Positions 1 to 64,000 of a DNA stretch of 64,000 nt are shown here, in pieces. Within the stretch, counting starts at the first letter, position 1; every line of letters starts with the position of its first letter. The translations under genes and the position numbers were made by a program. The notes under the pieces are model-generated. The model did no database searches and was not told the DNA's origin. It saw only the letters and a program-made list of their open reading frames with translations. The DNA is taken from the NCBI RefSeq assembly GCF_003788635.1, contig NZ_AYKH01000003.1, positions 62,001-126,000 of the forward strand, in the 5' to 3' direction. Source of the DNA: Salinisphaera orenii subsp. orenii MK-B5. Its GTDB lineage: Bacteria; Pseudomonadota; Gammaproteobacteria; Nevskiales; Salinisphaeraceae.

Positions 1-1071
1 AGGACGCTGGCCAAACCGCGCTGGACGCTGGTCGCCATCGACGAAGCCCAGAACATCAAGAATCCGGCGGCGGCCCAGAGTAAGGCGGTCAAGCGCCTCA
101 AGGCCGACATCAAGATCGCGCTGTCCGGCACGCCGGTGGAAAATCGGCTGCGCGAATACTGGTCGGTGTTCGATTTCATCAACCCGAAATACCTGCGCAG
201 CCAGAAGCGCTTCACCGAAGCTTTCGCGCAGCCGATCGAGCGCGACCGCGACCAGGCCGCGCTGGACAAATTCCGCGCCATCACCGCGCCCTTCATCCTG
301 CGCCGGCTCAAGACCGACCGTTCGATCATCGCCGACCTGCCGGACAAGATCGAGGCCAACCGCTATTGCACGCTGACTGCCGAACAGGCCTCGCTGTACC
401 AGAACAGCGTGGACACCATCATGGAGGAGCTGGCCGACACCGACGAGGGCGTCGAGCGGCGCGGCATCATCTTCAAACTGCTCAATGCCTTGAAGCAGAT
501 CTGCAACAGCCCGGCCCAGTTCGCCGGCCGCGACACCGCGGATATCGAAGCGTCCGGCAAGCTCGCCGCTTTCGCCGGCATCATGCGCGAGATCGATGCC
601 GCGGATGAAAAAGCCCTGATCTTCACCCAGTACACCACCATGGGCGAACTGCTCGCCACGGCCCTGCGCGACGAGCTCGGCATCGATGCCCCGTTCCTGC
701 ATGGCGGCCTCACCCGCAAGCAGCGCGACCATATGGTGGATTCCTTCCAGGGCGAGGGCGGCCCGCGCGCCCTGATCGTCTCGCTCAAGGCTGGCGGCAC
801 CGGCCTGAACCTCACCGCCGCCAGCCAGGTCATCCACTACGACCTGTGGTGGAATCCGGCGGTCGAGGCCCAGGCCACCGATCGCGCCTATCGCATCGGA
901 CAAAACCGCAACGTCACCGTCCACCGCCTGATCACCGAAAACACCTTCGAAGAAAAGATCGACGCCATGATCCAGTCGAAAAAAGAACTGGCCGATCTCA
1001 CCGTGGCTAGCGGCGAACAGTGGATCACCGACCTGTCCGATGCCGAATTGCGGGATCTGGTGAGTCTGTGA
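1..1071 (+). CDS. SNF2-family DEAD/DEAH-box helicase, C-terminal part (5' end outside window)
   Basis: Frame 1 is open from the first base, so the gene starts upstream of the window. The visible 356 residues hold the end of the first RecA-like domain, with the DEAQ Walker B box at bases 40-51 and the LSGTP motif at about 121-135. The complete second RecA-like domain follows, with AGGTGLNL (motif V) and QATDRAYRIGQ (motif VI). These are hallmark SNF2/Rad54-type ATPase motifs, and such proteins translocate on duplex DNA using ATP. The protein ends just after the helicase core. It lies next to defence genes and could belong to the island or to the flanking chromosome; the sequence does not decide this. 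The family call is secure; the biological role is not known. Confidence 0.9.
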   Translation, partial: RTLAKPRWTLVAIDEAQNIKNPAAAQSKAVKRLKADIKIALSGTPVENRLREYWSVFDFINPKYLRSQKRFTEAFAQPIERDRDQAALDKFRAITAPFILRRLKTDRSIIADLPDKIEANRYCTLTAEQASLYQNSVDTIMEELADTDEGVERRGIIFKLLNALKQICNSPAQFAGRDTADIEASGKLAAFAGIMREIDAADEKALIFTQYTTMGELLATALRDELGIDAPFLHGGLTRKQRDHMVDSFQGEGGPRALIVSLKAGGTGLNLTAASQVIHYDLWWNPAVEAQATDRAYRIGQNRNVTVHRLITENTFEEKIDAMIQSKKELADLTVASGEQWITDLSDAELRDLVSL

Positions 1072-1540
1072 TTCCGGTTTGCCGAGCAATGGGCGATTTT
1101 GCCGGTTTATCACGCTTAATCTTAATGATGAGATGTTTGGGTGTTCAGGCGCCCGATTATGCACGACACTTAGCCGGACTAGCCGGGCGGGTTGTGCATT
1201 GCGTTTGTATTCAAGTCCCGTTTACGCGGTGACGGAGATGCGTAGTGACGACGGGTGTCCGGCGCATTGCGCCGGTGCGGCCAGCCTGTTTGAGGGCCGC
1301 CAAAGCGGCCCGAGTTCTGGCCGCATCCCGTCGGCACTGCGCGTCGGAGTGAACCGGCGTAACCGGCGCTGTGTCGGGTGCCTTTCTTTCGGTTACCTTG
1401 GGCAAGCAAGAAATGTGACTCGCGCATCAGCGCGAAACCCTGGCCCGACTGGTTGCTTCCAGAAGCGACAACGCACCGGGCAATATTGCATGTCGCCTCC
1501 AGATGAGATGTATACATCATTTAGGTCAGGATAGTGCCTG

Positions 1541-1569
1541 TTGAGCGCGCTGTTCCGATTGGTTGTGAT
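1541..1569 (+). promoter_or_regulatory. Putative sigma-70 promoter of the toxin-antitoxin operon
   Basis: A -35-like TTGAGC at 1541-1546 is separated by 17 bases from a -10-like TGTGAT at 1564-1569. Initiation would fall inside the palindrome at 1573-1588, the usual layout for an autorepressed toxin-antitoxin promoter. Hexamer matches are moderate. Confidence 0.45.
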
Positions 1570-1572
1570 ATC

Positions 1573-1588
1573 GTAGCTTTAAAGCTAC
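1573..1588. promoter_or_regulatory. Perfect 16-bp palindrome, probable antitoxin operator
   Basis: GTAGCTTTAAAGCTAC is an uninterrupted perfect palindrome 7 bases upstream of the toxin start and just downstream of the predicted -10 box. Antitoxins of this helix-turn-helix type usually bind such a site as dimers and repress their own operon. Binding by the adjacent antitoxin is inferred. Confidence 0.6.
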
Positions 1589-1594
1589 AGTTGA

Positions 1595-1912
1595 TTGGTG
1601 GATATCAAGCAGACAGCCGAGTTTGCCGACTGGCTTGATGGCCTGAAAGACAAACGAGCCCAACTGCGCATTGATATCCGTATCCTCCGGTTGGCCAATG
1701 GCAATCCGGGTGAACACCGCGATCTCAAAGGCGGCATCAGCGAATTGAAGATTCGCGAAGGTCAGGCTTACCGGGTGTACTACACCAAGCGCCATGGCGA
1801 ACTGGTGATCCTGCTATGCGGTGGTGACAAGGCCAGCAAAGCGAAACAGCAGGCCGATATCGCGAAAGCGCGGCGGTTCGCTGCAAATCTGGGTGAAACC
1901 GATGATTACTGA
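1595..1912 (+). CDS. RelE/ParE-superfamily toxin (addiction-module killer, HigB-like)
   Basis: This 105-residue protein has the compact beta-rich RelE/ParE fold pattern. It shows the family sequence around KGGISELKIREGQAYRVYY, then a strand LVILLCGGDK and a lysine/arginine-rich C-terminal helix. Relatives are mRNA interferases or gyrase poisons; which applies here cannot be told. The start is TTG at 1595 or GTG at 1598. The gene overlaps the antitoxin ATG by 11 bases, so translation is likely coupled. The toxin-first order is typical of HigBA and addiction killer/antidote modules. A promoter and palindromic operator lie directly upstream. Confidence 0.85.
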   Translation: MVDIKQTAEFADWLDGLKDKRAQLRIDIRILRLANGNPGEHRDLKGGISELKIREGQAYRVYYTKRHGELVILLCGGDKASKAKQQADIAKARRFAANLGETDDY

Positions 1913-2213
1913 GACCGTTCCATTCGACCCGTCCCGGCATCTCGACACGTCAGCCGACATGGCGATGTATCTCGACATGGTCCTCGAATACAACGACGGC
2001 CGCCTGCTTTCTCAGGCGTTGGGCGATATCGCGCGGTCGCGAGGTATGAGCGATCTGGCGCGCGAGACCGGTTTGTCGCGTGAGTCGCTCTATCGCGCCC
2101 TATCGGACCAGGGCAACCCGAACCTGGCGACGCTGATCAAGATATTCGATGCCCTGGGCCTGCGATTGGCCGTAAAGGAGCGCGAGGCCCCTGAAACGCG
2201 GACTACGACTTAA
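1902..2213 (+). CDS. Antitoxin with helix-turn-helix (addiction-module antidote, HigA-like)
   Basis: This is a 103-residue protein starting at ATG 1902, inside the 3' end of the toxin gene. A longer reading from 1821 is possible but would lie entirely over the toxin. The C-terminal half is a Cro/XRE-type helix-turn-helix, MSDLARETGLSRESLYRALS, followed by NPNLATLIKIFDALGLRLAV, which is characteristic of the antidote family paired with this toxin type. The N-terminus (FDPSRHLDTSADMAMYLDMV) should contact the toxin. It is expected to neutralise the toxin and repress the operon through the palindrome at 1573-1588. Confidence 0.88.
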   Translation: MITETVPFDPSRHLDTSADMAMYLDMVLEYNDGRLLSQALGDIARSRGMSDLARETGLSRESLYRALSDQGNPNLATLIKIFDALGLRLAVKEREAPETRTTT

Positions 2214-2317
2214 GCAGACGTGCTCGTTCGAAGGACTTGTTCGATAAACCATGTCACGGGGCTCTGGCCGTTGAAACCGAGATCGCCTATTAGCCTCATC
2301 AACTCGGTTTGTGCCAT
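2210..2317 (-). CDS. Possible 35-residue ORF or gene remnant
   Basis: On the minus strand an ATG at 2317 opens 35 codons whose translation (MAQTELMRLIGDLGFNGQSP at its start) looks protein-like rather than like GC-rich noise. Its stop overlaps the antitoxin stop codon. In-frame codons extend some way upstream of the ATG without an obvious start, so it may be the 3' end of a decayed gene. I do not recognise a family and give no function. Confidence 0.25.
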   Translation of the reverse strand: MAQTELMRLIGDLGFNGQSPVTWFIEQVLRTSTSA

Positions 2318-2444
2318 GACGTGCCCGTCTATCGTTCGTGTCGATGTCTGCGCGCACGGTCGTAGTGCTCGGAAAAAGCATGCACAAAACGGAATCCTGT
2401 CGGTTGACGACAGACCAAAATCAGAACTGAACGCACGGTAATCA

Positions 2445-4892
2445 ATGGCACTGAAGAAATCCCAGCTCTACAGCTCGCTCTGGCAGTCCTGCGACGAGCT
2501 GCGCGGCGGCATGGACGCCTCGCAGTACAAGGACTATGTGCTGACGCTGCTGTTCATGAAGTACGTCAGCGACAAGAAGGATTCGTTGATCGAGGTGCCG
2601 GAGGGCGGCAGCTTCGCCGACATGGTCGCGCTGAAAGGCGACAAGGAGATCGGCGACAAGATCAACAAGATCATCGGCCGGCTCGCTGAAGCGAACCAGC
2701 TAAAGGGTGTCATCGACCAGGCCGATTTCAACGACGAGACCAAGCTCGGCTCCGGCAAGGACATGCAGGACCGCCTATCCAAGCTGGTCGGCATTTTCGA
2801 CCAGCTCGATCTGGGCGCCAATCGCGCCGATGGCGATGACTTGCTGGGCGATGCCTACGAATACCTGATGCGCCACTTCGCCACCGAATCCGGCAAGAGC
2901 AAGGGGCAGTTCTATACCCCGGCCGAGGTCTCGCGCATCATGGCCCAAGTGGTGGGGATCGGCCCGGAAACACGCCAGGATCAGACCCTGTATGACCTGA
3001 CCTGTGGCTCCGGATCCCTGCTTCTGCGCGCCGCCTACGAGGCGCCGCAAGGCGTCAGCATTTACGGCCAAGAAAACGACAACGCCACCTGGTCACTGGC
3101 CAAGATGAACATGATCCTGCACGACTATCCGACGGCCGAGCTCTGGCGGGATAACACGCTCTCCCGGCCATATTTCAAGAACCGGGACGGCAGCCTCAAG
3201 AGCTTCGACTTCGCCGTCGCCAATCCGCCGTTCTCCGCGAAATCCTGGACCAACGGTCTGGACGCGGCCAACGACGAGTTCGACCGTTTCGAATACGGCA
3301 TCCCGCCGGCCAAGAATGGCGACTATGCTTTCCTGCTGCACCTGATCAAGTCGCTCAAATCGACCGGCAAGGGTGCGATCATCCTCCCGCACGGCGTACT
3401 GTTTCGCGGCCACAAGGAAGCCGATATCCGCCGCAATCTCGTCCAGCGCGGGCTCATCAAGGGCGTTATCGGTCTGCCACCGAACCTGTTCTACGGTACT
3501 GGTATCCCGGCCTGTATTCTGGTCATCGACAAGGCACAGGCCGGCTCTCGCGACGGCATCTTCATGTGCGACGCCAGCCGCGGATACATGAAGGACGGCA
3601 ACAAGAATCGCCTGCGATCGCGCGATATCCACAAGATCGTGGACGTGTTCAACAACCAACGTGAGATACCTGGCTACTCCCGCCGGGTGCCATTGGCCGA
3701 GATCGCCAGCGAGGCCAACGCGTTCAATCTCAATATTCCGCGCTATATCGACGCCAGCGAGCCGGAAGATCAGCATGATCTGTACGCCCATCTGAACGGC
3801 GGCATCCCAAAGCGCGACGTGGACGCGCTCGATGCTTACTGGTTGGTATTGCCCGGCCTGCGCGATGCGCTGTTCCGGGGTAACGGCCGGCCCGATTATC
3901 TGGAGGCCAGAGTCGAAACCGCGCAGGTTAAACCGACCGTGCTGGAACATCCTGCGTTCGTAGCCTTTGCGGACACCGTAAGCCGGGTCATCGAGGCATG
4001 GCAGACGGCCCATCGTCCGTCCTTGGTCGCACTGGAACAGGGCAACAAGCCGAGAGACGTAATCCAGGCTTTGTCCGAAGACCTGCTCCAGCGTTTCGCC
4101 GACGTGCCTTTGCTGGACCGCTATACCATCTACCAGCGATTGATGGATTACTGGGCCGAGGTCATGGCCGACGACGTCTATCTCATTGCCGCCGAAGGCT
4201 GGCAGCAAGCAGCTCGGCCCCGCGGCGTGATCGAAAACAAGGAACGCAAGATCAATGAGGAGCCGGACCTGACCATTGGCAGCGGCAAGAAGGCGAAGAA
4301 GTACAAGCTGGATCTGATCCCGCCCGAGCTGGTCATCGCCCGCTACTTCGCCGACGAGCAGGCTCGGCTCGAAACGCTACAGGCCGAGCACGAGACGGCC
4401 ACCCGCGAGCTGGAAGAGTTCATCGAGGCACAGGACGGCGAAGAAGACCTGCTCAGCGAGGTCAAGAACGACAAAGGCAACGTCACCAAGAGCGAAATCC
4501 CCAAGCGCCTCAGGATCCTCAAGAGCGAACCGGAAGCCGACGACGAAATCGCCGCGCTCAAGCGGTGCAAGAAGTTGATGGACGCCGAAGCCAGCGCCAA
4601 GAAGACCGTCAAGGACGCCCAGACCGAACTCGACCAGGCCGTGCTGGCCCGCTACGGCGAATTAACTGAAGACGAGATCAAGAAGCTCGCAGTGGACGAT
4701 AAATGGCTGGCCGATATCCGCGCCGCCGTCGAATCGGAAGTCGAACGCATCACCAACCAGCTCGCGGGTCGTGTGCGCGAGCTGGAAGAACGCTACGCCG
4801 AACCGTTGCCAGCCATCGAGCGGGAGGTCGAAGAATTGACCGCTCGTGTAGCAGGGCATCTGGAGAAGATGGGGATACGCGCCGATGTCTGA
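2445..4892 (+). CDS. hsdM: Type I restriction-modification DNA methyltransferase subunit HsdM
   Basis: HsdM methylates adenine N6 in the HsdMS complex and is also needed for restriction by HsdR. The N-terminal HsdM helical domain covers roughly residues 8-150. The SAM-binding motif DLTCGSGS is at 184-191 and the catalytic NPPF at 260-263. At 815 residues it is longer than the usual 500-550. The extra C-terminal part (about 590-815) is charged and predicted coiled-coil, rich in Glu/Lys heptads, and may help assemble the larger complex. The stop overlaps the hsdS start by 8 bases, so the two are translationally coupled. Confidence 0.95.
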   Translation: MALKKSQLYSSLWQSCDELRGGMDASQYKDYVLTLLFMKYVSDKKDSLIEVPEGGSFADMVALKGDKEIGDKINKIIGRLAEANQLKGVIDQADFNDETKLGSGKDMQDRLSKLVGIFDQLDLGANRADGDDLLGDAYEYLMRHFATESGKSKGQFYTPAEVSRIMAQVVGIGPETRQDQTLYDLTCGSGSLLLRAAYEAPQGVSIYGQENDNATWSLAKMNMILHDYPTAELWRDNTLSRPYFKNRDGSLKSFDFAVANPPFSAKSWTNGLDAANDEFDRFEYGIPPAKNGDYAFLLHLIKSLKSTGKGAIILPHGVLFRGHKEADIRRNLVQRGLIKGVIGLPPNLFYGTGIPACILVIDKAQAGSRDGIFMCDASRGYMKDGNKNRLRSRDIHKIVDVFNNQREIPGYSRRVPLAEIASEANAFNLNIPRYIDASEPEDQHDLYAHLNGGIPKRDVDALDAYWLVLPGLRDALFRGNGRPDYLEARVETAQVKPTVLEHPAFVAFADTVSRVIEAWQTAHRPSLVALEQGNKPRDVIQALSEDLLQRFADVPLLDRYTIYQRLMDYWAEVMADDVYLIAAEGWQQAARPRGVIENKERKINEEPDLTIGSGKKAKKYKLDLIPPELVIARYFADEQARLETLQAEHETATRELEEFIEAQDGEEDLLSEVKNDKGNVTKSEIPKRLRILKSEPEADDEIAALKRCKKLMDAEASAKKTVKDAQTELDQAVLARYGELTEDEIKKLAVDDKWLADIRAAVESEVERITNQLAGRVRELEERYAEPLPAIEREVEELTARVAGHLEKMGIRADV

Positions 4893-6210
4893 ACGCAACG
4901 CGGCACTTGAACAGCACGCTGTGCGCGATGTGGCGTCGGCCTACCGGGTCGCGCCTTTGGAGTTGACGCTCGATGGAGTACCGCCGGGGTATAAGCGGAC
5001 TGAAGTGGGGCTGATTCCAGAGGATTGGGGAATCGGCCATTTGGGCGAATTTTATGAGATTGGGTCTAGCAAGCGAGTATTTCGAAGCGACTGGCGTCGC
5101 TATGGGGTGCCGTTCTATAGAACCCGTGAAGTGGCAGTGCTTGCAGGTAAAGGAAGCGTAGACAACGAGCTCTATATCAGTGAGGAGCTTTACTACACTT
5201 ATGCAAAAAAGTACGGAGTTCCTAAGCCCGGTGATGCGCTGATTACTGGCATTGGAACTATAGGAAAGATTTACGTTGTCCCAGATGATCGCAAATTTTA
5301 TTTTAAGGACGCGAGCATCATATGGCTAAAATCTCGTCAATCCTTCGACTCCGACTACCTAAAGCAGTTATTCGAAACGCAGTTTATACGCAATCAGGTT
5401 GCCGATTCATCTACAGGCACCACGGTAGATACCTATACGATCTCGGGGGCCAATCGAACGCTGGTCCCTGTCCCTCGTATCGCCGAACAACGCGCCATCG
5501 CCACCGCTCTGTCGGATGCCGACGCGCTAATCGAATCCCTTGACCGCCTGATCGCCAAAAAGCGCGCCATCAAACAGGCCGCCATGCAACAACTCCTCAC
5601 CGGCCAGACCCGCCTGCCAGGGTTTTCTGGTAATTGGGAGACGAAGCGGTTGGGTGAAATTTCAACTATCGCGATGGGGAGAACGCCACGTCGAAATAAC
5701 CGCGCATTTTGGGGGCGTGGTCATGTTTGGCTATCCATTGCTGACCTCCAAGGCAAGGTCGTAAGTGATTCGAAAGAAAAGATCACGGATCTCGCAGCCG
5801 TAGGTATGACGCCGATCCCAAAGGGAACCTTGCTGATGAGCTTTAAGCTTTCTATCGGACGATTGTGTTTTTCTGGCTGCAACTTGTTCACTAACGAAGC
5901 AATATGCAGCTTTACCAATCTGCGAGTTGATGCGCAATTTCTCTATTACGCATTGAACAGAACTGATTTTTCTCTTTACGGCAAGCAAGCGGTCAAAGGC
6001 TATACGCTCAATAGCGAATCACTGAAGCTAGTTGAGGTTTCGCTGCCAAGTGGAGAAGAGCAAGCCGCTATTGCTAATGTCTTATCTAATATGGACGACA
6101 ACATCGAGGCGCTAAAGAATCGTCGCGACAAAGCTCACCGCGTAAAGCAAGGCATGATGCAGCAGTTGCTGACCGGGCGGGTACGATTGGTGGCGCCTGA
6201 AACGGCTTAA
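4885..6210 (+). CDS. hsdS: Type I restriction-modification specificity subunit HsdS
   Basis: This 441-residue protein gives the complex its target sequence. It has two target-recognition domains, each followed by a conserved helical spacer. The repeated MQQLLTG motif occurs after the first TRD (MQQLLTGQTRLPG) and again at the C-terminus (MQQLLTGRVRL), showing the two-fold internal symmetry of HsdS. Each TRD opens with a recognisable start (LIPEDWGIGHLGEF and NWETKRLGEIS). Base composition drops in AT-rich stretches within both TRDs, as expected for variable, exchanged segments. The recognition sequence cannot be read from the protein. Confidence 0.93.
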   Translation: MSERNAALEQHAVRDVASAYRVAPLELTLDGVPPGYKRTEVGLIPEDWGIGHLGEFYEIGSSKRVFRSDWRRYGVPFYRTREVAVLAGKGSVDNELYISEELYYTYAKKYGVPKPGDALITGIGTIGKIYVVPDDRKFYFKDASIIWLKSRQSFDSDYLKQLFETQFIRNQVADSSTGTTVDTYTISGANRTLVPVPRIAEQRAIATALSDADALIESLDRLIAKKRAIKQAAMQQLLTGQTRLPGFSGNWETKRLGEISTIAMGRTPRRNNRAFWGRGHVWLSIADLQGKVVSDSKEKITDLAAVGMTPIPKGTLLMSFKLSIGRLCFSGCNLFTNEAICSFTNLRVDAQFLYYALNRTDFSLYGKQAVKGYTLNSESLKLVEVSLPSGEEQAAIANVLSNMDDNIEALKNRRDKAHRVKQGMMQQLLTGRVRLVAPETA

Positions 6211-6310
6211 ATTAAGCCGTCGTTATTAGCGTGGGAAAAGGGGGAATAGATATCGACGCCAGGGTCCAATTTATTGTAAAGCCGCATCGCTTCCATTTCT
6301 TGGCGGATAA

Positions 6311-6853
6311 GTGCGACGCTCCAGCATGCTGAACACCCTCGCAAGGTTCCTTCTGGTATCCACGTCTTTGTCGCCAGTCCTGGGCGCGGTAGCCGTAAAC
6401 CAATGGTCAAGGGGTGTGGCGTGGACAAATTGGGGTGCATGGCTTGTCGTTGCCCTGCTGTTGATATTTCTATGCTGGGCGATGCTCCGCTATGCGGCTG
6501 AGAACATCCAGAAGCAGCGCTACTGTATTCAGGCTTTTGAGCGCAATGACCGGGAAATGCTGGCGTTCCTACTAGCCTATCTGCTGCCATTTGTTTCCGC
6601 CGACAATATGACCTTTAACGGGCAATGGCTGACGGGCGCCTATGTACTAGGCGTTATTTTTCTAGTCGTTTCTCATGCGGGCGCGTTCCATTTCAACCCG
6701 GTTATGGGTCTGTTGCGTTATCACTTCTATGCGGTCCGAAATCAGGACGGTGTAACCCATCTGTTGATAAGTAGGGCCGAGTTGCGTCGACCCAATACCG
6801 AGATCGAGACAGTCAGGTTGGCGCACAATATCTATTTTCATACGGGGGATTAG
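6311..6853 (+). CDS. Kiwa-like membrane protein (KwaA-like)
   Basis: This is a 180-residue protein with four predicted membrane segments, at about residues 8-28, 42-62, 82-100 and 107-128. A soluble C-terminal tail of about 50 residues follows. It lies one base upstream of a DUF4868/KwaB-like gene, and that pairing (small four-helix membrane protein plus DUF4868 protein) is the Kiwa anti-phage layout. In published Kiwa systems KwaA is the membrane sensor partner of KwaB. The start is GTG 6311 or ATG 6326; neither has a strong ribosome binding site. The match rests on length, topology and neighbour rather than on a diagnostic motif. It is more AT-rich than hsdM and hsdR, suggesting separate acquisition. 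Confidence 0.65.
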   Translation: MRRSSMLNTLARFLLVSTSLSPVLGAVAVNQWSRGVAWTNWGAWLVVALLLIFLCWAMLRYAAENIQKQRYCIQAFERNDREMLAFLLAYLLPFVSADNMTFNGQWLTGAYVLGVIFLVVSHAGAFHFNPVMGLLRYHFYAVRNQDGVTHLLISRAELRRPNTEIETVRLAHNIYFHTGD

Positions 6854-6854
6854 G

Positions 6855-7739
6855 ATGCTCCACGACTTTCAGCTCGCGGCCATCGCTGTTGAGCGGCAAC
6901 AGACGCGACTCCTGCGTATTCCACTGCACCAAGATCTACAAAACCGCTTGGCCGAGCAGTGGACAGAACAGTACCGCGCGTTCATAGCGGACGCAGAAGA
7001 GATTGAGTTCAACCCCGGTTATCAGCCCGAGGCTCATGAGCGTTTTTGTATCGACAACTACGAGTTGCCGGATTGTATTGCCAACGAAAACAGACTGGCC
7101 TTGGATAGCCTAGACTCTCTAACGCGGAATGATGATCGGCTAGATTTAATCAAGGGCGTCGTGGCTTTCGTCTGCACCAATGAGGGCGAGGAGTTACTGC
7201 TGTTCCAGAACTTCAATCGCTCGCATGTGATCCATCCCGGGTGCTTTCTGTTTTCTCAGAACAATACATATGTCACTGCCGAGTCGCCCGGTTTGACATT
7301 GGACAAGAAGTTGGCCTGCATCTATAGGCAGGCAGATCAAGCTCTTGTTTTCCAAAATTTTCGCGTTACCAATACATTTCTTCCGCTTGCGGAATTTTAT
7401 CAGGAGGCATCTGAGCAAGAGATTCGGGAGATCCTTGATCACGATCTACTTGTAGTCGAAGATACAGATGCGCTGGCCGAAAACTCTAACCAGTGGTTTC
7501 GAAAGCGATTTGCGATGTTGAGAGATTCCGAGATTCTCGATAATTATACAGCGGAGCAAATTTACAATCATTCGGTTAGCTTCGAAGTCGAGGTGGTAGT
7601 TGAAGACGAGAAGATTGTTTTTCCGTCCGATAAACGTGAGGCGAAGCACTTGCTCCAGTTTCTGAACGAGGAAATATTTCGTGGCGCCATCACGGAAAGA
7701 CTGTACGAAACGAACTCGAAGCGGGAGGCTGATCGATGA
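6855..7739 (+). CDS. Kiwa-like DUF4868 protein (KwaB-like)
   Basis: This soluble protein of 294 residues has no signal or membrane segment. The central part is mixed alpha/beta: a hydrophobic strand LIKGVVAFVCTN, then ELLLFQNFNRSHVI, a turn rich in N/T/S, and LACIYRQADQALVFQNFRVT. This fits the DUF4868 pattern of KwaB, the DNA-binding effector partner in Kiwa. Length agrees with KwaB (about 300). It starts one base after the membrane-protein gene, so the two form a unit. Its stop overlaps the ATG of a 10-codon reading frame. Assignment is by pattern memory and context; a profile search would be decisive. Confidence 0.68.
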   Translation: MLHDFQLAAIAVERQQTRLLRIPLHQDLQNRLAEQWTEQYRAFIADAEEIEFNPGYQPEAHERFCIDNYELPDCIANENRLALDSLDSLTRNDDRLDLIKGVVAFVCTNEGEELLLFQNFNRSHVIHPGCFLFSQNNTYVTAESPGLTLDKKLACIYRQADQALVFQNFRVTNTFLPLAEFYQEASEQEIREILDHDLLVVEDTDALAENSNQWFRKRFAMLRDSEILDNYTAEQIYNHSVSFEVEVVVEDEKIVFPSDKREAKHLLQFLNEEIFRGAITERLYETNSKREADR

Positions 7740-7768
7740 ATTCGATCATCTTCCGCTACGGCGATTAG
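7736..7768 (+). other. Ten-codon mini-ORF coupled to the KwaB-like gene and in frame with fic
   Basis: ATG at 7736 overlaps the KwaB-like stop as ATGA and encodes MNSIIFRYGD before an amber stop at 7766-7768. The same frame continues without another stop into the fic start at 7790. It could be a leader that carries ribosomes to fic, or a trace of a once longer fic N-terminus. No ribosome binding site is obvious. Confidence 0.3.
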
Positions 7769-7789
7769 ATCATATCGGCTGAAAACCTA

Positions 7790-8416
7790 ATGGGAGACCG
7801 CTATCAGGCAAGTGGTATCGAGGGCCAGTTCCAGCCCGGCTCGGATAGTAAGGTACTGGCCAACAAGCTTGGAATCATCCATCCGGATGACATGGAAGAT
7901 CTTGAGTCGCAGTTGCTGGAAGACCTTTACGAGTCTGTTCTAGGCAGCGAATTTCCGGATCGGAAATTGTGCGTAATTGATCTGAAAACTTGGCATCGCC
8001 GATGGCTGGGTAATGTCTATGATTGGGCGGGCCAGGAACGCAGCGTCAATCTCAGCAAAGGCGATTTTCACTTTGCGGTTGCTACGCAGATCAGTCGTCT
8101 ACTCGACGAATTCGAAGGGGAATGCCTAAGCCGATACACCCCTTGTAATGAGCTGGACGATAAAGAGCTGGTTGAGGCAATCGCCGTTACCCACGTGGAG
8201 TTCATCCTAGTTCACCCGTTCCGCGAGGGCAACGGGCGACTTTCGCGTCTATTGGCCGATGTGATGGCGGTGCAAGCGGGCCGAAATCCTATGGATTACA
8301 GCGGTTGGAAAGCCAATCGAGAGGGTTACTTCGCCGCAATTCAGCAAGGTGTACTTTGCAATTATGAGCCGATGCGCTCGTACGTGCGGCAGGCTCTATC
8401 GGCCCAAGTCCGTTAA
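7790..8416 (+). CDS. Fic-domain protein (putative AMPylase toxin)
   Basis: This 208-residue protein carries the complete Fic core motif HPFREGNGRLSR at residues 142-153. The catalytic histidine, the GNGR anion-hole loop and the final Arg are all present, so it should be an active nucleotidyl (usually AMP) transferase. The N-terminus MGDRYQASGIEGQFQPGS is typical of short bacterial Fic proteins. I see no inhibitory (S/T)xxxE(G/N) helix inside the protein, so inhibition would need a separate antitoxin; the convergent small gene at 8424-8597 is a candidate. It lies between the Kiwa-like pair and hsdR, a usual position for abortive-infection or toxin genes inside type I RM operons. Confidence 0.9.
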   Translation: MGDRYQASGIEGQFQPGSDSKVLANKLGIIHPDDMEDLESQLLEDLYESVLGSEFPDRKLCVIDLKTWHRRWLGNVYDWAGQERSVNLSKGDFHFAVATQISRLLDEFEGECLSRYTPCNELDDKELVEAIAVTHVEFILVHPFREGNGRLSRLLADVMAVQAGRNPMDYSGWKANREGYFAAIQQGVLCNYEPMRSYVRQALSAQVR

Positions 8417-8423
8417 CGTAGCC

Positions 8424-8597
8424 TTATTCGGCGAGAGAGACGCGGCGGTGTTTACCAGACCGGGCCCGGAGCTTGCGCTCGGTGGCCTGAATGCTTTTTC
8501 CGGTCTCAATAGCGGTTGAGCTGGCTACCGCACGACGGATGGCTTGCTTGTTGGGCAACTTGCGGAGCGTGGTTCGCGGGGTTGTTTTGACAGCCAT
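8424..8597 (-). CDS. Small basic protein convergent with fic; possible Fic antitoxin
   Basis: This 57-residue, strongly basic protein starts at ATG 8597; a longer upstream reading lacks coding character. It contains SSTAIETGKSI, which partly resembles the Fic antitoxin helix (S/T)xxxE(G/N): a Ser and a Glu are correctly spaced (S-T-A-I-E), but the residue after Glu is Thr rather than Gly or Asn. It faces fic with only 7 bases between the stops. No other family is recognised. It may be an antitoxin or simply an unrelated small gene. Confidence 0.5.
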   Translation of the reverse strand: MAVKTTPRTTLRKLPNKQAIRRAVASSTAIETGKSIQATERKLRARSGKHRRVSLAE

Positions 8598-8695
8598 GGA
8601 ATAACCATTGCGGCAATTGTTTCTATAGATTGTACTCGTAATAAATAGTCTCGGCGATAGTGGCCATAGACTCATGTAATGGCTGAGGGGGATTA

Positions 8696-11600
8696 ATGAC
8701 CGGAGCAACTTCTAATCCGGACGCGGCCCGTGTGGGCCAACGTGAGATGGTCACTCAGCAACAGGTGCTGCGGTTCTGTGAGGAGGAGCTGGGTTACGAC
8801 TATTTGGGCAACTGGAAGGCTCGTGACGGCAACCGCAATGTCGAGGAGGCGCAGCTACGCTATTGGCTCGGACGCCAGGGCCACGAGGAGCGTGTCATCA
8901 ACCGCGCGTTGCGCGAGCTGGATCAGGCGGCGGCGATCTCCGGAAGCAAGACGCTCTACGATGCCAACCGGGCCGTCTACGAGAAGCTGCGTTACGGGGT
9001 GCATGTGCGGCCCTCCGTGGAGGAACAGACGATCACCGTCTGGCTGATCGACTGGAACAATCCGGAAAACAACAATTTCGCAGTGGCCGAGGAGGTTACG
9101 GTCGCGGGGGCGAATACCAAACGGCCGGACGTGGTGTTCTACGTGAACGGTATTGCTTTGGGCGTGCTGGAGCTCAAGCGCTCCACCGTTGCGCTTGCCG
9201 AGGGTATTCGCCAGAGCCTGGATAATCAGAAGCGCGAGTTCATTCGGCCGTTCTTCGCCACGGTGCAGCTACTCATGGCCGGCAATTCCACCGAGGGGCT
9301 GCGCTATGGCGTGATCGACACGCCGGAAAAATATTGGCTGGAATGGAAGGAGCCCGCCGAGATCGAGAACCCATTGGAGCGGGGGTTGTTCCAGCTTTGC
9401 CGCAAGGAGCGGCTGCTGGAAATCGTCCACGACTTCATGGTCTTCGACGCCGGAACCAAGAAGACGTGTCGGCACAATCAATACTTTGGCGTGCGCGCGG
9501 CTCAGGATCATGTGCGTCGGCGCCAGGGCGGCGTCATCTGGCATACCCAGGGCAGCGGTAAATCGCTGACCATGGTGTGGCTCGCCAAGTGGATCCGCGA
9601 ACACGTGACCGATGCACGCGTGCTGGTCATCACGGATCGCACCGAGTTGGACGAGCAGATCGAGAAAGTCTTCAAAGGCGTGGATGAGCAGATTTACCGC
9701 ACCCGAAGCGGCGCGGACCTGATCCAGGTGCTCAACACCAACGAAGAGTGGCTGATTGCTTCGTTGATGCACAAGTTCGGGGCTTCTGAAGAAGGCGATG
9801 TCGATGCCTTCATCCAGGATATGGAGAGCCACCTGCCGAAAGGCTTTCGGGCCAAGGGCAACCTCTTCGTGTTCGTGGATGAATGCCATCGCACCCAGTC
9901 CGGCAAGCTGCACGAGGCAATGAAAGCCCTGCTGCCAGAGGCCATGCTGATCGGCTTCACGGGCACGCCGCTGCTCAAGCAGGACAAGCGCAAGAGCATC
10001 GAGATCTTCGGTCCGTATATTCACACCTACAAGTACGACGAAGCGGTGCACGACGGCGTGGTACTGGATCTACGCTACGAAGCGCGGGATATCGACCAGC
10101 ACATCATCTCGCAAGAGAAGATCGATCAGTGGTTCGAACTGAAGACCCGGGGCTTGAACGACTATGCCCGCGCCCAGCTCAAAAAGCGCTGGGGCACGTT
10201 GCAGAAAGTACTGAGCTCCCGGGACCGGTTGGAAAAGATCGTCTCCGACATCCTCTGGGACATGGCCACCCGCGATCGGCTGATGAGCGGCCACGGCAAC
10301 GCCATGTTGGTCGCCGGCAGCATCTATTCGGCCTGCCGGCTGTTCGAGATGTTTCAGGCCACCGAGCTGAAGGGCAAGTGCGCCATCGTGACCTCTTACG
10401 TGCCGTCCACCGCGGATATCAAGGGCGAAGCCACGGGCGAGAGCGAAACGGAAAAACTGCACCAGTATGAAATCTATCGTCGCATGCTGGCCGAGCACTT
10501 CGACGAGCCGGAAGACACGGCCGTGCATAAGGTGGAAACCTTCGAAAAGGAAGTGAAGAAGCGCTTCATCGACGAGCCGGGCCAGATGAAGCTGCTGATC
10601 GTGGTGGACAAGCTCTTGACCGGCTTCGATGCGCCGCCGGCGACTTATCTCTATATCGACAAACAGATGCGCGATCACGGGCTGTTCCAAGCCATTTGTC
10701 GCGTCAATCGTCTGCATACCGAGGATAAGGAAGTCGGTTACATCGTCGACTACAAGGACCTGTTCAAATCGCTGGAGCAGTCCATCCAGGACTATACGGG
10801 CGGCGCTTTTGATGCCTTCGATGCCGAAGATGTAGAAGGGCTGCTGGAAAATCGTCTGACCAAGGCGCGGGAGCGCCTCGAGGAGACTCGCGAGGCGGTC
10901 AAGGCGCTCTGCGAGCCGGTCGAGCCGCCCCGGGATAGCCCCGCCTATCGTCGCTATTTCGTGGGGCCGAGCGACGCGCCCCAATTGCAGCAAGACAACG
11001 AACCCAAGCGTGTGGCGCTGTATAAACACGTCGGCGCCTTTCTGCGCGCCTATGCCGACCTGGCCAACGAAATGCAGCAGGCCGGTTACACCGTCGAAGA
11101 GGCGGCCCGGATCAAGGGCGAAGTCGAACATTACGAGCGCGTACGCGAAGAGGTGAAGCTGGCCAGCGGCGATTACGTCGACATGAAGCTCTACGAGCCG
11201 GCCATGCGACATCTGCTGGATTCTTATATACGTGCCGACGAGACAGAGAAGCTGTCCGCGTTCGACGACATGACGCTGGTGGAACTGGTGCTCGAGCGAG
11301 GTGAGGACGCGGTGGAGAGCCTGCCGTCCTCCATGGCGGGCGATCAGGACGCGATGGCCGAGACGATCGAAAATAACGTGCGACGGCTGATCATCGACGA
11401 AATGGCGGTCAACCCGAAGTATTACGAGAAGATGTCCGATCTGCTGGACGCTCTGATCGAAGAGCGCCGCAAACAGGCAATGGAGTATAAGGAATACTTG
11501 CGCCGCATCGTCGAGTTAACCCGCCGCGCAGCCAGGCCGGAGGAGCGGAGTGCCTATCCCACCGGTATCGATACCCCGGCGCGCCAGGCTCTTTACGACA

Positions 11601-11803
11601 ATCTGGGGCAGGACAGTACGCTGGCTTTGCGGCTCGACGAGAAGATTCGTTCGGTGAAGAAAGCCGACTGGCGCGGCAATCCGTTCAAGGAGCGCGAAGT
11701 ACGCAATGCCATCCGTTCAATATTGCAGAGCCAGGTTCGAGAACAAGGCGGATATGACGCGGATGCCGTTCTGGAGCTGGTGAAGGCACAGCATGCGTAC
11801 TGA
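8696..11803 (+). CDS. hsdR: Type I restriction enzyme R subunit HsdR
   Basis: HsdR is the ATP-driven translocase and endonuclease of the type I complex. The 1035-residue protein has an N-terminal PD-(D/E)xK nuclease: RPDVVFYVNG followed by LGVLELKR, around residues 145-165. An SF2 helicase motor follows, with Walker A TQGSGKS (about 285), VDECHR and FTGTPLL, then the second RecA domain (VDKLLTGFDAP, FQAICRVNRL). The C-terminal helical part would contact HsdM. All catalytic motifs are intact. It is separated from hsdMS by the Kiwa-like pair and fic, and its stop overlaps the next gene by 11 bases. Confidence 0.95.
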   Translation: MTGATSNPDAARVGQREMVTQQQVLRFCEEELGYDYLGNWKARDGNRNVEEAQLRYWLGRQGHEERVINRALRELDQAAAISGSKTLYDANRAVYEKLRYGVHVRPSVEEQTITVWLIDWNNPENNNFAVAEEVTVAGANTKRPDVVFYVNGIALGVLELKRSTVALAEGIRQSLDNQKREFIRPFFATVQLLMAGNSTEGLRYGVIDTPEKYWLEWKEPAEIENPLERGLFQLCRKERLLEIVHDFMVFDAGTKKTCRHNQYFGVRAAQDHVRRRQGGVIWHTQGSGKSLTMVWLAKWIREHVTDARVLVITDRTELDEQIEKVFKGVDEQIYRTRSGADLIQVLNTNEEWLIASLMHKFGASEEGDVDAFIQDMESHLPKGFRAKGNLFVFVDECHRTQSGKLHEAMKALLPEAMLIGFTGTPLLKQDKRKSIEIFGPYIHTYKYDEAVHDGVVLDLRYEARDIDQHIISQEKIDQWFELKTRGLNDYARAQLKKRWGTLQKVLSSRDRLEKIVSDILWDMATRDRLMSGHGNAMLVAGSIYSACRLFEMFQATELKGKCAIVTSYVPSTADIKGEATGESETEKLHQYEIYRRMLAEHFDEPEDTAVHKVETFEKEVKKRFIDEPGQMKLLIVVDKLLTGFDAPPATYLYIDKQMRDHGLFQAICRVNRLHTEDKEVGYIVDYKDLFKSLEQSIQDYTGGAFDAFDAEDVEGLLENRLTKARERLEETREAVKALCEPVEPPRDSPAYRRYFVGPSDAPQLQQDNEPKRVALYKHVGAFLRAYADLANEMQQAGYTVEEAARIKGEVEHYERVREEVKLASGDYVDMKLYEPAMRHLLDSYIRADETEKLSAFDDMTLVELVLERGEDAVESLPSSMAGDQDAMAETIENNVRRLIIDEMAVNPKYYEKMSDLLDALIEERRKQAMEYKEYLRRIVELTRRAARPEERSAYPTGIDTPARQALYDNLGQDSTLALRLDEKIRSVKKADWRGNPFKEREVRNAIRSILQSQVREQGGYDADAVLELVKAQHAY

Positions 11804-12521
11804 GCATCGCTGCATCGAGGTGAGCGGAATCGCGGTGGCTATCGACCGCAAGCCCATCAAGAATCTGCATGTCGGGGTCTATCCGCCGGATGGTCGTGTG
11901 CGGGTGGCGGTCCCCACACGGTTGGATGATGAGGCAGTCCGACTGGCCATTGTGTCCAGGTTGAGCTGGATACGCCGACAGCAGCGCGTGTTTGCCGAAC
12001 AGGAACGTGAGTCGGCGCGCGAGATGGTGACCGGTGAAAGCCACTATTTTCGCGGTCGGCGCTATCTCCTCGACGTGATCGAGCGAGTGGGTCAGCCCCG
12101 GGTTCGTTTGGTCGGAAACCGTATTCTCGAGCTGCGGGTATCGCCCGGCACGAATACCGAGGTCCGCCGCGGGATTCTGGATCGCTGGTATCGGCGGAAA
12201 TTACGCGAAGAGGTTCCGGCGTTGATCGAGTCCTGGGCGCCGGTGGTAGGCGTCACGGTTGCGCAATGGCGCATCAAGCGCATGAAGACCCTTTGGGGTT
12301 CCTGCAATATCGCCGCACGGCGAATCTGGCTGAATCTGGAATTGATCCGTAAGCCCGCGCCTTGTCTCGAATACATCGTCGTACACGAGATGGTGCACTT
12401 GCTCGAACGCCGCCACACCGAACGCTTTCGCCGGCTGATGGATGAGTTCATGCCGGACTGGCGGCTGCGCCGGGATGAGTTGAATAAGGCGCCATTGGCG
12501 CGTGAGAATTGGGGCTATTGA
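11793..12521 (+). CDS. YgjP-like (DUF45) metal-dependent hydrolase
   Basis: This 242-residue protein has a zinc-metalloprotease signature, VVHEMVHLLERRHTERF, at about residues 192-208, giving HExxH plus a downstream His in the YgjP/WLM-type arrangement. The upstream motif RRQQRVFAEQ and the segment MKTLWGSC are also typical of DUF45. Genes of this family are frequently the last gene of type I RM operons. The 11-base overlap with hsdR here supports co-translation. The substrate is unknown, and whether it helps restriction or island maintenance is not established. Confidence 0.88.
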   Translation: MRTEHRCIEVSGIAVAIDRKPIKNLHVGVYPPDGRVRVAVPTRLDDEAVRLAIVSRLSWIRRQQRVFAEQERESAREMVTGESHYFRGRRYLLDVIERVGQPRVRLVGNRILELRVSPGTNTEVRRGILDRWYRRKLREEVPALIESWAPVVGVTVAQWRIKRMKTLWGSCNIAARRIWLNLELIRKPAPCLEYIVVHEMVHLLERRHTERFRRLMDEFMPDWRLRRDELNKAPLARENWGY

Positions 12522-12604
12522 GCGGAATTGCTGACGGTGTGTCCAAAAGCTGCACTGCAGCTGTTAATGAAATAAGTTGTTTGCGGTCTACTGTGCTCAC
12601 GACC

Positions 12605-12697
12605 GTGCTGCTGGAGCTGTTCACCGATGCCGGCGTGGGCACGCTGATCGGCGACTCGGGCGCGCCGTCCGCGGCCCCGCCGCCCGCATCGGCCTAG
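12605..12697 (+). pseudogene. argB: 3'-terminal fragment of argB (acetylglutamate kinase)
   Basis: An open frame ends at 12697. Its last part reads VLLELFTDAGVGTLI, almost identical to the C-terminus of Pseudomonas-type acetylglutamate kinases, then a short species-specific tail. Upstream of about 12605 the similarity stops abruptly and no kinase domain precedes it. In pseudomonads argB lies shortly before pyrE and crc/xth, which is exactly what follows here. The fragment therefore appears to be the right-hand scar of an insertion at the argB 3' end. An intact argB is expected on the other side of the island, outside the window. Confidence 0.78.
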
Positions 12698-12723
12698 GCC
12701 GGGACCGGGCGAGGTGGCGTCGC

Positions 12724-12746
12724 GGCGGGCGCCGACGGCGCCCGCC
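12724..12746. terminator. GC-rich hairpin between convergent argB remnant and pyrE
   Basis: GGCGGGCGCC and GGCGCCCGCC form a perfect 10-bp stem with a three-base loop, midway between two converging genes. There is no T tract on either side, so it would be an unconventional bidirectional terminator. Confidence 0.4.
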
Positions 12747-12757
12747 CGCGGCATGGC

Positions 12758-13408
12758 TCAGCGTACGCCGTAGGCGTCCCGATAGGCCTGGACGGCGAGA
12801 CGTGTGTCGATATCGAGCCCGGCCCGCTCGGCGTAGATGATCACGTCATCCAGCGTGGCGACGGCCGTGGTGGGGATGCCTTCGTCCTCGGCCAGTGCGG
12901 CCAGCGGCGAGCGATCATCGCTGCCGCGCTCCCGGCGATCGAGGGCGATCAGCACACCGGCGACCTCGGAACCCGCGGCGCGGATCAGATCGATTGCCTC
13001 GCGCACGGCCGTGCCGGCGGTGATCACGTCGTCCACGATCACCACGCGTCTGCCCAGCGGCGCGCCGACGAGCGTACCGCCTTCGCCGTGGTCCTTGGCT
13101 TCCTTGCGGTTGTAGGTGAAGGGCACGTCGCGGCCATGATCGGCCAGGGCGCAGGCCACCGTGGCCACCAGCGGGATGCCCTTGTAGGCCGGACCGAACA
13201 GGCTGTCGTATGCGATGCCGGAGGCGGCGAGTGCCGCGGCGTAGCCGGCGGCCAGACGCTTCATGCCGGCGCCCGAGGCGATCTCGCCCATGTTGAAGAA
13301 ATACGGCGAGACCCGGCCGGATTTGAGCGTGAATTCGCCGAATTTCAGCGCGCTGTATTCGTCGGCCAGGGCCAGGAAGTCCTGGCTCGTGTCGGTGGCG
13401 GCGGGCAT
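12758..13408 (-). CDS. pyrE: Orotate phosphoribosyltransferase
   Basis: PyrE joins orotate to PRPP to make OMP in de novo pyrimidine synthesis. From ATG 13408 it is 216 residues, close to the 213 of E. coli; an earlier start at 13504 would add an unrelated arginine/proline-rich tail. The PRPP-binding motif VVIVDDVITAGTA and the N-terminal LKFGEFTLKSGRVSPYFFN are textbook for the family. It is convergent with the argB remnant and divergent from xthA, with about 116 bases between the two starts. Confidence 0.95.
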   Translation of the reverse strand: MPAATDTSQDFLALADEYSALKFGEFTLKSGRVSPYFFNMGEIASGAGMKRLAAGYAAALAASGIAYDSLFGPAYKGIPLVATVACALADHGRDVPFTYNRKEAKDHGEGGTLVGAPLGRRVVIVDDVITAGTAVREAIDLIRAAGSEVAGVLIALDRRERGSDDRSPLAALAEDEGIPTTAVATLDDVIIYAERAGLDIDTRLAVQAYRDAYGVR

Positions 13409-13524
13409 CGGGGCGCGGTCCTCCGGCGTTGTCGAAAATCGTCGCTGGTTCCGTATGATAAGCGCTGATCGGGCGGGCGGCGAATTGCGCCGCCTGGGGT
13501 TCATCGACGACAGGAAGCGCGTGC

Positions 13525-14304
13525 ATGCGGGTCATGTCCTTCAACGCCAACGGTATCCGCGCGGCCCAGCGCAAGGGGTTTTTCGAGTGGATGGCCGCGC
13601 AGGCTCCGGATGTGGTCTGCATCCAGGAGCTCAAGGCCCAGCAGCAGCAGCTCGAGGGCGTGGCGGCGTTCTGGCCGGAGGGCTATCACTGCTTCTACGA
13701 AGAGGCGACCAACCGCAAGGGCTATTCGGGGGTGGCGATCTACGCCCGGCGCGAGCCGGACGAGATCGTGCGCGGCATGGGCCACGACGAGTTCGACGCC
13801 GAGGGGCGTTACATCGAGGCCCGCTTCGGCGCCCTGCGCATCGCGAGCCTGTACGCGCCGTCCGGCTCCTCGGGCGATCACCGTCAGGATTCGAAGGAGC
13901 GGTATCTGGTCTATTTCCTGGATTTCCTGCGCGCCCAGGCCGCCGCCCCCGGCGAGTATCTGATCTGCGGCGACTGGAACATCGCGCACAAGGAGATCGA
14001 CCTGAAGAACTGGAAGAACAACAAGAAGAACTCCGGTTTCCTTCCGCACGAGCGCGAGTGGATGGACCGCCTGTTCGGCGAGGTCGGGCTGGTCGATGTC
14101 TTTCGCGAGATCAACCCGCACGAGGATCAGTTCACCTGGTGGTCGCAGCGCGGCCGGGCCTGGGACAACAACGTGGGATGGCGTATCGACTACCACGTGG
14201 CCACGCCGGGCCTCGCCGCGACGGCCACGGCCGAATCGGTCTATCGGGCCGAACGGTTGTCCGATCATGCGCCGCTGACCATCGATTATGACCGCACCCT
14301 CTGA
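13525..14304 (+). CDS. xthA: Exodeoxyribonuclease III (xthA type)
   Basis: This 259-residue AP endonuclease/3'-5' exonuclease acts in base-excision repair. The catalytic set of the EEP fold is present: NGIR near the N-terminus, the metal-binding Glu in CIQELKA, GDWNIAH, WRIDYH and the final SDHAP. The position next to pyrE matches Pseudomonas crc, but Crc has lost these catalytic residues (for example CLQDTRA in place of CIQELKA). This protein should therefore be an active nuclease rather than the catabolite-repression regulator. The 3' end overlaps the next gene by 17 bases. Confidence 0.9.
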   Translation: MRVMSFNANGIRAAQRKGFFEWMAAQAPDVVCIQELKAQQQQLEGVAAFWPEGYHCFYEEATNRKGYSGVAIYARREPDEIVRGMGHDEFDAEGRYIEARFGALRIASLYAPSGSSGDHRQDSKERYLVYFLDFLRAQAAAPGEYLICGDWNIAHKEIDLKNWKNNKKNSGFLPHEREWMDRLFGEVGLVDVFREINPHEDQFTWWSQRGRAWDNNVGWRIDYHVATPGLAATATAESVYRAERLSDHAPLTIDYDRTL

Positions 14305-15679
14305 AGACGCGGCGCCGGCGCGCCGGTCCTGGCGCGATGCGCTCGCGATCTATCTGCAGCCGCGCGTCATCGGCATGGGTTTTCTCGGCTTCTCGTCGGG
14401 GCTGCCCTTTCTGCTGGTCTTTTCGACGCTGTCGGCGTGGCTGACCACGGCCGACGTGTCGCGCACGACCATCGGCTTCTTTTCGTGGATCGGCATCACC
14501 TACTCGATCAAGTTCTTCTGGGCGCCGGTGATCGATCGCCTGCCGCTGCCGGTGCTCGGCTGGCTGCTCGGCCGACGGCGCGGCTGGATGCTGCTGGCCC
14601 AGTGCGGGCTCATGGCCGGGCTGTTCGGGATGGCGAGCACGGATCCGAGTGCGGATCTGGAGCAGCTGGCCTGGTTCGGCCTACTGGTGGCCTTCGCCTC
14701 GGCCACCCAGGACGTCACCGTCGACGCCTGGCGTATCGAGGCGGTCGCCGACGAGATGCAGGGCGCGATGGCGGCCACGTACCAGGCCGGCTACCGGCTC
14801 GCGATGCTCACGGCCGGCGCGGGCTCGTTCTACATCGCCGCGGTCAGTTCGTGGCCGACGGCCTACACCGTCATGGCCGCGCTGGTGGGTGTGGGCATGG
14901 TGACCGTGCTGCTGCTCGGCGAGCCGGAGGCCTCGGTCTCCCGCGATACGTCGGTGCGCGAGCAGTGGGCCCTGGACTGGCTCGCGGCGCGTTCGCACCG
15001 ACCCGGCTGGCTGCGCGCCATCCAGACCTGGGTCGTCGGCGCGGTGGTCTGTCCCTTCGTGGATTTCTTCGCCCGCTACGGCCGGCTCGCGATCACCATT
15101 CTGCTGCTGGTGAGCCTGTTCCGCGTGGCCGACATCACCCTCGGGGTGATGGCGAATCCGTTCTATCTCGATACCGGCTATAGCGAGGCCGAGATCGCCA
15201 GCGTCTCCAAGATCTTCGGCCTGATCATGACGCTCGGCGGCGCCGGCCTGGGCGGCGTGCTGGTGGTGCGCTACGGCATCCTCCGGCCGCTGCTGGCCGG
15301 CGCCGTGCTCACCGCGGTCACCAACCTGGTGTTCGCCTGGCTGGCCACACTCGACGATCCGGGCATGGCCGCGCTTGCGGTGACCGTCTCGGCGGACAAC
15401 CTGTCCGGCGGCATGGCCGGCTCGGCGTTCATCGCCTATCTGTCCAGCCTCACCAACACGGCCTACACGGCGACGCAGTACGCGCTGTTCTCGTCGCTCA
15501 TGACGCTGCCGGGCAAGTTCATCGGCGGCTTTTCCGGGTGGGTCGTGGACCAGTTCGGCTACGGACCGTTCTTCAGCTACACCGCCATCGCCGGCCTGCC
15601 GGCGGTGCTGCTGCTGATCTGGCTCATCCGCCACGACCGCGCGCGGCGCGATCCCGACCCCATGGAGACATCCTCATGA
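14288..15679 (+). CDS. ampG: AmpG-type muropeptide permease (MFS)
   Basis: This is a 463-residue inner-membrane protein with about twelve predicted helices. The AmpG signature is clear in the first third: FSSGLPFLLVFSTLSAWL, then IGITYSIKFFWAPVIDR, and GRRRGWMLLAQ. Further on ATQDVTVDAWRIE matches the family loop. AmpG imports anhydromuropeptides from the periplasm for cell-wall recycling. The start overlaps xthA by 17 bases and the end overlaps the following gene as ATGA, so the three are probably co-transcribed. Confidence 0.88.
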   Translation: MTAPSEDAAPARRSWRDALAIYLQPRVIGMGFLGFSSGLPFLLVFSTLSAWLTTADVSRTTIGFFSWIGITYSIKFFWAPVIDRLPLPVLGWLLGRRRGWMLLAQCGLMAGLFGMASTDPSADLEQLAWFGLLVAFASATQDVTVDAWRIEAVADEMQGAMAATYQAGYRLAMLTAGAGSFYIAAVSSWPTAYTVMAALVGVGMVTVLLLGEPEASVSRDTSVREQWALDWLAARSHRPGWLRAIQTWVVGAVVCPFVDFFARYGRLAITILLLVSLFRVADITLGVMANPFYLDTGYSEAEIASVSKIFGLIMTLGGAGLGGVLVVRYGILRPLLAGAVLTAVTNLVFAWLATLDDPGMAALAVTVSADNLSGGMAGSAFIAYLSSLTNTAYTATQYALFSSLMTLPGKFIGGFSGWVVDQFGYGPFFSYTAIAGLPAVLLLIWLIRHDRARRDPDPMETSS

Positions 15680-17061
15680 CACATCTCAGCATTCGGCCCG
15701 CTCTGACGGCTGCCGCGGCCCTCGGTCTCGCACTGTCCTGGAGCGCCGGCGCGCAGACCGGCGATCCCGCGCCCGCGGAGGCGACAGTCGATGCCGCCGC
15801 CCTCTACAACACCGGTGCGGCCGTGATCGAGAACAGCCGGGAGGTCGAGCTCGCCGCCGGCGCCCAGACGCTGGACTGGCCGCTGTCGGGGCGCCTGCGG
15901 CCGGAGACCTTCTGGCTGTCGGCGCCGGGCGTCTCGCTGACCGGATTGAGCGCGGCCCGGCCCGACGACGAGGGCAGCGGGCGTCTGGCCGCCCGTGTCG
16001 GCCGTTCGGTCACGCTTTTACGGGGCGCCGGCGACGCGGCCGGCGACAGCCGCGAGGGCCGACTGGTCGGCGTTCAGGGCGAGGCGGTGCTCGTGCAGGT
16101 CGACGGCCGTATCGAGCGGCTGACGGACGGCTCGCCCTGGCGTATCGCCTGGCCCGCGGATACCGGTTCCGACCCCGGCGGTGTGCAGCTCGACGTCGAG
16201 GCCGAGGCCGCCGGCACGCGGGCCCTGACCGCCACCTACCAGATCGACGGCCCGCGCTGGCAGGCCAGCCACACCGGCCGTTTCGACGCCGAGACCGGCG
16301 AACTCTCGCTGACCACGATGGCGGTGATCGACAACGGCGGCGGCGCGCGCCTGAGCGCCGACCGGGCATGGCTGGTCGCCGGCGAGGTCAGCCGCGCGGG
16401 CAACGGCGGGCCGCAGCCGGTGATGATGGCCCGCAGCGAAGCCAAGGCTGACGCCGCCTCCGGGCCGCAGTCGACCGGCGACACCTATCGCTATGCGCTC
16501 GACGGCGGCATCGACGTGCCCGCCGGGGCGACGCGCGCGGTGGCGATCATGGCGCCGCATACCTTCGAGGCCAGTCGCCGCTACCACCTCGAGAACAGCC
16601 TGTATTCGGTCACGCGCGAGACCGAGCGCAGTCACGCCGCGGTGCGGCTGCGCTTCGACAATACGGCCGAAGTGCCGCTGCCCGCGGGTCCGCTGCGCGT
16701 CTACGACGGCCAGCATGCGGCGGGCCTGATGGGCGAGGCCACCATCGGCGACACGCCGACGGGCGCGCCGGTGAACCTCACGCTGGGCGCCGCCTTCGAT
16801 ATCACCGCCGAGCGCCGTCTCGTGGACGATTCGCGCGCCGAAGGCGGCCAGCGCAGCCGGACCGTCGAAATCACGCTGCACAATGCCGGCGACGCGGCGG
16901 CGACGGTCGATGTCGTCGAACGCCTGCCGGACACCGCCGAGATCGAGTCCGCCTCCGAAACGCGTGTCGACGACGGCCCGGCCAACAGCGCGCAGTGGGC
17001 GCTCGACGTGCCGGCCGGCGGTGACAAGCGGCTGCGTTACACCGCCACCTGGACGGAGTAG
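15676..17061 (+). CDS. Exported DUF4139-like protein
   Basis: The start is ATG 15676, overlapping ampG by 4 bases, giving 461 residues. An N-terminal signal peptide runs to about residue 26 (LALSWSAGAQ). The rest is beta-rich, with the layout of DUF4139 proteins: an N-terminal sandwich domain (VENSREVELAAGAQTL-like start) and a C-terminal domain ending in KRLRYTATWTE. That ending is typical of the family, where extracellular polypeptide sandwich repeats close with a conserved Tyr/Thr strand. The function of these exported proteins is not established. Operon position with an AmpG permease hints at the envelope. It is followed by a long gene-free stretch. Confidence 0.68.
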   Translation: MTHLSIRPALTAAAALGLALSWSAGAQTGDPAPAEATVDAAALYNTGAAVIENSREVELAAGAQTLDWPLSGRLRPETFWLSAPGVSLTGLSAARPDDEGSGRLAARVGRSVTLLRGAGDAAGDSREGRLVGVQGEAVLVQVDGRIERLTDGSPWRIAWPADTGSDPGGVQLDVEAEAAGTRALTATYQIDGPRWQASHTGRFDAETGELSLTTMAVIDNGGGARLSADRAWLVAGEVSRAGNGGPQPVMMARSEAKADAASGPQSTGDTYRYALDGGIDVPAGATRAVAIMAPHTFEASRRYHLENSLYSVTRETERSHAAVRLRFDNTAEVPLPAGPLRVYDGQHAAGLMGEATIGDTPTGAPVNLTLGAAFDITAERRLVDDSRAEGGQRSRTVEITLHNAGDAAATVDVVERLPDTAEIESASETRVDDGPANSAQWALDVPAGGDKRLRYTATWTE

Positions 17062-17599
17062 GCCCAGCGCCCGCGAGCCGGGGCCGGGGCACGGCCGGGG
17101 CGAGGCGCGGCCGAGACGCACGACGCGGCCGGACAGAGCCGGCGCGACGACCGTGTACGGCGCTGCGCCGCCATCGCCGCGCGCCGGCTGAACCGCTCAG
17201 CCGGCGATGCGTCGGGCACGAGGACGCGCCAGCTCGCGGGGGCCGCTATAACGCCTGCGGCTTCACGACAGTCGGTCGTCGTCCGGCGTGGCCGGGGTCG
17301 ACGGGCCCGCAATGTCGACATCTTCCACTCGGGGCGACGGCTGGCCGCAACGGTTGGCACTCCTGCGGGCCGGGGCCGTGAACCGGCATGACGGCGCCCG
17401 GCGCGCGGGCGGCCCGTTCAGAGCTTGCGGACGTCGTGGAGGCGAACTATGGACCGCCGCGCGGTCGCTTGTTCCAGAGTCGCGGGTCGAAACGTCCGTG
17501 GCCTGGAGCCGCCCGATGCCGGCATTGCGGGCGCCGTACGGGCTTGCCCGGGCGACGTTTCGAGGTCGCTAACTCCGGTGCGGCAGGTTTCGACGGCGC
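17062..17599. other. Gene-free GC-rich stretch with a hairpin
   Basis: No gene is supported. A perfect 10-bp inverted repeat, CGCCGGCTGA/TCAGCCGGCG, with a five-base loop lies at 17182-17206, about 120 bases after the DUF4139-like gene. It lacks a T tract. Short open frames here (for example 17288-17572) have no recognisable protein character. Confidence 0.45.
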
Positions 17600-18487
17600 T
17601 CAGTGGTCGCGCCTGACGATCTCGTCGGCGATCGTAAGCAGGGGGGCGCCGGCCGCGCCGAATACGGCGAGCGCTTCGATCGCCTCGGCGTGCAGTCGGT
17701 CGGCGTAGGCGCGTGCGGCCTCCAGGCCGAGCAGGGCGGGGTAGGTCGCCTTGTCGTGGGCCGCGTCCGCACCCTGGGTCTTGCCGAGCACGGCCGTGCT
17801 GGAGTCGATGTCGAGCACGTCGTCGCGAACCTGGAAGGCCAGCCCGATGCGAGTGGCGAAGCGATCCAGCGCCGCCCGTTGCGCGGGGTCGAGATCGGGG
17901 TGGCTGTCGGCCGCCATCAGCACGCAGGCGCGCAGCAGGGCCCCGGTCTTGAGCGCATGCACGTGTTCCAGCGCGTCGCGGTCGATGGCCCGGCCCTCGC
18001 TGAGCATGTCCAGGACCTGGCCGCCCACCATGCCGCGCGAACCGACCGCCCGGGCGAGCGTGGCCAGCAGGGCGGCACGGACAGCCGGCCGCGCGTCGAG
18101 CCCCGGGTCGGTGGCCAGCACTTCGAAGGCCAGCGCCTGCAGCGCGTCGCCGGCGAGGATCGCGGTCGCCTCGTCGTAGGCGATGTGGGTGGTCGCGCGC
18201 CCGCGCCGCAGCGCGTCGTCATCCATCGCGGGCAGGTCGTCGTGGATCAGGGAATAGGCATGGATGCACTCGACGGCGACCGCGGGGGCGTCCAGGGCGG
18301 CCGGATCGAGACCCAGGACCGCGCCCGTCGCGTAGACCAGCCGCGGCCGGATGCGTTTGCCGCCGCTGAGCACGCTGTAGCGCATCGCCGCGTGCAGGCG
18401 TTCCGGCGCGGTGTCGGAGGACGGCAGAAGACGCTCGAGCGCGTCGTCGATACGCGCGGTCTGATCGGATGGGGCACTGCGGGTCAT
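17600..18487 (-). CDS. ispA: Polyprenyl diphosphate synthase, probably farnesyl diphosphate synthase
   Basis: It condenses DMAPP and IPP to geranyl and farnesyl diphosphate. From ATG 18487 it is 295 residues (E. coli IspA is 299). The first aspartate-rich motif is IHDDLPAMDDD and the second FQVRDDVLDI; GGKRIRPRL and KTGAL are the IPP and substrate-binding segments. The residues just before the first motif (CIHAYSL) fit a short-chain farnesyl-type product. It lies close to hpnG, hpnM and the mevalonate genes, so it links IPP supply to squalene/hopanoid synthesis, quinones and bactoprenol. Confidence 0.9.
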   Translation of the reverse strand: MTRSAPSDQTARIDDALERLLPSSDTAPERLHAAMRYSVLSGGKRIRPRLVYATGAVLGLDPAALDAPAVAVECIHAYSLIHDDLPAMDDDALRRGRATTHIAYDEATAILAGDALQALAFEVLATDPGLDARPAVRAALLATLARAVGSRGMVGGQVLDMLSEGRAIDRDALEHVHALKTGALLRACVLMAADSHPDLDPAQRAALDRFATRIGLAFQVRDDVLDIDSSTAVLGKTQGADAAHDKATYPALLGLEAARAYADRLHAEAIEALAVFGAAGAPLLTIADEIVRRDH

Positions 18488-18951
18488 GGCGGGCGGTGTC
18501 GGTGGCGGAGGCCGGCAGATGCGGCGCGGCGGCGTAAGCAAGCCACCGATGGTCCGGTGGCGTCAACCGGCTTTACCTCGGCCCGGTGCGATGGTGTAGT
18601 TTCGGCCCGCCGCGACGCCGGTGCACCGTTCAGCCGTCAGAGAGGATCCGCGTTCGCCATGCCCCGCATCGCCGTGCCGACCGACAGCCGGACGCCCGTG
18701 TCGATCCGACGGCCGTCATCGTTGCCCGCCCTTTGGCGCGCTGACGGGCGGCCGTGCCGGCGGGTGCTCGGGCGCGGCGTGCCAGCGCGAGCCGGCGCAA
18801 GGCGATGTGAGGGTGCGCGGTCCAGGCGAGCCGATCGGCGCCCGCGAGCCCGCCGCTGCAGCGGCCGCCCAGGGCTCGACGCCGGGGTGGCCTGTTGCGG
18901 CCGCCGTGGGGCGCGTTTCGGGCGTGGCGCTCGCGGCCGAGGATCCCTTCC
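18488..18951. other. Intergenic region between divergent ispA and hpnG
   Basis: The stretch separates divergent genes and so should contain both promoters. It is very GC-rich. I cannot pick out convincing -35/-10 pairs or a supported gene. Confidence 0.4.
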
Positions 18952-19713
18952 ATGAGCGCCGGCAGTCTGTGCGTACCGGCGCGCGCGCAGGTGAGCCGGC
19001 CCGGCATCGTCGCGGCGCTGCCGGGCGAGGTCCGGGCGATGGCGCGGCTGCGGGCGCAGGGCCGGGCGAGCCTGACCGGCGGCGCGCGGCTCGCGCTGTC
19101 GGGGCTGGGGGCGGCGCGCGCCGAGACCGCGGCGCGCGCGCTGGTCGCCGACGGGGTGGACGGGCTGGTCAGCTGGGGCTGTGCCAGCGCGCTCGTGCCG
19201 GCCCTCGCCGTCGGCGACCTGCTGCTGCCGCGCGAGATCGTGACCGCGGCCGGCCCGCGGCTGGCCGTCGATGCCGAATGGCATGCGCGCCTGACCGACC
19301 GGATCGGCGGTGGCGCCCGGCTGCGTCACGGCGCGCTCGCCGAGACCCGCGGCGTGCTCGGCAACGCGGCGAACAAGCAGGCACTGCACGCGCTGTCCAC
19401 GGCGATCGCGGCCGACCGGGAAAGCGCGGCGATCGCGGCGGTGGCCGTCGAATTCGGGCTGCCGTTCATCGTCGTGCGTGCGGTCGCCGACGATGCCGTG
19501 ATGACGGTGCCGCCGGTCGCGCGGGCGGCGCTCGACGACGACGGCGCACTGCGCCCGCTGCGGGTGCTGCGGCGGCTGGTCCGCCCGCCGGCGGGGCGTC
19601 ATGCCGAGCTGCGCGCGATCAAGCAGCTGGCCGTGGCCTTTCGCACCGCCCAGCGCACGCTCGATGCGGTCGCTCCCCTGCTGCTCGACACGGAACCAGA
19701 CGGCGATACGTGA
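18952..19713 (+). CDS. hpnG: Hopanoid-associated phosphorylase/nucleosidase HpnG
   Basis: HpnG removes adenine from adenosylhopane during synthesis of the extended hopanoid side chain. The protein is 253 residues from ATG 18952, or 240 from GTG 18991. The shorter form fits better because family members begin almost directly with the strand GIVAALPGEVRAMARL. Characteristic segments are LVSWGCASALVPALAVGDLL (purine nucleoside phosphorylase-like glycine turn) and VVRAVADDAVMTVPP. The C-terminal sequence LRRLVRPPAG also fits. No squalene-hopene cyclase or hpnH is visible in the window, so the remaining hopanoid genes must lie elsewhere. Confidence 0.8.
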   Translation: MSAGSLCVPARAQVSRPGIVAALPGEVRAMARLRAQGRASLTGGARLALSGLGAARAETAARALVADGVDGLVSWGCASALVPALAVGDLLLPREIVTAAGPRLAVDAEWHARLTDRIGGGARLRHGALAETRGVLGNAANKQALHALSTAIAADRESAAIAAVAVEFGLPFIVVRAVADDAVMTVPPVARAALDDDGALRPLRVLRRLVRPPAGRHAELRAIKQLAVAFRTAQRTLDAVAPLLLDTEPDGDT

Positions 19714-19989
19714 GGCCGCGTCTCAGGAATGGCGCCGTGACGGAGCCGCCCCGGCTTGCGCTGTCGTTCGCCGCGGGTATCGTTGGCGCGTCATGCAGGA
19801 TGCAGCAGCAACGAAAGCGGCGGCCGGCGCGGCACCTTCCCAAAGGACCGGGCGAGCGCCGTGCCCGCCCGGCGCCGGCCTGAGCTCGCCGGTGGGGCCG
19901 GCACGGCACGCATCGCCCGTCGAGCGCGGGCGGACGCCGCCCACGAGTGCTGCGATACGCCTTCCGATTGTCCAGAAAGCAGGTGTCAC

Positions 19990-21135
19990 ATGATCCAGGC
20001 AAGCGACTTCATCGACCGTATCGGCGCCCACGGCTATGACTTTTTCGCCGCCGGCCCGTGCGCGTCCTTCACGCCGTTGGTCGATACCGTGATCGACGCT
20101 CCGGGGCTCGATTACCTCGCGGTCGCCAACGAGGGCGACGCGGTCGCGGCGGCGGCCGGCCACGCGCTGGCCGGCCGCCGCGCCGTGGCGCTGATGTCGG
20201 ATGCGGGCCTGGGCAATGCGGTGTCACCGCTTGCCGCGCTGACCTGGGCGTTCGGCCTGCCGATGCTGCTGGTGGTGTCGTGGCAGGGCGCCGACGGCGA
20301 CGAGCCGCAGCCGGCGTTGCTGGGCCGTATCACGCCCGATCTGCTCGACAGGCTGGAGATCGCCTGGGAGCGTCTGCCGGAGGACGCCGGGGATCTGGAA
20401 GCCGTGCTCACGCGCGCCGAGGCGCATATGGCCGAGACCGGGCGGCCCTACGCGCTGATCGCGGGCGGGCGAACCTTCACGCCGGCCGAGGCCGGCCAGG
20501 CGCAGGCGCCGAGTCAGAGCCGCGGCGCCATCACGTTCCGGCCCGCGCCCCGGCGCACGCCGCGGGTGACCCGGCGCGACGCGCTGCGGCGGCTGGTCGG
20601 GCGCACCGACGAGACGACCGACGTGATCATCACCGGCAGCGATCATGCGGGCCGCGATCTGCACGCCCTGGCGGATCGGCCCAACCATTTCTATCTGCCC
20701 GATGCCGCGGCCCGGCCGTCCATGCTGGGTCTCGGGCTGGCGCTGGCGCGGCCCGATCTGACCGTGATCGTGATCGAGGGGGACGGCGGCGCGCTCACCT
20801 ACATGGGTGCGATGGCGACGCTGGGTGCCTACGGACCGAGCAATCTCTGCCAGCTGCTGCTGGACAACGGTTGCTACGAATCCGCCGGCGGTCAGGCCAC
20901 GGTCTCCGCCGGTCTGTCGTTCGCCGCGATCGCCGCGGCCACCGGTTATCGCACGACCTACGAGGGCCACGACATCAATCTCGTCGACCGCGTGCTCGAG
21001 GGCAGTTCGCGCGGGCCGGCGTTCTCCCACCTGCATATCGTGGCCGACGGCGAGACCGGCGCGCTCCCGCGACCGCCGCTGGCACCGAGCGACCTGCGCG
21101 CCCGTTTCATGCGTCATATCGGCGCGCTCGGCTGA
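19990..21135 (+). CDS. ThDP-dependent decarboxylase of the phosphonopyruvate/sulfopyruvate decarboxylase family
   Basis: This 381-residue protein carries both thiamine-diphosphate domains in one chain, like AepY/Ppd. The N-terminal pyrimidine-binding domain has GPCASFTPL and the activating Glu in ANEGDAVAAAAGHAL (about residue 43). The C-terminal diphosphate-binding domain has GDGGALTYMGAMATLGAYG closed by LLLDNG, matching the GDG...N motif. Phosphonopyruvate decarboxylase makes phosphonoacetaldehyde, but no PEP mutase or phosphonate transaminase is near. Instead it sits between hpnG and hpnM, 276 bases after hpnG on the same strand. A different 2-oxo acid substrate, possibly tied to hopanoid or isoprenoid metabolism, is an inference only. 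Upstream in-frame codons to 19756 look non-coding. Confidence 0.78.
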   Translation: MIQASDFIDRIGAHGYDFFAAGPCASFTPLVDTVIDAPGLDYLAVANEGDAVAAAAGHALAGRRAVALMSDAGLGNAVSPLAALTWAFGLPMLLVVSWQGADGDEPQPALLGRITPDLLDRLEIAWERLPEDAGDLEAVLTRAEAHMAETGRPYALIAGGRTFTPAEAGQAQAPSQSRGAITFRPAPRRTPRVTRRDALRRLVGRTDETTDVIITGSDHAGRDLHALADRPNHFYLPDAAARPSMLGLGLALARPDLTVIVIEGDGGALTYMGAMATLGAYGPSNLCQLLLDNGCYESAGGQATVSAGLSFAAIAAATGYRTTYEGHDINLVDRVLEGSSRGPAFSHLHIVADGETGALPRPPLAPSDLRARFMRHIGALG

Positions 21136-21665
21136 GCCGGTTTTACAACCCGGCCCGGGCCGGCGATCGCGCCCTGGTCCGGGTGAGCCGTGCGACCGGT
21201 CGGGTCGCACAGTCCCTATCCGGCGATGGTCCCCCTCGGGCCCGCGCGGCCGTGGCTGTCGGTGGCCGGCTGGGCGCGAACCGCGTATCCGGGGCGTCCT
21301 GGGTATGACCGTCAGCTCGGTCGCGACAGCCTGCGGGTAGCGGGCATCGGCCCGGATGGCCACGCCGGTGCTTCGCCCATTGGCGGCGCTGTTCAGGCCG
21401 CTGATCGTGTTGGTTGTCCGGCCTCCGGATGCCGCGAACCGGTCTTCTAGCGACGTTGCCCGGCGCTGATCCGACGCGCCGCCGCCCGGACGCGATGATC
21501 GTTCGTGTCGTGACCCGCCTCGACGGATGCCGATCCGGTTTTGCGAGGTCCGGCGAGCGCGGCGGCCGATGACGATTCGATGAACGATCGCGCGGCCGCC
21601 GAACTGTCGGGCCGCCGCCGTGGTCCGACTTCAGCGAGCTGGCATTCCTGGCGGAGAGCGAAACG
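21136..21665. other. Gene-free stretch before hpnM
   Basis: I see no supported gene, repeat or RNA here. Long open frames on both strands are explained by high GC. It should contain the hpnM promoter unless hpnM is read through from upstream. Confidence 0.4.
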
Positions 21666-22292
21666 ATGCAAGGACTCAAGCAGACCGTGATCTGTGTGGT
21701 GGCGACCCTGGTGATCTGCGCCTGCATCGGCGTCTGGACGGTGGCCGCGGCCGAACCCGCGCGGGCGACGGTCGAGCGCGTCAACAGTCGTGTCCTGATC
21801 GTGATGAAGCAGGCCGAGGAACTGGGTTTTGCCGGCCGCTACCGCGAGCTGGCCTCGACCATCGAGGACCACTTCGATATCGAGCGCCTCGCCCGCCGCA
21901 CGCTGGGCAAGCAGTGGCCTGCCCTCGATGCCGCGCAGCAGGCCACCTGGGTGGACCAGTTCGGCAGGTATCTCATCCGCGCCTACGCCCAGCGTTTCGA
22001 CCGCGACGGCGGCCGGCACTTCGAGATCACTGGCGCACGCGACGTCGATCGCGGCCGTCGCCAGGTCGAGGTCGCACTCGTCGGCGATGACGGCGAACGC
22101 ACGCCCATCCGCTATGTGCTGGCCAACCGGGGCGGGGACTGGCGGATCGTCGATATCACCGGCCGCTTCGCCGAGACGCTGGGTCTCGATTCGGATCGCC
22201 GGGCCGCCGCCGTGCGCGAACACGGCGCCGCGGCGTTTCTCGATCGTTTCGAGCGACGCCTCGAGGCCGGCCCGGAACTGCCGCAGGCCTAG
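21666..22292 (+). CDS. hpnM: MlaC/Ttg2-family exported protein, HpnM-like
   Basis: This 208-residue protein has an N-terminal signal segment (VICVVATLVICACIGVWTV, cleavage after about residue 30). It carries the MlaC/toluene-tolerance fold pattern: a leading helix VNSRVLIVMKQ, then FDIERLARRTLGKQWPALD, FGRYLIRAYAQRF and WRIVDITGR. MlaC proteins shuttle phospholipid across the periplasm; the HpnM branch is linked to hopanoid-producing bacteria. Assignment to HpnM rather than a generic MlaC rests on the nearby hpnG and ispA. No mlaABDEF genes accompany it. Confidence 0.7.
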   Translation: MQGLKQTVICVVATLVICACIGVWTVAAAEPARATVERVNSRVLIVMKQAEELGFAGRYRELASTIEDHFDIERLARRTLGKQWPALDAAQQATWVDQFGRYLIRAYAQRFDRDGGRHFEITGARDVDRGRRQVEVALVGDDGERTPIRYVLANRGGDWRIVDITGRFAETLGLDSDRRAAAVREHGAAAFLDRFERRLEAGPELPQA

Positions 22293-22717
22293 GCGGGCCG
22301 CTGGGCCTGCGGGAATCGTGCGGCTGGCCTGGCGCCCGGCGCGTCGCAAGGCGATGTGAGACCGGCTGCCGACAGATCACGGCTGCGCGGCCGTGAGCGT
22401 CCGCACGGGGTGGAGCACCCTCTCGTCGGATGATTGTGTTCAATAGCGAGGCGCCATTCAGTGCTGGCGACGCCGTGAGGGCGTGTCGCGGCGTGTGCCG
22501 GGTCGGAGGATTGATCGCCCGGGCCCGGCGACGACGTCGAAGCGTGCTGAAAGACCATCGGCGGAGCGGGCATCCGCCGCAGGTCGGGAATGGGCGTCGC
22601 GCGATCGTGCCGCGGGTGCATCGACCGGCGATGCGGTGCATCGTGGCCGGCCCAGGGCCGGACATGTCGCTCGCCGCGGGTGACGCCCGCTCGGTGAACG
22701 GGGCGTGGCAGCCGCGA
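22293..22717. other. Gene-free stretch between convergent hpnM and idi
   Basis: The two genes converge here. I find no convincing terminator with a T tract, no gene and no repeat. Confidence 0.4.
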
Positions 22718-23308
22718 TCAGCGCGCGGCGAGCGCCTCGACGGTGTCCCAGTGCGCGGCCCGGATGCGCGGCCATTCCATCTTGAGCCAGGGGGTGTAGC
22801 GTTCCGGGTGCGCGGCCAGTTCGGCGTCGAGCGTGTCGGGTGCGACCGGACGGCAGGCCGAGATCTCGTTGGGATTGACCGAGACCGGCGCGTCCGAGCG
22901 CGCGGCGTAGACCGAACACATCTCGTGCTCGGAGCCGGCCTCGCCGAAGCGGGCGTGATACTCGAAGCGATAGAGAAAGCTCAGCCGGGCGTCCACGCCC
23001 AGCTCCTCGCGCAGGCGGCGCACGGCCGCCATGTCCACGCTCTCGCCGCGGCGCGGATGGCTGCAGCAGCTGTTGGACCAGTAGCCGCCCCAGAGTTGCT
23101 TGCCGTCCGCGCGCCGCTGCAGCAGCGTGTTGCCGTTACCGTCGAACAGGAAGATCGAGAACGCGCGGTGCAGCACGCCTTCGCCGATGTGGGCCTCGGC
23201 CTTGGGCATGTGGCCGAGGACATTGTCGTCGGAGTCGACCACGATGAGCGGCTCGTCGTCGAAGGAGACGACCGGGGCCGCGGCGCTGGCGTCGATTTCC
23301 GGTCTCAT
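22718..23308 (-). CDS. idi: Isopentenyl-diphosphate delta-isomerase, type I
   Basis: Idi interconverts IPP and DMAPP; it is essential with the mevalonate route because that route yields only IPP. The 196-residue protein is a type I (Nudix-fold, metal-dependent) enzyme. It has the catalytic Cys in SNSCCSHPRRGE and the catalytic Glu in GSEHEMCSVY. HRAFSIFLFDGNGNTLLQRR is the usual beta-strand region before the Nudix-like helix. It starts 9 bases after the reductase-kinase stop and closes the mevalonate operon on the minus strand. Confidence 0.94.
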   Translation of the reverse strand: MRPEIDASAAAPVVSFDDEPLIVVDSDDNVLGHMPKAEAHIGEGVLHRAFSIFLFDGNGNTLLQRRADGKQLWGGYWSNSCCSHPRRGESVDMAAVRRLREELGVDARLSFLYRFEYHARFGEAGSEHEMCSVYAARSDAPVSVNPNEISACRPVAPDTLDAELAAHPERYTPWLKMEWPRIRAAHWDTVEALAAR

Positions 23309-23317
23309 GGCGGCAGC

Positions 23318-25618
23318 CTAGCGAATCTCGGTGATGAAGGTATTGTAGCCGGCCGCGCGCATGGCCGAGGCGATGGACTCGGTGCGGTCGGCCTCGGCGA
23401 CCGCGATCATGGCGCCGCCACCGCCGCCGCCGGTGAGCTTGGCGCCCAGCGCGCCGTTACGACGCGCGATCTGGACCAGATCCTCGATCTCGCGCGACGA
23501 GACCTGGAGGGCGTTGAGCAGGCCCTGGTCGATGTTCATGAGCTCGCCGAGTTCGGCGAGATCGCCCTTGCGCAACGCCTCGACCCCGGCCAGGGCGAGT
23601 TCGTCGATCTGCGAGAAAATGCTTTCGTAGCGCTGCGGGTTGTTCTGCCAGGCCGTGCGCACGTGGCCCACCGTCTGCATCGTCAGCGTGGCCACGCCGG
23701 ACAGACCGATGACGATGGGCACCGGCCGCGGCGTGGCGAGATCGCGGATGTCGGGCCGGGCCCGGGCGCTGTCCTTGCGGAACAGGATCGGGCGGCCGAA
23801 GGTGGCCAGTGTGTTGTCGATGCCCGAGGGCGTGCCGTGGGCGATCTTCTCGCAGTCGAAAGCGAGATTGGAGATCTCGCGTTCGCTGATCTCGACCGCG
23901 AAGCAGCGCGCCATCGCCCGGATCACGGCCACGGCGAGCGCGGCCGAGGCGCCCAGCCCGTTCGCGCGCGGCACCCGCGGGAAGACCTCGATGCGCATCG
24001 CCCGGTCGGCCACGCCGAGGCGTTCGGCGATCAGCGAGATCGAGGCGTGCAGGGAGCTGATCGCCGGCTCCGGTTCGGACAGGCGCATCTCCACGCCCCA
24101 GCGCGGGATCATCAGGTCGATGTGGTCCCGCTGGGGTTTGACCTCGGCGCGGATGTCCAGCGGGATGGGGGCCGCGATCGCATGCCGGCCGTAGACCACC
24201 GAATGCTCGCCGAGCAGGATGATCTTGCCGTAGCCGATGTCGCCGGCGGATTCGCCGTGCGCCACGGTCTCGCCGCCGTCGGTGGCGGGCGTCGCGGCCG
24301 GGGCGCCGGCCTCGAGTTCGGCGATGATCTCGCGCGCCCGCCAGACCTTGATGTCGCCGCCGGCGATCAGGCGGTCGACCACGTCCTCGAAGCGGGCCTC
24401 GCTCGCGCCCGCGGCCATCGCCACGCTGCGGGCGTGCAGGGTCATGTGGCCGCGCTGGATGCCGTGCGTCGACAGCGCCTTGATCGCGGCCAGGTTCTGG
24501 GCGAGCCCGACCGCGCCCATGACTTCGGCGAGTTCGGCCGCCGAGTACACGCCGAGCACGCGATGCGCGATGCGCACCGCCTGGTTGGACTCGACCTGGC
24601 CGCCGACGGTGCCGATCTTGAGCGGCACGTCGAGCTCGCCGACCAGGTCGCCGTCGACGTTGGCGTACCAGCGGGTCAGCGAGCTGTAGCGCCCGGTGCG
24701 CGCGGCATAGGCATGGGCGGCGGCCTCGATCGCGCGCCAGTCGTTGCCGGTCGCGATCGCCACGGCGTCGATGCCGTTCATGATGCCCTTGTTGTGCGTG
24801 GTCGCGCGGTACGGGTCGACCTCGGCGAATTCGTTGGCGAGGATGATGCCGTCGCGCACCTGCTCGCCGGAATAGTCGCCCGCGGCGAGCTGGCGTGTGG
24901 GAATGGTGGCCCGGGCGCGCACCAGCGCGCGGTCGGTCAGGTTCGACAGGATGCGCAGGAAGACCCGCCCGCCGGAGATCTTCTCGACCAGCGGGGCCGC
25001 GCCCTCGCACATCGTGTTGACGAGGTTCGCGCCCATGGCATCGCGGGTGTCGACCAGCAGATGCACCACCAGCATCTCGCCGTGGTTCGCGGTGCTGCCG
25101 TGGGTGAGCACCTCGATGTCGCAGGCGCCGCCGCCGCGGGCGACCATGTTCGGATGCAGGCTGTTGGCGAGGTTGAGGATCTCCTCGCGCGCCTGCAGCA
25201 GGGCCTGGCGGGCGTGGGCGGCATGCGGCACGTTCACGATCTGGATCTGGCCGATCAGCAGCGGCCGGTCGGCGACGCTCTCGAAACCGCCCGCCGCGCG
25301 CACCAGCTTGGCCGCGGAGCTGACCGCGGCGATGATCGAGGGTTCCTCGACCACCATGGGCACGAGATAGTCGCGGCCGTTGACCCGGAAGTTCAGCCCC
25401 AGACCCATCGGCAGGCCGAAGGCGCCGATGACGTTCTCGATCAGGCGATCGGCCTTGTCGGCATCCAGCAGGTGGGTGCCGTCCATGAGCATGTCGTATT
25501 CCGTTTCGCTGATCACCTCGCGCTCGAGCAGCACCCGCAGCCGATTGGCCACCGAGAACTTGTAGAACGCCGGAATCCGGGAATGGCTCATGACGCGGCT
25601 GTCGTGGTCGTTGCTCAA
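23318..25618 (-). CDS. HMG-CoA reductase (class II) fused to mevalonate kinase
   Basis: One uninterrupted 766-residue frame carries two successive enzymes. Residues about 10-435 are a class II HMG-CoA reductase, with SRIPAFYKFS at the start and catalytic residues by alignment to P. mevalonii: Glu in VEEPSI (91-92), Lys277 in THNKG, Asp293 and His391. A linker rich in A/P/T/G spans about 436-460. Residues 461-766 are a GHMP-fold mevalonate kinase: GKIILLGEHSVVYG (464-477), GLGASAA (554-560), HGTPSGIDN, and TGGGGGG (729-735). The fusion would perform HMG-CoA to mevalonate to phosphomevalonate. The start is TTG 25618, coupled as TTGA to the upstream kinase gene, or ATG 25591; both precede the family's conserved N-terminus. 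Confidence 0.93.
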   Translation of the reverse strand: MSNDHDSRVMSHSRIPAFYKFSVANRLRVLLEREVISETEYDMLMDGTHLLDADKADRLIENVIGAFGLPMGLGLNFRVNGRDYLVPMVVEEPSIIAAVSSAAKLVRAAGGFESVADRPLLIGQIQIVNVPHAAHARQALLQAREEILNLANSLHPNMVARGGGACDIEVLTHGSTANHGEMLVVHLLVDTRDAMGANLVNTMCEGAAPLVEKISGGRVFLRILSNLTDRALVRARATIPTRQLAAGDYSGEQVRDGIILANEFAEVDPYRATTHNKGIMNGIDAVAIATGNDWRAIEAAAHAYAARTGRYSSLTRWYANVDGDLVGELDVPLKIGTVGGQVESNQAVRIAHRVLGVYSAAELAEVMGAVGLAQNLAAIKALSTHGIQRGHMTLHARSVAMAAGASEARFEDVVDRLIAGGDIKVWRAREIIAELEAGAPAATPATDGGETVAHGESAGDIGYGKIILLGEHSVVYGRHAIAAPIPLDIRAEVKPQRDHIDLMIPRWGVEMRLSEPEPAISSLHASISLIAERLGVADRAMRIEVFPRVPRANGLGASAALAVAVIRAMARCFAVEISEREISNLAFDCEKIAHGTPSGIDNTLATFGRPILFRKDSARARPDIRDLATPRPVPIVIGLSGVATLTMQTVGHVRTAWQNNPQRYESIFSQIDELALAGVEALRKGDLAELGELMNIDQGLLNALQVSSREIEDLVQIARRNGALGAKLTGGGGGGAMIAVAEADRTESIASAMRAAGYNTFITEIR

Positions 25619-26650
25619 TACAGTAGTCTAGCGCGGGCGTCTGCGGTGGCGCTCTCGATGCGCACCCCGGGTGCACCGAAGGCCATCGGCACGATCTGCG
25701 CGCCGGTCTCGGCGAATGCCTCGCACACACGCCGGTCGTCCTCGCCGCGGTGCACGAACACCAGCCCGACGTCGCCACCGCCCGCGCCGGAGGTCTTGAA
25801 CACGGCATTGTAGCGCGCCGCGAGCGTGTGGAGTGTCTCGTGGTGCGGTTCGACGATGCCCGCGTCCGCGCCGTGGTCGAGTGCCCGCAGTGCCTGATGA
25901 TAGGCCTCGGCCAGACGCAGGAAGCGCGCGTCCTCGGCCAGCGCATGCTGCGCCTCGTCGGCCAGCGCCGACAGCCGCGCGATGGCCGCGGCGTGGGCGT
26001 CGGGGTCGTGCTGCGCGTAGGCGCGCACCCGTGCAACCAGATCGGCGGTGCGTGCGCCGGTGCCGGTGATCACGATCCGCAGCACGAGCGAGGCCGGCCA
26101 GCTCAGGGGTGTGGGCGGGCGGTCGCGGGTGTAGCTGATCAGGCCGCCGTACACGGCGGCGGCGACGTCGCCGCCGCTGCCGGCGCCGTTCTGGGCGCGC
26201 CGGTGCGCGTCGATCGCCAGCCGCGCGAGCGCGTCGGTCGGGAGCGCTGCGCCCGCGGCGTGGGCCAGTGCGCGGGTGAGCGCGGCCGCGACCGCAGCGC
26301 TCGAGCCCAGGCCCAGCTTGTGGCCGTCGCGGGCGAAATCGTGGCTGTCGATGGTGACCGCCTGCGGGCCGGGCAGGCCGATGTGCTCGGCGATGTGGGC
26401 GCGCACGGCGTCGAACACGGCCAGCCGGGTCCGGGTGCGGTCGTCGATGTCCGCCGGCAGGCAGGCATCGGCCGCGAGCGTGATCCCCTCTAGGCCGAGG
26501 TTGGGGGCGCTGATCCGCCACCGCGCGCTCGGCGCGAGGGTGACCCGTACGCGCCGGTCGACGGCGGTCAGCAGGGCCGGCGCGCCGTCGAGGACCGCGT
26601 ACTCGCCAATCAGGAACAGCTTGCCCGGCGCCGAGACCGTCAGCGGCGCG

Positions 26651-26658
<8 letters not shown>
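25615..26658 (-). CDS. Phosphomevalonate kinase (GHMP family)
   Basis: It converts mevalonate 5-phosphate to the diphosphate. From ATG 26658 it has 347 residues. GHMP motifs are SAPGKLFLIGEYAVLDG near the N-terminus, KLGLGSSAAVAAALT in the middle and SGAGGGDVGLVF near the C-terminus. The N-terminal motif and length fit the bacterial phosphomevalonate kinase branch better than mevalonate kinase, and the other two GHMP steps are accounted for by neighbours. It overlaps the decarboxylase gene by 8 bases upstream and the reductase-kinase start by 4 bases downstream, so the operon is tightly coupled. Confidence 0.9.
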
Positions 26659-27637
<979 letters not shown>

Positions 27638-27792
27638 CGACGCGTGTGGGGGCTCGGTCGCAGGCCGTGCAGCATACGACAAACCCCGCCATGACGGCAG
27701 GGGCGGATCGCGTTACAGGGTGCAGCATTTGCTAGCATGCCCGCCTGAACTGCGCTGCCGGTGTCCGCTGTGTGCCGGCCGAAACCGTGAGT

Positions 27793-29268
27793 ATGTCGAT
27801 GCCTGGAATCAGTGGACTGGCACTCTATCTGCCGCCGTATCGCGTGCAGCTCGCCGACTGGTGTGACTGGAACGGCCAGCCCTGGGACAAGGTGCGCAAC
27901 GTCGTCGGCCGCAGCTTTCGCATGCGCGGTCCGGAACAGAGCGTCTACACGCTGGCGGCGAACGCCGTCTGGCGCCTGATCCAGGCCTACGACATCGACC
28001 CGCGGGAGATCGGCTATCTGGCCCTGGGCACCGAATCCAGCAGCGACAATTCCGCCGGTGCGGTGATCGTCAAGGGCATGCTCGAGGACGCGCTGGCCGC
28101 GCACGGCCGGCCCGCGGTCTCGCGCGAATGCGAGGTGCCGGAGTACAAGCACGCCTGTCTGGGCGGCGTCTACGGCATCAAGGGGGCGCTGCGCTATCTA
28201 GCCACCGACGGGGCCGGCCGCAAGGCGATCGTGGTGTGCTCGGACATCGCCGAATACGAGCGCGGTTCCTCCGGCGAGCCCACCCAGGGCGCGGGCGCGG
28301 TGGCGATGCTGCTGGAGTCCGAGCCGCGGCTGCTGGCGATCGATCTGGCCGGCAGCGGCAGCGCCTCGGACTATCGCATGGTCGATTTCCGCAAGCCCTT
28401 CGCCCGTTTCCGCGATCAGCCGAGCCGCGCCGACGGCCAGATGCAGGATCTGCCGGTGTTCAACGGCCGCTACTCCACCAGCTGCTACATCGACGCCACG
28501 CGCCATGCGATGAACGCGCTGCTGGCGCGCCAGTCGACGCGCCACCCGGACTATTTCCATTCGGTCGACGCCGTGTTCATGCACCGGCCGTATCACAAGA
28601 TGCCGGCCTCGGGCTGGGCGATGGCCTATCTGTTCGCGCTCGCCGACGGCGACGCCCGCGCCCGCGCCGAGCTCGCCGGCTACTGCGCGGACGCCGGCGT
28701 GGATGCCGATGCGCTGTTCGCCGAGATCGCCGGCGCGGCGCCGGACATGCGCGATCGCGTGGCGACCGGCCAGAGCGGCGAGGACGCCTTTCCGCTGTCC
28801 ACCACGCTGCTGCGGCATCTGCGGAGCACGCCGCTCTGGCAGCGGCTGGTCGAGGACAAGCTTTCCCTCGGCAGCGAGATGATGCGCGACCTGGGCAATC
28901 TCTATACCGCCGCGCTGCCGGCCTGGCTGGCGGCCGGGTTCGTGCAGGCGCGCGCCGACGACCTCGATCTGGCCGGCCAGCACTGGCTGGCGCTCGGCTA
29001 CGGCAGCGGTGACGCCGCCGAGGCGCTGCCGATGCATGTGGTCGAGGGCTGGGCCGAGGCCGCCGACCGGATCAATTTCGTCGCTGCGCTGGGTGCGCCG
29101 ATGGATCTGGACGCCGATCAGTACGCGGTCCTCCACGACGGCGCGCCGGTGGACTTCGAGCCGGTGCCCGCCCGCGACGAGTTCGTGGTCGACCATATCG
29201 GCACGATCGACGAGCCGGGCTTTCGTGATACCGGCATCGAGTACTACCGCTACGTCGCCGGCGGTTGA
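27793..29268 (+). CDS. Hydroxymethylglutaryl-CoA synthase
   Basis: It condenses acetyl-CoA with acetoacetyl-CoA to HMG-CoA, feeding the divergent operon. About 491 residues from ATG 27793; GTG 27772 and ATG 27799 are alternatives. The thiolase-fold catalytic triad is visible: Glu in GTESSSDNSAG, the nucleophilic Cys in YKHACLGGVYG and His in MHRPYHKMPA. It is longer than the roughly 390 residues of Gram-positive MvaS, with an additional C-terminal region after about residue 400. The shared 155-base intergenic region suggests joint control with mvaD, though no strong promoter hexamers stand out. Confidence 0.9.
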   Translation: MSMPGISGLALYLPPYRVQLADWCDWNGQPWDKVRNVVGRSFRMRGPEQSVYTLAANAVWRLIQAYDIDPREIGYLALGTESSSDNSAGAVIVKGMLEDALAAHGRPAVSRECEVPEYKHACLGGVYGIKGALRYLATDGAGRKAIVVCSDIAEYERGSSGEPTQGAGAVAMLLESEPRLLAIDLAGSGSASDYRMVDFRKPFARFRDQPSRADGQMQDLPVFNGRYSTSCYIDATRHAMNALLARQSTRHPDYFHSVDAVFMHRPYHKMPASGWAMAYLFALADGDARARAELAGYCADAGVDADALFAEIAGAAPDMRDRVATGQSGEDAFPLSTTLLRHLRSTPLWQRLVEDKLSLGSEMMRDLGNLYTAALPAWLAAGFVQARADDLDLAGQHWLALGYGSGDAAEALPMHVVEGWAEAADRINFVAALGAPMDLDADQYAVLHDGAPVDFEPVPARDEFVVDHIGTIDEPGFRDTGIEYYRYVAGG

Positions 29269-29773
29269 GCGCCGTGGGCTCTGTGGGCCGTTGATGTGTC
29301 ATCCGAGCGCTGTGCTGATATCCGGACGAGATCGCGTTGGACCGACGGCTAGCCGCCGGCCGCGACAGGCCCCAACCGGAATGTGCCACGCCGCGGGGCG
29401 TGAATCGCGGCGCAGCCCGTGGCCCGGTGCGGATCCATCGTGACCGGGCGTTGAAGTGCAGTCAGCCGGGATGAGGCCCCGGCGTTCGCTTCGCCTCGTC
29501 TTGCGCCGGAACGGCGCCTGGTCAGGGGCCGGAGTGAAAACGGCAGCAGGTCCTCAGAGGGTATCTGCGCAACAAGCACAATTCGTTTTCGGCGTAACCA
29601 CACTGTCGAGCGCAGTTCGGATCAACGCGACGCGCCTCATCCGACACGCGGCCCATCGGTGCGATCGCCCGCTGTCGTCGGACACGGTGCATGCACCTGA
29701 CCCATCAACGCGTGCGATGGGTCCTGCACCGGGTGGCGCTCGATCCCGTGAATACCCGCTCGGGCGCAGGCTC
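29269..29773. other. Gene-free stretch between convergent HMG-CoA synthase and tas
   Basis: No gene is supported. A few words (CGCCTCGTCTTGC at about 29490 and GATCGCGTTGGA at about 29331) recall the dispersed repeats at 33169 and 47897, but the order and length do not establish a third copy. Confidence 0.4.
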
Positions 29774-30814
29774 TCAGGGGCAGGGGTTGGGATTGGCGGC
29801 GTGGATCGCCTCGATGGCCTCGACCAGTTCGTCCGACAGTTCGATGTCGGCACTGGCGATGTTGGTCGCGAGCTGGTCCATGGTGGTGGCCCCGATGATG
29901 TTCGAGGTCAGGAAACTGCGGCTGTTCACGTACGCCAGCGCCATCTGCGCGGGATCGATGCCGTGCCGCCGTGCGAGGGCGACATAGTCGGCCGTCGCCT
30001 GCTTGCCGCGGGCGTTTGTGTAGCGCGAGAAGCGCTCCCAGCGCGTCAGCCGGGCGCCTTCCGGGGCGGCGCCGTCCAGATACTTGCCGGTGAGCATGCC
30101 GAAGGCCAGCGGCGAGTAGGCCAGCAGGCCGGCGTCCTCGCGCTCGGCGCATTCGGCCAGCCCGATCTCGAAGCTGCGGTTGAGCAGCGAGTAGGGGTTC
30201 TGGATCGAAACCACCCGCGGCAGGTTCTCGCTCTCGGCGGCGCGCAGATAGCGCATCAGGCCCCAGGGCGTCTCGTTCGAAAGGCCCACGCAGCGGATCT
30301 TGCCCTCGTCGACCAGGCGGCCCAGCTCGCCCAGGGTGTCCTCGATCGGCACCGCGTCGTCGTCGGGCCGGTGGCTGTAGCCCAGCCGGCCGAAGGTGTT
30401 GGTGGCGCGGTCCGGCCAGTGCACCTGATAGAGATCGATATAGTCCGTGTGCAGACGCTCGAGGCTGGCTTCCAGCGCCGAACGGATCTGGCTCGGGGTC
30501 AGCCGGGTCTCGAAGCCGTCGCGGATCCAGTCCATCTGCGAACGACCGGTGACCTTGCTGGCCAGCACCACGCTGTCGCGCTTGCCGGTCGCGGCCAGCC
30601 ACGAACCGATGTACTCCTCGGTCCGGCCCTGGGTGTCGGCCTTCGGCGGCACCGGATACATCTCGGCGGCGTCGATGAAGTTCACGCCGTGATCCAGCGC
30701 ATAGTCGATCTGCGCGTGGGCCTCGTCCTCGGTGTTCTGTTCGCCGAAGGTCATGGTGCCGAGCGCGATGCGGCTGACGTCGATGTCGCTGCGTCCGAGT
30801 TTGCGATACTGCAT
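29774..30814 (-). CDS. tas: Aldo/keto reductase, Tas family
   Basis: This 346-residue NADPH-dependent aldo/keto reductase has exactly the length of E. coli Tas, with close similarity along the chain: ALGTMTFGEQNTEDEAHAQ at the N-terminus, VNFIDAAEMYPVPPK containing the catalytic Asp/Tyr pair, DLYQVHWPDR, and IQNPYSLLNRSFEIGL. The C-terminal cofactor loop SNIIGATTMDQL is also typical. The physiological substrate of Tas is not defined. It is followed at 5 bases by the phosphoribulokinase gene, which lies upstream on the same strand, so the two may be co-transcribed. Confidence 0.9.
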   Translation of the reverse strand: MQYRKLGRSDIDVSRIALGTMTFGEQNTEDEAHAQIDYALDHGVNFIDAAEMYPVPPKADTQGRTEEYIGSWLAATGKRDSVVLASKVTGRSQMDWIRDGFETRLTPSQIRSALEASLERLHTDYIDLYQVHWPDRATNTFGRLGYSHRPDDDAVPIEDTLGELGRLVDEGKIRCVGLSNETPWGLMRYLRAAESENLPRVVSIQNPYSLLNRSFEIGLAECAEREDAGLLAYSPLAFGMLTGKYLDGAAPEGARLTRWERFSRYTNARGKQATADYVALARRHGIDPAQMALAYVNSRSFLTSNIIGATTMDQLATNIASADIELSDELVEAIEAIHAANPNPCP

Positions 30815-30819
30815 TGGGT

Positions 30820-31728
30820 TCAGGGGTCTCCGCGTTGCCCGAGATGATCGGCGGTGGCGGCGCGCCGCCGTTCGAGCAGGTGTTCCACTATGGGGCCGAT
30901 GATGATCTCGGCGGCCATGCGCATCTTCGTGCCCGGCACCACCAGCGTGTTCGGCCGGGACATGAACGAATCCTGGATCATGGTCAGCAGATACGGAAAA
31001 TCAACCGCCCATCGCTTCGGATCGCGAAAGCGGATCACCACCATCGACTCGTCGTCGTTCGGGATGTCGCGTGCGATGAAGGGGTTGGAGGTGTCGACCA
31101 GCGGCACCCGCTGGAAATTGATGTCGGTGCGCGAGAACTGCGGCGTGATGTAGCGGACATAGTCCGGCATCCGACGCAGGATGACCTTGGCCACGTCCTC
31201 GGGCGCGTAGCCGCGCTGGTCGGTGTCGCGCCGGATTTTCTGGATCCATTCCAGATTGATGGTCGGGACCATACCCACCATGAAATCCACATGCCGGGCC
31301 ACGTCGTGCTGGTCGGTGACCACGCCGCCATGCAGGCCCTCGTAGAACAGCACGTCGCTGTCCTCGGGAACGGGCGCCCAGTCGGTGAAGGTGCCGGGCT
31401 CCCGGTCGAACTCGGCCGCCTCGATCTCGTCGTGCAGATAGCGTCGGCTCTGGCCGCCGCCGCTGGCGGCGTACTCGGCGAACAGCGTCTCGAGTCGGTC
31501 GAAGCGGTTCGCGCCGGGGCCGAAATGGCTGAAATTCTCGCCGCGGATCGTCGCCCGCTCGACGGCCCGGGCCATCTCGCCGCGTTCGTAGGCGTGGAAG
31601 GCATCACCGTCGACGAAGGCGGCCTTCATCCGGAGCCGATGAAAGATGTGCTCGAAGGCGACACGCGCGGTCGACGTACCGGCCCCGGAGGAGCCGGTGA
31701 CCGCGATGATGGGATGTCGAATGGACAT
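30820..31728 (-). CDS. prkB: Phosphoribulokinase (PrkB-like)
   Basis: From ATG 31728 this is 302 residues; ATG 31749 would add seven residues not conserved in the family. The P-loop HPIIAVTGSSGAGTS opens the protein. VLFYEGLHGGVVT carries the catalytic Asp/Glu region, and INLEWIQKIRRDT and YITPQFSRTDINFQRVP are family hallmarks. Phosphoribulokinase makes ribulose 1,5-bisphosphate for the Calvin cycle. This short bacterial type also includes E. coli PrkB, whose role is unclear. No RuBisCO or other Calvin gene is in the window, so carbon fixation cannot be claimed. Confidence 0.85.
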   Translation of the reverse strand: MSIRHPIIAVTGSSGAGTSTARVAFEHIFHRLRMKAAFVDGDAFHAYERGEMARAVERATIRGENFSHFGPGANRFDRLETLFAEYAASGGGQSRRYLHDEIEAAEFDREPGTFTDWAPVPEDSDVLFYEGLHGGVVTDQHDVARHVDFMVGMVPTINLEWIQKIRRDTDQRGYAPEDVAKVILRRMPDYVRYITPQFSRTDINFQRVPLVDTSNPFIARDIPNDDESMVVIRFRDPKRWAVDFPYLLTMIQDSFMSRPNTLVVPGTKMRMAAEIIIGPIVEHLLERRRAATADHLGQRGDP

Positions 31729-31929
31729 GACCGCCAACTGTGACTGCATCGTGCACGCAGCGCAAGGCGCCCGGACCGCCCGATCGGATCGGCCGCGAGA
31801 TGGCGTCTAAAGGCCGCCGCACCGGGCCGTGACGGGCAGGCGTCGACGCGCGCTGTTTGGCCGGAGCCGAAGATGCCGGCTCGCGCCGTGGGACGGGGCA
31901 CGCGCGAGCGGCTGGCGTGTGCGGCCAGC

Positions 31930-31958
31930 TTGACAGGGTCTGCCCGATGCCATGTAGT
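31930..31958 (+). promoter_or_regulatory. Putative sigma-70 promoter of dctP
   Basis: A perfect -35 TTGACA at 31930-31935 is followed after 17 bases by TGTAGT at 31953-31958 (4 of 6 matches to the -10 consensus). It lies about 35 bases upstream of a strong AGGGGG ribosome binding site and the dctP ATG at 31999. Confidence 0.6.
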
Positions 31959-31998
31959 GACAAGGCACATTTATCGGCTTCCACATCAGGGGGACCAT

Positions 31999-33021
31999 AT
32001 GAACTTCCGTACCTTTTTAGGCGCAGGCCTCGCGCTCGGGCTGGCCGCGGCGACCACCGTCGCCAGCGCCGAGACCTGGCGCGTCGGCCTCGAGGAGATC
32101 GAGGGCAGCGTCCAGTACGAATACGCCAAGGCGTTCAAGGAGCGTATCGAGGAGCAGAGCGACGGTGACATCACCGTGCAGCTGCTGCCCTACGGCGAAT
32201 GGGGTTCGAGCTATTCCTCGCTCTACGACGCGGTCCAGGGCGGCGCGCTGCAGCTCGGCTTCGGCTCCGGCTTTCTCGGTGGCACCGTGCCGGAAAGCCA
32301 GCTGATGAGTCTGAACTTCGTCATGCCGGCGGATCAGCTCGAGACCGCCCAAATGCTCAATTCCGATGCCTTCATGCAGAGCGATGCCTGGCAGCAGTCG
32401 TTCCGCGAGCGCAATCTCGTGCCGCTTTCGGCCCTGCCCGAGGGGTATCAGGTGTGGACCGCCAACCGCGAGATCCGCACCCCCGAGGACATGGAAGGGC
32501 TCAAGATCCGGGTCATGGACAACAGTCTGCTGCGTTCGACCTATCAGGCCTACGGCGCGTCGCCGATCACCATTGCCTACGGCGAGCTCTACAGCGCCCT
32601 GCAGCAGGGTCAGGCCGAAGGCAACATCCAGCCGGTGTTCGCGCACGAGGAAATGGGCTTCTACGAGGTCCAGGACTACATGATCTTCGCCAAGCAGTCG
32701 CAGTTCGTGGCGAATTTCATGGGTAACCTCGACTGGTACAAGGGTCTGTCCGACGAGCAGAAGCAGATGGTCAAGGACACGACCGACGAACTGGTTCAGG
32801 TCGGTCACGACATCCAGACCAAGTTCAACGACGAGCGCCTGGACACCATCAAGGAGAAGGGCGACATCCAGATCATCGAACTCAGCGAGGACGAGCGCGC
32901 CAAGTTCCGTGAGCTGGCCAAGCCGGTCCGCCAGACGTTCATCGACGATGTCGGCGAACGCGGCAAGAAGGCGCTCGATATCGTGCTCGAGCAGACCGGC
33001 AAGTCGGGCGACGCCGACTAG
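31999..33021 (+). CDS. dctP: TRAP transporter periplasmic solute-binding protein DctP
   Basis: This 340-residue protein has a Sec signal peptide (LGLAAATTVASA, cleavage near residue 25). The DctP fold is recognisable from EYAKAFKERIEEQSDGDITV, PYGEWGSSYSSLYDAVQGGA and EGLKIRVMDNSLLRSTYQAY; the last contains the conserved Arg that contacts the carboxylate of the ligand. The ligand cannot be named. The start is backed by a strong ribosome binding site. A rho-independent terminator follows. Its membrane partners dctQ and dctM lie just downstream but on the opposite strand. Confidence 0.92.
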   Translation: MNFRTFLGAGLALGLAAATTVASAETWRVGLEEIEGSVQYEYAKAFKERIEEQSDGDITVQLLPYGEWGSSYSSLYDAVQGGALQLGFGSGFLGGTVPESQLMSLNFVMPADQLETAQMLNSDAFMQSDAWQQSFRERNLVPLSALPEGYQVWTANREIRTPEDMEGLKIRVMDNSLLRSTYQAYGASPITIAYGELYSALQQGQAEGNIQPVFAHEEMGFYEVQDYMIFAKQSQFVANFMGNLDWYKGLSDEQKQMVKDTTDELVQVGHDIQTKFNDERLDTIKEKGDIQIIELSEDERAKFRELAKPVRQTFIDDVGERGKKALDIVLEQTGKSGDAD

Positions 33022-33050
33022 GAGCCGTTCCGACTCGAACGGTGACGACC

Positions 33051-33081
33051 GGCCGGGCGGATGCGATCCATCCGCCCGGCC
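33051..33081. repeat. Perfect 13-bp hairpin after dctP
   Basis: GGCCGGGCGGATG and CATCCGCCCGGCC form a perfect 13-bp stem with a five-base loop, 30 bases after the dctP stop. There is no T tract behind it. It precedes the true terminator and may protect the 3' end of the mRNA. Confidence 0.6.
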
Positions 33082-33085
33082 GCAG

Positions 33086-33130
33086 GCCCGGGGGCGTGGC
33101 GGAGAGTTTTGCCGCACCCCGGGCTTTTTT
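33086..33130 (+). terminator. Rho-independent terminator of dctP
   Basis: An outer stem GCCCGGGG (33086-33093) pairs with CCCCGGGC (33117-33124), with partial inner pairing, and is followed directly by six T residues at 33125-33130. This is a canonical intrinsic terminator for the plus-strand dctP transcript. Confidence 0.8.
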
Positions 33131-33168
33131 GTGTCCGGAGCCGGGGCCCTGCGCGGGCGTCCCGGCCA

Positions 33169-33450
33169 GGGCTTGTCAACATTTCCTGCGAACGCCGCGT
33201 TGGAGACCGCACATCGTGTCCGGCAAGGCGCGCGCCGCCGGCTCTGGGCGTGCCACGACCGAGGCTCGCAACGCCGCTGGACGCCTATAGTCGATCTTTC
33301 ACGGGTGGCCCCAATCTTCGGGCCAAGCGCTGTTGTGCGGCAATCCAGCGTTGTCGCACGCTGGTGCAGAATGAGTGCACGGCGCGTACTACGCCTCGTC
33401 TTGCCGCACAACAGCGGTTGGTACGGGCTCGCATGAAGTGTTAACAGGCC
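33169..33450. repeat. Dispersed repeat, copy A, with terminal inverted repeats (MITE-like)
   Basis: About 282 bp, non-coding. The left end begins GGGCTTGTCAACA and ends the terminal repeat at CTGCGA. The right end reads TCGCATGAAGTG then TTAACAGGCC, so the two ends are imperfect inverted repeats of about 22 bp. A second, perfect 16-bp inverted repeat lies inside (CGCTGTTGTGCGGCAA at 33328-33343, complement at 33401-33416). The same sequence, in the same order, recurs at 47897. It carries no transposase and looks like a miniature inverted-repeat element mobilised in trans, or a large intergenic palindromic repeat. Confidence 0.75.
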
Positions 33451-33735
33451 TAGCAATGTGGCCCGGTCTTCGTCTTGGCCGGCCGTGCGGTCCTCGGACT
33501 GGGGTAGGGGTCGTCGTGCCTTGCCCGCCGCTGCGCCGGTCGGCCTACGAAGGCGCCGGAGCCGGACGCTCCGTGAGCGGCCGTCGCGGTGGCCATGACC
33601 AGGACCGCCCGCCAGGGCTGTCGCAGCGAGTCGGCCGATGCATCGTCGATGCCCCCCCCCCTTCCACTGCATCTCGTCGGATGCATCAGCCGCGCGCTCT
33701 CGGCCCCCCGCTGGCCCGCGATTTCCCCCTTGCTG
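33451..33735. other. Gene-free stretch with a run of ten C residues
   Basis: It lies between repeat copy A and the 3' end of dctM. A C10 homopolymer is at 33652-33661, 75 bases past the dctM stop. Nothing else is recognised. Confidence 0.5.
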
Positions 33736-35019
33736 CTATTGCCCGCCGAGGGATGGCAGGAACAGCGAGATCTGCGGGAACAGGATCAGGATGAACGTCG
33801 CCAGCAGCAGAATGGCGATGAACGGCGGGGTGCCGCGAATGACGTCCATGTAGGGGCGTCGGAACACCGCGATGGCGGTGAAGATGTCACAGCCGAACGG
33901 CGGTGTCGCCGAGCCGATCGCTGCCTGCAGCGTCACGATCACGCCGACATGGACCGGATCCAGACCCGCGGACTGGACCAGCGGCTTGAAGATCGGCACG
34001 AGAATGAGGATGACCACGATCGGGTCGACGAACATGCAGCCGACGAAGAATGCCGCCGCAATCAGAAGCAGGGCGAGGATCTGATTGTCGCCGATGTGCT
34101 CGATCGCCGGGCCGAGGATCTGGTCGGGTACGCCCGCGGTTCCAAGCGCCTGTGAAAACGCCGCGCCGACCGCGACCAGGATGAACACGACCGCGGTGAT
34201 CATGCCCGTCGACAGCGCGAGCGGACCGAGATCGCGGACCCGGACCTGTCGGTAGATCACGACCTCGAGGAGCAGCGCATAGGCCACGGCGACCGCGGAA
34301 GCCTCGACCGCGCTGAAGTAGCCGCCGTAGATGCCGCCGACCACCAGAACCGGAAAGCCCAACGGCAGAATGGTCTTGCGAAAGGCCGTCAGCCGCTCGC
34401 TCCAGCTCGCGGGCTGTTCCGGTTCGATACCCTTGATGCGCGCGCCGATATAACAGTAGAGCGCGAACATCAGCAGGATCAGCAGGCCGGGCAGTATGCC
34501 GGCGAGAAACAGATCGCCGATCGAGGTCTTCATGACCACGCCGTAGACGATGAAGCCGATGCTGGGCGGAATCAGCAGGGCGATGTCGGAGGCGTTGATG
34601 ATCAGCGCCAGCGCGAAGCTGTCGGGATACCCCTTGGCGAGCAGGCGCGGCCGCATCGGCCCGCCCATGGCGACCACGGTGGCCTGGGTCGAGCCCGAGA
34701 CCGCGCCGAACAGCGCGCAGGAGGCCGCGGTGGTTATCGGCAGGCCGCCGCGCATGTGGCGCGTGAAGGCGTCCACCAGATCCAGCAGTCGGTTGGCGGT
34801 GTGGCCCTTGGTGAGGATGTCGGCGGCGAATATGAACATCGGCACCGCAGCCAGCACCCAGCTGCCCACGCCGCTGATCATCCAGCTCACCGCCTGGTCG
34901 GGGCCGAAGAAGGTCATGCCGGTGAACATCATGTAGAGCGCGCCGACGGCCAGCGGCACCATCATCGGGAACCCGAGCAGCAGCAGCACCAGCATGACCA
35001 GCCCCAATCCGATCAGCAT
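33736..35019 (-). CDS. dctM: TRAP transporter large permease DctM
   Basis: This 427-residue membrane protein with about twelve helices forms the ion-coupled translocation channel. It begins MLIGLGLVMLVLLLLGFPMM. Family segments include LTKGHTANRLLDLVDAF, GAVSGSTQATVVAMGGPMRP and LIPPSIGFIVYGVV, with VDPIVVILILVPIFKPL and TPPFGCDIFTA in the C-terminal half. It is 49 bases downstream of dctQ and belongs with it in an operon. The probable binding-protein partner is the convergent dctP at 31999. Confidence 0.93.
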   Translation of the reverse strand: MLIGLGLVMLVLLLLGFPMMVPLAVGALYMMFTGMTFFGPDQAVSWMISGVGSWVLAAVPMFIFAADILTKGHTANRLLDLVDAFTRHMRGGLPITTAASCALFGAVSGSTQATVVAMGGPMRPRLLAKGYPDSFALALIINASDIALLIPPSIGFIVYGVVMKTSIGDLFLAGILPGLLILLMFALYCYIGARIKGIEPEQPASWSERLTAFRKTILPLGFPVLVVGGIYGGYFSAVEASAVAVAYALLLEVVIYRQVRVRDLGPLALSTGMITAVVFILVAVGAAFSQALGTAGVPDQILGPAIEHIGDNQILALLLIAAAFFVGCMFVDPIVVILILVPIFKPLVQSAGLDPVHVGVIVTLQAAIGSATPPFGCDIFTAIAVFRRPYMDVIRGTPPFIAILLLATFILILFPQISLFLPSLGGQ

Positions 35020-35068
35020 CCCCGTCTCCCGTTGTGCGCCATGGTCTCGTTTTCCGGCATGAGTGGCT

Positions 35069-35773
35069 TCATCCGTTCGACTGGTCGCCCGCAGCCGGAC
35101 GGCCGCTGTCGTCGAGCGGCACGTCCGAGTACGTCTCCTTCTCGGTGAACGAACGATAGATATCGTCGCTGACCAGATTGCGTATCGTCGTCAGTACGTA
35201 TTGGATGCCGGCCAGGCTGAAGCCGATCGGCAGGGCCATATTGACGGTCCAGTACGGTATGCCCAGCGCGGCGCTGGTGCGACCGCGGTCATACAGCGTC
35301 ATGACGTATTCGCTGGACTTGAACGCGAAATAGAACATCAGCGCCGCCGTGCCGAGGCTGATGACGACCAGCAGGGCCTTGCGGAGTCCGCCGCTGAGCT
35401 GATCGTAGATGGCCGACATGCTGATATGGCGGGCACAGCGGGCGGCATAGCCCACGCCTACGAAGGTCATCACCACGATCAGCATTTCCGTCACCTCGTA
35501 GGTGCCGGGAATGCCGCTCGGAATCATCGCATTGACGTGTGTCAGCCAGCCCAGGCCGGGGTAGGCCTCGATCTCGGTCAGTCCTGTGGACAGGAGGTTG
35601 CTCACCACGTGCAGGCTCATCAGCAGCGCCATCGCCAGCACGCTGCCGGCGACTACGATGCGTTCGAGCCAGTCGAGTGCTCTGTCGACGGCGTTGAGTA
35701 CCGACAGGACGGGGCCGTGCCCGTCCGCGGCCTCGCCTGAAGTCGCCGAATCCGCATTGTCCGTTTCTGCCAT
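35069..35773 (-). CDS. dctQ: TRAP transporter small permease DctQ
   Basis: This 234-residue protein starts at ATG 35773; an upstream extension to 35926 is arginine-rich and not conserved. Four membrane segments are predicted: VVAGSVLAMALLMSLHVVSN, EMLIVVMTFVGVGYAARCAR, ALLVVISLGTAALMFYFAF and MALPIGFSLAGIQYVLT. The second is followed by HISMSA, matching the DctQ signature in which a conserved His/Ser pair closes the loop. The N- and C-termini are hydrophilic. It supports DctM in the membrane complex. Confidence 0.88.
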   Translation of the reverse strand: MAETDNADSATSGEAADGHGPVLSVLNAVDRALDWLERIVVAGSVLAMALLMSLHVVSNLLSTGLTEIEAYPGLGWLTHVNAMIPSGIPGTYEVTEMLIVVMTFVGVGYAARCARHISMSAIYDQLSGGLRKALLVVISLGTAALMFYFAFKSSEYVMTLYDRGRTSAALGIPYWTVNMALPIGFSLAGIQYVLTTIRNLVSDDIYRSFTEKETYSDVPLDDSGRPAAGDQSNG

Positions 35774-36136
35774 GTGTCGTTCGCCTCGTGCGATGGCGGC
35801 GATCGCCGATCGTGTTCGCCGATCGCGCGTCATCCCCGTTCCGTTGTCCCTCGACCGACTCTTTCCGACGGTACATCCATTGCATCGGCCTTGCCACTCG
35901 CCTTTAGGCGCGGCTGCGCGCCGCATGCCGTGGTGCCCGACGCCGTGAAATCGGAAGCCGAGGCGTGTCCTGCAAGAGCGGTGCCAGCCGGTCGGCGCGT
36001 GAGCCGCAGACGCGACCCGGTATGGCGGTGGGCGTGGCGAAGGATCAGGCGCGTTGCCGCGGCGGCACCGGCCGGCCGGGTATCGGCGATGACGACTTGT
36101 GTGCCGGACGTGCGCGACGAGCGCTCGTCGTCGGTC
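35774..36136. other. Gene-free stretch upstream of dctQM
   Basis: This region should hold the dctQM promoter and the trmB transcript end. I see no clear promoter hexamers, terminator or gene. Confidence 0.4.
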
Positions 36137-36820
36137 CTATTCCCGGCGACGATAGGCCATGTCGAAGACGGCGTGGCCCTTGCGGCGGCCGCGGGATTCG
36201 AACCGCGTGCCGGTGCGCGGTGGCGCGCTGACGTAGCCGTCGGCGTCGCCCGCGTTCGAGAACGACGGGTGCGCATCGAGAACGTCGCGCATGTGTTCGG
36301 CGTAGTCGTGCCAGTCGGTCGCCAGGCGCCAGAGGCCGCCGGGACGCAGCACCCGCGCGACCTCGTCCGCGAATCCGGGCTGGACGATGCGGCGCTTGTG
36401 GTGGCGCTTCTTGGGCCAAGGGTCGGGGAAATAGAGCAGCACGTGATCCAGGCTGGCCGGGCCGAAGGCGGCGGCGAGGACATCGACGGCATCGGCCGCG
36501 AACACGCGGGCGTTGGTCGCGCCCGCGGCGTCGAGCGCGCCGAGCAGCCGGCCGACGCCGGTCAGATAGACCTCGACGCCGATGAAGTCTTCGTCGGGGC
36601 GTGCGATCGCCAGAGCGGCGAGCACCTCGCCGGCACCGAAGCCGATCTCCAGTGTGCGCGTCGCCGACCGGCCGAACACGGCGTCCCAGTCGAGCGGTGC
36701 GGCCGGCAGCGCGAGCCCGTAGTGTGGCCACAGGGCGTCGAGGTTGCGCTGCTGTCCGGGGGTCAGGCGCCCCTCGCGACGGACGAAGCTGCGGATACGG
36801 CGATGCGGCGTCGTGTTCAC
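36137..36820 (-). CDS. trmB: tRNA (guanine-N7-)-methyltransferase
   Basis: TrmB methylates G46 in the tRNA variable loop using SAM. From GTG 36820 it is 227 residues (E. coli 239); readings further upstream give a proline-rich tail that is not conserved. RIRSFVRREGRLTPGQQRNL is the usual N-terminus, LEIGFGAGE the SAM-binding glycine loop and YFPDPWPKKRHHKRR the family hallmark with the catalytic Asp. The start is 46 bases downstream of the thiS-thiG stop on the same strand, so the two are likely one transcript. Confidence 0.94.
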   Translation of the reverse strand: MNTTPHRRIRSFVRREGRLTPGQQRNLDALWPHYGLALPAAPLDWDAVFGRSATRTLEIGFGAGEVLAALAIARPDEDFIGVEVYLTGVGRLLGALDAAGATNARVFAADAVDVLAAAFGPASLDHVLLYFPDPWPKKRHHKRRIVQPGFADEVARVLRPGGLWRLATDWHDYAEHMRDVLDAHPSFSNAGDADGYVSAPPRTGTRFESRGRRKGHAVFDMAYRRRE

Positions 36821-36866
36821 GTGCTGGTTCCCGTGACGCGGTGGCGGCGCGTGCGCCGCGGGGCGC

Positions 36867-37865
36867 TCAGAAGGGCAGGTCGGACATCGGCGAGGAGGCC
36901 GAGGCATAGCGGCGCCGCGGCATGCGCCCGGCCAGGAAGGCCTGGCGGCCGGCGATCACGGCGTGGCGCATGGCCTGGGCCATCAGGATCGGCTTGTTCG
37001 CATGCGCGATGGCCGAGTTCATGAGCACGCCGTCGCAGCCCATCTCCATGGCGATGGACGCGTCCGAGGCCGTGCCCACGCCGGCATCGACGAGCACCGG
37101 CACGTTGGCGTTCTCCACGATCTCGATGACGTTGTAGCGGTTCTGGATGCCCAGCCCCGAGCCGATCGGCCCGGCCAGCGGCATGATCGCCACACAGCCG
37201 ATATCCTCCAGCCGGCGGGCCGCGATCGGGTCGTCGCTGGTATATACCATGACCTCGAAGCCGTCCTCGACCAACTGCCGCGCGGCGGTCAGTGTCTCCG
37301 GCATGTCCGGATAGAGCGTCTTCTCGTCGCCCAGCACCTCGAGTTTGACGAGGTTGTGGCCGTCGAGCAGCTCGCGCGCCATGCGGCAGGTGCGCACCGC
37401 CTCGTCGGCGCTGTAGCAGCCGGCGGTATTGGGCAGCAGCGTGTACTTCTCCGGCGGGATCACGTCCAGCAGATTGCGCTTTGCCGCGGCCTCCGGATCG
37501 GACAGCGCGGGCGTGCGCCGGATCGCCAGCGTGACGATCTCCGCGCCGGAGGCGGTGATCGCGGCTTCGGCCTGATCGAGATCAGCGTACTTGCCGGTGC
37601 CGACCAGCAGCCGCGATTCGAACCGGCGCCCGGCGATCGTCAGGCTGTCGGCCTCCGACATCGCCTGGCCGCCGCCGATGGCGTGCACGATCTCGAGGCG
37701 GTCGCCCGGGTCGACCACGGTCTGCGGGTATTCCTGGCGCGGGACGATGTCGCCGTTGCGCTCGACCGCGACGCGGCGCGCGCCGTAGCCCAGCGTATCG
37801 AGCAGCTGTTCGATCGTCGTGCCCTTGTCGCACGCTTGCGATTCGCCGTTGACTTCGATCTGCAT
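36867..37865 (-). CDS. thiSG: Fused sulfur-carrier ThiS and thiazole synthase ThiG
   Basis: One 332-residue frame. Residues 1-66 are ThiS ([10 protein letters not shown] to IVHAIGGG), the ubiquitin-like sulfur carrier. From Met69 ThiG follows ([20 protein letters not shown]) with the Schiff-base Lys in [10 protein letters not shown] and the phosphate site in [14 protein letters not shown]. ThiG makes the thiazole ring of thiamine from deoxyxylulose phosphate and ThiS-thiocarboxylate. Free ThiS must end in Gly-Gly, but here the glycines (64-66) run on into QAM without a stop. Either cleavage occurs after the glycines or ThiG is also made separately from ATG 37661. Fusions of this kind are known in databases; the processing is the open point. 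Confidence 0.93.
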
Positions 37866-38062
37866 GGCGTTGGGTCGGGCCGAGTGCGGACCGACTTGGC
37901 TGTGGGGATAAGCGGGCTAGAATAACGCGCGTCGGCCAGGCGCGTACAAGAACGCCCGCGCCGGCCGGTCGCGCGATGGAACCCGCAGCGGCCGTGGTTG
38001 TCTTCTCGTCCGGGTGCGGCATGGCCGCAGCCCGCCTCCACACCGTCCACGATGTCCCGCAC

Positions 38063-40294
38063 ATGAAACGTGTTGCCAAAATCCTGCTCGGTGTCCTCGG
38101 CGTACTGATCCTGCTGATCGTGGCCGCGGCCATCGCGTTGCCCCTGCTCGTCGACCCGAACGACTACAAACCGCAGATCAATGCCGCGATCGAGGATCAG
38201 ATCGGCCGCGAGGTCGACATCAGCGGCGATATCGGTCTGTCGGTGTTTCCGTGGCTGGGAGTCGAGCTCGGGCGCGTTTCCGTGGCCAACGCCGACGGGT
38301 TTGGCGACGAGCCGATGGCGACGATGGAAGCCGCCGAGATCAGCGTCAAACTGCTGCCCCTGCTGTCGCGCGAGATCGAGGTGGGCACCGTTGGCCTGCA
38401 GGGGCTGAATCTGCGGCTGGCGCGCAACGCCGACGGCCGCACCAACTGGGCCAGCATCAGCGAGCATCTGACGCGGAATCAGGCCGAATCGGGCAACGGC
38501 GAATCGCCGGCCGAAAGCGAGCCGAAGAACGATCCCGCGCCGGACGACGGCGGTTTCTCGCTATCGTCGCTGCAGATCGGCGCCATCGACATCCGCGATG
38601 CCGCGGTCTCCTGGCGCGACGCCACGACCGGGACCGATTACCGCGCCTCGGGCGTCAAGCTCGTGACCGGCCGCCTGACCGACGGCGAGCCGGTGCGGCT
38701 GGAATTCGGCGGCGATTTCGAGGCGCCGGAGGCCGCCCTTGCCGGCGAAGTCAACCTGGTCGCCCAGGTCGAGCCCAGCATCGTGGACCAGTTCTACCGG
38801 TTTTCCGATCTGAGTCTGAACGTGATCGCCTCCGGCGAGGCGGTGCCGGCCGGCCGCCAGCAGGCCAGCCTCACCGGCGCCGGCGAGTTCGACCTGGACG
38901 CCGGACGCTTCAAGCTGTCGAACATGGCCCTGCAGGCCGCGGGGCTGAACGTCAACGCGAACGCCGACGGCAGCGATCTGGGCACCGATGCAGCCGCCTA
39001 CTCGGGCCGAGTCACGGTCAAGGAGTTCAACCCGCGCGCCGTCATGCGCGAGCTCGAGATCGAGCCGCCGGCCACGCAGCGCGACGCGGCGCTGTCAACG
39101 GCCGGTTTCGACGCGCAGTTCGATGCCGGCAATGACCACGTGCAGTTCAAGCAGATCCTCGCCACGCTGGACGACAGCTCGGTGAAGGGCTCGGCCCGGG
39201 TCGAGGACTTCGCGCAGCCGGCGATCGGCTTCGATCTGAGTCTCGACGAGCTCAACGTGGACGACTATCTGCCGCCCGGCAGCGCCGAGCAGGCCAAGAA
39301 CGAGGCGCCGGCCGAGACCGGCGGCGGCGCGGAGCAGAAGGCCGCCGAGATTGACCTGTCGATGCTGGAGGATCTGCGCCTGGACGGCAAACTGTCCGCC
39401 GATTCGCTGACCGCGGCCAATATTCACGTCACCAACGCCGATCTGGCGGTGCGCGCCCGTGACGGCGTGCTCACCATCGAGCCGCTCACGGCCGAGCTCT
39501 ACGAGGGCAATGTCCGCGTGACTGCCACGGTCGACGCCTCGCGCGAGACGCCGCGCTACAGCCTGGCCGGCAACCTCAACGGGCTGCGATTCGCGCCGCT
39601 GCTCGCCGACGTCGCGGGTACCGAGCGGGTCGACGCGCTCGCGAACATGAGCCTCGATCTGACCACGTCCGGCCGCCAGGTCGCCGCGATGAAGCGGGCG
39701 CTCGACGGCAGTCTCGGCTTCGATCTGCGCGACGGCGCCTTCAACGGCTTCAACCTCGCCGATCTGATCGCCGCGGCGCGCAGTCGCCTCGGCGGCGACG
39801 ATGCCGGCGAGGCTTCTACGGCACTCGGCGACGACAAGCGCACGCCGTTCAGTCGTTTCGCGGGCCAGTTCAACGTCACCGACGGGGTGCTGGCGGGCAA
39901 GGACCTGAATCTGACCACCCGCCTCCTCAACGCCACCGGTGCGGGCAGCTACGATCTGGCCGACAACGCCCTGGACTACACGGTCAACGCCCGGGTCCCG
40001 GAAGACGCCGACGGCACGCTCGAGCGGCTCGCGGGCGTGACCGTGCCGATCCGGCTGAGCGGCAATCTGCTGTCGCCGGATTATCGTCTCGATGTGGCCG
40101 GTGCGCTCAAGGGCGTGGCCGAAAAGCGGCTGAGCGAGGAGAAGTCGAAACTCGCCGACAAGGTGCGCGAAAAGATCGAGGAACGCACCGGTGGCGACGA
40201 GGAGCTCGGCGGCCGCCTGCAGCGCGGCATCGAAAGCCTGTTCGGCGGCGGGGACGAACGGGAGGGCGACGATTCGCAGGACGAGTCGCGCTAG
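38063..40294 (+). CDS. AsmA-family outer-membrane biogenesis protein
   Basis: This 743-residue protein starts at ATG 38063 with a single N-terminal membrane anchor (ILLGVLGVLILLIVAAAIALP) and the AsmA opening DPNDYKPQINAAIEDQIGRE. A long periplasmic beta-rich region follows, with GLSVFPWLGVELGRVSVANA as in AsmA/YhjG proteins. The C-terminal AsmA domain ends in VRIPIRL-like strands (TVPIRLSGNLLSPDYRLD). The family bridges inner and outer membranes and is proposed to move phospholipids. It has a charged C-terminal tail. A ribosome binding site within its 3' end serves the next gene. Confidence 0.88.
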   Translation: MKRVAKILLGVLGVLILLIVAAAIALPLLVDPNDYKPQINAAIEDQIGREVDISGDIGLSVFPWLGVELGRVSVANADGFGDEPMATMEAAEISVKLLPLLSREIEVGTVGLQGLNLRLARNADGRTNWASISEHLTRNQAESGNGESPAESEPKNDPAPDDGGFSLSSLQIGAIDIRDAAVSWRDATTGTDYRASGVKLVTGRLTDGEPVRLEFGGDFEAPEAALAGEVNLVAQVEPSIVDQFYRFSDLSLNVIASGEAVPAGRQQASLTGAGEFDLDAGRFKLSNMALQAAGLNVNANADGSDLGTDAAAYSGRVTVKEFNPRAVMRELEIEPPATQRDAALSTAGFDAQFDAGNDHVQFKQILATLDDSSVKGSARVEDFAQPAIGFDLSLDELNVDDYLPPGSAEQAKNEAPAETGGGAEQKAAEIDLSMLEDLRLDGKLSADSLTAANIHVTNADLAVRARDGVLTIEPLTAELYEGNVRVTATVDASRETPRYSLAGNLNGLRFAPLLADVAGTERVDALANMSLDLTTSGRQVAAMKRALDGSLGFDLRDGAFNGFNLADLIAAARSRLGGDDAGEASTALGDDKRTPFSRFAGQFNVTDGVLAGKDLNLTTRLLNATGAGSYDLADNALDYTVNARVPEDADGTLERLAGVTVPIRLSGNLLSPDYRLDVAGALKGVAEKRLSEEKSKLADKVREKIEERTGGDEELGGRLQRGIESLFGGGDEREGDDSQDESR

Positions 40295-40871
40295 CGGCGG
40301 ATACGCGCGCGGCGTCGCCGGGGCGGCTGCGGCGATCGCGCTGTGGTGCCTGGCGCCGTCCGCGGTCGCCGCGAGCGTGCAGCGCATGGACGTGACGCGC
40401 GATGCCGGCCGCTACGCGGTCGATGCCGTGATCATGCTGAATGTCCCGCCGGGGATCGCGTTCCGGGCCGCGACCGACTACGAGCGCCTGCCTGAATTCA
40501 ACCCCAGCATCGAGCGCAGCGAGCGCCTCGGCGACGATCGCCTGCGTTCCGACGTGCGCTTGTGCGTGGCGTTCTTCTGCCGGACGATCGAGCAGGTGAT
40601 GACCTATCGGGAGCGCGCGCCGACGCGCATCGACATGCAGGTGGTGCCCGATGCGGGCGATCTCGAGACCGGACACGCCGCCTGGCGGTTCGAGGCCGCC
40701 GAGGCGGGCACGTGGATGGCGTTCCGGGCCGAGATCGAGCCCGCCTTCTGGGTGCCGCCGGTGATCGGGCCGTATCTGATCTCACGCGAACTTCGTGCCC
40801 AGGCGCGGACGACGGCCGAGGCCATCGAGCGGCTGGGCGCCGATTACCAGGCCGGGGCCGGCGATGACTGA
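40272..40871 (+). CDS. Exported SRPBCC-fold (START/Coq10-like) protein with probable ATT start
   Basis: The frame shows a signal-like segment (GVAGAAAAIALWCLAPSAVA) then an SRPBCC domain: VIMLNVPPGIAFRAATDYER, LPEFNPSIERSERL and IEPAFWVPPVIGPYLI, typical of polyketide cyclase/START lipid-binding proteins. No ATG, GTG or TTG lies at a sensible place: the only ATG upstream (40191) would overlap asmA by about 100 bases. An ATT at 40272 has a GGAGG sequence at 40261-40265, six bases before it, so an ATT start giving 199 residues is proposed. The protein is probably periplasmic and may bind a hydrophobic ligand. It overlaps mutY by 8 bases. Confidence 0.68.
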   Translation: MRRTSRASGGYARGVAGAAAAIALWCLAPSAVAASVQRMDVTRDAGRYAVDAVIMLNVPPGIAFRAATDYERLPEFNPSIERSERLGDDRLRSDVRLCVAFFCRTIEQVMTYRERAPTRIDMQVVPDAGDLETGHAAWRFEAAEAGTWMAFRAEIEPAFWVPPVIGPYLISRELRAQARTTAEAIERLGADYQAGAGDD

Positions 40872-41922
40872 CGACGCGCCGGAGCACATCGCCGACGAAC
40901 TCCTGGCCTGGTTCGACCGGCACGGGCGGCACGATCTGCCCTGGCAGCATCCGCGCACGGCCTATCGGGTGTGGGTGGCCGAGATCATGCTGCAGCAGAC
41001 CCAGGTCGCCACCGTCATCGACTACTTCAACGCCTTCATGGCCCGGTTTCCAGACGTCCACGCGCTGGCGGCCGCGGAGGCCGACGACGTCATGGCCCAC
41101 TGGGCCGGGCTCGGTTACTACGCCCGGGCGCGCAATCTGCATGCGGCGGCGCGTCGTCTCGTGGCCGAGTACGACGGTCGTTTTCCGCGCAGCGTCGAAT
41201 CGCTCATGGCGCTGCCCGGCATCGGCCGCTCCACTGCCGGGGCCATCGTCGCCCAGGCGTTCGGCGTCTGGGCGCCCATCCTCGACGGCAACGCCAAGCG
41301 GGTGATCGCGCGTCTGGCCGCCATCGAGGCCACACCCGGCACGGCCGCCTACGACAAGCCGTTGTGGCGCCTGGCCGAGCGCTATACGCCGGAGACGCGG
41401 ATCACCGACTACACCCAGGCCATCATGGATCTGGGGGCGACGCTGTGCACCCGGCGCAATCCCCAGTGCGCGGCCTGCCCGCTGGCCGATCGCTGTCTGT
41501 CGTACCGACGCAGCCTGCAGCATCGCATCCCGGCGCCGCGCCGACGCAGCGCCCGGGCCCAGCGCGAGACGACGATGCTGGTCGTGGCCGACGAGGCGGG
41601 CCGCGTCCTGCTGGAGAAACGCCCGCCGGCCGGCATCTGGGGCGGCCTCTGGAGCCTGCCGGAAAAGCCCGCCGAGCGGGATCTCCACGCGTTCTGCCGC
41701 GAGCGCTTCGGTATCGAAGTCCGCGACGCCGGGGCGCTCGAGCCGATGCGACACGCCTTCACGCATTTCGAACTGCTCATCCACGCGCGGCGTGTGCAGC
41801 TGCGGGGCACGGCCCGTATCATGGAAGGCGAATTCGAATGGTTTGCGCGCGATGCGCGACCGGGGCTGCCGGCTCCGGTCGCGCGTCTCCTCGATGCGCC
41901 CCAACAGACACTGAATCTATGA
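40864..41922 (+). CDS. mutY: Adenine DNA glycosylase MutY
   Basis: MutY removes adenine mispaired with 8-oxoguanine. The 352-residue protein starts at ATG 40864. It has the helix-hairpin-helix [15 protein letters not shown] with the catalytic Asp in [12 protein letters not shown], and the [4Fe-4S] loop with cysteines in [17 protein letters not shown]. The C-terminal Nudix-like 8-oxoG recognition domain ([20 protein letters not shown]) completes it. The end overlaps yggX as ATGA, the usual mutY-yggX operon of gammaproteobacteria. Confidence 0.96.
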
Positions 41923-42191
41923 GCCACACCGTCCACTGCGTCAAACTCGACAAGGAAGCCGAAGGCCTGCCGCGGCCGCCGCTGCCGGGCGATCTCGGCC
42001 AGCGCATCTACGACAATGTCTCGATGGAGGCCTGGCAGCAGTGGCTGGCCGAGCAGACACGCCTGATCAACGAATACGGCCTGCATCTGGCCGACCCCAA
42101 GGCGCGCGAATTCCTCACCGAGCAGACCGAGGAATACTTCTTCGGCAGCGGTCAGACCGCAGAGACGCACTACGTGCCGCCGGAACAGTAG
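41919..42191 (+). CDS. yggX: Fe(II)-trafficking protein YggX
   Basis: This 90-residue cytosolic protein protects iron-sulfur enzymes and works with MutY's operon in oxidative stress. It has the invariant N-terminal Cys in [13 protein letters not shown], then [20 protein letters not shown] and [11 protein letters not shown]. Its ATG overlaps the mutY stop, so it is translationally coupled. It is followed by the tRNA-Phe promoter hairpin. Confidence 0.95.
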
Positions 42192-42212
42192 GCCTGGCGC
42201 CGGGGCCGGCGG

Positions 42213-42241
42213 TTGACGCCGCCGGCCGCGCCCGGTTTAAT
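42213..42241 (+). promoter_or_regulatory. Sigma-70 promoter of tRNA-Phe
   Basis: TTGACG (42213-42218) and TTTAAT (42236-42241) are 17 bases apart, 5 of 6 matches each, about 30 bases upstream of the tRNA. The discriminator is GC-rich, as in stringently controlled stable-RNA promoters. The -35 box is exactly the six-base loop of a perfect 9-bp inverted repeat (42204-42212 and 42219-42227), which may also act as the 3' hairpin of the yggX transcript. Confidence 0.75.
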
Positions 42242-42271
42242 ACGCGCTCCTCGCGATCGATGTCTCGATCC

Positions 42272-42347
42272 GGCCGGATAGCTCAGTTGGTAGAGCATAC
42301 GACTGAAAATCGTAGTGTCGGTGGTTCGATTCCACCTCCGGCCACCA
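42272..42347 (+). tRNA. tRNA-Phe (anticodon GAA)
   Basis: This is a 76-base cloverleaf. The acceptor stem is GGCCGGA paired with TCCGGCC, D-arm TAGCTCAGTTGGTAGAGCA, anticodon stem TACGA/TCGTA with the GAA anticodon at 42305-42307, T-arm with GGTTCGATTCC, and an encoded CCA end. All stems pair. The sequence is close to gammaproteobacterial tRNA-Phe. Confidence 0.97.
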
Positions 42348-42723
42348 TTCTTTCCCGCCCGTAGCGGATCGGCTCCGCAAGCGCCGGAGGCCGGTTGGTC
42401 TCGTGCTGCGATCGGCGGTGTCGATTCTTCCGAGACCTCCTGCCCAGGCCGTCGCCGCTCTTGGCGCCAGGTGTCGGACTGCCGTCGGTCGCCTCGGCTT
42501 TGCCTGCAGCCGACCGGCTGAAACATGCCGTCGCCGGGGCGTCATCTGCCGTGCGCCGGCGCGTGTTGCACCATCGCGGCGCATTGTCTCTGGGGCGGGT
42601 GTGCAGATTCGCAATTCGTGGCGGGCGACGGCGCGGCCGGCCGTCGGCGCCCGGAACGGTCGCTTGCCGAGCGGGCCGTGCGAACGCTCTAATGGGCGCG
42701 GTCGATGCACGAACGGAGGGCGC
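42348..42723. other. Gene-free stretch after tRNA-Phe
   Basis: No gene, attachment-site duplication of the tRNA 3' end or integrase is seen. Its 3' end supplies a GGAGG ribosome binding site for the GNAT gene. Confidence 0.45.
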
Positions 42724-43320
42724 ATGGCGGCATTGGAGTTTCTGCGGCGGTCGGGCGACGAGATCGCGCCGTATGTCGATGATCTGGCCGCGCTTCGAAT
42801 TCGCGTGTTCCGCGATTTCCCTTATCTCTACGACGGCGATGTGGGTTACGAACGGGACTATCTGGCGACCTATGTGAACGCGCCGCGTTCGCTCGCGTTC
42901 ATGGTCTATGACGGCGCCGCCCTCGTCGGGGCCACGACCGCGCTGCCGCTGGCCGACGAGGAACCGGCGTTCCGGCAGCCGCTGGCCGATGCCGGCTTTG
43001 ACGTGGCCCGAGTGTTCTATTTCGGCGAGTCCCTGCTGCTGTCGGGGTATCGCGGACGGGGACTCGGGCATCGCTTCTTCGACGAGCGCGAGGCCTGGGC
43101 CCGAACCGTCGGCGGCTTCGATCATGCCTGTTTCTGCGCAGTTCAGCGCCCGGTCGATCACCCGCTGCGGCCGACCGACTATCAGCCGCTGGATCCCTTC
43201 TGGCGTCGGCGTGGCTACACCCGGCGCGATGACATCACCGCGGTGTATCGCTGGCAGGACGTGGATTGTGCGGCGGAGACCGAGAAACGGCTGACGTTCT
43301 GGGTGCGCGCGCTCGATTGA
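42724..43320 (+). CDS. GNAT-family N-acetyltransferase
   Basis: This 198-residue protein starts at ATG 42724 behind a good GGAGG site. The acetyl-CoA loop is GYRGRGLGHRFFDER (about residues 104-118), preceded by the strand VFYFGESLLLS; this fits the GNAT Q/RxxGxG/A pattern. Further up, LAALRIRVFRDFPYLYDGD resembles the substrate-side helix of GNATs annotated near osmoprotectant transporters. The substrate is unknown. It is followed after 109 bases by proV, so a shared transcript is possible. Confidence 0.82.
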   Translation: MAALEFLRRSGDEIAPYVDDLAALRIRVFRDFPYLYDGDVGYERDYLATYVNAPRSLAFMVYDGAALVGATTALPLADEEPAFRQPLADAGFDVARVFYFGESLLLSGYRGRGLGHRFFDEREAWARTVGGFDHACFCAVQRPVDHPLRPTDYQPLDPFWRRRGYTRRDDITAVYRWQDVDCAAETEKRLTFWVRALD

Positions 43321-43429
43321 GCGGATCGGTGCGCATCGCGCGGCCCTCGCGGGACCGGGATGCGACATCGGCATGAAACCTGCGTTAGGGTAGAGGCAGT
43401 TTTCGCGTCCGGCGTCACGGGGGGCCCGG

Positions 43430-44644
43430 TTGAGCACCAAACTTTCGGTCGAGCACGTATACAAGGTCTTCGGCGCGCATCCCAAGCGCGCGTTGGAGCG
43501 CATCGAACGCGGTGAAGGCAAGGACGCGATCTTTGCCGAGACCGGCATGACGGTCGGTGTCTCCGATGCCAGTTTCGAGGTCCAGGAGGGCGAGATCTTC
43601 GTCGTCATGGGGCTGTCCGGATCCGGCAAGTCGACGCTGGTCCGCATGCTCAACCGGCTGATCGAGCCCACCGCTGGCGCGATCCGCATCGACGGCCGCG
43701 ACATCACGCGGATGACCCGTCGTGAGCTGATCGAGCTGCGCCGCCGCGAAATCAGCATGGTCTTCCAGTCGTTCGCGCTGATGCCGCATCAGACCGTGCT
43801 CGAGAACACCGCCTTCGGGCTCAACGTGGCCGGCACCTCGAGCAGCGAGCGCGAGAAGCGGGCGCTCGACGCGCTGGATGCGGTCGGGCTCAAGGCCAAC
43901 GCCGACAGTTTCCCGGACGAGCTCTCCGGCGGCATGAAACAGCGCGTCGGGCTCGCCCGGGCGCTGGCCGTCGACCCCGGCATCCTGCTCATGGACGAGG
44001 CGTTTTCCGCACTCGATCCGCTCATCCGCACCGAGATGCAGGACGAGCTGCTGCGGCTGCAGGCCGAGCAGTCGCGCACGGTGGTCTTCATCACCCATGA
44101 TCTCGACGAGGCCATGCGCGTGGGCGATCGCATCGCGATCATGGAGGCCGGCGAAGTGGTGCAGGTGGGCACGCCCGAGGAAATCGTGCGCGAGCCGGCC
44201 AACGACTACGTGCGGTCGTTCTTCCGCGGCGTCGACGTCACTCATGTCTTCACCGCAGCCGACATCGCTCGACGCGACCAGATCACGGTCATCGAGCGCG
44301 TCGGCGTGAGCCTGCGTGCCGCCCTGTCGCGGCTGCAGGAACACGATCGCCCGGTCGCGGTCGTCCATGATCGTGAGCGCCGCTACCAGGGCATGGTGAG
44401 CGTGGAGTCGCTCACCGAGCGCATCGACGCGCTCGGGCGGCGCGAAGAGGGCGCCATTGAGGAGGCGTTCGTGCCCGGCGTCGAGCCCGTGGCCGCCGAC
44501 AGACCGCTGACCGAGATCATGACGCAGGTCGCCGAATGCCCCTGGCCGGTGCCGGTGGTCGATGAACACGGCCGTTATCGCGGCACGATCTCGCGCGCAA
44601 CCCTGCTCCATACCCTGAATCGCACGGAGGCGAGCGCGGCATGA
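43430..44644 (+). CDS. proV: Glycine betaine/proline ABC transporter ATP-binding protein ProV
   Basis: This 404-residue ATPase of the osmoprotectant importer starts at TTG 43430 after a G-rich ribosome binding site. Walker A is [18 protein letters not shown], the Q-loop [17 protein letters not shown], signature [17 protein letters not shown] and Walker [17 protein letters not shown]. Two C-terminal CBS modules (about 285-400) are present, as in E. coli ProV, and probably sense ionic strength. The gene overlaps proW as ATGA. Confidence 0.96.
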
Positions 44645-45588
44645 TCGGATTCTCCGCGGATACCGCGTCCTTCTGGCAGTCGCTGCAGGAACGATTCGTG
44701 ATCGACCTGAAGATCGGCGAGGGCTTCACAGCGCTCGTCGACTTCATGCGCGAGCATTTCGGTCTGCTGTTCGACGCCATCGCGGCGACGATCAGCTTCG
44801 TCGCCGATAACCTGACCATATTCTTCAATTTCCTGCCCGCACCGCTCGTTTTCGGGCTGTTGGCCGTACTCGCGCTCTGGCGCGTCGGCTGGCGGTTCGC
44901 GCTGTTCGTGCTGGTCGCGCTCTATGTGGTCATGAGCATGGGGCTCTGGCCGGAGTCCATGGACACGCTCGGCCTGGTGATCGCGGCCACGCTCGCCGCA
45001 CTCGGCGTCGGCCTGCCGACCGGCATCGCAATGGCCAAGAGCGATATGCTGCAGGCGATCGTGCGCCCCGTGCTCGACTTCATGCAGACGCTGCCGGCTT
45101 TCGTCTATCTCATTCCGGCCGTGATCTTTTTCGGCACCGGGCGCGTGCCGGGCACGATCGCGACCGTGGTCTTCGCCATGCCGCCGTGCGTCCGGCTGAT
45201 GAATCTGGGCATTCGTCAGGTTCCGGTCGAGAACGTCGAGGCCGGCCGCGCGTTCGGTTGCAACGGTGCCCAGCTGCTGTTCAAGGTTGAGCTGCCGCTG
45301 GCGCTGCCCTCGATCATGGCCGGGATCAACCAAACCATCATGCTGGCGCTGTCCATGGTGGTCATCGCCTCGATGATCGGGGCCGGCGGACTGGGCGATC
45401 CTGTGCTGGCCGGCATTCAGCAGCTGCGTCTGGGCATCGGCTTCGAAGGCGGGCTCGGTGTGGTCATCCTGGCGATCATCCTTGATCGCCTGACCCAGAG
45501 TTTCGGCCAGCGCAACAAGCGCGGCGCCGGTCTTCTGACGCGGCTCAAGACGTTTTTCTCGCGGAACGGCAAGGCCGACGCGACCTAG
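44641..45588 (+). CDS. proW: Glycine betaine/proline ABC transporter permease ProW
   Basis: This 315-residue inner-membrane permease has about seven helices after an N-terminal soluble helix ([15 protein letters not shown]-like) of about 45 residues. The cytoplasmic EAA loop, which docks on ProV, is [20 protein letters not shown]. Other typical parts are [20 protein letters not shown] and [16 protein letters not shown]. It begins inside the proV stop and is followed 64 bases later by proX. Confidence 0.95.
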
Positions 45589-45652
45589 TCCGCGCCGGCC
45601 GCGAGCGCGGCCGGCCGTGACATCCCGAGGTACATTCGAAGAGGGACTCACC

Positions 45653-46534
45653 ATGAAACATCGCATGACGCACTGGGCCGGCACCGCCGCGATGGCGGTC
45701 GGCCTGGCCTTCGGTTCGCTGGGCACCGCCCAGGCCGCCGACGACACCATCGAATTCGGCTGGACTGCGTGGTCCGACGCCGAGTTCGTGACCAAGCTCG
45801 CCAAGCAGGTCATCGAGGAGCGCACCGATTACACGATCGAGCTCAAGATGGCCGCCATCGGCGTCCAGTACCAGGGCGTGGCCAACGGCGACCTCGACGG
45901 CATGCTCATGGCGTGGCTGCCCAAGACGCACGCCGACTACTGGGAGCGTTTCAAGGACGACGTCGAGAACCTGGGGCCGCTGTACGAGGGGGCCCAGCTG
46001 GGTTGGGTCGTGCCGGATTACGTGCCCGAGGACAAGCTCTCCTCGATCGAGGACCTCAAGGACGAAGAGGTCATCGACAAGCTCGGCGGCAAGATCCAGG
46101 GCATCGATCCGGGTGCCGGCCTGATGCAGGCCTCCGAGGATACGATGGAAGGCTACGGCCTCAACGACGACTACAACCTGGTCTCGGCCAGCGGCGCGGC
46201 GATGACCGCCGCACTCGAGCGCGCCGTCGAGAACGAGGAGTGGATCGTGGTCACGGGCTGGACGCCGCACTGGATGTTCGGCCGCTGGGACCTGCGCTTC
46301 CTGGACGATCCGGAAGGCACCCTCGGTGGCAAGGAGCACATCGACGCGATCGTGCGTAAGGGCTTCGCCGACGACTATCCGGAAGTCGCGTCGTTCCTCG
46401 AGAACATGGACATTCCGCTCGAGGACCTGCAGGCGGCGATGTACGACGCCCAGGAGACGAGCTACGAGGAGGCCATCGACAAGTTCGTCGAGGACAATCA
46501 GGACATGATCGACGAGTGGTTCGCCGACAGCTGA
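45653..46534 (+). CDS. proX: Glycine betaine-binding periplasmic protein ProX
   Basis: This 293-residue protein has a signal peptide cleaved after AQA (about residue 27). The OpuAC-type fold shows aromatic clusters that would form the box binding the trimethylammonium group: FGWTAWSDAEF, MLMAWLPKTHADYWERF and GWTPHWMFGRWDLRFLDDP. It supplies ligand to ProVW. It is translated from its own GAGGG site and the transcript ends at the terminator just downstream. Confidence 0.95.
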   Translation: MKHRMTHWAGTAAMAVGLAFGSLGTAQAADDTIEFGWTAWSDAEFVTKLAKQVIEERTDYTIELKMAAIGVQYQGVANGDLDGMLMAWLPKTHADYWERFKDDVENLGPLYEGAQLGWVVPDYVPEDKLSSIEDLKDEEVIDKLGGKIQGIDPGAGLMQASEDTMEGYGLNDDYNLVSASGAAMTAALERAVENEEWIVVTGWTPHWMFGRWDLRFLDDPEGTLGGKEHIDAIVRKGFADDYPEVASFLENMDIPLEDLQAAMYDAQETSYEEAIDKFVEDNQDMIDEWFADS

Positions 46535-46563
46535 TCCGCGCCTCGCGACTCGAAGCAGCGAAC

Positions 46564-46589
46564 GGGCCCGGCTTATGCCGGGCCTTTTT
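46564..46589 (+). terminator. Rho-independent terminator after proVWX
   Basis: GGCCCGGC (46565-46572) pairs with GCCGGGCC (46577-46584) across a TTAT loop and is followed by five T residues. It lies 30 bases past the proX stop. Confidence 0.88.
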
Positions 46590-46703
46590 CGTGGGCGGGA
46601 CAGCGGTTCATGTGCATGATGAAACGGTGTTAGGCTGCGCTGGTTTCGTGTCCCCCGCCGGCGTGCGCCGTCGCCATGCGCCGGGTCTTCACCGTGGATC
46701 TGC

Positions 46704-47897
46704 ATGTCGGAGTCGAATCGTACCCTGCTGATGTGCGTCGCCGTTGCGGCGGCGTTCGCGATCAACATGATGGGCACCACGCTGCCCACGCCCCTCTACC
46801 CGATCTGGCAGGAACGGCTGGGCTTCTCCCAGCTGACGATCACCGTCATCTTCGCCGCCTATGCGGTCGGCGTGATCGCGGCACTGGTGATCGGTGGCAG
46901 CTGGTCGGACCAGCTCGGCCGCCGGCCGATGCTGTTTGCGGGCCTCGGATTCTCCGCGGCGAGCGCCTGCATATTCCTGATCGGCGACGATCTCGGTCTG
47001 CTGCTTCTGGGGCGCGTGCTGTCCGGGGTGTCGGCGGGCATCTTCACCGGCACGGCGACCGCCGCCGTGGTCGAACTGGCGCCGCCGGCCTGGGCGGCGG
47101 CGGCGACCCTGGTGGCGACCGCCGCAAACATGGGTGGGCTCGGCCTCGGACCGTTGGTCGCCGGTGCCCTTGCCGAGTATCTGCCGTGGCCGGCGCATCT
47201 GTGCTTCGTGCTGGATCTGGTGCTCATCGCGCTGGCCGCGTTCGCGGTCTGGTGTGCGCCCGAGCGCGTGCAGCGTCCGGCCCGGCCGCGACTTCGGCTG
47301 CAGCCGCTGCGGGTGCCGGCGTCGGTGCGGCCGGTGTTCGTGCCGGCGGCCATCGCCGGCTTTGCGGGTTTCGCTGTGCTGGGGCTGTTCACGGCGGTGG
47401 CGCCGGCGTTCATGGGCGAGGTCCTCGGCCACCACAATCGGGCCCTGACCGGTGCCGTTGTCTTTCTGCTGTTCGTCGCGTCCACGGTGGGCCAGGCCGG
47501 GCAGTCGCGGCTGCCCGAGAGCCGGCGCCTGCCGCTGGGCTGCGGGCTGTTGATGGCGGGCATCGTGCTCGTGGCGGCCGCCATCCTGGCGGCATCGCTG
47601 GCGCTCATGATTGCCGGTGCGCTGATCGCCGGCGTCGGTCAGGGCGTCGCGTTCCGGGCCGGCCTGGGGGCGGTCACCGCGGCCAGCCCGGCGGAGCGTC
47701 GCGGCGAGGTGGCCTCGACGTTCTTCGTCGTCGCCTATGTCGCGATCTCGATCCCGGTGGTGGGGGTCGGTCTGGCCGCGGATGTCTTCGGTCTGCCTGC
47801 CGCCGGCGTGGCGTTCTCGATCGGCGTGGCGCTGCTGGCCCTGGCCGCGCTCGTGAGCCTGTCGCGGCGCGCCCGCGCGGCGGGGCCCGCGGTATAG
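46704..47897 (+). CDS. MFS transporter, drug-efflux type
   Basis: This 397-residue protein has twelve predicted helices. The loop 2-3 MFS motif is SWSDQLGRRPMLFAG (residues about 66-80), and a motif-C-like glycine/proline helix appears in LSGVSAGIFTGTATAAVVEL. Efflux of small molecules is likely, but the substrate cannot be named. The stop codon TAG is at the very left edge of repeat copy B, whose terminal sequence TAGGGCTTGTT supplies it. This suggests the repeat may have set the present C-terminus. Confidence 0.82.
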   Translation: MSESNRTLLMCVAVAAAFAINMMGTTLPTPLYPIWQERLGFSQLTITVIFAAYAVGVIAALVIGGSWSDQLGRRPMLFAGLGFSAASACIFLIGDDLGLLLLGRVLSGVSAGIFTGTATAAVVELAPPAWAAAATLVATAANMGGLGLGPLVAGALAEYLPWPAHLCFVLDLVLIALAAFAVWCAPERVQRPARPRLRLQPLRVPASVRPVFVPAAIAGFAGFAVLGLFTAVAPAFMGEVLGHHNRALTGAVVFLLFVASTVGQAGQSRLPESRRLPLGCGLLMAGIVLVAAAILAASLALMIAGALIAGVGQGVAFRAGLGAVTAASPAERRGEVASTFFVVAYVAISIPVVGVGLAADVFGLPAAGVAFSIGVALLALAALVSLSRRARAAGPAV

Positions 47898-48331
47898 GGC
47901 TTGTTAACACGTCATGCGAAGACCGCGTTGGAGACCTAAGATCGTGTTCTGCAAGGCGCGACTCGCGGATCGTGGCGCGCCCCTGGTCGATTTTCATGGG
48001 AGGCCCAACCCTTCGGGACAAGCGCTGTCGTGCGGCAATCCAGCGTTGTCGCACACTGACTGCGCGGCGCGTACGACACGCCTCGTCTTGCCGCCCCTAA
48101 TCAATTTTCAGGAAGCGCTTGGCGTGGGCTCGCATGAAGTGCTATCAACCCGGCATGGAAATACGTTCATGCCGGGTTGATAAAGCGAGCATGCGCTAGC
48201 GTGCTCGCCGCGGCCATCGGCCGCGAAGTGCTTGAAAATAGAGAGCGGAGATGCGCCGGTCTCTATTTTCAAGCGCGTTGAGAACAACCGATGATTCAGC
48301 TGTCTTGGCGCCGGGTTAATAACAGGCCCTA
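47895..48331. repeat. Dispersed repeat, copy B, filling the gap between two convergent stop codons
   Basis: The left end TAGGGCTTGTTAACACG contains the MFS stop. The right end GTTAATAACAGGCCCTA contains, on the minus strand, the stop of the ABC exporter gene. The ends are inverted repeats of each other (TAGGGC(T/C)TGTTA). The first 240 bases align with copy A at 33169 (shared GACCGCGTTGGAGACC/GCCGCGTTGGAGACC, GCGGCAATCCAGCGTTGTCG and GGCTCGCATGAAGTG). Copy B then carries about 190 extra bases made of four hairpins before the terminal repeat resumes, as if another element had inserted near its right end. Confidence 0.75.
48143..48273. repeat. Four consecutive hairpins inside repeat copy B
   Basis: Four inverted repeats follow one another: a perfect 15-bp stem TATCAACCCGGCATG/CATGCCGGGTTGATA (48143-48182); GCGAGCA/TGCTCGC around the palindrome CGCTAGCG (48185-48208); CGCGGCC/GGCCGCG with a three-base loop (48209-48225); and a perfect 14-bp stem CTTGAAAATAGAGA/TCTCTATTTTCAAG (48231-48273). 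They resemble REP/BIME-type units. Lying between convergent genes, they could also end both transcripts. Confidence 0.7.
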
Positions 48332-50119
48332 GCTTGCCGTGGTCACGGCGCCGCGGCGCTGCTGGAGCCGCCACATGGCGGCGTAGGCGCCGTCGGCCGC
48401 GAGCAAGCCGGCGTGCGTGCCGCGCTCGATCACCCGGCCCTCATCGAGTACCAGGATCTCGTCGGCATCGACGACGGTGGACAGACGGTGCGCGATCACG
48501 AGCGTCGTGTGATCGGCGGCGAGCTCGGCCAGCGCCCCGGTGATCGCGCCCTCGGCATGGCTGTCGAGCGAGGCGGTGGCCTCGTCGAACACCAGGATCG
48601 CTGGGTTCTTGAGCATGGCGCGGGCGATGGCGATGCGCTGTTTCTCGCCGCCGGATAGCTTCAGGCCGCGTTCGCCGACCTGGGTGGCCAGGCCGTCGGG
48701 CAGCCGGCCGATCAGGTCGTCGAGATGCGCGAGGCTCGCGGCGCGGGCGACCGCGTCGGCGTCGGCCTCGGGGTCGCCGTAGGCGATGTTGTATTCGATG
48801 GTGTCGTTGAACAGCACCGTGTCCTGAGGGACCACGCCGATCGCGTCGCGCAGGCTGTCGAGCGTGAGTTCGCGTATGTCGATACCGTCGACCGTGATCC
48901 GGCCGGCGTCGACGTCGTAGAAACGGAACAGCAGCCGCGCCAGGGTCGATTTGCCGGCCCCCGAGGCGCCCACCACGGCGAGTTTCCGTCCCGGTTCGAT
49001 GGTCAGGTTGACGTCGTCGAGGATGCGGCGTGCGCCGTCGTAGCCGAAGGCGACGTGCTCGAAGGCCACGCGCGGGCGTGTCGCGGCCAGCGGCCGGGCG
49101 TCGGGCGCGTCATGAATCGCCGGGCGGGCGTCGAGGAGCCGGAACATGCGGGCGGTGTCGGCCAGCGATTTTTTCAGCTCGCGGTAGACGAAACCGAGGA
49201 AGTTCAGCGGTATGAACAGCTGGAGCATGTAGGCGTTGACCATGACCAGATCGCCGACCGTCATTGCTCCGGCCACCACCCGCTGTCCGGCCAGCAGCAT
49301 CATGGCGGTCACGGCGGTCGCGATGACGAGCGCCTGCGCGGTGTTGAGCACGCCCAGCGACTGGCGCGAGCGGGCCAGTGCATACTCCCAGGCCGCCAGT
49401 TCGCGATCGTAGTGGTCGGCCTCGTAGCGCTCGTTGCCGAAGTACTTGACCGTCTCGTGATTCAGCAGGCTGTCCACGGCGCGGGTGTTGGCCCGGGAAT
49501 TCAAGCGGTTGGATTCGCGCACGTGGCGGGTGCGCCACTCCGTCAGCGCCGCGGTCAGCGCAACGTAGAGCGCCACGCTCGCCAGCACGATCACGGCGAA
49601 CCAGTAGCTGTAGTAGAACAGCAGTATGCCGGCCACCATCGAGATCTCGAGCAGGGTGGGGATGATGTTGAACAGCATGAAGCGCAGCAGAAAGCTGATG
49701 CCGCCGAGACCGCGTTCGATGTCGCGGGACAGGCCGCCGGTGCGCCGCGACAGATGAAAATCCAGATCGAGCGCGTGCAGGTGCTCGAAGACCTGCAGCG
49801 CGATCCGGCGCATGGTGCGCTCGTTGACGCGGCCGAACACGAGATCGCGCAGCTGGCCGAACAGCACCGATGCCAGTCGCAGCCCGCCGTAGGCCAGCAG
49901 CAGACCTACGGGCAGAACCAGGGCGGTGCGGTTGTCGGCGTCCAGCCCGTCGACGATGTGCTTGAGCACGATCGGCAGCAGAACCGTCGCCCCCTTGGCC
50001 GCGATCAGCAGGGCGAGTGCGACCGCGACCCGGCGCCGGTGTGCCCAGAGGTGGGGCCAGAGGCCGTTCAGCCGCCGCCACTCGTCACGGGGGGACTCGC
50101 CGGCGTCCGGCGCGCTCAA
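48329..50119 (-). CDS. ABC exporter, Atm1/HMT-type (fused membrane and ATPase domains)
   Basis: About 596 residues from TTG 50119. The frame stays open to ATG 50278, but that would overlap the lipocalin gene by 113 bases with serine-rich, non-conserved sequence, so the true start is uncertain. The six-helix transmembrane domain includes LDLDFHLSRRTGGLSRDIER and VDSLLNHETVKYFGNERYEA, which is diagnostic for the Atm1/ABCB6-7 class. The ATPase has Walker A VVGASGAGKSTLARLLF, signature LSGGEKQRIAIARAML and Walker B ILVFDEATASLDS. Relatives export glutathione-linked sulfur or metal compounds. The stop lies within repeat copy B. Confidence 0.88.
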   Translation of the reverse strand: MSAPDAGESPRDEWRRLNGLWPHLWAHRRRVAVALALLIAAKGATVLLPIVLKHIVDGLDADNRTALVLPVGLLLAYGGLRLASVLFGQLRDLVFGRVNERTMRRIALQVFEHLHALDLDFHLSRRTGGLSRDIERGLGGISFLLRFMLFNIIPTLLEISMVAGILLFYYSYWFAVIVLASVALYVALTAALTEWRTRHVRESNRLNSRANTRAVDSLLNHETVKYFGNERYEADHYDRELAAWEYALARSRQSLGVLNTAQALVIATAVTAMMLLAGQRVVAGAMTVGDLVMVNAYMLQLFIPLNFLGFVYRELKKSLADTARMFRLLDARPAIHDAPDARPLAATRPRVAFEHVAFGYDGARRILDDVNLTIEPGRKLAVVGASGAGKSTLARLLFRFYDVDAGRITVDGIDIRELTLDSLRDAIGVVPQDTVLFNDTIEYNIAYGDPEADADAVARAASLAHLDDLIGRLPDGLATQVGERGLKLSGGEKQRIAIARAMLKNPAILVFDEATASLDSHAEGAITGALAELAADHTTLVIAHRLSTVVDADEILVLDEGRVIERGTHAGLLAADGAYAAMWRLQQRRGAVTTAS

Positions 50120-50165
50120 GAGCGTGCGGGCATCGACGCTTGGATGTCGGCGCGATGCCGCACGG

Positions 50166-50717
50166 CTAGCCGTCGCTGCGCTCGTCCAGCGGCTGCTGCG
50201 GCACGCTGCGCAGCTTGCCGACGTCGTAACCCAGTTCGCCGACGCGCTTGACGAGGTCGTTGTAGGTCTCGCGGTCAATCTGCGGTTTCCGCGCCATGAT
50301 CCAGACGTAGTCGCGCTTCTCCCGGGCGACGATGGTGGTGTCGTAGTCCGGGCCGACGTAGGAAATGACGTACTGCATCTTCAGCGGCCAGAAGAACTGC
50401 ATGCCCCAGACTGCGTTGCCCGAGCCCTCGGTGACGTAGCCGGTCGGCTCCATGGTCTGCATCTCGCCGTCGAAGCTGCCCTCGCGGTAGGTGAAGACCG
50501 TATCGATGCGTCCCGGCTCGGTCTGCTCGTAGCGCTCGATCGAGTTGTAGGCGTTCTCGGTGGGCCCCGGCGGAATATGGGCGATCACGTACCACTTGCC
50601 CATGAACCGGTCCAGATCGACATCGTGCTCACGCGGGAACTCGCTGCTCGGCATGAGGCTGCAGGCCGCGAGCGTCAGTGGCATGGCGAGCGTTACAAGC
50701 CATCGGAAATAGCGCAT
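50166..50717 (-). CDS. blc: Outer-membrane lipocalin Blc
   Basis: This 183-residue lipoprotein has a signal peptide ending in the lipobox LTLAAC, so Cys19 is expected to be lipidated. The lipocalin signature DRFMGKWYVIAHIP is followed by ERYEQTEPGRIDTVFTYREG and ends with YVWIMARKPQI. Blc-type lipocalins bind lysophospholipids or fatty acids at the outer membrane and are often stress-induced. It lies 46 bases upstream of the ABC exporter start on the same strand. Confidence 0.94.
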   Translation of the reverse strand: MRYFRWLVTLAMPLTLAACSLMPSSEFPREHDVDLDRFMGKWYVIAHIPPGPTENAYNSIERYEQTEPGRIDTVFTYREGSFDGEMQTMEPTGYVTEGSGNAVWGMQFFWPLKMQYVISYVGPDYDTTIVAREKRDYVWIMARKPQIDRETYNDLVKRVGELGYDVGKLRSVPQQPLDERSDG

Positions 50718-50780
50718 GGAGTCCCCGTGATCGTTCGTGATGATGAATGCCTACGCGTCGCCGCGCCCCGATGGATTCGA

Positions 50781-53243
50781 TCAGGCGTCGGCGGCGCCGG
50801 GTGCAGCCGGGCGCGATGTCGCGGCGGTGCCCGGCGCGCACAGTTCGTCGGCGATCTCGGCGAACGCCATCGGCCGCGCGACGTGATAGCCCTGAACATA
50901 GTCCACGCCGATGCGTTCGAGTGCCTGCAGCAGCGCGCGCGACTCCACGTGCTCGGCGACCGTCTTCAGGCCCATCGCCTGGCCGACCTGGTTGATCGCC
51001 TCGACGATCGAACGCTCGATCGGATCGTCCAGAATGTGGCGCACGAGCTTGCCGTCGATCTTGATGAAATCCGACGGCAGATTCTTGAGATAGGAAAACG
51101 AACTCAGTCCGCTGCCGAAATCGTCGAGCGAGAACCGGCATCCGATCGCGCGCAGTGAATGGATCAGCTCGCCGGCCCGGCGGGTATTGGTCACCGCCGC
51201 GGTCTCGGTGATCTCGAACACGAGCCGGCGCGGGTCCACGCCCGAGCGCTCGATGCAATCGCGGGCGAAGTCGACGAACTGTTCGTCGGTGATCGACTGG
51301 CCGGAGATGTTGATGCTGTAGTGATCGATTCGGGCCTGCCGTCGCTCGGCGCCGGCGATCAGCGCAAGCGCGTTCTCGAGGACCCAGCGGTCGATGCGCG
51401 AGGCGACGTTGTAGCGCTCCGCGGTGATGAGTACGTTCTGCGGGTCCAGGCCGTCCTCCGCATCGGGAATGCGCAGCAGCAGTTCGATGCCGGGGCGATC
51501 GGTCTCGGTCTTCGACAGGGGCTGAATGCGCTGGGCGAACAGCGAGAAACGTTCGTGTTCGAGCGCTTCGCTGATCTGCTGCATGCGCTGCATCTCGCCG
51601 TGCCAGGTCAGCGTTTCGTCGCTGTCGCCGTGGTAGACGTGGATCTGGTTGCGGCCGCGTTCCTTGGCGAGATAGCAGGCGGTGTCCGCCCGCCGCATCA
51701 GCTCGCTGGCGCTGAGCGCCTGATGGTCGATCGCGGTGACGCCGATGCTCACGCCCAGACGGAAGAGCTTGTCCTCCCAGCGAAAGCGGAAGGTGTCGAT
51801 CTCGGCGCGCAGCGTCTCGGCCTTGGCGGCCGCGTCCTCGAGGGAGAGATTGCGCATGATCACGCCGAACTCGTCGCCGCCCAGGCGTGCGATCGTGTCC
51901 TCGCCGCGCAGCCGGGCGGCGATCTGGGTCGAGATCTGGCGCAGCATCTCGTCGCCCGCGTGGTGGCCGCAGGTGTCGTTGACCAGCTTGAACTGGTCCA
52001 GGTCGAGATAGCACAGCGCGTGTCGCTGCACGCTGTTGCGCGTATCCCGCAGGAAACGGTCGAGCATATGCTCGAAGGCGCGCCGGTTCGGCAGCCCGGT
52101 GAGCAGGTCGTGATTGGCCTGGTAGGTCATCTCCCGCGAGATCTGCTGCAGACGGGTGATGTCGTGGAGCACGATCACGGTGCCGACGATGGCCTGGGCA
52201 TCGTCGCGTATGGGCGAGATCGTGACCTTGAGCGCGTATTCCTCACGGCTCGGCCCGCGCATGGCCAGCGTGAGGTGGTTGTCCCATTCGCGGGCTTCGC
52301 CGTCGGCGATGCACTCCTCGACCAGCCCGGTGACGATCTCTTCGCGTTCGTCGTTGCGCAGCCGGCACACGCTGTCGAAATGGCGGGCGATCGCCTGATC
52401 CGCCTGCAGGCCGAGCATGCGTTCGGCGCGGGGATTGACGTAATCGATCGCGCCGCGGGCGTCGGTGGTGATCACGCCGTCGCCGATCGAGGCGAGGGTG
52501 ACCTGGGCGCGCTCCTTCTCGGCATTGAGTTCGCGCTGGGTCTCGATCAGCCGGGTGCCGTCACGACAGACCCCCTCGCTGCCGATGGGCCGGCCTTCGG
52601 CATCGTCGATCCGGCGCGAGGAGATCAGAAGCCAGGCCAGCGAGCCGTCCCGGCGACGGATGCGGGTGGGATGACGCACCAGATAAGGACTGCGGACCAG
52701 CGCATCGAAATCCGTCGCCGGGTCCGCGAGCAGATCGCGCAGCGGCAGCCCCTCGAGTTCCGCGGGGCTGTAGCCGAGCATGTCGGTAACGGTATCCGTG
52801 ATCCAGGTGATCCGGCCGTCGGCATCGATGTGATAGAGCACGTCGGTGACGTTGCGCAGCAGACGCTGGACGCGCTGATGGCGCACCAGCAACTTGTCGC
52901 GATAGCGGTGAACCCGGGCGACGAGCGATTCCGCGGCCGCCACCAGCTCGCTGTCCTGCGAGTCGACGCGGAACGCCGGTTCCGGCCGCTGTTCCCCGGA
53001 AATGTCGATGTTCTCGAGCCAGCGGGTCACGGCGTTCGATGCCGGGCTGGTGCCGCGGCGGTGGGCGAGCCAGACCGCAGCCACGGTGCCGAGCGCCATG
53101 CAGGTCAGGCCGACATTGAGCACCACCAGCAGCGCCAGCGTGCCGGTGGGGATATCCTCCAGACGCCAGAGAAAGGCCCACTGGGCCACCACGGTCACGC
53201 CCAGTGCCGCGCAGAGCAGTCGGATGAGGCCCGACATGCGCAT
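50781..53243 (-). CDS. Membrane PAS-PAS-GGDEF-EAL protein (c-di-GMP turnover)
   Basis: 820 residues from ATG 53243 (ATG 53237 also possible). Two membrane helices occupy residues 5-26 and 34-60. Two PAS domains follow at about 125-230 and 245-365. The GGDEF motif is at 455-459, with an inhibitory I-site RGED five residues before it, so the cyclase is likely active and product-inhibited. The EAL domain starts near 565 and has ELLLR in place of EALLR (catalytic Glu587 kept). FEITETA and DDFGSG (707-712) are also present, so phosphodiesterase activity is plausible. It is transcribed divergently from the quorum-sensing kinase, with 241 bases between the two starts. Confidence 0.93.
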   Translation of the reverse strand: MRMSGLIRLLCAALGVTVVAQWAFLWRLEDIPTGTLALLVVLNVGLTCMALGTVAAVWLAHRRGTSPASNAVTRWLENIDISGEQRPEPAFRVDSQDSELVAAAESLVARVHRYRDKLLVRHQRVQRLLRNVTDVLYHIDADGRITWITDTVTDMLGYSPAELEGLPLRDLLADPATDFDALVRSPYLVRHPTRIRRRDGSLAWLLISSRRIDDAEGRPIGSEGVCRDGTRLIETQRELNAEKERAQVTLASIGDGVITTDARGAIDYVNPRAERMLGLQADQAIARHFDSVCRLRNDEREEIVTGLVEECIADGEAREWDNHLTLAMRGPSREEYALKVTISPIRDDAQAIVGTVIVLHDITRLQQISREMTYQANHDLLTGLPNRRAFEHMLDRFLRDTRNSVQRHALCYLDLDQFKLVNDTCGHHAGDEMLRQISTQIAARLRGEDTIARLGGDEFGVIMRNLSLEDAAAKAETLRAEIDTFRFRWEDKLFRLGVSIGVTAIDHQALSASELMRRADTACYLAKERGRNQIHVYHGDSDETLTWHGEMQRMQQISEALEHERFSLFAQRIQPLSKTETDRPGIELLLRIPDAEDGLDPQNVLITAERYNVASRIDRWVLENALALIAGAERRQARIDHYSINISGQSITDEQFVDFARDCIERSGVDPRRLVFEITETAAVTNTRRAGELIHSLRAIGCRFSLDDFGSGLSSFSYLKNLPSDFIKIDGKLVRHILDDPIERSIVEAINQVGQAMGLKTVAEHVESRALLQALERIGVDYVQGYHVARPMAFAEIADELCAPGTAATSRPAAPGAADA

Positions 53244-53484
53244 CAGCCCCGCCGCGACTCGCGGTGCCGTCGGTCGGCGTGGGCGCTGGATCGCAAGACG
53301 CGTGGTCTCGGCATGGGGTCGCTCGCAAGAAGGTCGTGCGTAATATACCGCGTTTGCGAAGGAGTCGATTTCCGACGCGCTCTCGCGCGGCCCGGCGGGA
53401 CACCCCGTTCGGTAATTTTCATCATCGCATATACGATAGCCGACTGTGACCGCGCGGATCGGCACGACACCAGGACGAGCCCGC

Positions 53485-54855
53485 ATGCAGCACGGCGAGA
53501 TCTTGACCGGCCTGAGACGGCGCCTGCCCGTGCTCCTGCGGCGTCTGCGCCTGCGCCTGGCGGCCTCGATCCGGCTGAGCGCGGACTATTCGCGCGCCAA
53601 TATGGTCACCTTCGGCGTGGTCGCGGTGATCGGGCATCCGCTCTACTATTACTTCTGGACCGATGTGTATCCGCAGCAGTATGAGAATCTGTGGCTGCGG
53701 ATTCTCAGCGTGATCGTGTCGCTGCCGATGCTGTTCGAGCGGCAGCTGGCGCGCAGCGAGTTCTGGCGCGACAAGCTCACGCTCTACTGGCTGTTCATTC
53801 TGCTGTACATGCTGCCGTTCTTCTTCATGTTCATGGCGTTGATGAACGACTTCTCGCCCATCTGGTCGCTGTCGACGATGGCCGCCTGCATGCTGCTGGT
53901 CATTCTTGTGTTCGACTGGCTGATGACGCTGATACTGGCTTTCGTCGGTGGCGGTCTGGCCTGGGGCGTTTTCATGCTCGTCGACGGCGAGCTGGGTCCG
54001 GACGGGCTGCCGCTGGAGGTGCTGCTGCCCACCTACCTGTTCGGGCTCATCGCCGGGAGCACGTTCAACTACAAGACCGAGCTCGTTGCTCGCGAGAAGC
54101 TTGCCGCGATAACCGATGCGGTCGGGACGATGGCGCACGAGCTGCGTACGCCGCTGCTCGGCATCCGCAGCGGTGCGCGCGGACTGCAGAATTATCTGCC
54201 GGCGGTGTTCGAGGGCTTCGAGCTCGCCCGCGATCACGGCCTGCCGGTCCAGCCGGTGCGCAAGGCGCACTATCGCCAGATGCAGTCGGTGCTCGAACGC
54301 ATCAACGCCGAGACCGAATACACCAGCGTGATTCTCGACATGCTGCTGGTGAACTCCAGTCGCACCACGATCGATCACTCCACGTTTCAGCGCGAGTCCA
54401 TGAATGCCTGCGTCGAGGCGGCGCTCGAACGCTATCCCTTTCATGCCGAGCGCGAGCGCGCCATTGTCGAATGGCTGCCGGGCGACGACTTCGTCTTTCG
54501 TGGCTCCTCGCTGCTGATGATCCACGTGCTGTTCAACCTGATGAAGAACTCGCTCTATTATCTGGCCCAGGTCGACGACGGCCGAATCCGGATCTGGACC
54601 GAGCACCAGCGTTCGGGCGCTCATCGCCTGCATTTTCGCGACACCGGTCCCGGTATCCATCCGGACGACCTGCCGCGCATCTTCGAGCGCTTCTATTCCG
54701 GACTGCCGCGCGGGCAGGGCACCGGCATCGGACTCGCCTTCGCCGATCTGGTGATGCGCAGCTTCGCCGGCGAGATACGCTGTCATTCCGTGTTCGGGCA
54801 GTACACTGAGTTCGTGATGAGTTTTCCGCCGATCGAAGATGATGACAGCAACTGA
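53485..54855 (+). CDS. lqsS: LqsS/CqsS-type sensor histidine kinase for alpha-hydroxyketone autoinducer
   Basis: 456 residues from ATG 53485. Six closely spaced membrane helices fill residues about 40-195, with almost no periplasmic loops: the CqsS/LqsS sensor topology. The H-box AHELRTPLLGIRSG places the phosphorylated His at 218. The ATPase domain has LFNLMKNSLYYL (N box), DTGPGI (G1) and GTGIGLAFADLV (G2). Unlike Vibrio CqsS it has no fused receiver, matching Legionella LqsS; a separate regulator overlaps its end by 17 bases. The ligand should be the product of the synthase encoded 1.3 kb downstream. Assignment rests on topology plus the two partners, which is strong together. Confidence 0.87.
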   Translation: MQHGEILTGLRRRLPVLLRRLRLRLAASIRLSADYSRANMVTFGVVAVIGHPLYYYFWTDVYPQQYENLWLRILSVIVSLPMLFERQLARSEFWRDKLTLYWLFILLYMLPFFFMFMALMNDFSPIWSLSTMAACMLLVILVFDWLMTLILAFVGGGLAWGVFMLVDGELGPDGLPLEVLLPTYLFGLIAGSTFNYKTELVAREKLAAITDAVGTMAHELRTPLLGIRSGARGLQNYLPAVFEGFELARDHGLPVQPVRKAHYRQMQSVLERINAETEYTSVILDMLLVNSSRTTIDHSTFQRESMNACVEAALERYPFHAERERAIVEWLPGDDFVFRGSSLLMIHVLFNLMKNSLYYLAQVDDGRIRIWTEHQRSGAHRLHFRDTGPGIHPDDLPRIFERFYSGLPRGQGTGIGLAFADLVMRSFAGEIRCHSVFGQYTEFVMSFPPIEDDDSN

Positions 54856-55870
54856 ACTGGTTCCGTATTTCCATCCGACGCAGATCGTGCTCGTCGACGA
54901 CGATATCGATTTCCTCGGCAATCTGACCCTGCAGCTCGAGGCCGATCTGGCGTATCTGCTGTTCGACTCCACGGCGAAGGCGTTGACCTACATCAACGAC
55001 GGCCAGCCGCAGGACGGCTCCCGCCAGCGGTTTTTCCGGATCGTGGGCTCCGAGCCGCGCTCGATATCGGTCGCGGAAGCCGATGCGCCCGCGCGTGTGA
55101 CGCTGGACACCGACGCCATTCGTCGCGAAATGCTGTTCACCAACCGGTTCTCGCGCATATCGGTGGTCATGGTCGACTACGCCATGCCACAGATGAACGG
55201 GCTGGAGTTTTGCGAACGCATCGACAATCCGTACATCAAGAAGATTCTGTTCACCGGCGTGGCCACCGAAGCCGATGCGGTGGACGCCTTCAACCGCGGG
55301 GTGATCGATCGCTACATCCGCAAGAGCGAACATCAGGTCTACGAGCATCTCAATCGGACGATTCGCGAACTGCAGCACGCTCATATCCGCGATACGTTCG
55401 CGGCCGCCGGGGAGGTTTTTGAGGTCGACAGCCCGGCCTTTCTGGAAGATCCTGCGGTCGCCTCGCTGATGGCCACGCTCGCCGCCGGGCACGGGTTTGT
55501 GGAGCACTATCTGTGCGCCGATCCGCCGGGCTTCATACTGCTCGACGGAGACGGCCGCATGCGCCGTCTCGTGCTGTATGACGGCGCCGAACGCACGCGG
55601 CAGATGAATGCGGCGCGGCGGGCGGGAGCGCCCGCAGCCTGCCTGGAGGCCCTCGCCGAGGGCCGGGTCGTGTTCGATCCCGCCGCCGGTGACGACCGCT
55701 TCGAGCGCTGGGCCCGCGATACCTGCGCCGCCGAGCGTCTGGAGGGGCGCGAGCTCTACGCCTGGTCGCTGTTCCACCACGTGCCGGAACTGGATGCGTC
55801 GGGTGGCCCGACCGCGACGTACAACCGTTATCTGGAGTGGCTGGACACGGTCGGTTACGCCCTCATGTAG
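54839..55870 (+). CDS. lqsR: LqsR-like response regulator without DNA-binding domain
   Basis: 343 residues. The receiver domain keeps all catalytic positions: acidic DDD at 20-22, phospho-acceptor Asp113 in VVMVDYAMPQMNG, Thr139 in FTG and Lys162 in RKSE. Between the acidic pocket and Asp113 there is an insertion of roughly 50 residues (about 52-105), so the receiver is longer than usual. The C-terminal half (about 185-343) has no recognisable helix-turn-helix. This layout, length and its place between kinase and synthase match Legionella LqsR, whose output domain is also non-canonical. ATG 54839 or 54842 are possible starts. Output is probably through protein or nucleotide binding; this is inferred. 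Confidence 0.82.
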   Translation: MMTATELVPYFHPTQIVLVDDDIDFLGNLTLQLEADLAYLLFDSTAKALTYINDGQPQDGSRQRFFRIVGSEPRSISVAEADAPARVTLDTDAIRREMLFTNRFSRISVVMVDYAMPQMNGLEFCERIDNPYIKKILFTGVATEADAVDAFNRGVIDRYIRKSEHQVYEHLNRTIRELQHAHIRDTFAAAGEVFEVDSPAFLEDPAVASLMATLAAGHGFVEHYLCADPPGFILLDGDGRMRRLVLYDGAERTRQMNAARRAGAPAACLEALAEGRVVFDPAAGDDRFERWARDTCAAERLEGRELYAWSLFHHVPELDASGGPTATYNRYLEWLDTVGYALM

Positions 55871-56185
55871 CCCGGCTGGCAGCGGAAATCGAAGCCAACG
55901 TCGGCAAGCTCCGCTGAGCGCGCGGCATTCCCTCTCTTACTGCCTAGGCGCGGCCGCTTGCGCTTGATCGAAAAATCTTCCGTGACTCGATCGGATAGTC
56001 ACGCTCGCCCCTCGTGATGCGCGCACAAAAATGACAAAAGAATCGCCTTTATAGAAAAGAGCGAAATATATAATTAATATAATAAAAAACCGAATTTGTG
56101 TATAATAAATAATATTAGAGTTGACGCACTCTGTCAACTCTTTTGCGCGTCATATTTATCAACTTTTCATTCCAAGGGGTGCCCC
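55871..56185 (+). promoter_or_regulatory. AT-rich control region upstream of the autoinducer synthase
   Basis: From about 56030 to 56180 the sequence is extremely AT-rich, unlike the rest of the window. A perfect TATAAT lies at 56101-56106, without a good -35 at the right distance. A hairpin AGAGTTGAC/GTCAACTCT (56117-56141, loop of 7) followed by TTTT would sit at the very 5' end of the mRNA, as operator, stabiliser or weak attenuator. The ribosome binding site AAGGGG is directly followed by TGCCCC, which could pair with it. The 5' half (55871-56030) holds nothing I recognise. Confidence 0.55.
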
Positions 56186-57451
56186 ATGAAGACCGAAACC
56201 AACGTGATCAACCGCGAGTCGTTGCTGCCCAGGGCGGTTGCCGAGCCGGCCTTTCTCCGCGAGCACGTGGATCACTATTTCCGTGAGCGCGTCGAGAAGA
56301 CCTGGAACGGTGGCCACATCATGCACGGGCGCGAACCCGGCAATGACGCCATCATGATGGTCAGCAACGATTACCTCGACATGGCCAACCATCCGGACGT
56401 CATGCAGGCGCAGATCGACAGTCTGCGCGGCACCGACAACACGATGGTGATGTCGGCGGTCTATCTGCACGGGGACAGCCCGCAGCTGCATTTCGAGCGG
56501 CGCATGGCACACTGGATGCGCATGGAATCGAGCCTGCTCTGTCAGTCGGGCTATGCCGCGAACGTCGGGCTGATCCAGTCGATCGGTGCCCCCGGCACGC
56601 CCGTGTACATCGACATGTTCGCGCATGCCTCGCTCTGGGAGGGCATTCGCAGCGCCGGGCTCGAGGCCCGCACATTCCGACACAACGATCCGGGTCATCT
56701 GGAGTCGATGATCCGGCGCCACGGTCCCGGTATTGTCATTGTCGACACGGTCTACAGCACCAACGGCAGCGTCACGCCGCTGACCGATGTCGTCGATGTG
56801 GCCAGTGCAGGCGACTGCGTGATCATCGTCGACGAGTCGCATTCGCTGGGTACGCACGGCGATCAGGGTCGTGGCATGGTCGCCGGCATGGGCCTGCAGG
56901 GTCGTGTGCACTTCGTGACCGCCAGTCTGGCCAAGGCGTTCGCGGGCCGGGCCGGCCTGATCGCTTGCAGCGAGCGGCTGCGCGAGTTCATCAAATACAA
57001 CGCGCTGCCGGCGATTTTCAGTTCCTCGCTGCTGCCGCACGAAATCGCGGGTCTGTCGAAGACTCTGGACCTGGTGCGTCTGGCCGACGACAAGCGGGCC
57101 CGTCTGCATGCGAACGCCGACTACCTGCGGCGTCACCTCGACGCCCTCGGGTACAACGTCGACATCAGCCAGGCGCAGATCATCGCGCTCGAGGCCGGGC
57201 CCGAGCAGCAGACCATCGTGCTGCGCGATGCGCTGGAGTCGCGGGGGGTGTTCGGCTCGGTGTTCTGTGCGCCGGCGACGGCGACCAAGCGTTCCCTGAT
57301 CCGGCTGTCGCTGAATTCGAATCTGACGATCGCACAGCTCAATCGCGTGATCGACGTCTGCGCCGAGATTCGTGACGAGGTCGACCTGGCCAACTGGCCC
57401 TCGAGCCGTCGCAAGCGGCGCGAGCAGACGGTGGCGCGGGCCGCGGCCTGA
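56186..57451 (+). CDS. lqsA: Alpha-hydroxyketone autoinducer synthase (LqsA/CqsA family)
   Basis: This 421-residue PLP-dependent enzyme of the alpha-oxoamine synthase class joins an acyl-CoA with an amino acid or SAM-derived precursor to make CAI-1/LAI-1-type signals. The PLP lysine is Lys250 in TASLAKAFAGRAG; the cofactor-binding Asp/His lie in IIVDESHSLGTHGDQGRG (Asp216, His219). It has the CqsA-specific N-terminus with NDYLDMANHPDVMQAQI and SAVYLHGDSPQLHFERRMA, which separates it from KBL, BioF and HemA. The preceding kinase and regulator genes complete an Lqs/Cqs locus. Acyl chain length of the product cannot be told. Confidence 0.92.
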   Translation: MKTETNVINRESLLPRAVAEPAFLREHVDHYFRERVEKTWNGGHIMHGREPGNDAIMMVSNDYLDMANHPDVMQAQIDSLRGTDNTMVMSAVYLHGDSPQLHFERRMAHWMRMESSLLCQSGYAANVGLIQSIGAPGTPVYIDMFAHASLWEGIRSAGLEARTFRHNDPGHLESMIRRHGPGIVIVDTVYSTNGSVTPLTDVVDVASAGDCVIIVDESHSLGTHGDQGRGMVAGMGLQGRVHFVTASLAKAFAGRAGLIACSERLREFIKYNALPAIFSSSLLPHEIAGLSKTLDLVRLADDKRARLHANADYLRRHLDALGYNVDISQAQIIALEAGPEQQTIVLRDALESRGVFGSVFCAPATATKRSLIRLSLNSNLTIAQLNRVIDVCAEIRDEVDLANWPSSRRKRREQTVARAAA

Positions 57452-57463
57452 TCCGCGGTAAAC

Positions 57464-57494
57464 GGCGGCCGCGTCCCCGGCGGGCGCGGCCGCC
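57464..57494 (+). terminator. Strong GC hairpin after the synthase gene
   Basis: GGCGGCCGCG (57464-57473) and CGCGGCCGCC (57485-57494) form a perfect 10-bp stem with an 11-base loop, 12 bases after the stop. No T tract follows, so termination is plausible but not certain. Confidence 0.4.
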
Positions 57495-57556
57495 TCCGGC
57501 GTCGCGATGGAATCACCGTGGTGGTGTGTTGTCATGGAAGAGTCATCGTTACCAAG

Positions 57557-57775
57557 ATGGGAGCCCCCGTGGCCGACCTCGAACGCATTGCCCGCGAGAA
57601 CGACACCAGCCTCGAGATCGTTCGCGCGATCGCAGATCACATCGGCGACGATGCGGATCGTATTCGCGAGACGCTCGACAACCCGGACGACTTCGACTCG
57701 ATCGTGACCCGGGCCCTCGAATTGACCGGCGATACCTCGGCTACGCTGCGATGGCAGGGCCGCGCGATCGGCTGA
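57557..57775 (+). CDS. Small acidic helical protein downstream of lqsA, unknown
   Basis: 72 residues from ATG 57557; an earlier start at 57518 gives 85. It is acidic and almost wholly helical (ADLERIARENDTSLEIVRAI then GDDADRIRETLDNPDDFDSI). No Cys, no signal and no family I recognise. It starts 105 bases after lqsA on the same strand, with the GC hairpin in between, so it may be co-regulated with the quorum-sensing locus or independent. The composition and regular helical pattern support a real protein. Confidence 0.5.
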   Translation: MGAPVADLERIARENDTSLEIVRAIADHIGDDADRIRETLDNPDDFDSIVTRALELTGDTSATLRWQGRAIG

Positions 57776-57877
57776 GCGGCGAGAACCGACCGGGCCGCGA
57801 GTACGCGGCGGCGGGGGGCATCGCGCCTCCGAAACGTCGAATTCAAAGACAGTGACGGGTCGGCCCCGTTGCGCGCC

Positions 57878-59356
57878 TCAGTCGTCCGTCGATGTGCCGT
57901 CCCAGATGCCCGGTTCGACCTGATCCGGATTCTTGAGCACCTTGCGATTGAATACCGGCTCGGCGATGCCCTGGCGGCGCTGGCGCTCGTAGTCCGCCAG
58001 TACCCGCAGCGCGATCGGTGTCAGGCAGAGGATCGCGATCAGGTTGGTCGTGGCCATCAGGCCCATGGCCAGGTCGGCGAAGTCCCAGACGAAGCCGAGC
58101 GTGGCCACCGAGCCGATCATCACCATGGCAAGTACCGCGGGCCGCAGGACGGCGACTGCCTTCTTGGCGTGCTTGCCGGCCAGGTATTCGAGATTGATCT
58201 CGCTGTAGGCGAAGTTGGCCAGGATGGAGGTGTAGGCAAAGAACAGGATTGCGATGGCGATGAAGCCCACGCCGAAGGCGCCCAGGTGATCGGCCATGGC
58301 GTCCTGGGTCAGCTGGATGCCCTGCATGGACTGGTCGCCGCCGTTGCCCGCGAGCATCTGGTCGTAGACGCCCGAAAGCAGAATCACGACGGCCGTGCAG
58401 CTGCAGATGATGAGCGTGTCGATGACCACGCCGAATGCCTGCACGAGCCCCTGGGCGGCGGGGTGATTGACGTCGGCGGTGGCGGCGGCGTTCGGGGTCG
58501 AGCCCATGCCGGCCTCGTTCGAGAACAGGCCGCGCTTGACGCCGTTCTCCATGGCGATCTTGATGGTGTAGCCGACGGCCCCGCCCACGGCCGGTCCGAA
58601 GCCGAACGCGCTCTGCACGATCAGCCACAGCATGCCCGGGACCTCGCTGTAGTTGGCGATGAGCACATAGACCGCGACCAGGAAGTAGCCGATCGCCATC
58701 AGGGGTACGATCTTCTCGGCCACGCGTGCGATCGAACGCAGCCCGCCGTAGACCACGATGCCGGCGAGCACCACCAGCGCGATGCCGGTCGCCCAGGTCG
58801 GCACGTCGAAGGCGCCTTCCATGCCCTTGGCGATGGTGTTGGCCTGGGCGCCGGAGAAGGCGAAGCCGTAGGCGATGATCAGAAAGATCGCGAACAGGAT
58901 GCTCATCCAGCGCTGGCCGAGCGCGCGTTCGATGTAATACGCCGGCCCGCCGCGATAGACGCCGTCCGCGTAGTGGATCTTGTAGACTTGGCCCAGCGTG
59001 CATTCGATGAAGGTGGTGGCCAGCCCCACCAGCGCGGTCATCCACATCCAGAACACCGCCCCCGGGCCGCCCACCCAGAGCGCGAGCGCGACCCCGGCGA
59101 GATTGCCCGTGCCGACGCGCGCGGCCAGCGACGTCGACAGGGCCTGGAAGGAGCTGACGCCCTTTTCGCTGCTGCGCATGTCGAAGGTGATGCGCGCCAT
59201 GTGCGCGAACAGGCGAAACTGCATGAACCGCGTGAGCACCGTAAAGGCGATGCCCGCGCCGAACAGCAGATAGAACAGGATGTACGACCAGATGAAGTCG
59301 CTGACCGGCGTCATCACGGCGTAGATCGCCTGTTGCAGAGTATCGAGCCAACCCAT
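57878..59356 (-). CDS. Sodium:alanine (amino acid) symporter, AgcS/AlsT family
   Basis: This 492-residue inner-membrane protein has about eleven helices. AgcS landmarks are LAARVGTGNLAGVALALWVG near the N-terminus, with the conserved Thr/Gly/Asn of the substrate and sodium site, GGPGAVFWMWMTALVG, and FSNEAGMGSTPNAAATADV. It imports alanine or glycine with Na+, in keeping with a sodium-rich habitat. It faces the small gene downstream of lqsA. The neighbours give no further hint of substrate. Confidence 0.93.
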   Translation of the reverse strand: MGWLDTLQQAIYAVMTPVSDFIWSYILFYLLFGAGIAFTVLTRFMQFRLFAHMARITFDMRSSEKGVSSFQALSTSLAARVGTGNLAGVALALWVGGPGAVFWMWMTALVGLATTFIECTLGQVYKIHYADGVYRGGPAYYIERALGQRWMSILFAIFLIIAYGFAFSGAQANTIAKGMEGAFDVPTWATGIALVVLAGIVVYGGLRSIARVAEKIVPLMAIGYFLVAVYVLIANYSEVPGMLWLIVQSAFGFGPAVGGAVGYTIKIAMENGVKRGLFSNEAGMGSTPNAAATADVNHPAAQGLVQAFGVVIDTLIICSCTAVVILLSGVYDQMLAGNGGDQSMQGIQLTQDAMADHLGAFGVGFIAIAILFFAYTSILANFAYSEINLEYLAGKHAKKAVAVLRPAVLAMVMIGSVATLGFVWDFADLAMGLMATTNLIAILCLTPIALRVLADYERQRRQGIAEPVFNRKVLKNPDQVEPGIWDGTSTDD

Positions 59357-59846
59357 GCGGTTTCCCCTTGGCAGCCGGTGCGGCGCGAATCGTCACTCGG
59401 CCGCTGCATGTTGCATGCCATCGAGCATGGGCGCAGATCGTGTGGTCGCGCAAGTCGCGGATGATGGCATGCCGGCGCGGCAGGGCGGCGTCCACACCCG
59501 AAGCCGCCGCGATCGGCGTGTCCGGGCTGTCGGGATGGCATCACGTCTGCTTCGATGACCGCAGCGATGGCATACTCGACCCGTACCGCCGGATCGTCGC
59601 GCTTGCGCGCGATCACGCGACGATCACGCGGTGATCGATGTGGCCGACGAATGACCGAGGACGAGGCCGCATTGCACCGTCCGGAGTCGAATGCGGCTGG
59701 GGCGCATTGCCCGAATTGTCCGACGCGCTCGCAAGCGGCGAGCGGCGGCCGGACGTGTTCTACCGGCCGCCTCATACCGGCGCGACAATGAACCACGGCC
59801 CGCCGGTCGATGCGCGGCGGGCCGTGAACGAGTGACGGTCGCGCTG
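59357..59846. other. Gene-free stretch upstream of the alanine symporter
   Basis: It contains the promoter region of the symporter gene and the 3' side of the solute-binding gene. I see no gene, clear promoter or repeat. Confidence 0.4.
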
Positions 59847-60896
59847 TCAGTTGACCGGGCCGCCCTCGCTGTCGAGGCTGCATTCCGCCAGCGACGGGTC
59901 GCTAGAGCAGCGGATTTTTTTCAGCAGATGCTGCATCCGGTGGTTGTACCAGTTCTGGTCCCACAGCTCCTGCCGGGTCTCGCGAAACATCTCCCGGTAG
60001 TTCTTGTCGCGCTCACCGGATATACGCACCCAGTACTTGTCGGGTATCTCGGCGTCGGCGTTCTTCACCCGCCGCATCGTGGATTCGTACATGTTGTTGA
60101 ACACCCACTCGCGAGATTTCTGGCCGAAATCGTCGGGAAACCGATCCTGATGCACGATCAGCTGGCCGGAGAGCATGCCGAGGACGAAATCGGCGATGCC
60201 GCCGTTCTCTCCGAGTCCCTTGTAGAGCTCCAGCGCGTTGTAGGCGAACGAGGGCGCATAGGCCAGATCCACGCTGCCGTTGTTGAACATCGGTCCGAAG
60301 GAGGCGATGGACGCACCCACCGGCGAGGCGCCGGCCACGTTGGCCAGCGTCGAGGCCTGCTTGTCGTAGGACATCACCGCGATCTTCTTGCCCGCCAGCG
60401 CATCGAGGCTGTCGAGATAGCGTTTGTCTCTGGAGAACAGGAAGGCCTTGCCGAGCGGCACCACGCCGACGACTTCGTAACCGTCCTGCTTCATGTATTC
60501 GGCGGCCTTGGGGCTGGACATGACCTCGATGGCGGTCTTTTCCTGTTCGTAGGTCTGCAGGCCGCCCGCCATGTCGAGGGAGCCGGCGAACTTCACGAAC
60601 TGGATCGTGCGGATGCCGGTCACCGCGGCCATGTCGCATTCACCGGCCTTGAAGTCCTTCGCGGCCACCGCCTCGTCGGTATAGGCCCGGGTGTCGAGCT
60701 TGATGCCCCAGCTGCGTGCCTGGACCACGTAGTCCTGGAAGGACTCGTAGATGAAGCCGTTGGCGCCGATCGGATCGTAGATGCACAGAGTGCGCGACTC
60801 GACCTGTGCCGCGGCCGGCTGGAGTGCGCTGCCCAGCAGGGCGAGCGCCCCGAGCGTCAGCGTGCCGAGGGTCGATGTCAGTCGTGTCTTGGCCAT
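59847..60896 (-). CDS. Putative TRAP-associated solute-binding protein (DUF6091-like)
   Basis: This 349-residue exported protein has a signal peptide cleaved after AQA (about residue 31). The mature part begins ESRTLCIYDPIGANGFIYES and has a DctP-like alpha/beta pattern: AGECDMAAVTGIRTIQFVKF, KKIAVMSYDKQASTLANVAG and NNGSVDLAYAPSFAYNALEL. It contains four Cys, including a pair near the C-terminus (CSSDPSLAEC), which may form a disulfide. It lies 52 bases downstream of a fused TRAP permease on the same strand and is presumably its binding protein. The ligand is unknown. Confidence 0.78.
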   Translation of the reverse strand: MAKTRLTSTLGTLTLGALALLGSALQPAAAQVESRTLCIYDPIGANGFIYESFQDYVVQARSWGIKLDTRAYTDEAVAAKDFKAGECDMAAVTGIRTIQFVKFAGSLDMAGGLQTYEQEKTAIEVMSSPKAAEYMKQDGYEVVGVVPLGKAFLFSRDKRYLDSLDALAGKKIAVMSYDKQASTLANVAGASPVGASIASFGPMFNNGSVDLAYAPSFAYNALELYKGLGENGGIADFVLGMLSGQLIVHQDRFPDDFGQKSREWVFNNMYESTMRRVKNADAEIPDKYWVRISGERDKNYREMFRETRQELWDQNWYNHRMQHLLKKIRCSSDPSLAECSLDSEGGPVN

Positions 60897-60948
60897 GGAT
60901 CTCCTCCTTGGTTTGTCTGTTCTGACGGGGTTGCGGGCCGGATGCCGG

Positions 60949-63078
60949 CTAGAAGAGCTGCACGAAGATCAGCGGCGTGAAGGCCACGAGCAGCAGCGAT
61001 GTCGCCATGACCGCGATCGGCAGCAGCATCGCCTCATGCCGGCGCCAGAAGCTGGGATCGTCGGCCGCCTCGTCCTTCGCCCGCTGGATTTCCGCGTCGC
61101 CCACCACCTGCCGTGTGAGCAGCTGGTTGAGTGCGACCGGTGGGCTGAGATAGCCGAGTTCGAAGGCGACCAGCACGATCATCCAGAAATGCACCGGGTC
61201 GATGCCGTTGTCGTAGGCCACCGGTGCGAGCGTGGCACTGACCAGGATGATCGCGCCGTAGGGCTCCATGATCATGCCGATGACGACCAGCATCACCACC
61301 AGGACCGCAGTCGCCGCCCAGACGCTGCCGAGATCCTCCGGGAACAGCTCCATGACGCCCGAGCGTTCCATGACGCCGCCGAACACGATTGACAGCACCA
61401 TCAGCATGAGCAGTGCGCCGAGCAGCATCGAGGTGTCCGCGGTCGAGGCGCGCAGGGCGTTCCAGAAGCCCGCCGGCTCGTGCTCTGGGGCCTTCGCCTG
61501 CCCGCGGTCGGCCTTGTGGATGGCTTCGACGTGGAGGCGTGCGGCCCGCCAGCGGTCGTAGCCGAGCAGCGCAAGCAGCATCAGCGGCAGGATCACCGGG
61601 GCGGAGAATTCGTTGAAGCTCTGTCCCAGCAGGTGCGTGTAGAGCAGGACCACCACGGCCGCGATGACGACGTACGGGATCACCGGGCCGAGTGCCTGTC
61701 GCATCCGGGGCAGCGCGCTGTCCGGGGTCGCGATGTAGGGACGGCTCTTGCGGGTGAGATAGACGAAGGCCACGAAGGTCGCGGCCGTGAGCGCGAACAC
61801 GTACAGCCCCCAGCCGAACAGCTGATCGGTGGTGACCTGGCGATTGAGCGCGGCGATGATCACCACCATCAGGCAGGGATTGAGTACCACGCCCATGCTG
61901 CCCGACATCGCGGTCGAGGCCACCGCCAACTGCCGATAGGTGCCGGCGATGCGCATCTCCTGATACAGGACCGCGCCGATGGCGAGCACGAAGATCCCCG
62001 AGGCGCCGGTGTAGGCCGTGGGCCACGCCGAGGCCAGCACCACCAGGATGACGACGAACTCCGGACGCAGCTCCCAGGAGCGGAACAGGCCGAAGACCAC
62101 CTCGGCGATGCGGGTGTGCTTGAGCATCATGCCTACCCAGACATAGAGCCCGATGCCGGTGTAGAGATCGGCGAAACGGATCATCTTGGTCAGCTGGACC
62201 GCCGGTCCCGCGAGATACCGTTCCACGAAGAAGAAGTAAAGGATGCTCACCAGGGCGAGCCAGCAGTACAGGGGCACCGTGAGCAGGGCGCGCGGGATCG
62301 AGCCGCCCGAGGGTGCATGGTCCGGGACGCGCAGCGTGCGATACAGTGCGGCGGCGGCCAGTATCAGGAAGCCGACCAACCAGAGCATGTTGAGCGCCGC
62401 ATCGCCGCCATGATCGAGGCGCAGCCAGATGTAGCCGCTGAACGCCATCGCGAGGTTGGCGAAGATCTGCGCGGCCGAGGAGACGCGATAGTCCAGGGCC
62501 GATCGCGGGGCGCGCAGCCCGATCTGCTCGTTGAGCACGAGCGCGACGAAGCCGCCGAACATGATCAGCAGCACCAGGATATAAGCCTGGAAGTCCTGTC
62601 CGAGCTGATTGATCCGACCCATGCTCAGCTCGAGCGCGCGATACGCCCGCAGCGAGGCCGTCGCCGTCACCTCGTGGTTGTATTCGTAGCGTTCGTAGGC
62701 CGCCCGGCACTGCGCACGCTGTCCCTCCAGCGAACGCCGGCGTGCTGCGGGGTCGGCCGGCCCGGCGTCGAACAGGCTGTCGCTGTCGGCCTTTGATTCC
62801 GTCTGCTGGCGAAGCCGGGCATCGATGTCCATGTCCGGATCGCAGGACGGCTCCACCATGTCCGTGCGAAGCATGTTGTAGTTCGACCAGATGTCGCCGC
62901 CCAGGCTGAGCAGCTGGCCGTGGATGAATGCGCTGGTGCCGAACAGAATCGCTACCAGCAGCAATACCGCGACCGGCAGCGTCAGCAGCCAGTTGCGCGC
63001 GGCGCTGTATTGCTTGGGCGCATCCGTTGTGTGCGGGTCAGCGTGGTCGGCGCCCGCGGCGGATTCCGGGGCGGCCAT
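60949..63078 (-). CDS. TRAP transporter permease with fused small and large subunits
   Basis: 709 residues. The N-terminal part, about residues 30-270, has a membrane anchor (LLTLPVAVLLLVAILFG), a soluble segment and three or four further helices, in place of DctQ. The remainder is DctM-like, with LTKMIRFADLYTGIGLYVWV, SMGVVLNPCLMVVIIAALNR and MEPYGAIILVSATLAPVAYD. FELGYLSPPVALNQLL in the C-terminal half is a DctM signature. It starts one base inside the stop of the upstream lipoprotein gene (TAATG), so translation is coupled. The binding protein gene follows. Confidence 0.87.
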   Translation of the reverse strand: MAAPESAAGADHADPHTTDAPKQYSAARNWLLTLPVAVLLLVAILFGTSAFIHGQLLSLGGDIWSNYNMLRTDMVEPSCDPDMDIDARLRQQTESKADSDSLFDAGPADPAARRRSLEGQRAQCRAAYERYEYNHEVTATASLRAYRALELSMGRINQLGQDFQAYILVLLIMFGGFVALVLNEQIGLRAPRSALDYRVSSAAQIFANLAMAFSGYIWLRLDHGGDAALNMLWLVGFLILAAAALYRTLRVPDHAPSGGSIPRALLTVPLYCWLALVSILYFFFVERYLAGPAVQLTKMIRFADLYTGIGLYVWVGMMLKHTRIAEVVFGLFRSWELRPEFVVILVVLASAWPTAYTGASGIFVLAIGAVLYQEMRIAGTYRQLAVASTAMSGSMGVVLNPCLMVVIIAALNRQVTTDQLFGWGLYVFALTAATFVAFVYLTRKSRPYIATPDSALPRMRQALGPVIPYVVIAAVVVLLYTHLLGQSFNEFSAPVILPLMLLALLGYDRWRAARLHVEAIHKADRGQAKAPEHEPAGFWNALRASTADTSMLLGALLMLMVLSIVFGGVMERSGVMELFPEDLGSVWAATAVLVVMLVVIGMIMEPYGAIILVSATLAPVAYDNGIDPVHFWMIVLVAFELGYLSPPVALNQLLTRQVVGDAEIQRAKDEAADDPSFWRRHEAMLLPIAVMATSLLLVAFTPLIFVQLF

Positions 63079-64000
63079 TACTCGAGCAGGCCGCCGGTAT
63101 CGTCGCCGCTGGCCCCGCTCGAGTCATCGTCGTCACCCAGCAGGCCTTCGATGTCCGTGTCGCTGCCGGCGTCGCTGTCCTCGCCCGGAAACTCGCCGAG
63201 TGCCAGGAACGGTGTGCGCTTGCCGGTCTCCTGTGTCCAGATTCGGTCGGACAGATACAGCGCCTGGGCGTAGGCCACCTCGCCGAGGATCAGATAATCC
63301 TTCGGGCCGATGCCGTCATTGTAGATGCGCGCCACCTGGCGGATGCCCTCGCGCTCGCGCTGGGCATCGGACTGCCCGTAGCCCGCGATCGCATAGAGCA
63401 TCGCCGCCATCGGCATGCCTGCGGCCTCGCCGAGGTCGGCGGCGTCTTCGAGCTGATTCCAGGGGTCGACGCCGTCCGGCGCGCTACCCGGCACGCTCAG
63501 CCAGACGACGGCCTGCAACGCATTCGGAATGCCCCACCATTGCTCGTTGTCCATGCATTCGCTGGCCCGGCCGGCGCGGGCGGCCACGTCCTGCGGTACG
63601 CCGACGCTGCTCGAGGCCTGGATGTCGCTGAGCAGCGCCTGCACGGAGGTCAGTGTGCCGATCAGGTACTCGGCCTTCTCGGTCTCGCTGTCGAAAGACG
63701 GGCAGTGGCCATCGCCGAGTTCGCCGAAGGCGTCCACGGTATGACGATAGGCCGCGTAGCGGCGCAGGGCCGTGCGCCGGAAAAGCCGCTGCGATTCGAT
63801 GCGCGCATCGCGGGCGGCCGCGGTGTTGCCGTCGCGCAGCTCGCGCTGGAATCGCAGCTGGGCCTCCTGCGCCCGGGCTTCCGAACACAGGCCGGCCAGC
63901 AGGTTGGTGTTGAGCAGTACCCGGGCGGGGGCGTCGTTGACGCGACTGAAGGAGGCCAGTAGCTGATGCTGGCCCATGCCCGTGCCGCAGGCCGACAGGT
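63078..64000 (-). CDS. TRAP-associated lipoprotein, 5' end outside window
   Basis: The frame is open to the right edge. Its first visible residues are LSACGTGMGQHQLL, where LSAC is a lipobox, so most of the signal peptide lies outside and the Cys at about base 63989 is lipidated. The mature protein of about 300 residues is helical, with repeat-like segments (ARAQEAQLRFQRELRDGNTA, DYLILGEVAYAQALYLSDRI) that suggest a TPR-like array, and an acidic C-terminal tail (GDDDDSSGASGDD). Treponema TatT, a TPR lipoprotein working with TRAP components, is the nearest concept I know; homology is not shown. It is coupled to the permease gene by a TAATG overlap. Confidence 0.7.
   Translation of the reverse strand, partial: LSACGTGMGQHQLLASFSRVNDAPARVLLNTNLLAGLCSEARAQEAQLRFQRELRDGNTAAARDARIESQRLFRRTALRRYAAYRHTVDAFGELGDGHCPSFDSETEKAEYLIGTLTSVQALLSDIQASSSVGVPQDVAARAGRASECMDNEQWWGIPNALQAVVWLSVPGSAPDGVDPWNQLEDAADLGEAAGMPMAAMLYAIAGYGQSDAQREREGIRQVARIYNDGIGPKDYLILGEVAYAQALYLSDRIWTQETGKRTPFLALGEFPGEDSDAGSDTDIEGLLGDDDDSSGASGDDTGGLLE

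What the first reader, a model, noticed from the sequence alone, without database searches (positions are those of the whole stretch)
53485..57775. Complete alpha-hydroxyketone (Lqs/Cqs-type) quorum-sensing locus
Kinase, stand-alone regulator and PLP synthase lie together in the order lqsS-lqsR-lqsA, different from the Legionella order and from Vibrio CqsS with its fused receiver. The catalytic residues of all three are intact. In a presumed halophile such a locus points to a CAI-1/LAI-1-like signal of unknown chain length and an unknown regulon.
Basis: partly seen in the sequence, partly recalled or inferred. Interest (0 to 1): 0.85.

Follow-up and report, generated by a model that had tools for sequence, protein, structure and literature searches.

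The report
Salinisphaera Lqs-type quorum-sensing module
A salt-loving bacterium carries a complete set of genes for making and sensing an alpha-hydroxyketone chemical signal, and in its genus this set is inherited as one block with an enzyme of the c-di-GMP biofilm messenger, which suggests that the two signals are wired together.

Summary
Window 53485-57451 encodes an Lqs-type sensor kinase, an LqsR-family regulator and an LqsA/CqsA synthase on one strand. The synthase scores 590 bits against the curated model (cut-off 428) and groups with LqsA/CqsA, away from BioF, KBL and serine palmitoyltransferase. The genus is Salinisphaera. Such systems are known. The linear order S-R-A is not new: 15 of 16 mapped non-Salinisphaera loci holding all three genes share it, mostly with A inverted.

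A divergent PAS-GGDEF-EAL gene (50781 to about 53246) belongs to it. GE-S-R-A stands together in 11 of 11 lqs+ Salinisphaera genomes although flanks differ, and all four are undetected in the other 3 of 14. Those 3 show no GGDEF or EAL match, against 20-50 and 11-25 in the others. They fall with lqs+ genomes on trees, so one joint loss is likely: a single event. The receptor's tail-length residue is Phe, predicting a short (about C8) ligand. Nothing was tested at the bench.

The parts
53485..54855 (+). lqsS: sensor histidine kinase, 456 aa from ATG (469 from GTG 53446); N-terminal membrane sensor domain, HisKA/HATPase, no receiver
   Evidence: HATPase_c 1.8e-18, HisKA 22.6 bits, below its 26.9 cut-off; sensor residues kept; kinase residues in 30 of 30 rows
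54839..55870 (+). lqsR: response regulator, 343 aa, receiver with D20/D21/D113/K162 plus an LqsR output domain
   Evidence: phmmer 6sy9 E 1.5e-43 over residues 11-337; predicted fold (pLDDT 82) matches 6sy9, TM 0.79/0.88, E 2.2e-29
56121..56137 (+). candidate operator or stem: dyad TTGAC-N7-GTCAA, about 65 bp upstream of the lqsA ATG
   Evidence: only match of this pattern in the window, 0.06 expected, 6 of 100 shuffles had one; TGAC-N3-8-GTCA dyad in 6 of 11 lqs+ genomes 59-69 bp from lqsA, 0.31 expected by simple shuffles; pattern chosen after looking
56186..57451 (+). lqsA: PLP-dependent alpha-hydroxyketone autoinducer synthase, 421 aa
   Evidence: NF005526 590 bits against cut-off 428; 3hqt 2.6e-109; tree
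57569..57775 (+). small acidic protein, 68 aa, start GTG; function unknown; whether it belongs to the module is open
   Evidence: 51-99% identical over its whole length in the 5 other genomes that have it (6 of 11 lqs+ genomes); helical model, pLDDT 91; no PDB fold at E <= 0.001
50781..53246 (-). GE: PAS-PAS-GGDEF-EAL c-di-GMP enzyme, divergent to lqsS; open frame reaches 53486, start near 53246 inferred from where relatives begin to match
   Evidence: Pfam PAS/GGDEF/EAL; GGDEF, DDFGSG and ELLLR kept in 12 of 12 full-length rows; beside S-R-A in 11 of 11 lqs+ genomes, undetected with them in 3 of 14
50166..50717 (-). left flank: lipocalin-like gene, not part of the module
   Evidence: Lipocalin_2 2.6e-37; contiguous with agcS where the module is elsewhere or absent
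57878..59356 (-). right flank: AgcS-type sodium:alanine symporter, not part of the module
   Evidence: Na_Ala_symp 1.6e-156

Best explanation
This is an Lqs-type alpha-hydroxyketone quorum-sensing system of Salinisphaera, intact by sequence. LqsA joins an acyl-CoA (probably medium chain) to a SAM-derived donor and makes a CAI-1/LAI-1-like signal (inferred from family). The signal builds up, binds the membrane domain of LqsS and shifts its kinase/phosphatase balance; LqsS exchanges phosphate with Asp113 of LqsR directly, since LqsS has no receiver of its own (the absence is shown, the route inferred). Phe at the tail-length position predicts a short tail, about C8 (inferred). The module includes the divergent PAS-GGDEF-EAL protein, shown as an evolutionary unit within the genus. 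The proposed output is a change in c-di-GMP, through LqsR and/or this enzyme, and so in attachment or motility (inferred).
For: Synthase: NF005526 590 against cut-off 428, 3hqt E 2.6e-109, tree; of the 9 acyl-pocket residues listed for V. cholerae CqsA 6 are identical, the others V32M, F79Y, F257Y (PMC3285556 passages). Regulator: 6sy9 by sequence and by fold. Sensor: W104/S107/F162 equivalents kept; the C170 equivalent is F in 9 of 11 lqs+ Salinisphaera (I in G001, C in G012); C170F limits V. cholerae CqsS to C8 ligands (PMC3285556 passages). One sensor-domain match and one R match at E <= 0.001 in the own genome. Unit with GE: together in 11 of 11, undetected together in 3 of 3; in G001, G009 and G010 ABC-Lip-AgcS is contiguous elsewhere and GE-S-R-A sits at another site. 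No GGDEF/EAL match in the 3 lqs-minus genomes. Literature: the LqsR output domain resembles the PleD diguanylate cyclase domain (PMC10653808 passages); Legionella LqsS feeds c-di-GMP through LvbR (PMC11237717 passages).
Against: No chemistry, expression or phenotype is available. LqsR of Legionella showed no cyclase activity in vitro (PMC10653808 passages). The joint loss is probably one event in one clade, so it is one data point and could be general lifestyle change; two of the three genomes are incomplete (87% and 81%). GE is not near lqs in any non-Salinisphaera stretch held. The chain-length residue varies even within the genus and is transferred from distant receptors. A six-helix sensor was not resolved by a simple hydropathy scan. 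HisKA is below its Pfam cut-off.
Confidence: 0.75

Rival explanations
1. The Lqs system is real, but GE is only a long-standing neighbour. It shares a divergent promoter region by history and has no functional tie to the signal.
For: Not near lqs outside Salinisphaera in the stretches held; the own genome has 20 GGDEF matches, so one near any locus is not rare.
Against: GE stays with S-R-A when the flanks change and is undetected where S-R-A is; the lqs-minus genomes also lack every other GGDEF/EAL match.
Confidence: 0.4
2. The synthase is a BioF/KBL/serine-palmitoyltransferase-like alpha-oxoamine synthase of ordinary metabolism that happens to lie beside a two-component system.
For: It belongs to the same superfamily and scores 234 bits on bioF.
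Against: Far below the bioF cut-off and far above the AHK synthase cut-off; the tree separates it at 100/100 from four bioF-like, three serine-palmitoyltransferase-like and one KBL enzyme; the own genome has a separate BioF-like enzyme (L053; 176 bits on the AHK model; 415 on bioF).
Confidence: 0.03
3. The pair LqsS/LqsR answers mainly to signals of other species (eavesdropping) or to another ligand, and the self-made signal is minor.
For: V. [quoted passage not shown] the sensor residue at position 170 varies in the genus.
Against: Synthase and receptor are linked in 11 of 11 genomes and undetected together in 3.
Confidence: 0.1

Closest known systems
Legionella Lqs system (LqsA-LqsR-HdeD-LqsS, plus LqsT)
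   Same: The same three protein families; R between A and S (PMC3376566 passages); separate regulator; LqsR similar over nearly its whole length
   Different: All three genes on one strand, nothing between R and S, one sensor-domain match only in the own genome, and a linked PAS-GGDEF-EAL gene
Nitrococcus and Paraburkholderia lqs loci
   Same: The same gene set and linear order; synthases 60-63% identical
   Different: There A converges with S-R; no GGDEF-EAL match within about 9 kb
Janthinobacterium Jqs (jqsA-jqsS-jqsR)
   Same: The same three families, by PMC3566124 passages
   Different: By its locus tags the order is A-S-R (PMC3566124 passages); its sequence was not compared here
Vibrio Cqs system (CqsA-CqsS)
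   Same: Synthase about 45% identical to Vibrio homologues; sensor residues kept
   Different: CqsS carries a fused receiver; here LqsR is a stand-alone regulator
Ralstonia PhcX (LqsR family tied to Phc)
   Same: LqsR-family regulator
   Different: There phcX left lqs and joined phc (PMC10653808 passages); here LqsR is still with its synthase and sensor

Membership tests
AHK autoinducer synthase (LqsA/CqsA) | score over the curated equivalog cut-off NF005526 | tested here: met
   590.4 against 428 bits
AHK autoinducer synthase (LqsA/CqsA) | groups with LqsA/CqsA and apart from BioF/KBL/SPT enzymes | tested here: met
   100/100 split from 8 of 9 outgroup rows (4 bioF-like, 3 SPT-like, 1 KBL); the ninth, L067 (302 bits on NF005526, its best model, long branch), falls on the LqsA side
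AHK autoinducer synthase (LqsA/CqsA) | makes an alpha-hydroxyketone or aminoketone | not testable with these tools
   needs LC-MS
LqsS/CqsS sensor kinase | six-helix membrane sensor with conserved ligand positions | tested here: inconclusive
   W, S, F kept; a simple hydropathy scan gave only three overlapping hydrophobic stretches
LqsS/CqsS sensor kinase | intact phospho-acceptor His and ATP-binding residues | tested here: met
   30 of 30 rows; HATPase_c over, HisKA under its Pfam cut-off
LqsR family | receiver plus LqsR-specific output domain over the full length | tested here: met
   6sy9 E 1.5e-43 by sequence, E 2.2e-29 by fold
LqsR family | output function | not testable with these tools
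   unsettled in the passages seen (PMC10653808)
Legionella-type Lqs arrangement | hdeD between lqsR and lqsS; LqsT paralogue | tested here: not met
   S and R overlap by 17 bp; one sensor-domain match only
Vibrio-type Cqs system | receiver fused to the sensor kinase | tested here: not met
   no receiver match in the kinase; V. campbellii CqsS has one at its end
Vibrio-type Cqs system | LuxU/LuxO phosphorelay | not tested

The most novel reading that the evidence does not exclude
An alpha-hydroxyketone quorum-sensing module with a dedicated, co-inherited c-di-GMP enzyme: LqsR (degenerate GGDEF-like output) and the PAS-GGDEF-EAL partner together turn cell density into a second-messenger change, so that when a lineage gave up c-di-GMP it also gave up the whole quorum-sensing block. 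This would explain the unknown output of the LqsR family.
Probability: 0.35. Interest if true: 0.7.

Novelty: new variant of a known kind. Interest (0 to 1): 0.5.

Why it matters
How LqsR acts is unsolved: its output domain resembles a diguanylate cyclase but showed no such activity (PMC10653808 passages). A genus in which lqs genes and a c-di-GMP enzyme form one inherited block, with natural lqs-minus relatives in which no c-di-GMP enzyme domain was detected, gives a direct way to test whether the family's output is c-di-GMP. It also offers a halophile as a model and a checkable prediction of signal chain length.

Tried and rejected
Rejected: BioF/KBL identity; an Rfam RNA in 48000-62000 (one match, E 0.5, 18.2 bits against gathering 39); HalOD1 identity of the small gene (one relative at 19.9 bits, cut-off 26.3; nothing for the window protein) and any PDB fold for it (best E 2.1). 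Lateral arrival in the window's own lineage is not favoured, because lqs+ is widespread in the genus and the lqs-minus genomes are nested; the lqs status of the two other family members in that tree (G395, G397) was not tested.

Faulty steps and repairs: one search used a wrong residue numbering for V. campbellii CqsS, redone. The rpoB tree held rows read in a wrong frame (at least the five it flagged or set apart) and was replaced. That tree holds 10 of 11 lqs+ and 2 of 3 lqs-minus genomes: rpoB of G006 and G007 came only in pieces. G007 was placed by ABC+lipocalin proteins, a tree without G001, G009, G010 and G006. Rows dropped: second copies of four genomes (L089, L090, L093, L097) from the kinase, regulator and synthase-tree sets, but not from the 43-row synthase alignment; kinase rows L026 and L028 (23-24% identity, partial) and L103 and L107 (my frame reading broke off). 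One search gave false short GE reads for L010, L088, L089, two of them at a contig end; for G009 (L088) searches show the domains in one open frame of 819 aa. The EAL regex matched 6 of 12 rows; by alignment ELLLR is in 12 of 12.
Full report
What is there. The window lies in a Salinisphaera genome: the nearest named relative of its synthase is Salinisphaera halophila YIM 95161 (98% identical), and the window is G000 contig C3 62001-126000. Three open frames on the + strand match the finding: a kinase (ATG 53485 or GTG 53446, to 54855), a regulator (54839-55870, overlapping the kinase by 17 bp) and a 421-residue PLP enzyme (56186-57451). Pfam gives HATPase_c and a HisKA match below its cut-off for the first, Response_reg for the second, Aminotran_1_2 for the third. 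NCBIfam calls the third an alpha-hydroxyketone-type autoinducer synthase (590.4 bits, cut-off 428), with bioF far under its own cut-off. The best solved relatives are V. cholerae CAI-1 synthase 3hqt (2.6e-109) and Legionella LqsR 6sy9 (1.5e-43, residues 11-337).

Residues. The kinase keeps its phospho-acceptor His and ATP-site residues in 30 of 30 aligned kinases, and the regulator D20, D113, T139 and K162 in 28 of 28. The synthase lysine 250 is kept in 43 of 43 rows, four being second copies (its role as PLP lysine is recalled). Of nine acyl-pocket residues listed in PMC3285556 (passages seen), six are identical and three differ (V32M, F79Y, F257Y). In the sensor, the equivalents of V. cholerae CqsS W104, S107 and F162 (named in PMC3376566, passages) are W, S and F. 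The equivalent of C170, which sets tail length, is Phe in the window and in 9 of 11 lqs+ Salinisphaera in all, Ile in G001 and Cys in G012. Since V. cholerae C170F and V. harveyi F175 favour C8 ligands (PMC3285556, passages), I predict a short-tailed signal. This is inference across distant receptors.

Tree. The window was placed with 38 other LqsA/CqsA-like rows and nine weaker-scoring enzymes. It falls with S. halophila inside an 11-row Salinisphaera clade (100/99), and 8 of the 9 weaker enzymes split off at 100/100. Their best NCBIfam models are bioF (4), serine palmitoyltransferase (3) and KBL (1); the ninth, L067, has the AHK synthase model as best match at 302 bits, below the cut-off, and falls on the LqsA side on a long branch.

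Gene order. Among the non-Salinisphaera loci mapped hold all three genes. The linear order is S-R-A in 15. In 14 of them A points towards S-R (L013, L014, L016-L024, L029, L098, L099), in one all three are co-directional (L100); L025 has A-S-R. In five of the 14 a fatty-acid hydroxylase gene lies between A and R (L013, L014, L016-L018, Pfam checked for two of them). Legionella has A-R-hdeD-S with S and R convergent (PMC3376566, passages); Janthinobacterium has A-S-R by locus tags (PMC3566124, passages). So Salinisphaera is unusual in orientation, not in order, and not alone in that.

A larger unit. In 14 Salinisphaera genomes the synthase passes the cut-off in 11. In all 11, S, R and A are co-directional and a PAS-GGDEF-EAL gene (GE) lies divergently next to S; in G006 GE is cut by the contig end. 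The flanks are not constant. In 6 of 11 (G000, G003, G004, G008, G011, G013) the block lies between a lipocalin gene and agcS; G006 has agcS on the right and ends inside GE on the left; in G012 the ABC-lipocalin side is kept and no agcS was found in the genome; in G001, G009 and G010 ABC-lipocalin-AgcS-TRAP is contiguous elsewhere and the block sits at another place. In the three remaining genomes (G002, G005, G007) ABC, lipocalin, AgcS and TRAP are also contiguous, and no A over the cut-off, no R, no S sensor domain and no GE was found. GE is not found in the other lqs stretches held. Thus within the genus GE-S-R-A behaves as one inherited unit.

c-di-GMP. The same three genomes show no GGDEF and no EAL match, against 20-50 and 11-25 in the 11 lqs+ genomes. 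Two of them are incomplete (87% and 81%), but G002 is 99% complete. On rpoB, G002 and G005 are sister to lqs+ G010 (100/100) inside a clade with lqs+ G001 and G009 (99/97); G007 groups with G002 on ABC+lipocalin proteins. Loss in one clade is the simplest reading. It is one event, so the link is suggestive, not proven. It fits two published points: the LqsR output domain resembles PleD's cyclase domain though without activity in vitro (PMC10653808, passages), and Legionella LqsS influences c-di-GMP through LvbR (PMC11237717, passages). My model of the window's LqsR (pLDDT 82) matches 6sy9 best (TM 0.79/0.88); I did not test the cyclase likeness of its output domain on its own. GE keeps GGDEF, DDFGSG and ELLLR in 12 of 12 full-length rows, three of them second copies.

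Other parts. Between R and A, a dyad TTGAC-N7-GTCAA lies about 65 bp before the lqsA start. It is the only such site in the window (0.06 expected; 6 of 100 shuffles had one), and a TGAC-N3-8-GTCA dyad at 59-69 bp is found in 6 of 11 lqs+ genomes (0.31 expected by simple shuffles; G000 and G003 are near-copies). The pattern was chosen after looking. Downstream of A lies a 68-aa gene from GTG 57569, found in 6 of 11 lqs+ genomes, with a confident helical model but no known fold.

Literature. The search for Salinisphaera with quorum sensing listed 7 papers, none about an Lqs system by title or start of abstract; Salinisphaera with alpha-hydroxyketone gave none. PMC10653808 does not name Salinisphaera in its main text; its supplementary tables, which may list it, could not be read. 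From PMC3566124 I saw passages: the jqsA deletion is complemented by cqsA and lqsA. That lqs clusters occur in several environmental bacteria is known (PMC3376566: abstract and passages). Searches for cqs or lqs with c-di-GMP (12 of 33 papers listed, 9 of 9) showed no linked enzyme gene by title or start of abstract; apart from passages of two of them they were not read.

Verdict. The core locus is a new member of a known system; the co-inherited c-di-GMP enzyme and the joint absence make it a new variant that can be tested.

Noticed in passing
L013:10260-11081, L014:10216-11061, also L016, L017, L018, L030: In six MAG contigs a fatty-acid hydroxylase gene (PF04116 for the two checked) follows lqsA on the same strand (in L030 only the last bases of lqsA are held) and lies before convergent lqsR; it could tailor the signal.
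   Followed up: partly
window 57569-57775 (+): A 68-aa acidic protein downstream of lqsA, found in 6 of 11 lqs+ Salinisphaera genomes; confident helical model, no PDB match; function unknown.
   Followed up: partly
window 56121-56137: Dyad upstream of lqsA whose spacer changes between species while the arms are kept; candidate operator or stem.
   Followed up: partly
G002, G005, G007 (L128-L130): Three Salinisphaera genomes with no GGDEF or EAL match, against 20-50 GGDEF in relatives: apparently wholesale loss of c-di-GMP enzymes.
   Followed up: partly
L088 about 4315-5511 and L097 about 10410-11633: Where the block sits elsewhere (G009, G001) a second GGDEF/EAL-type gene lies about 1.1 kb downstream of lqsA.
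   Followed up: no
G054: L098 and L104: One gammaproteobacterium has two LqsA-like synthases, one over the cut-off (566 bits) and one below (371 bits).
   Followed up: no
L067 (G334): A divergent LqsA-like enzyme (302 bits, below cut-off, but its best NCBIfam model) on a long branch, possibly a separate synthase type.
   Followed up: no
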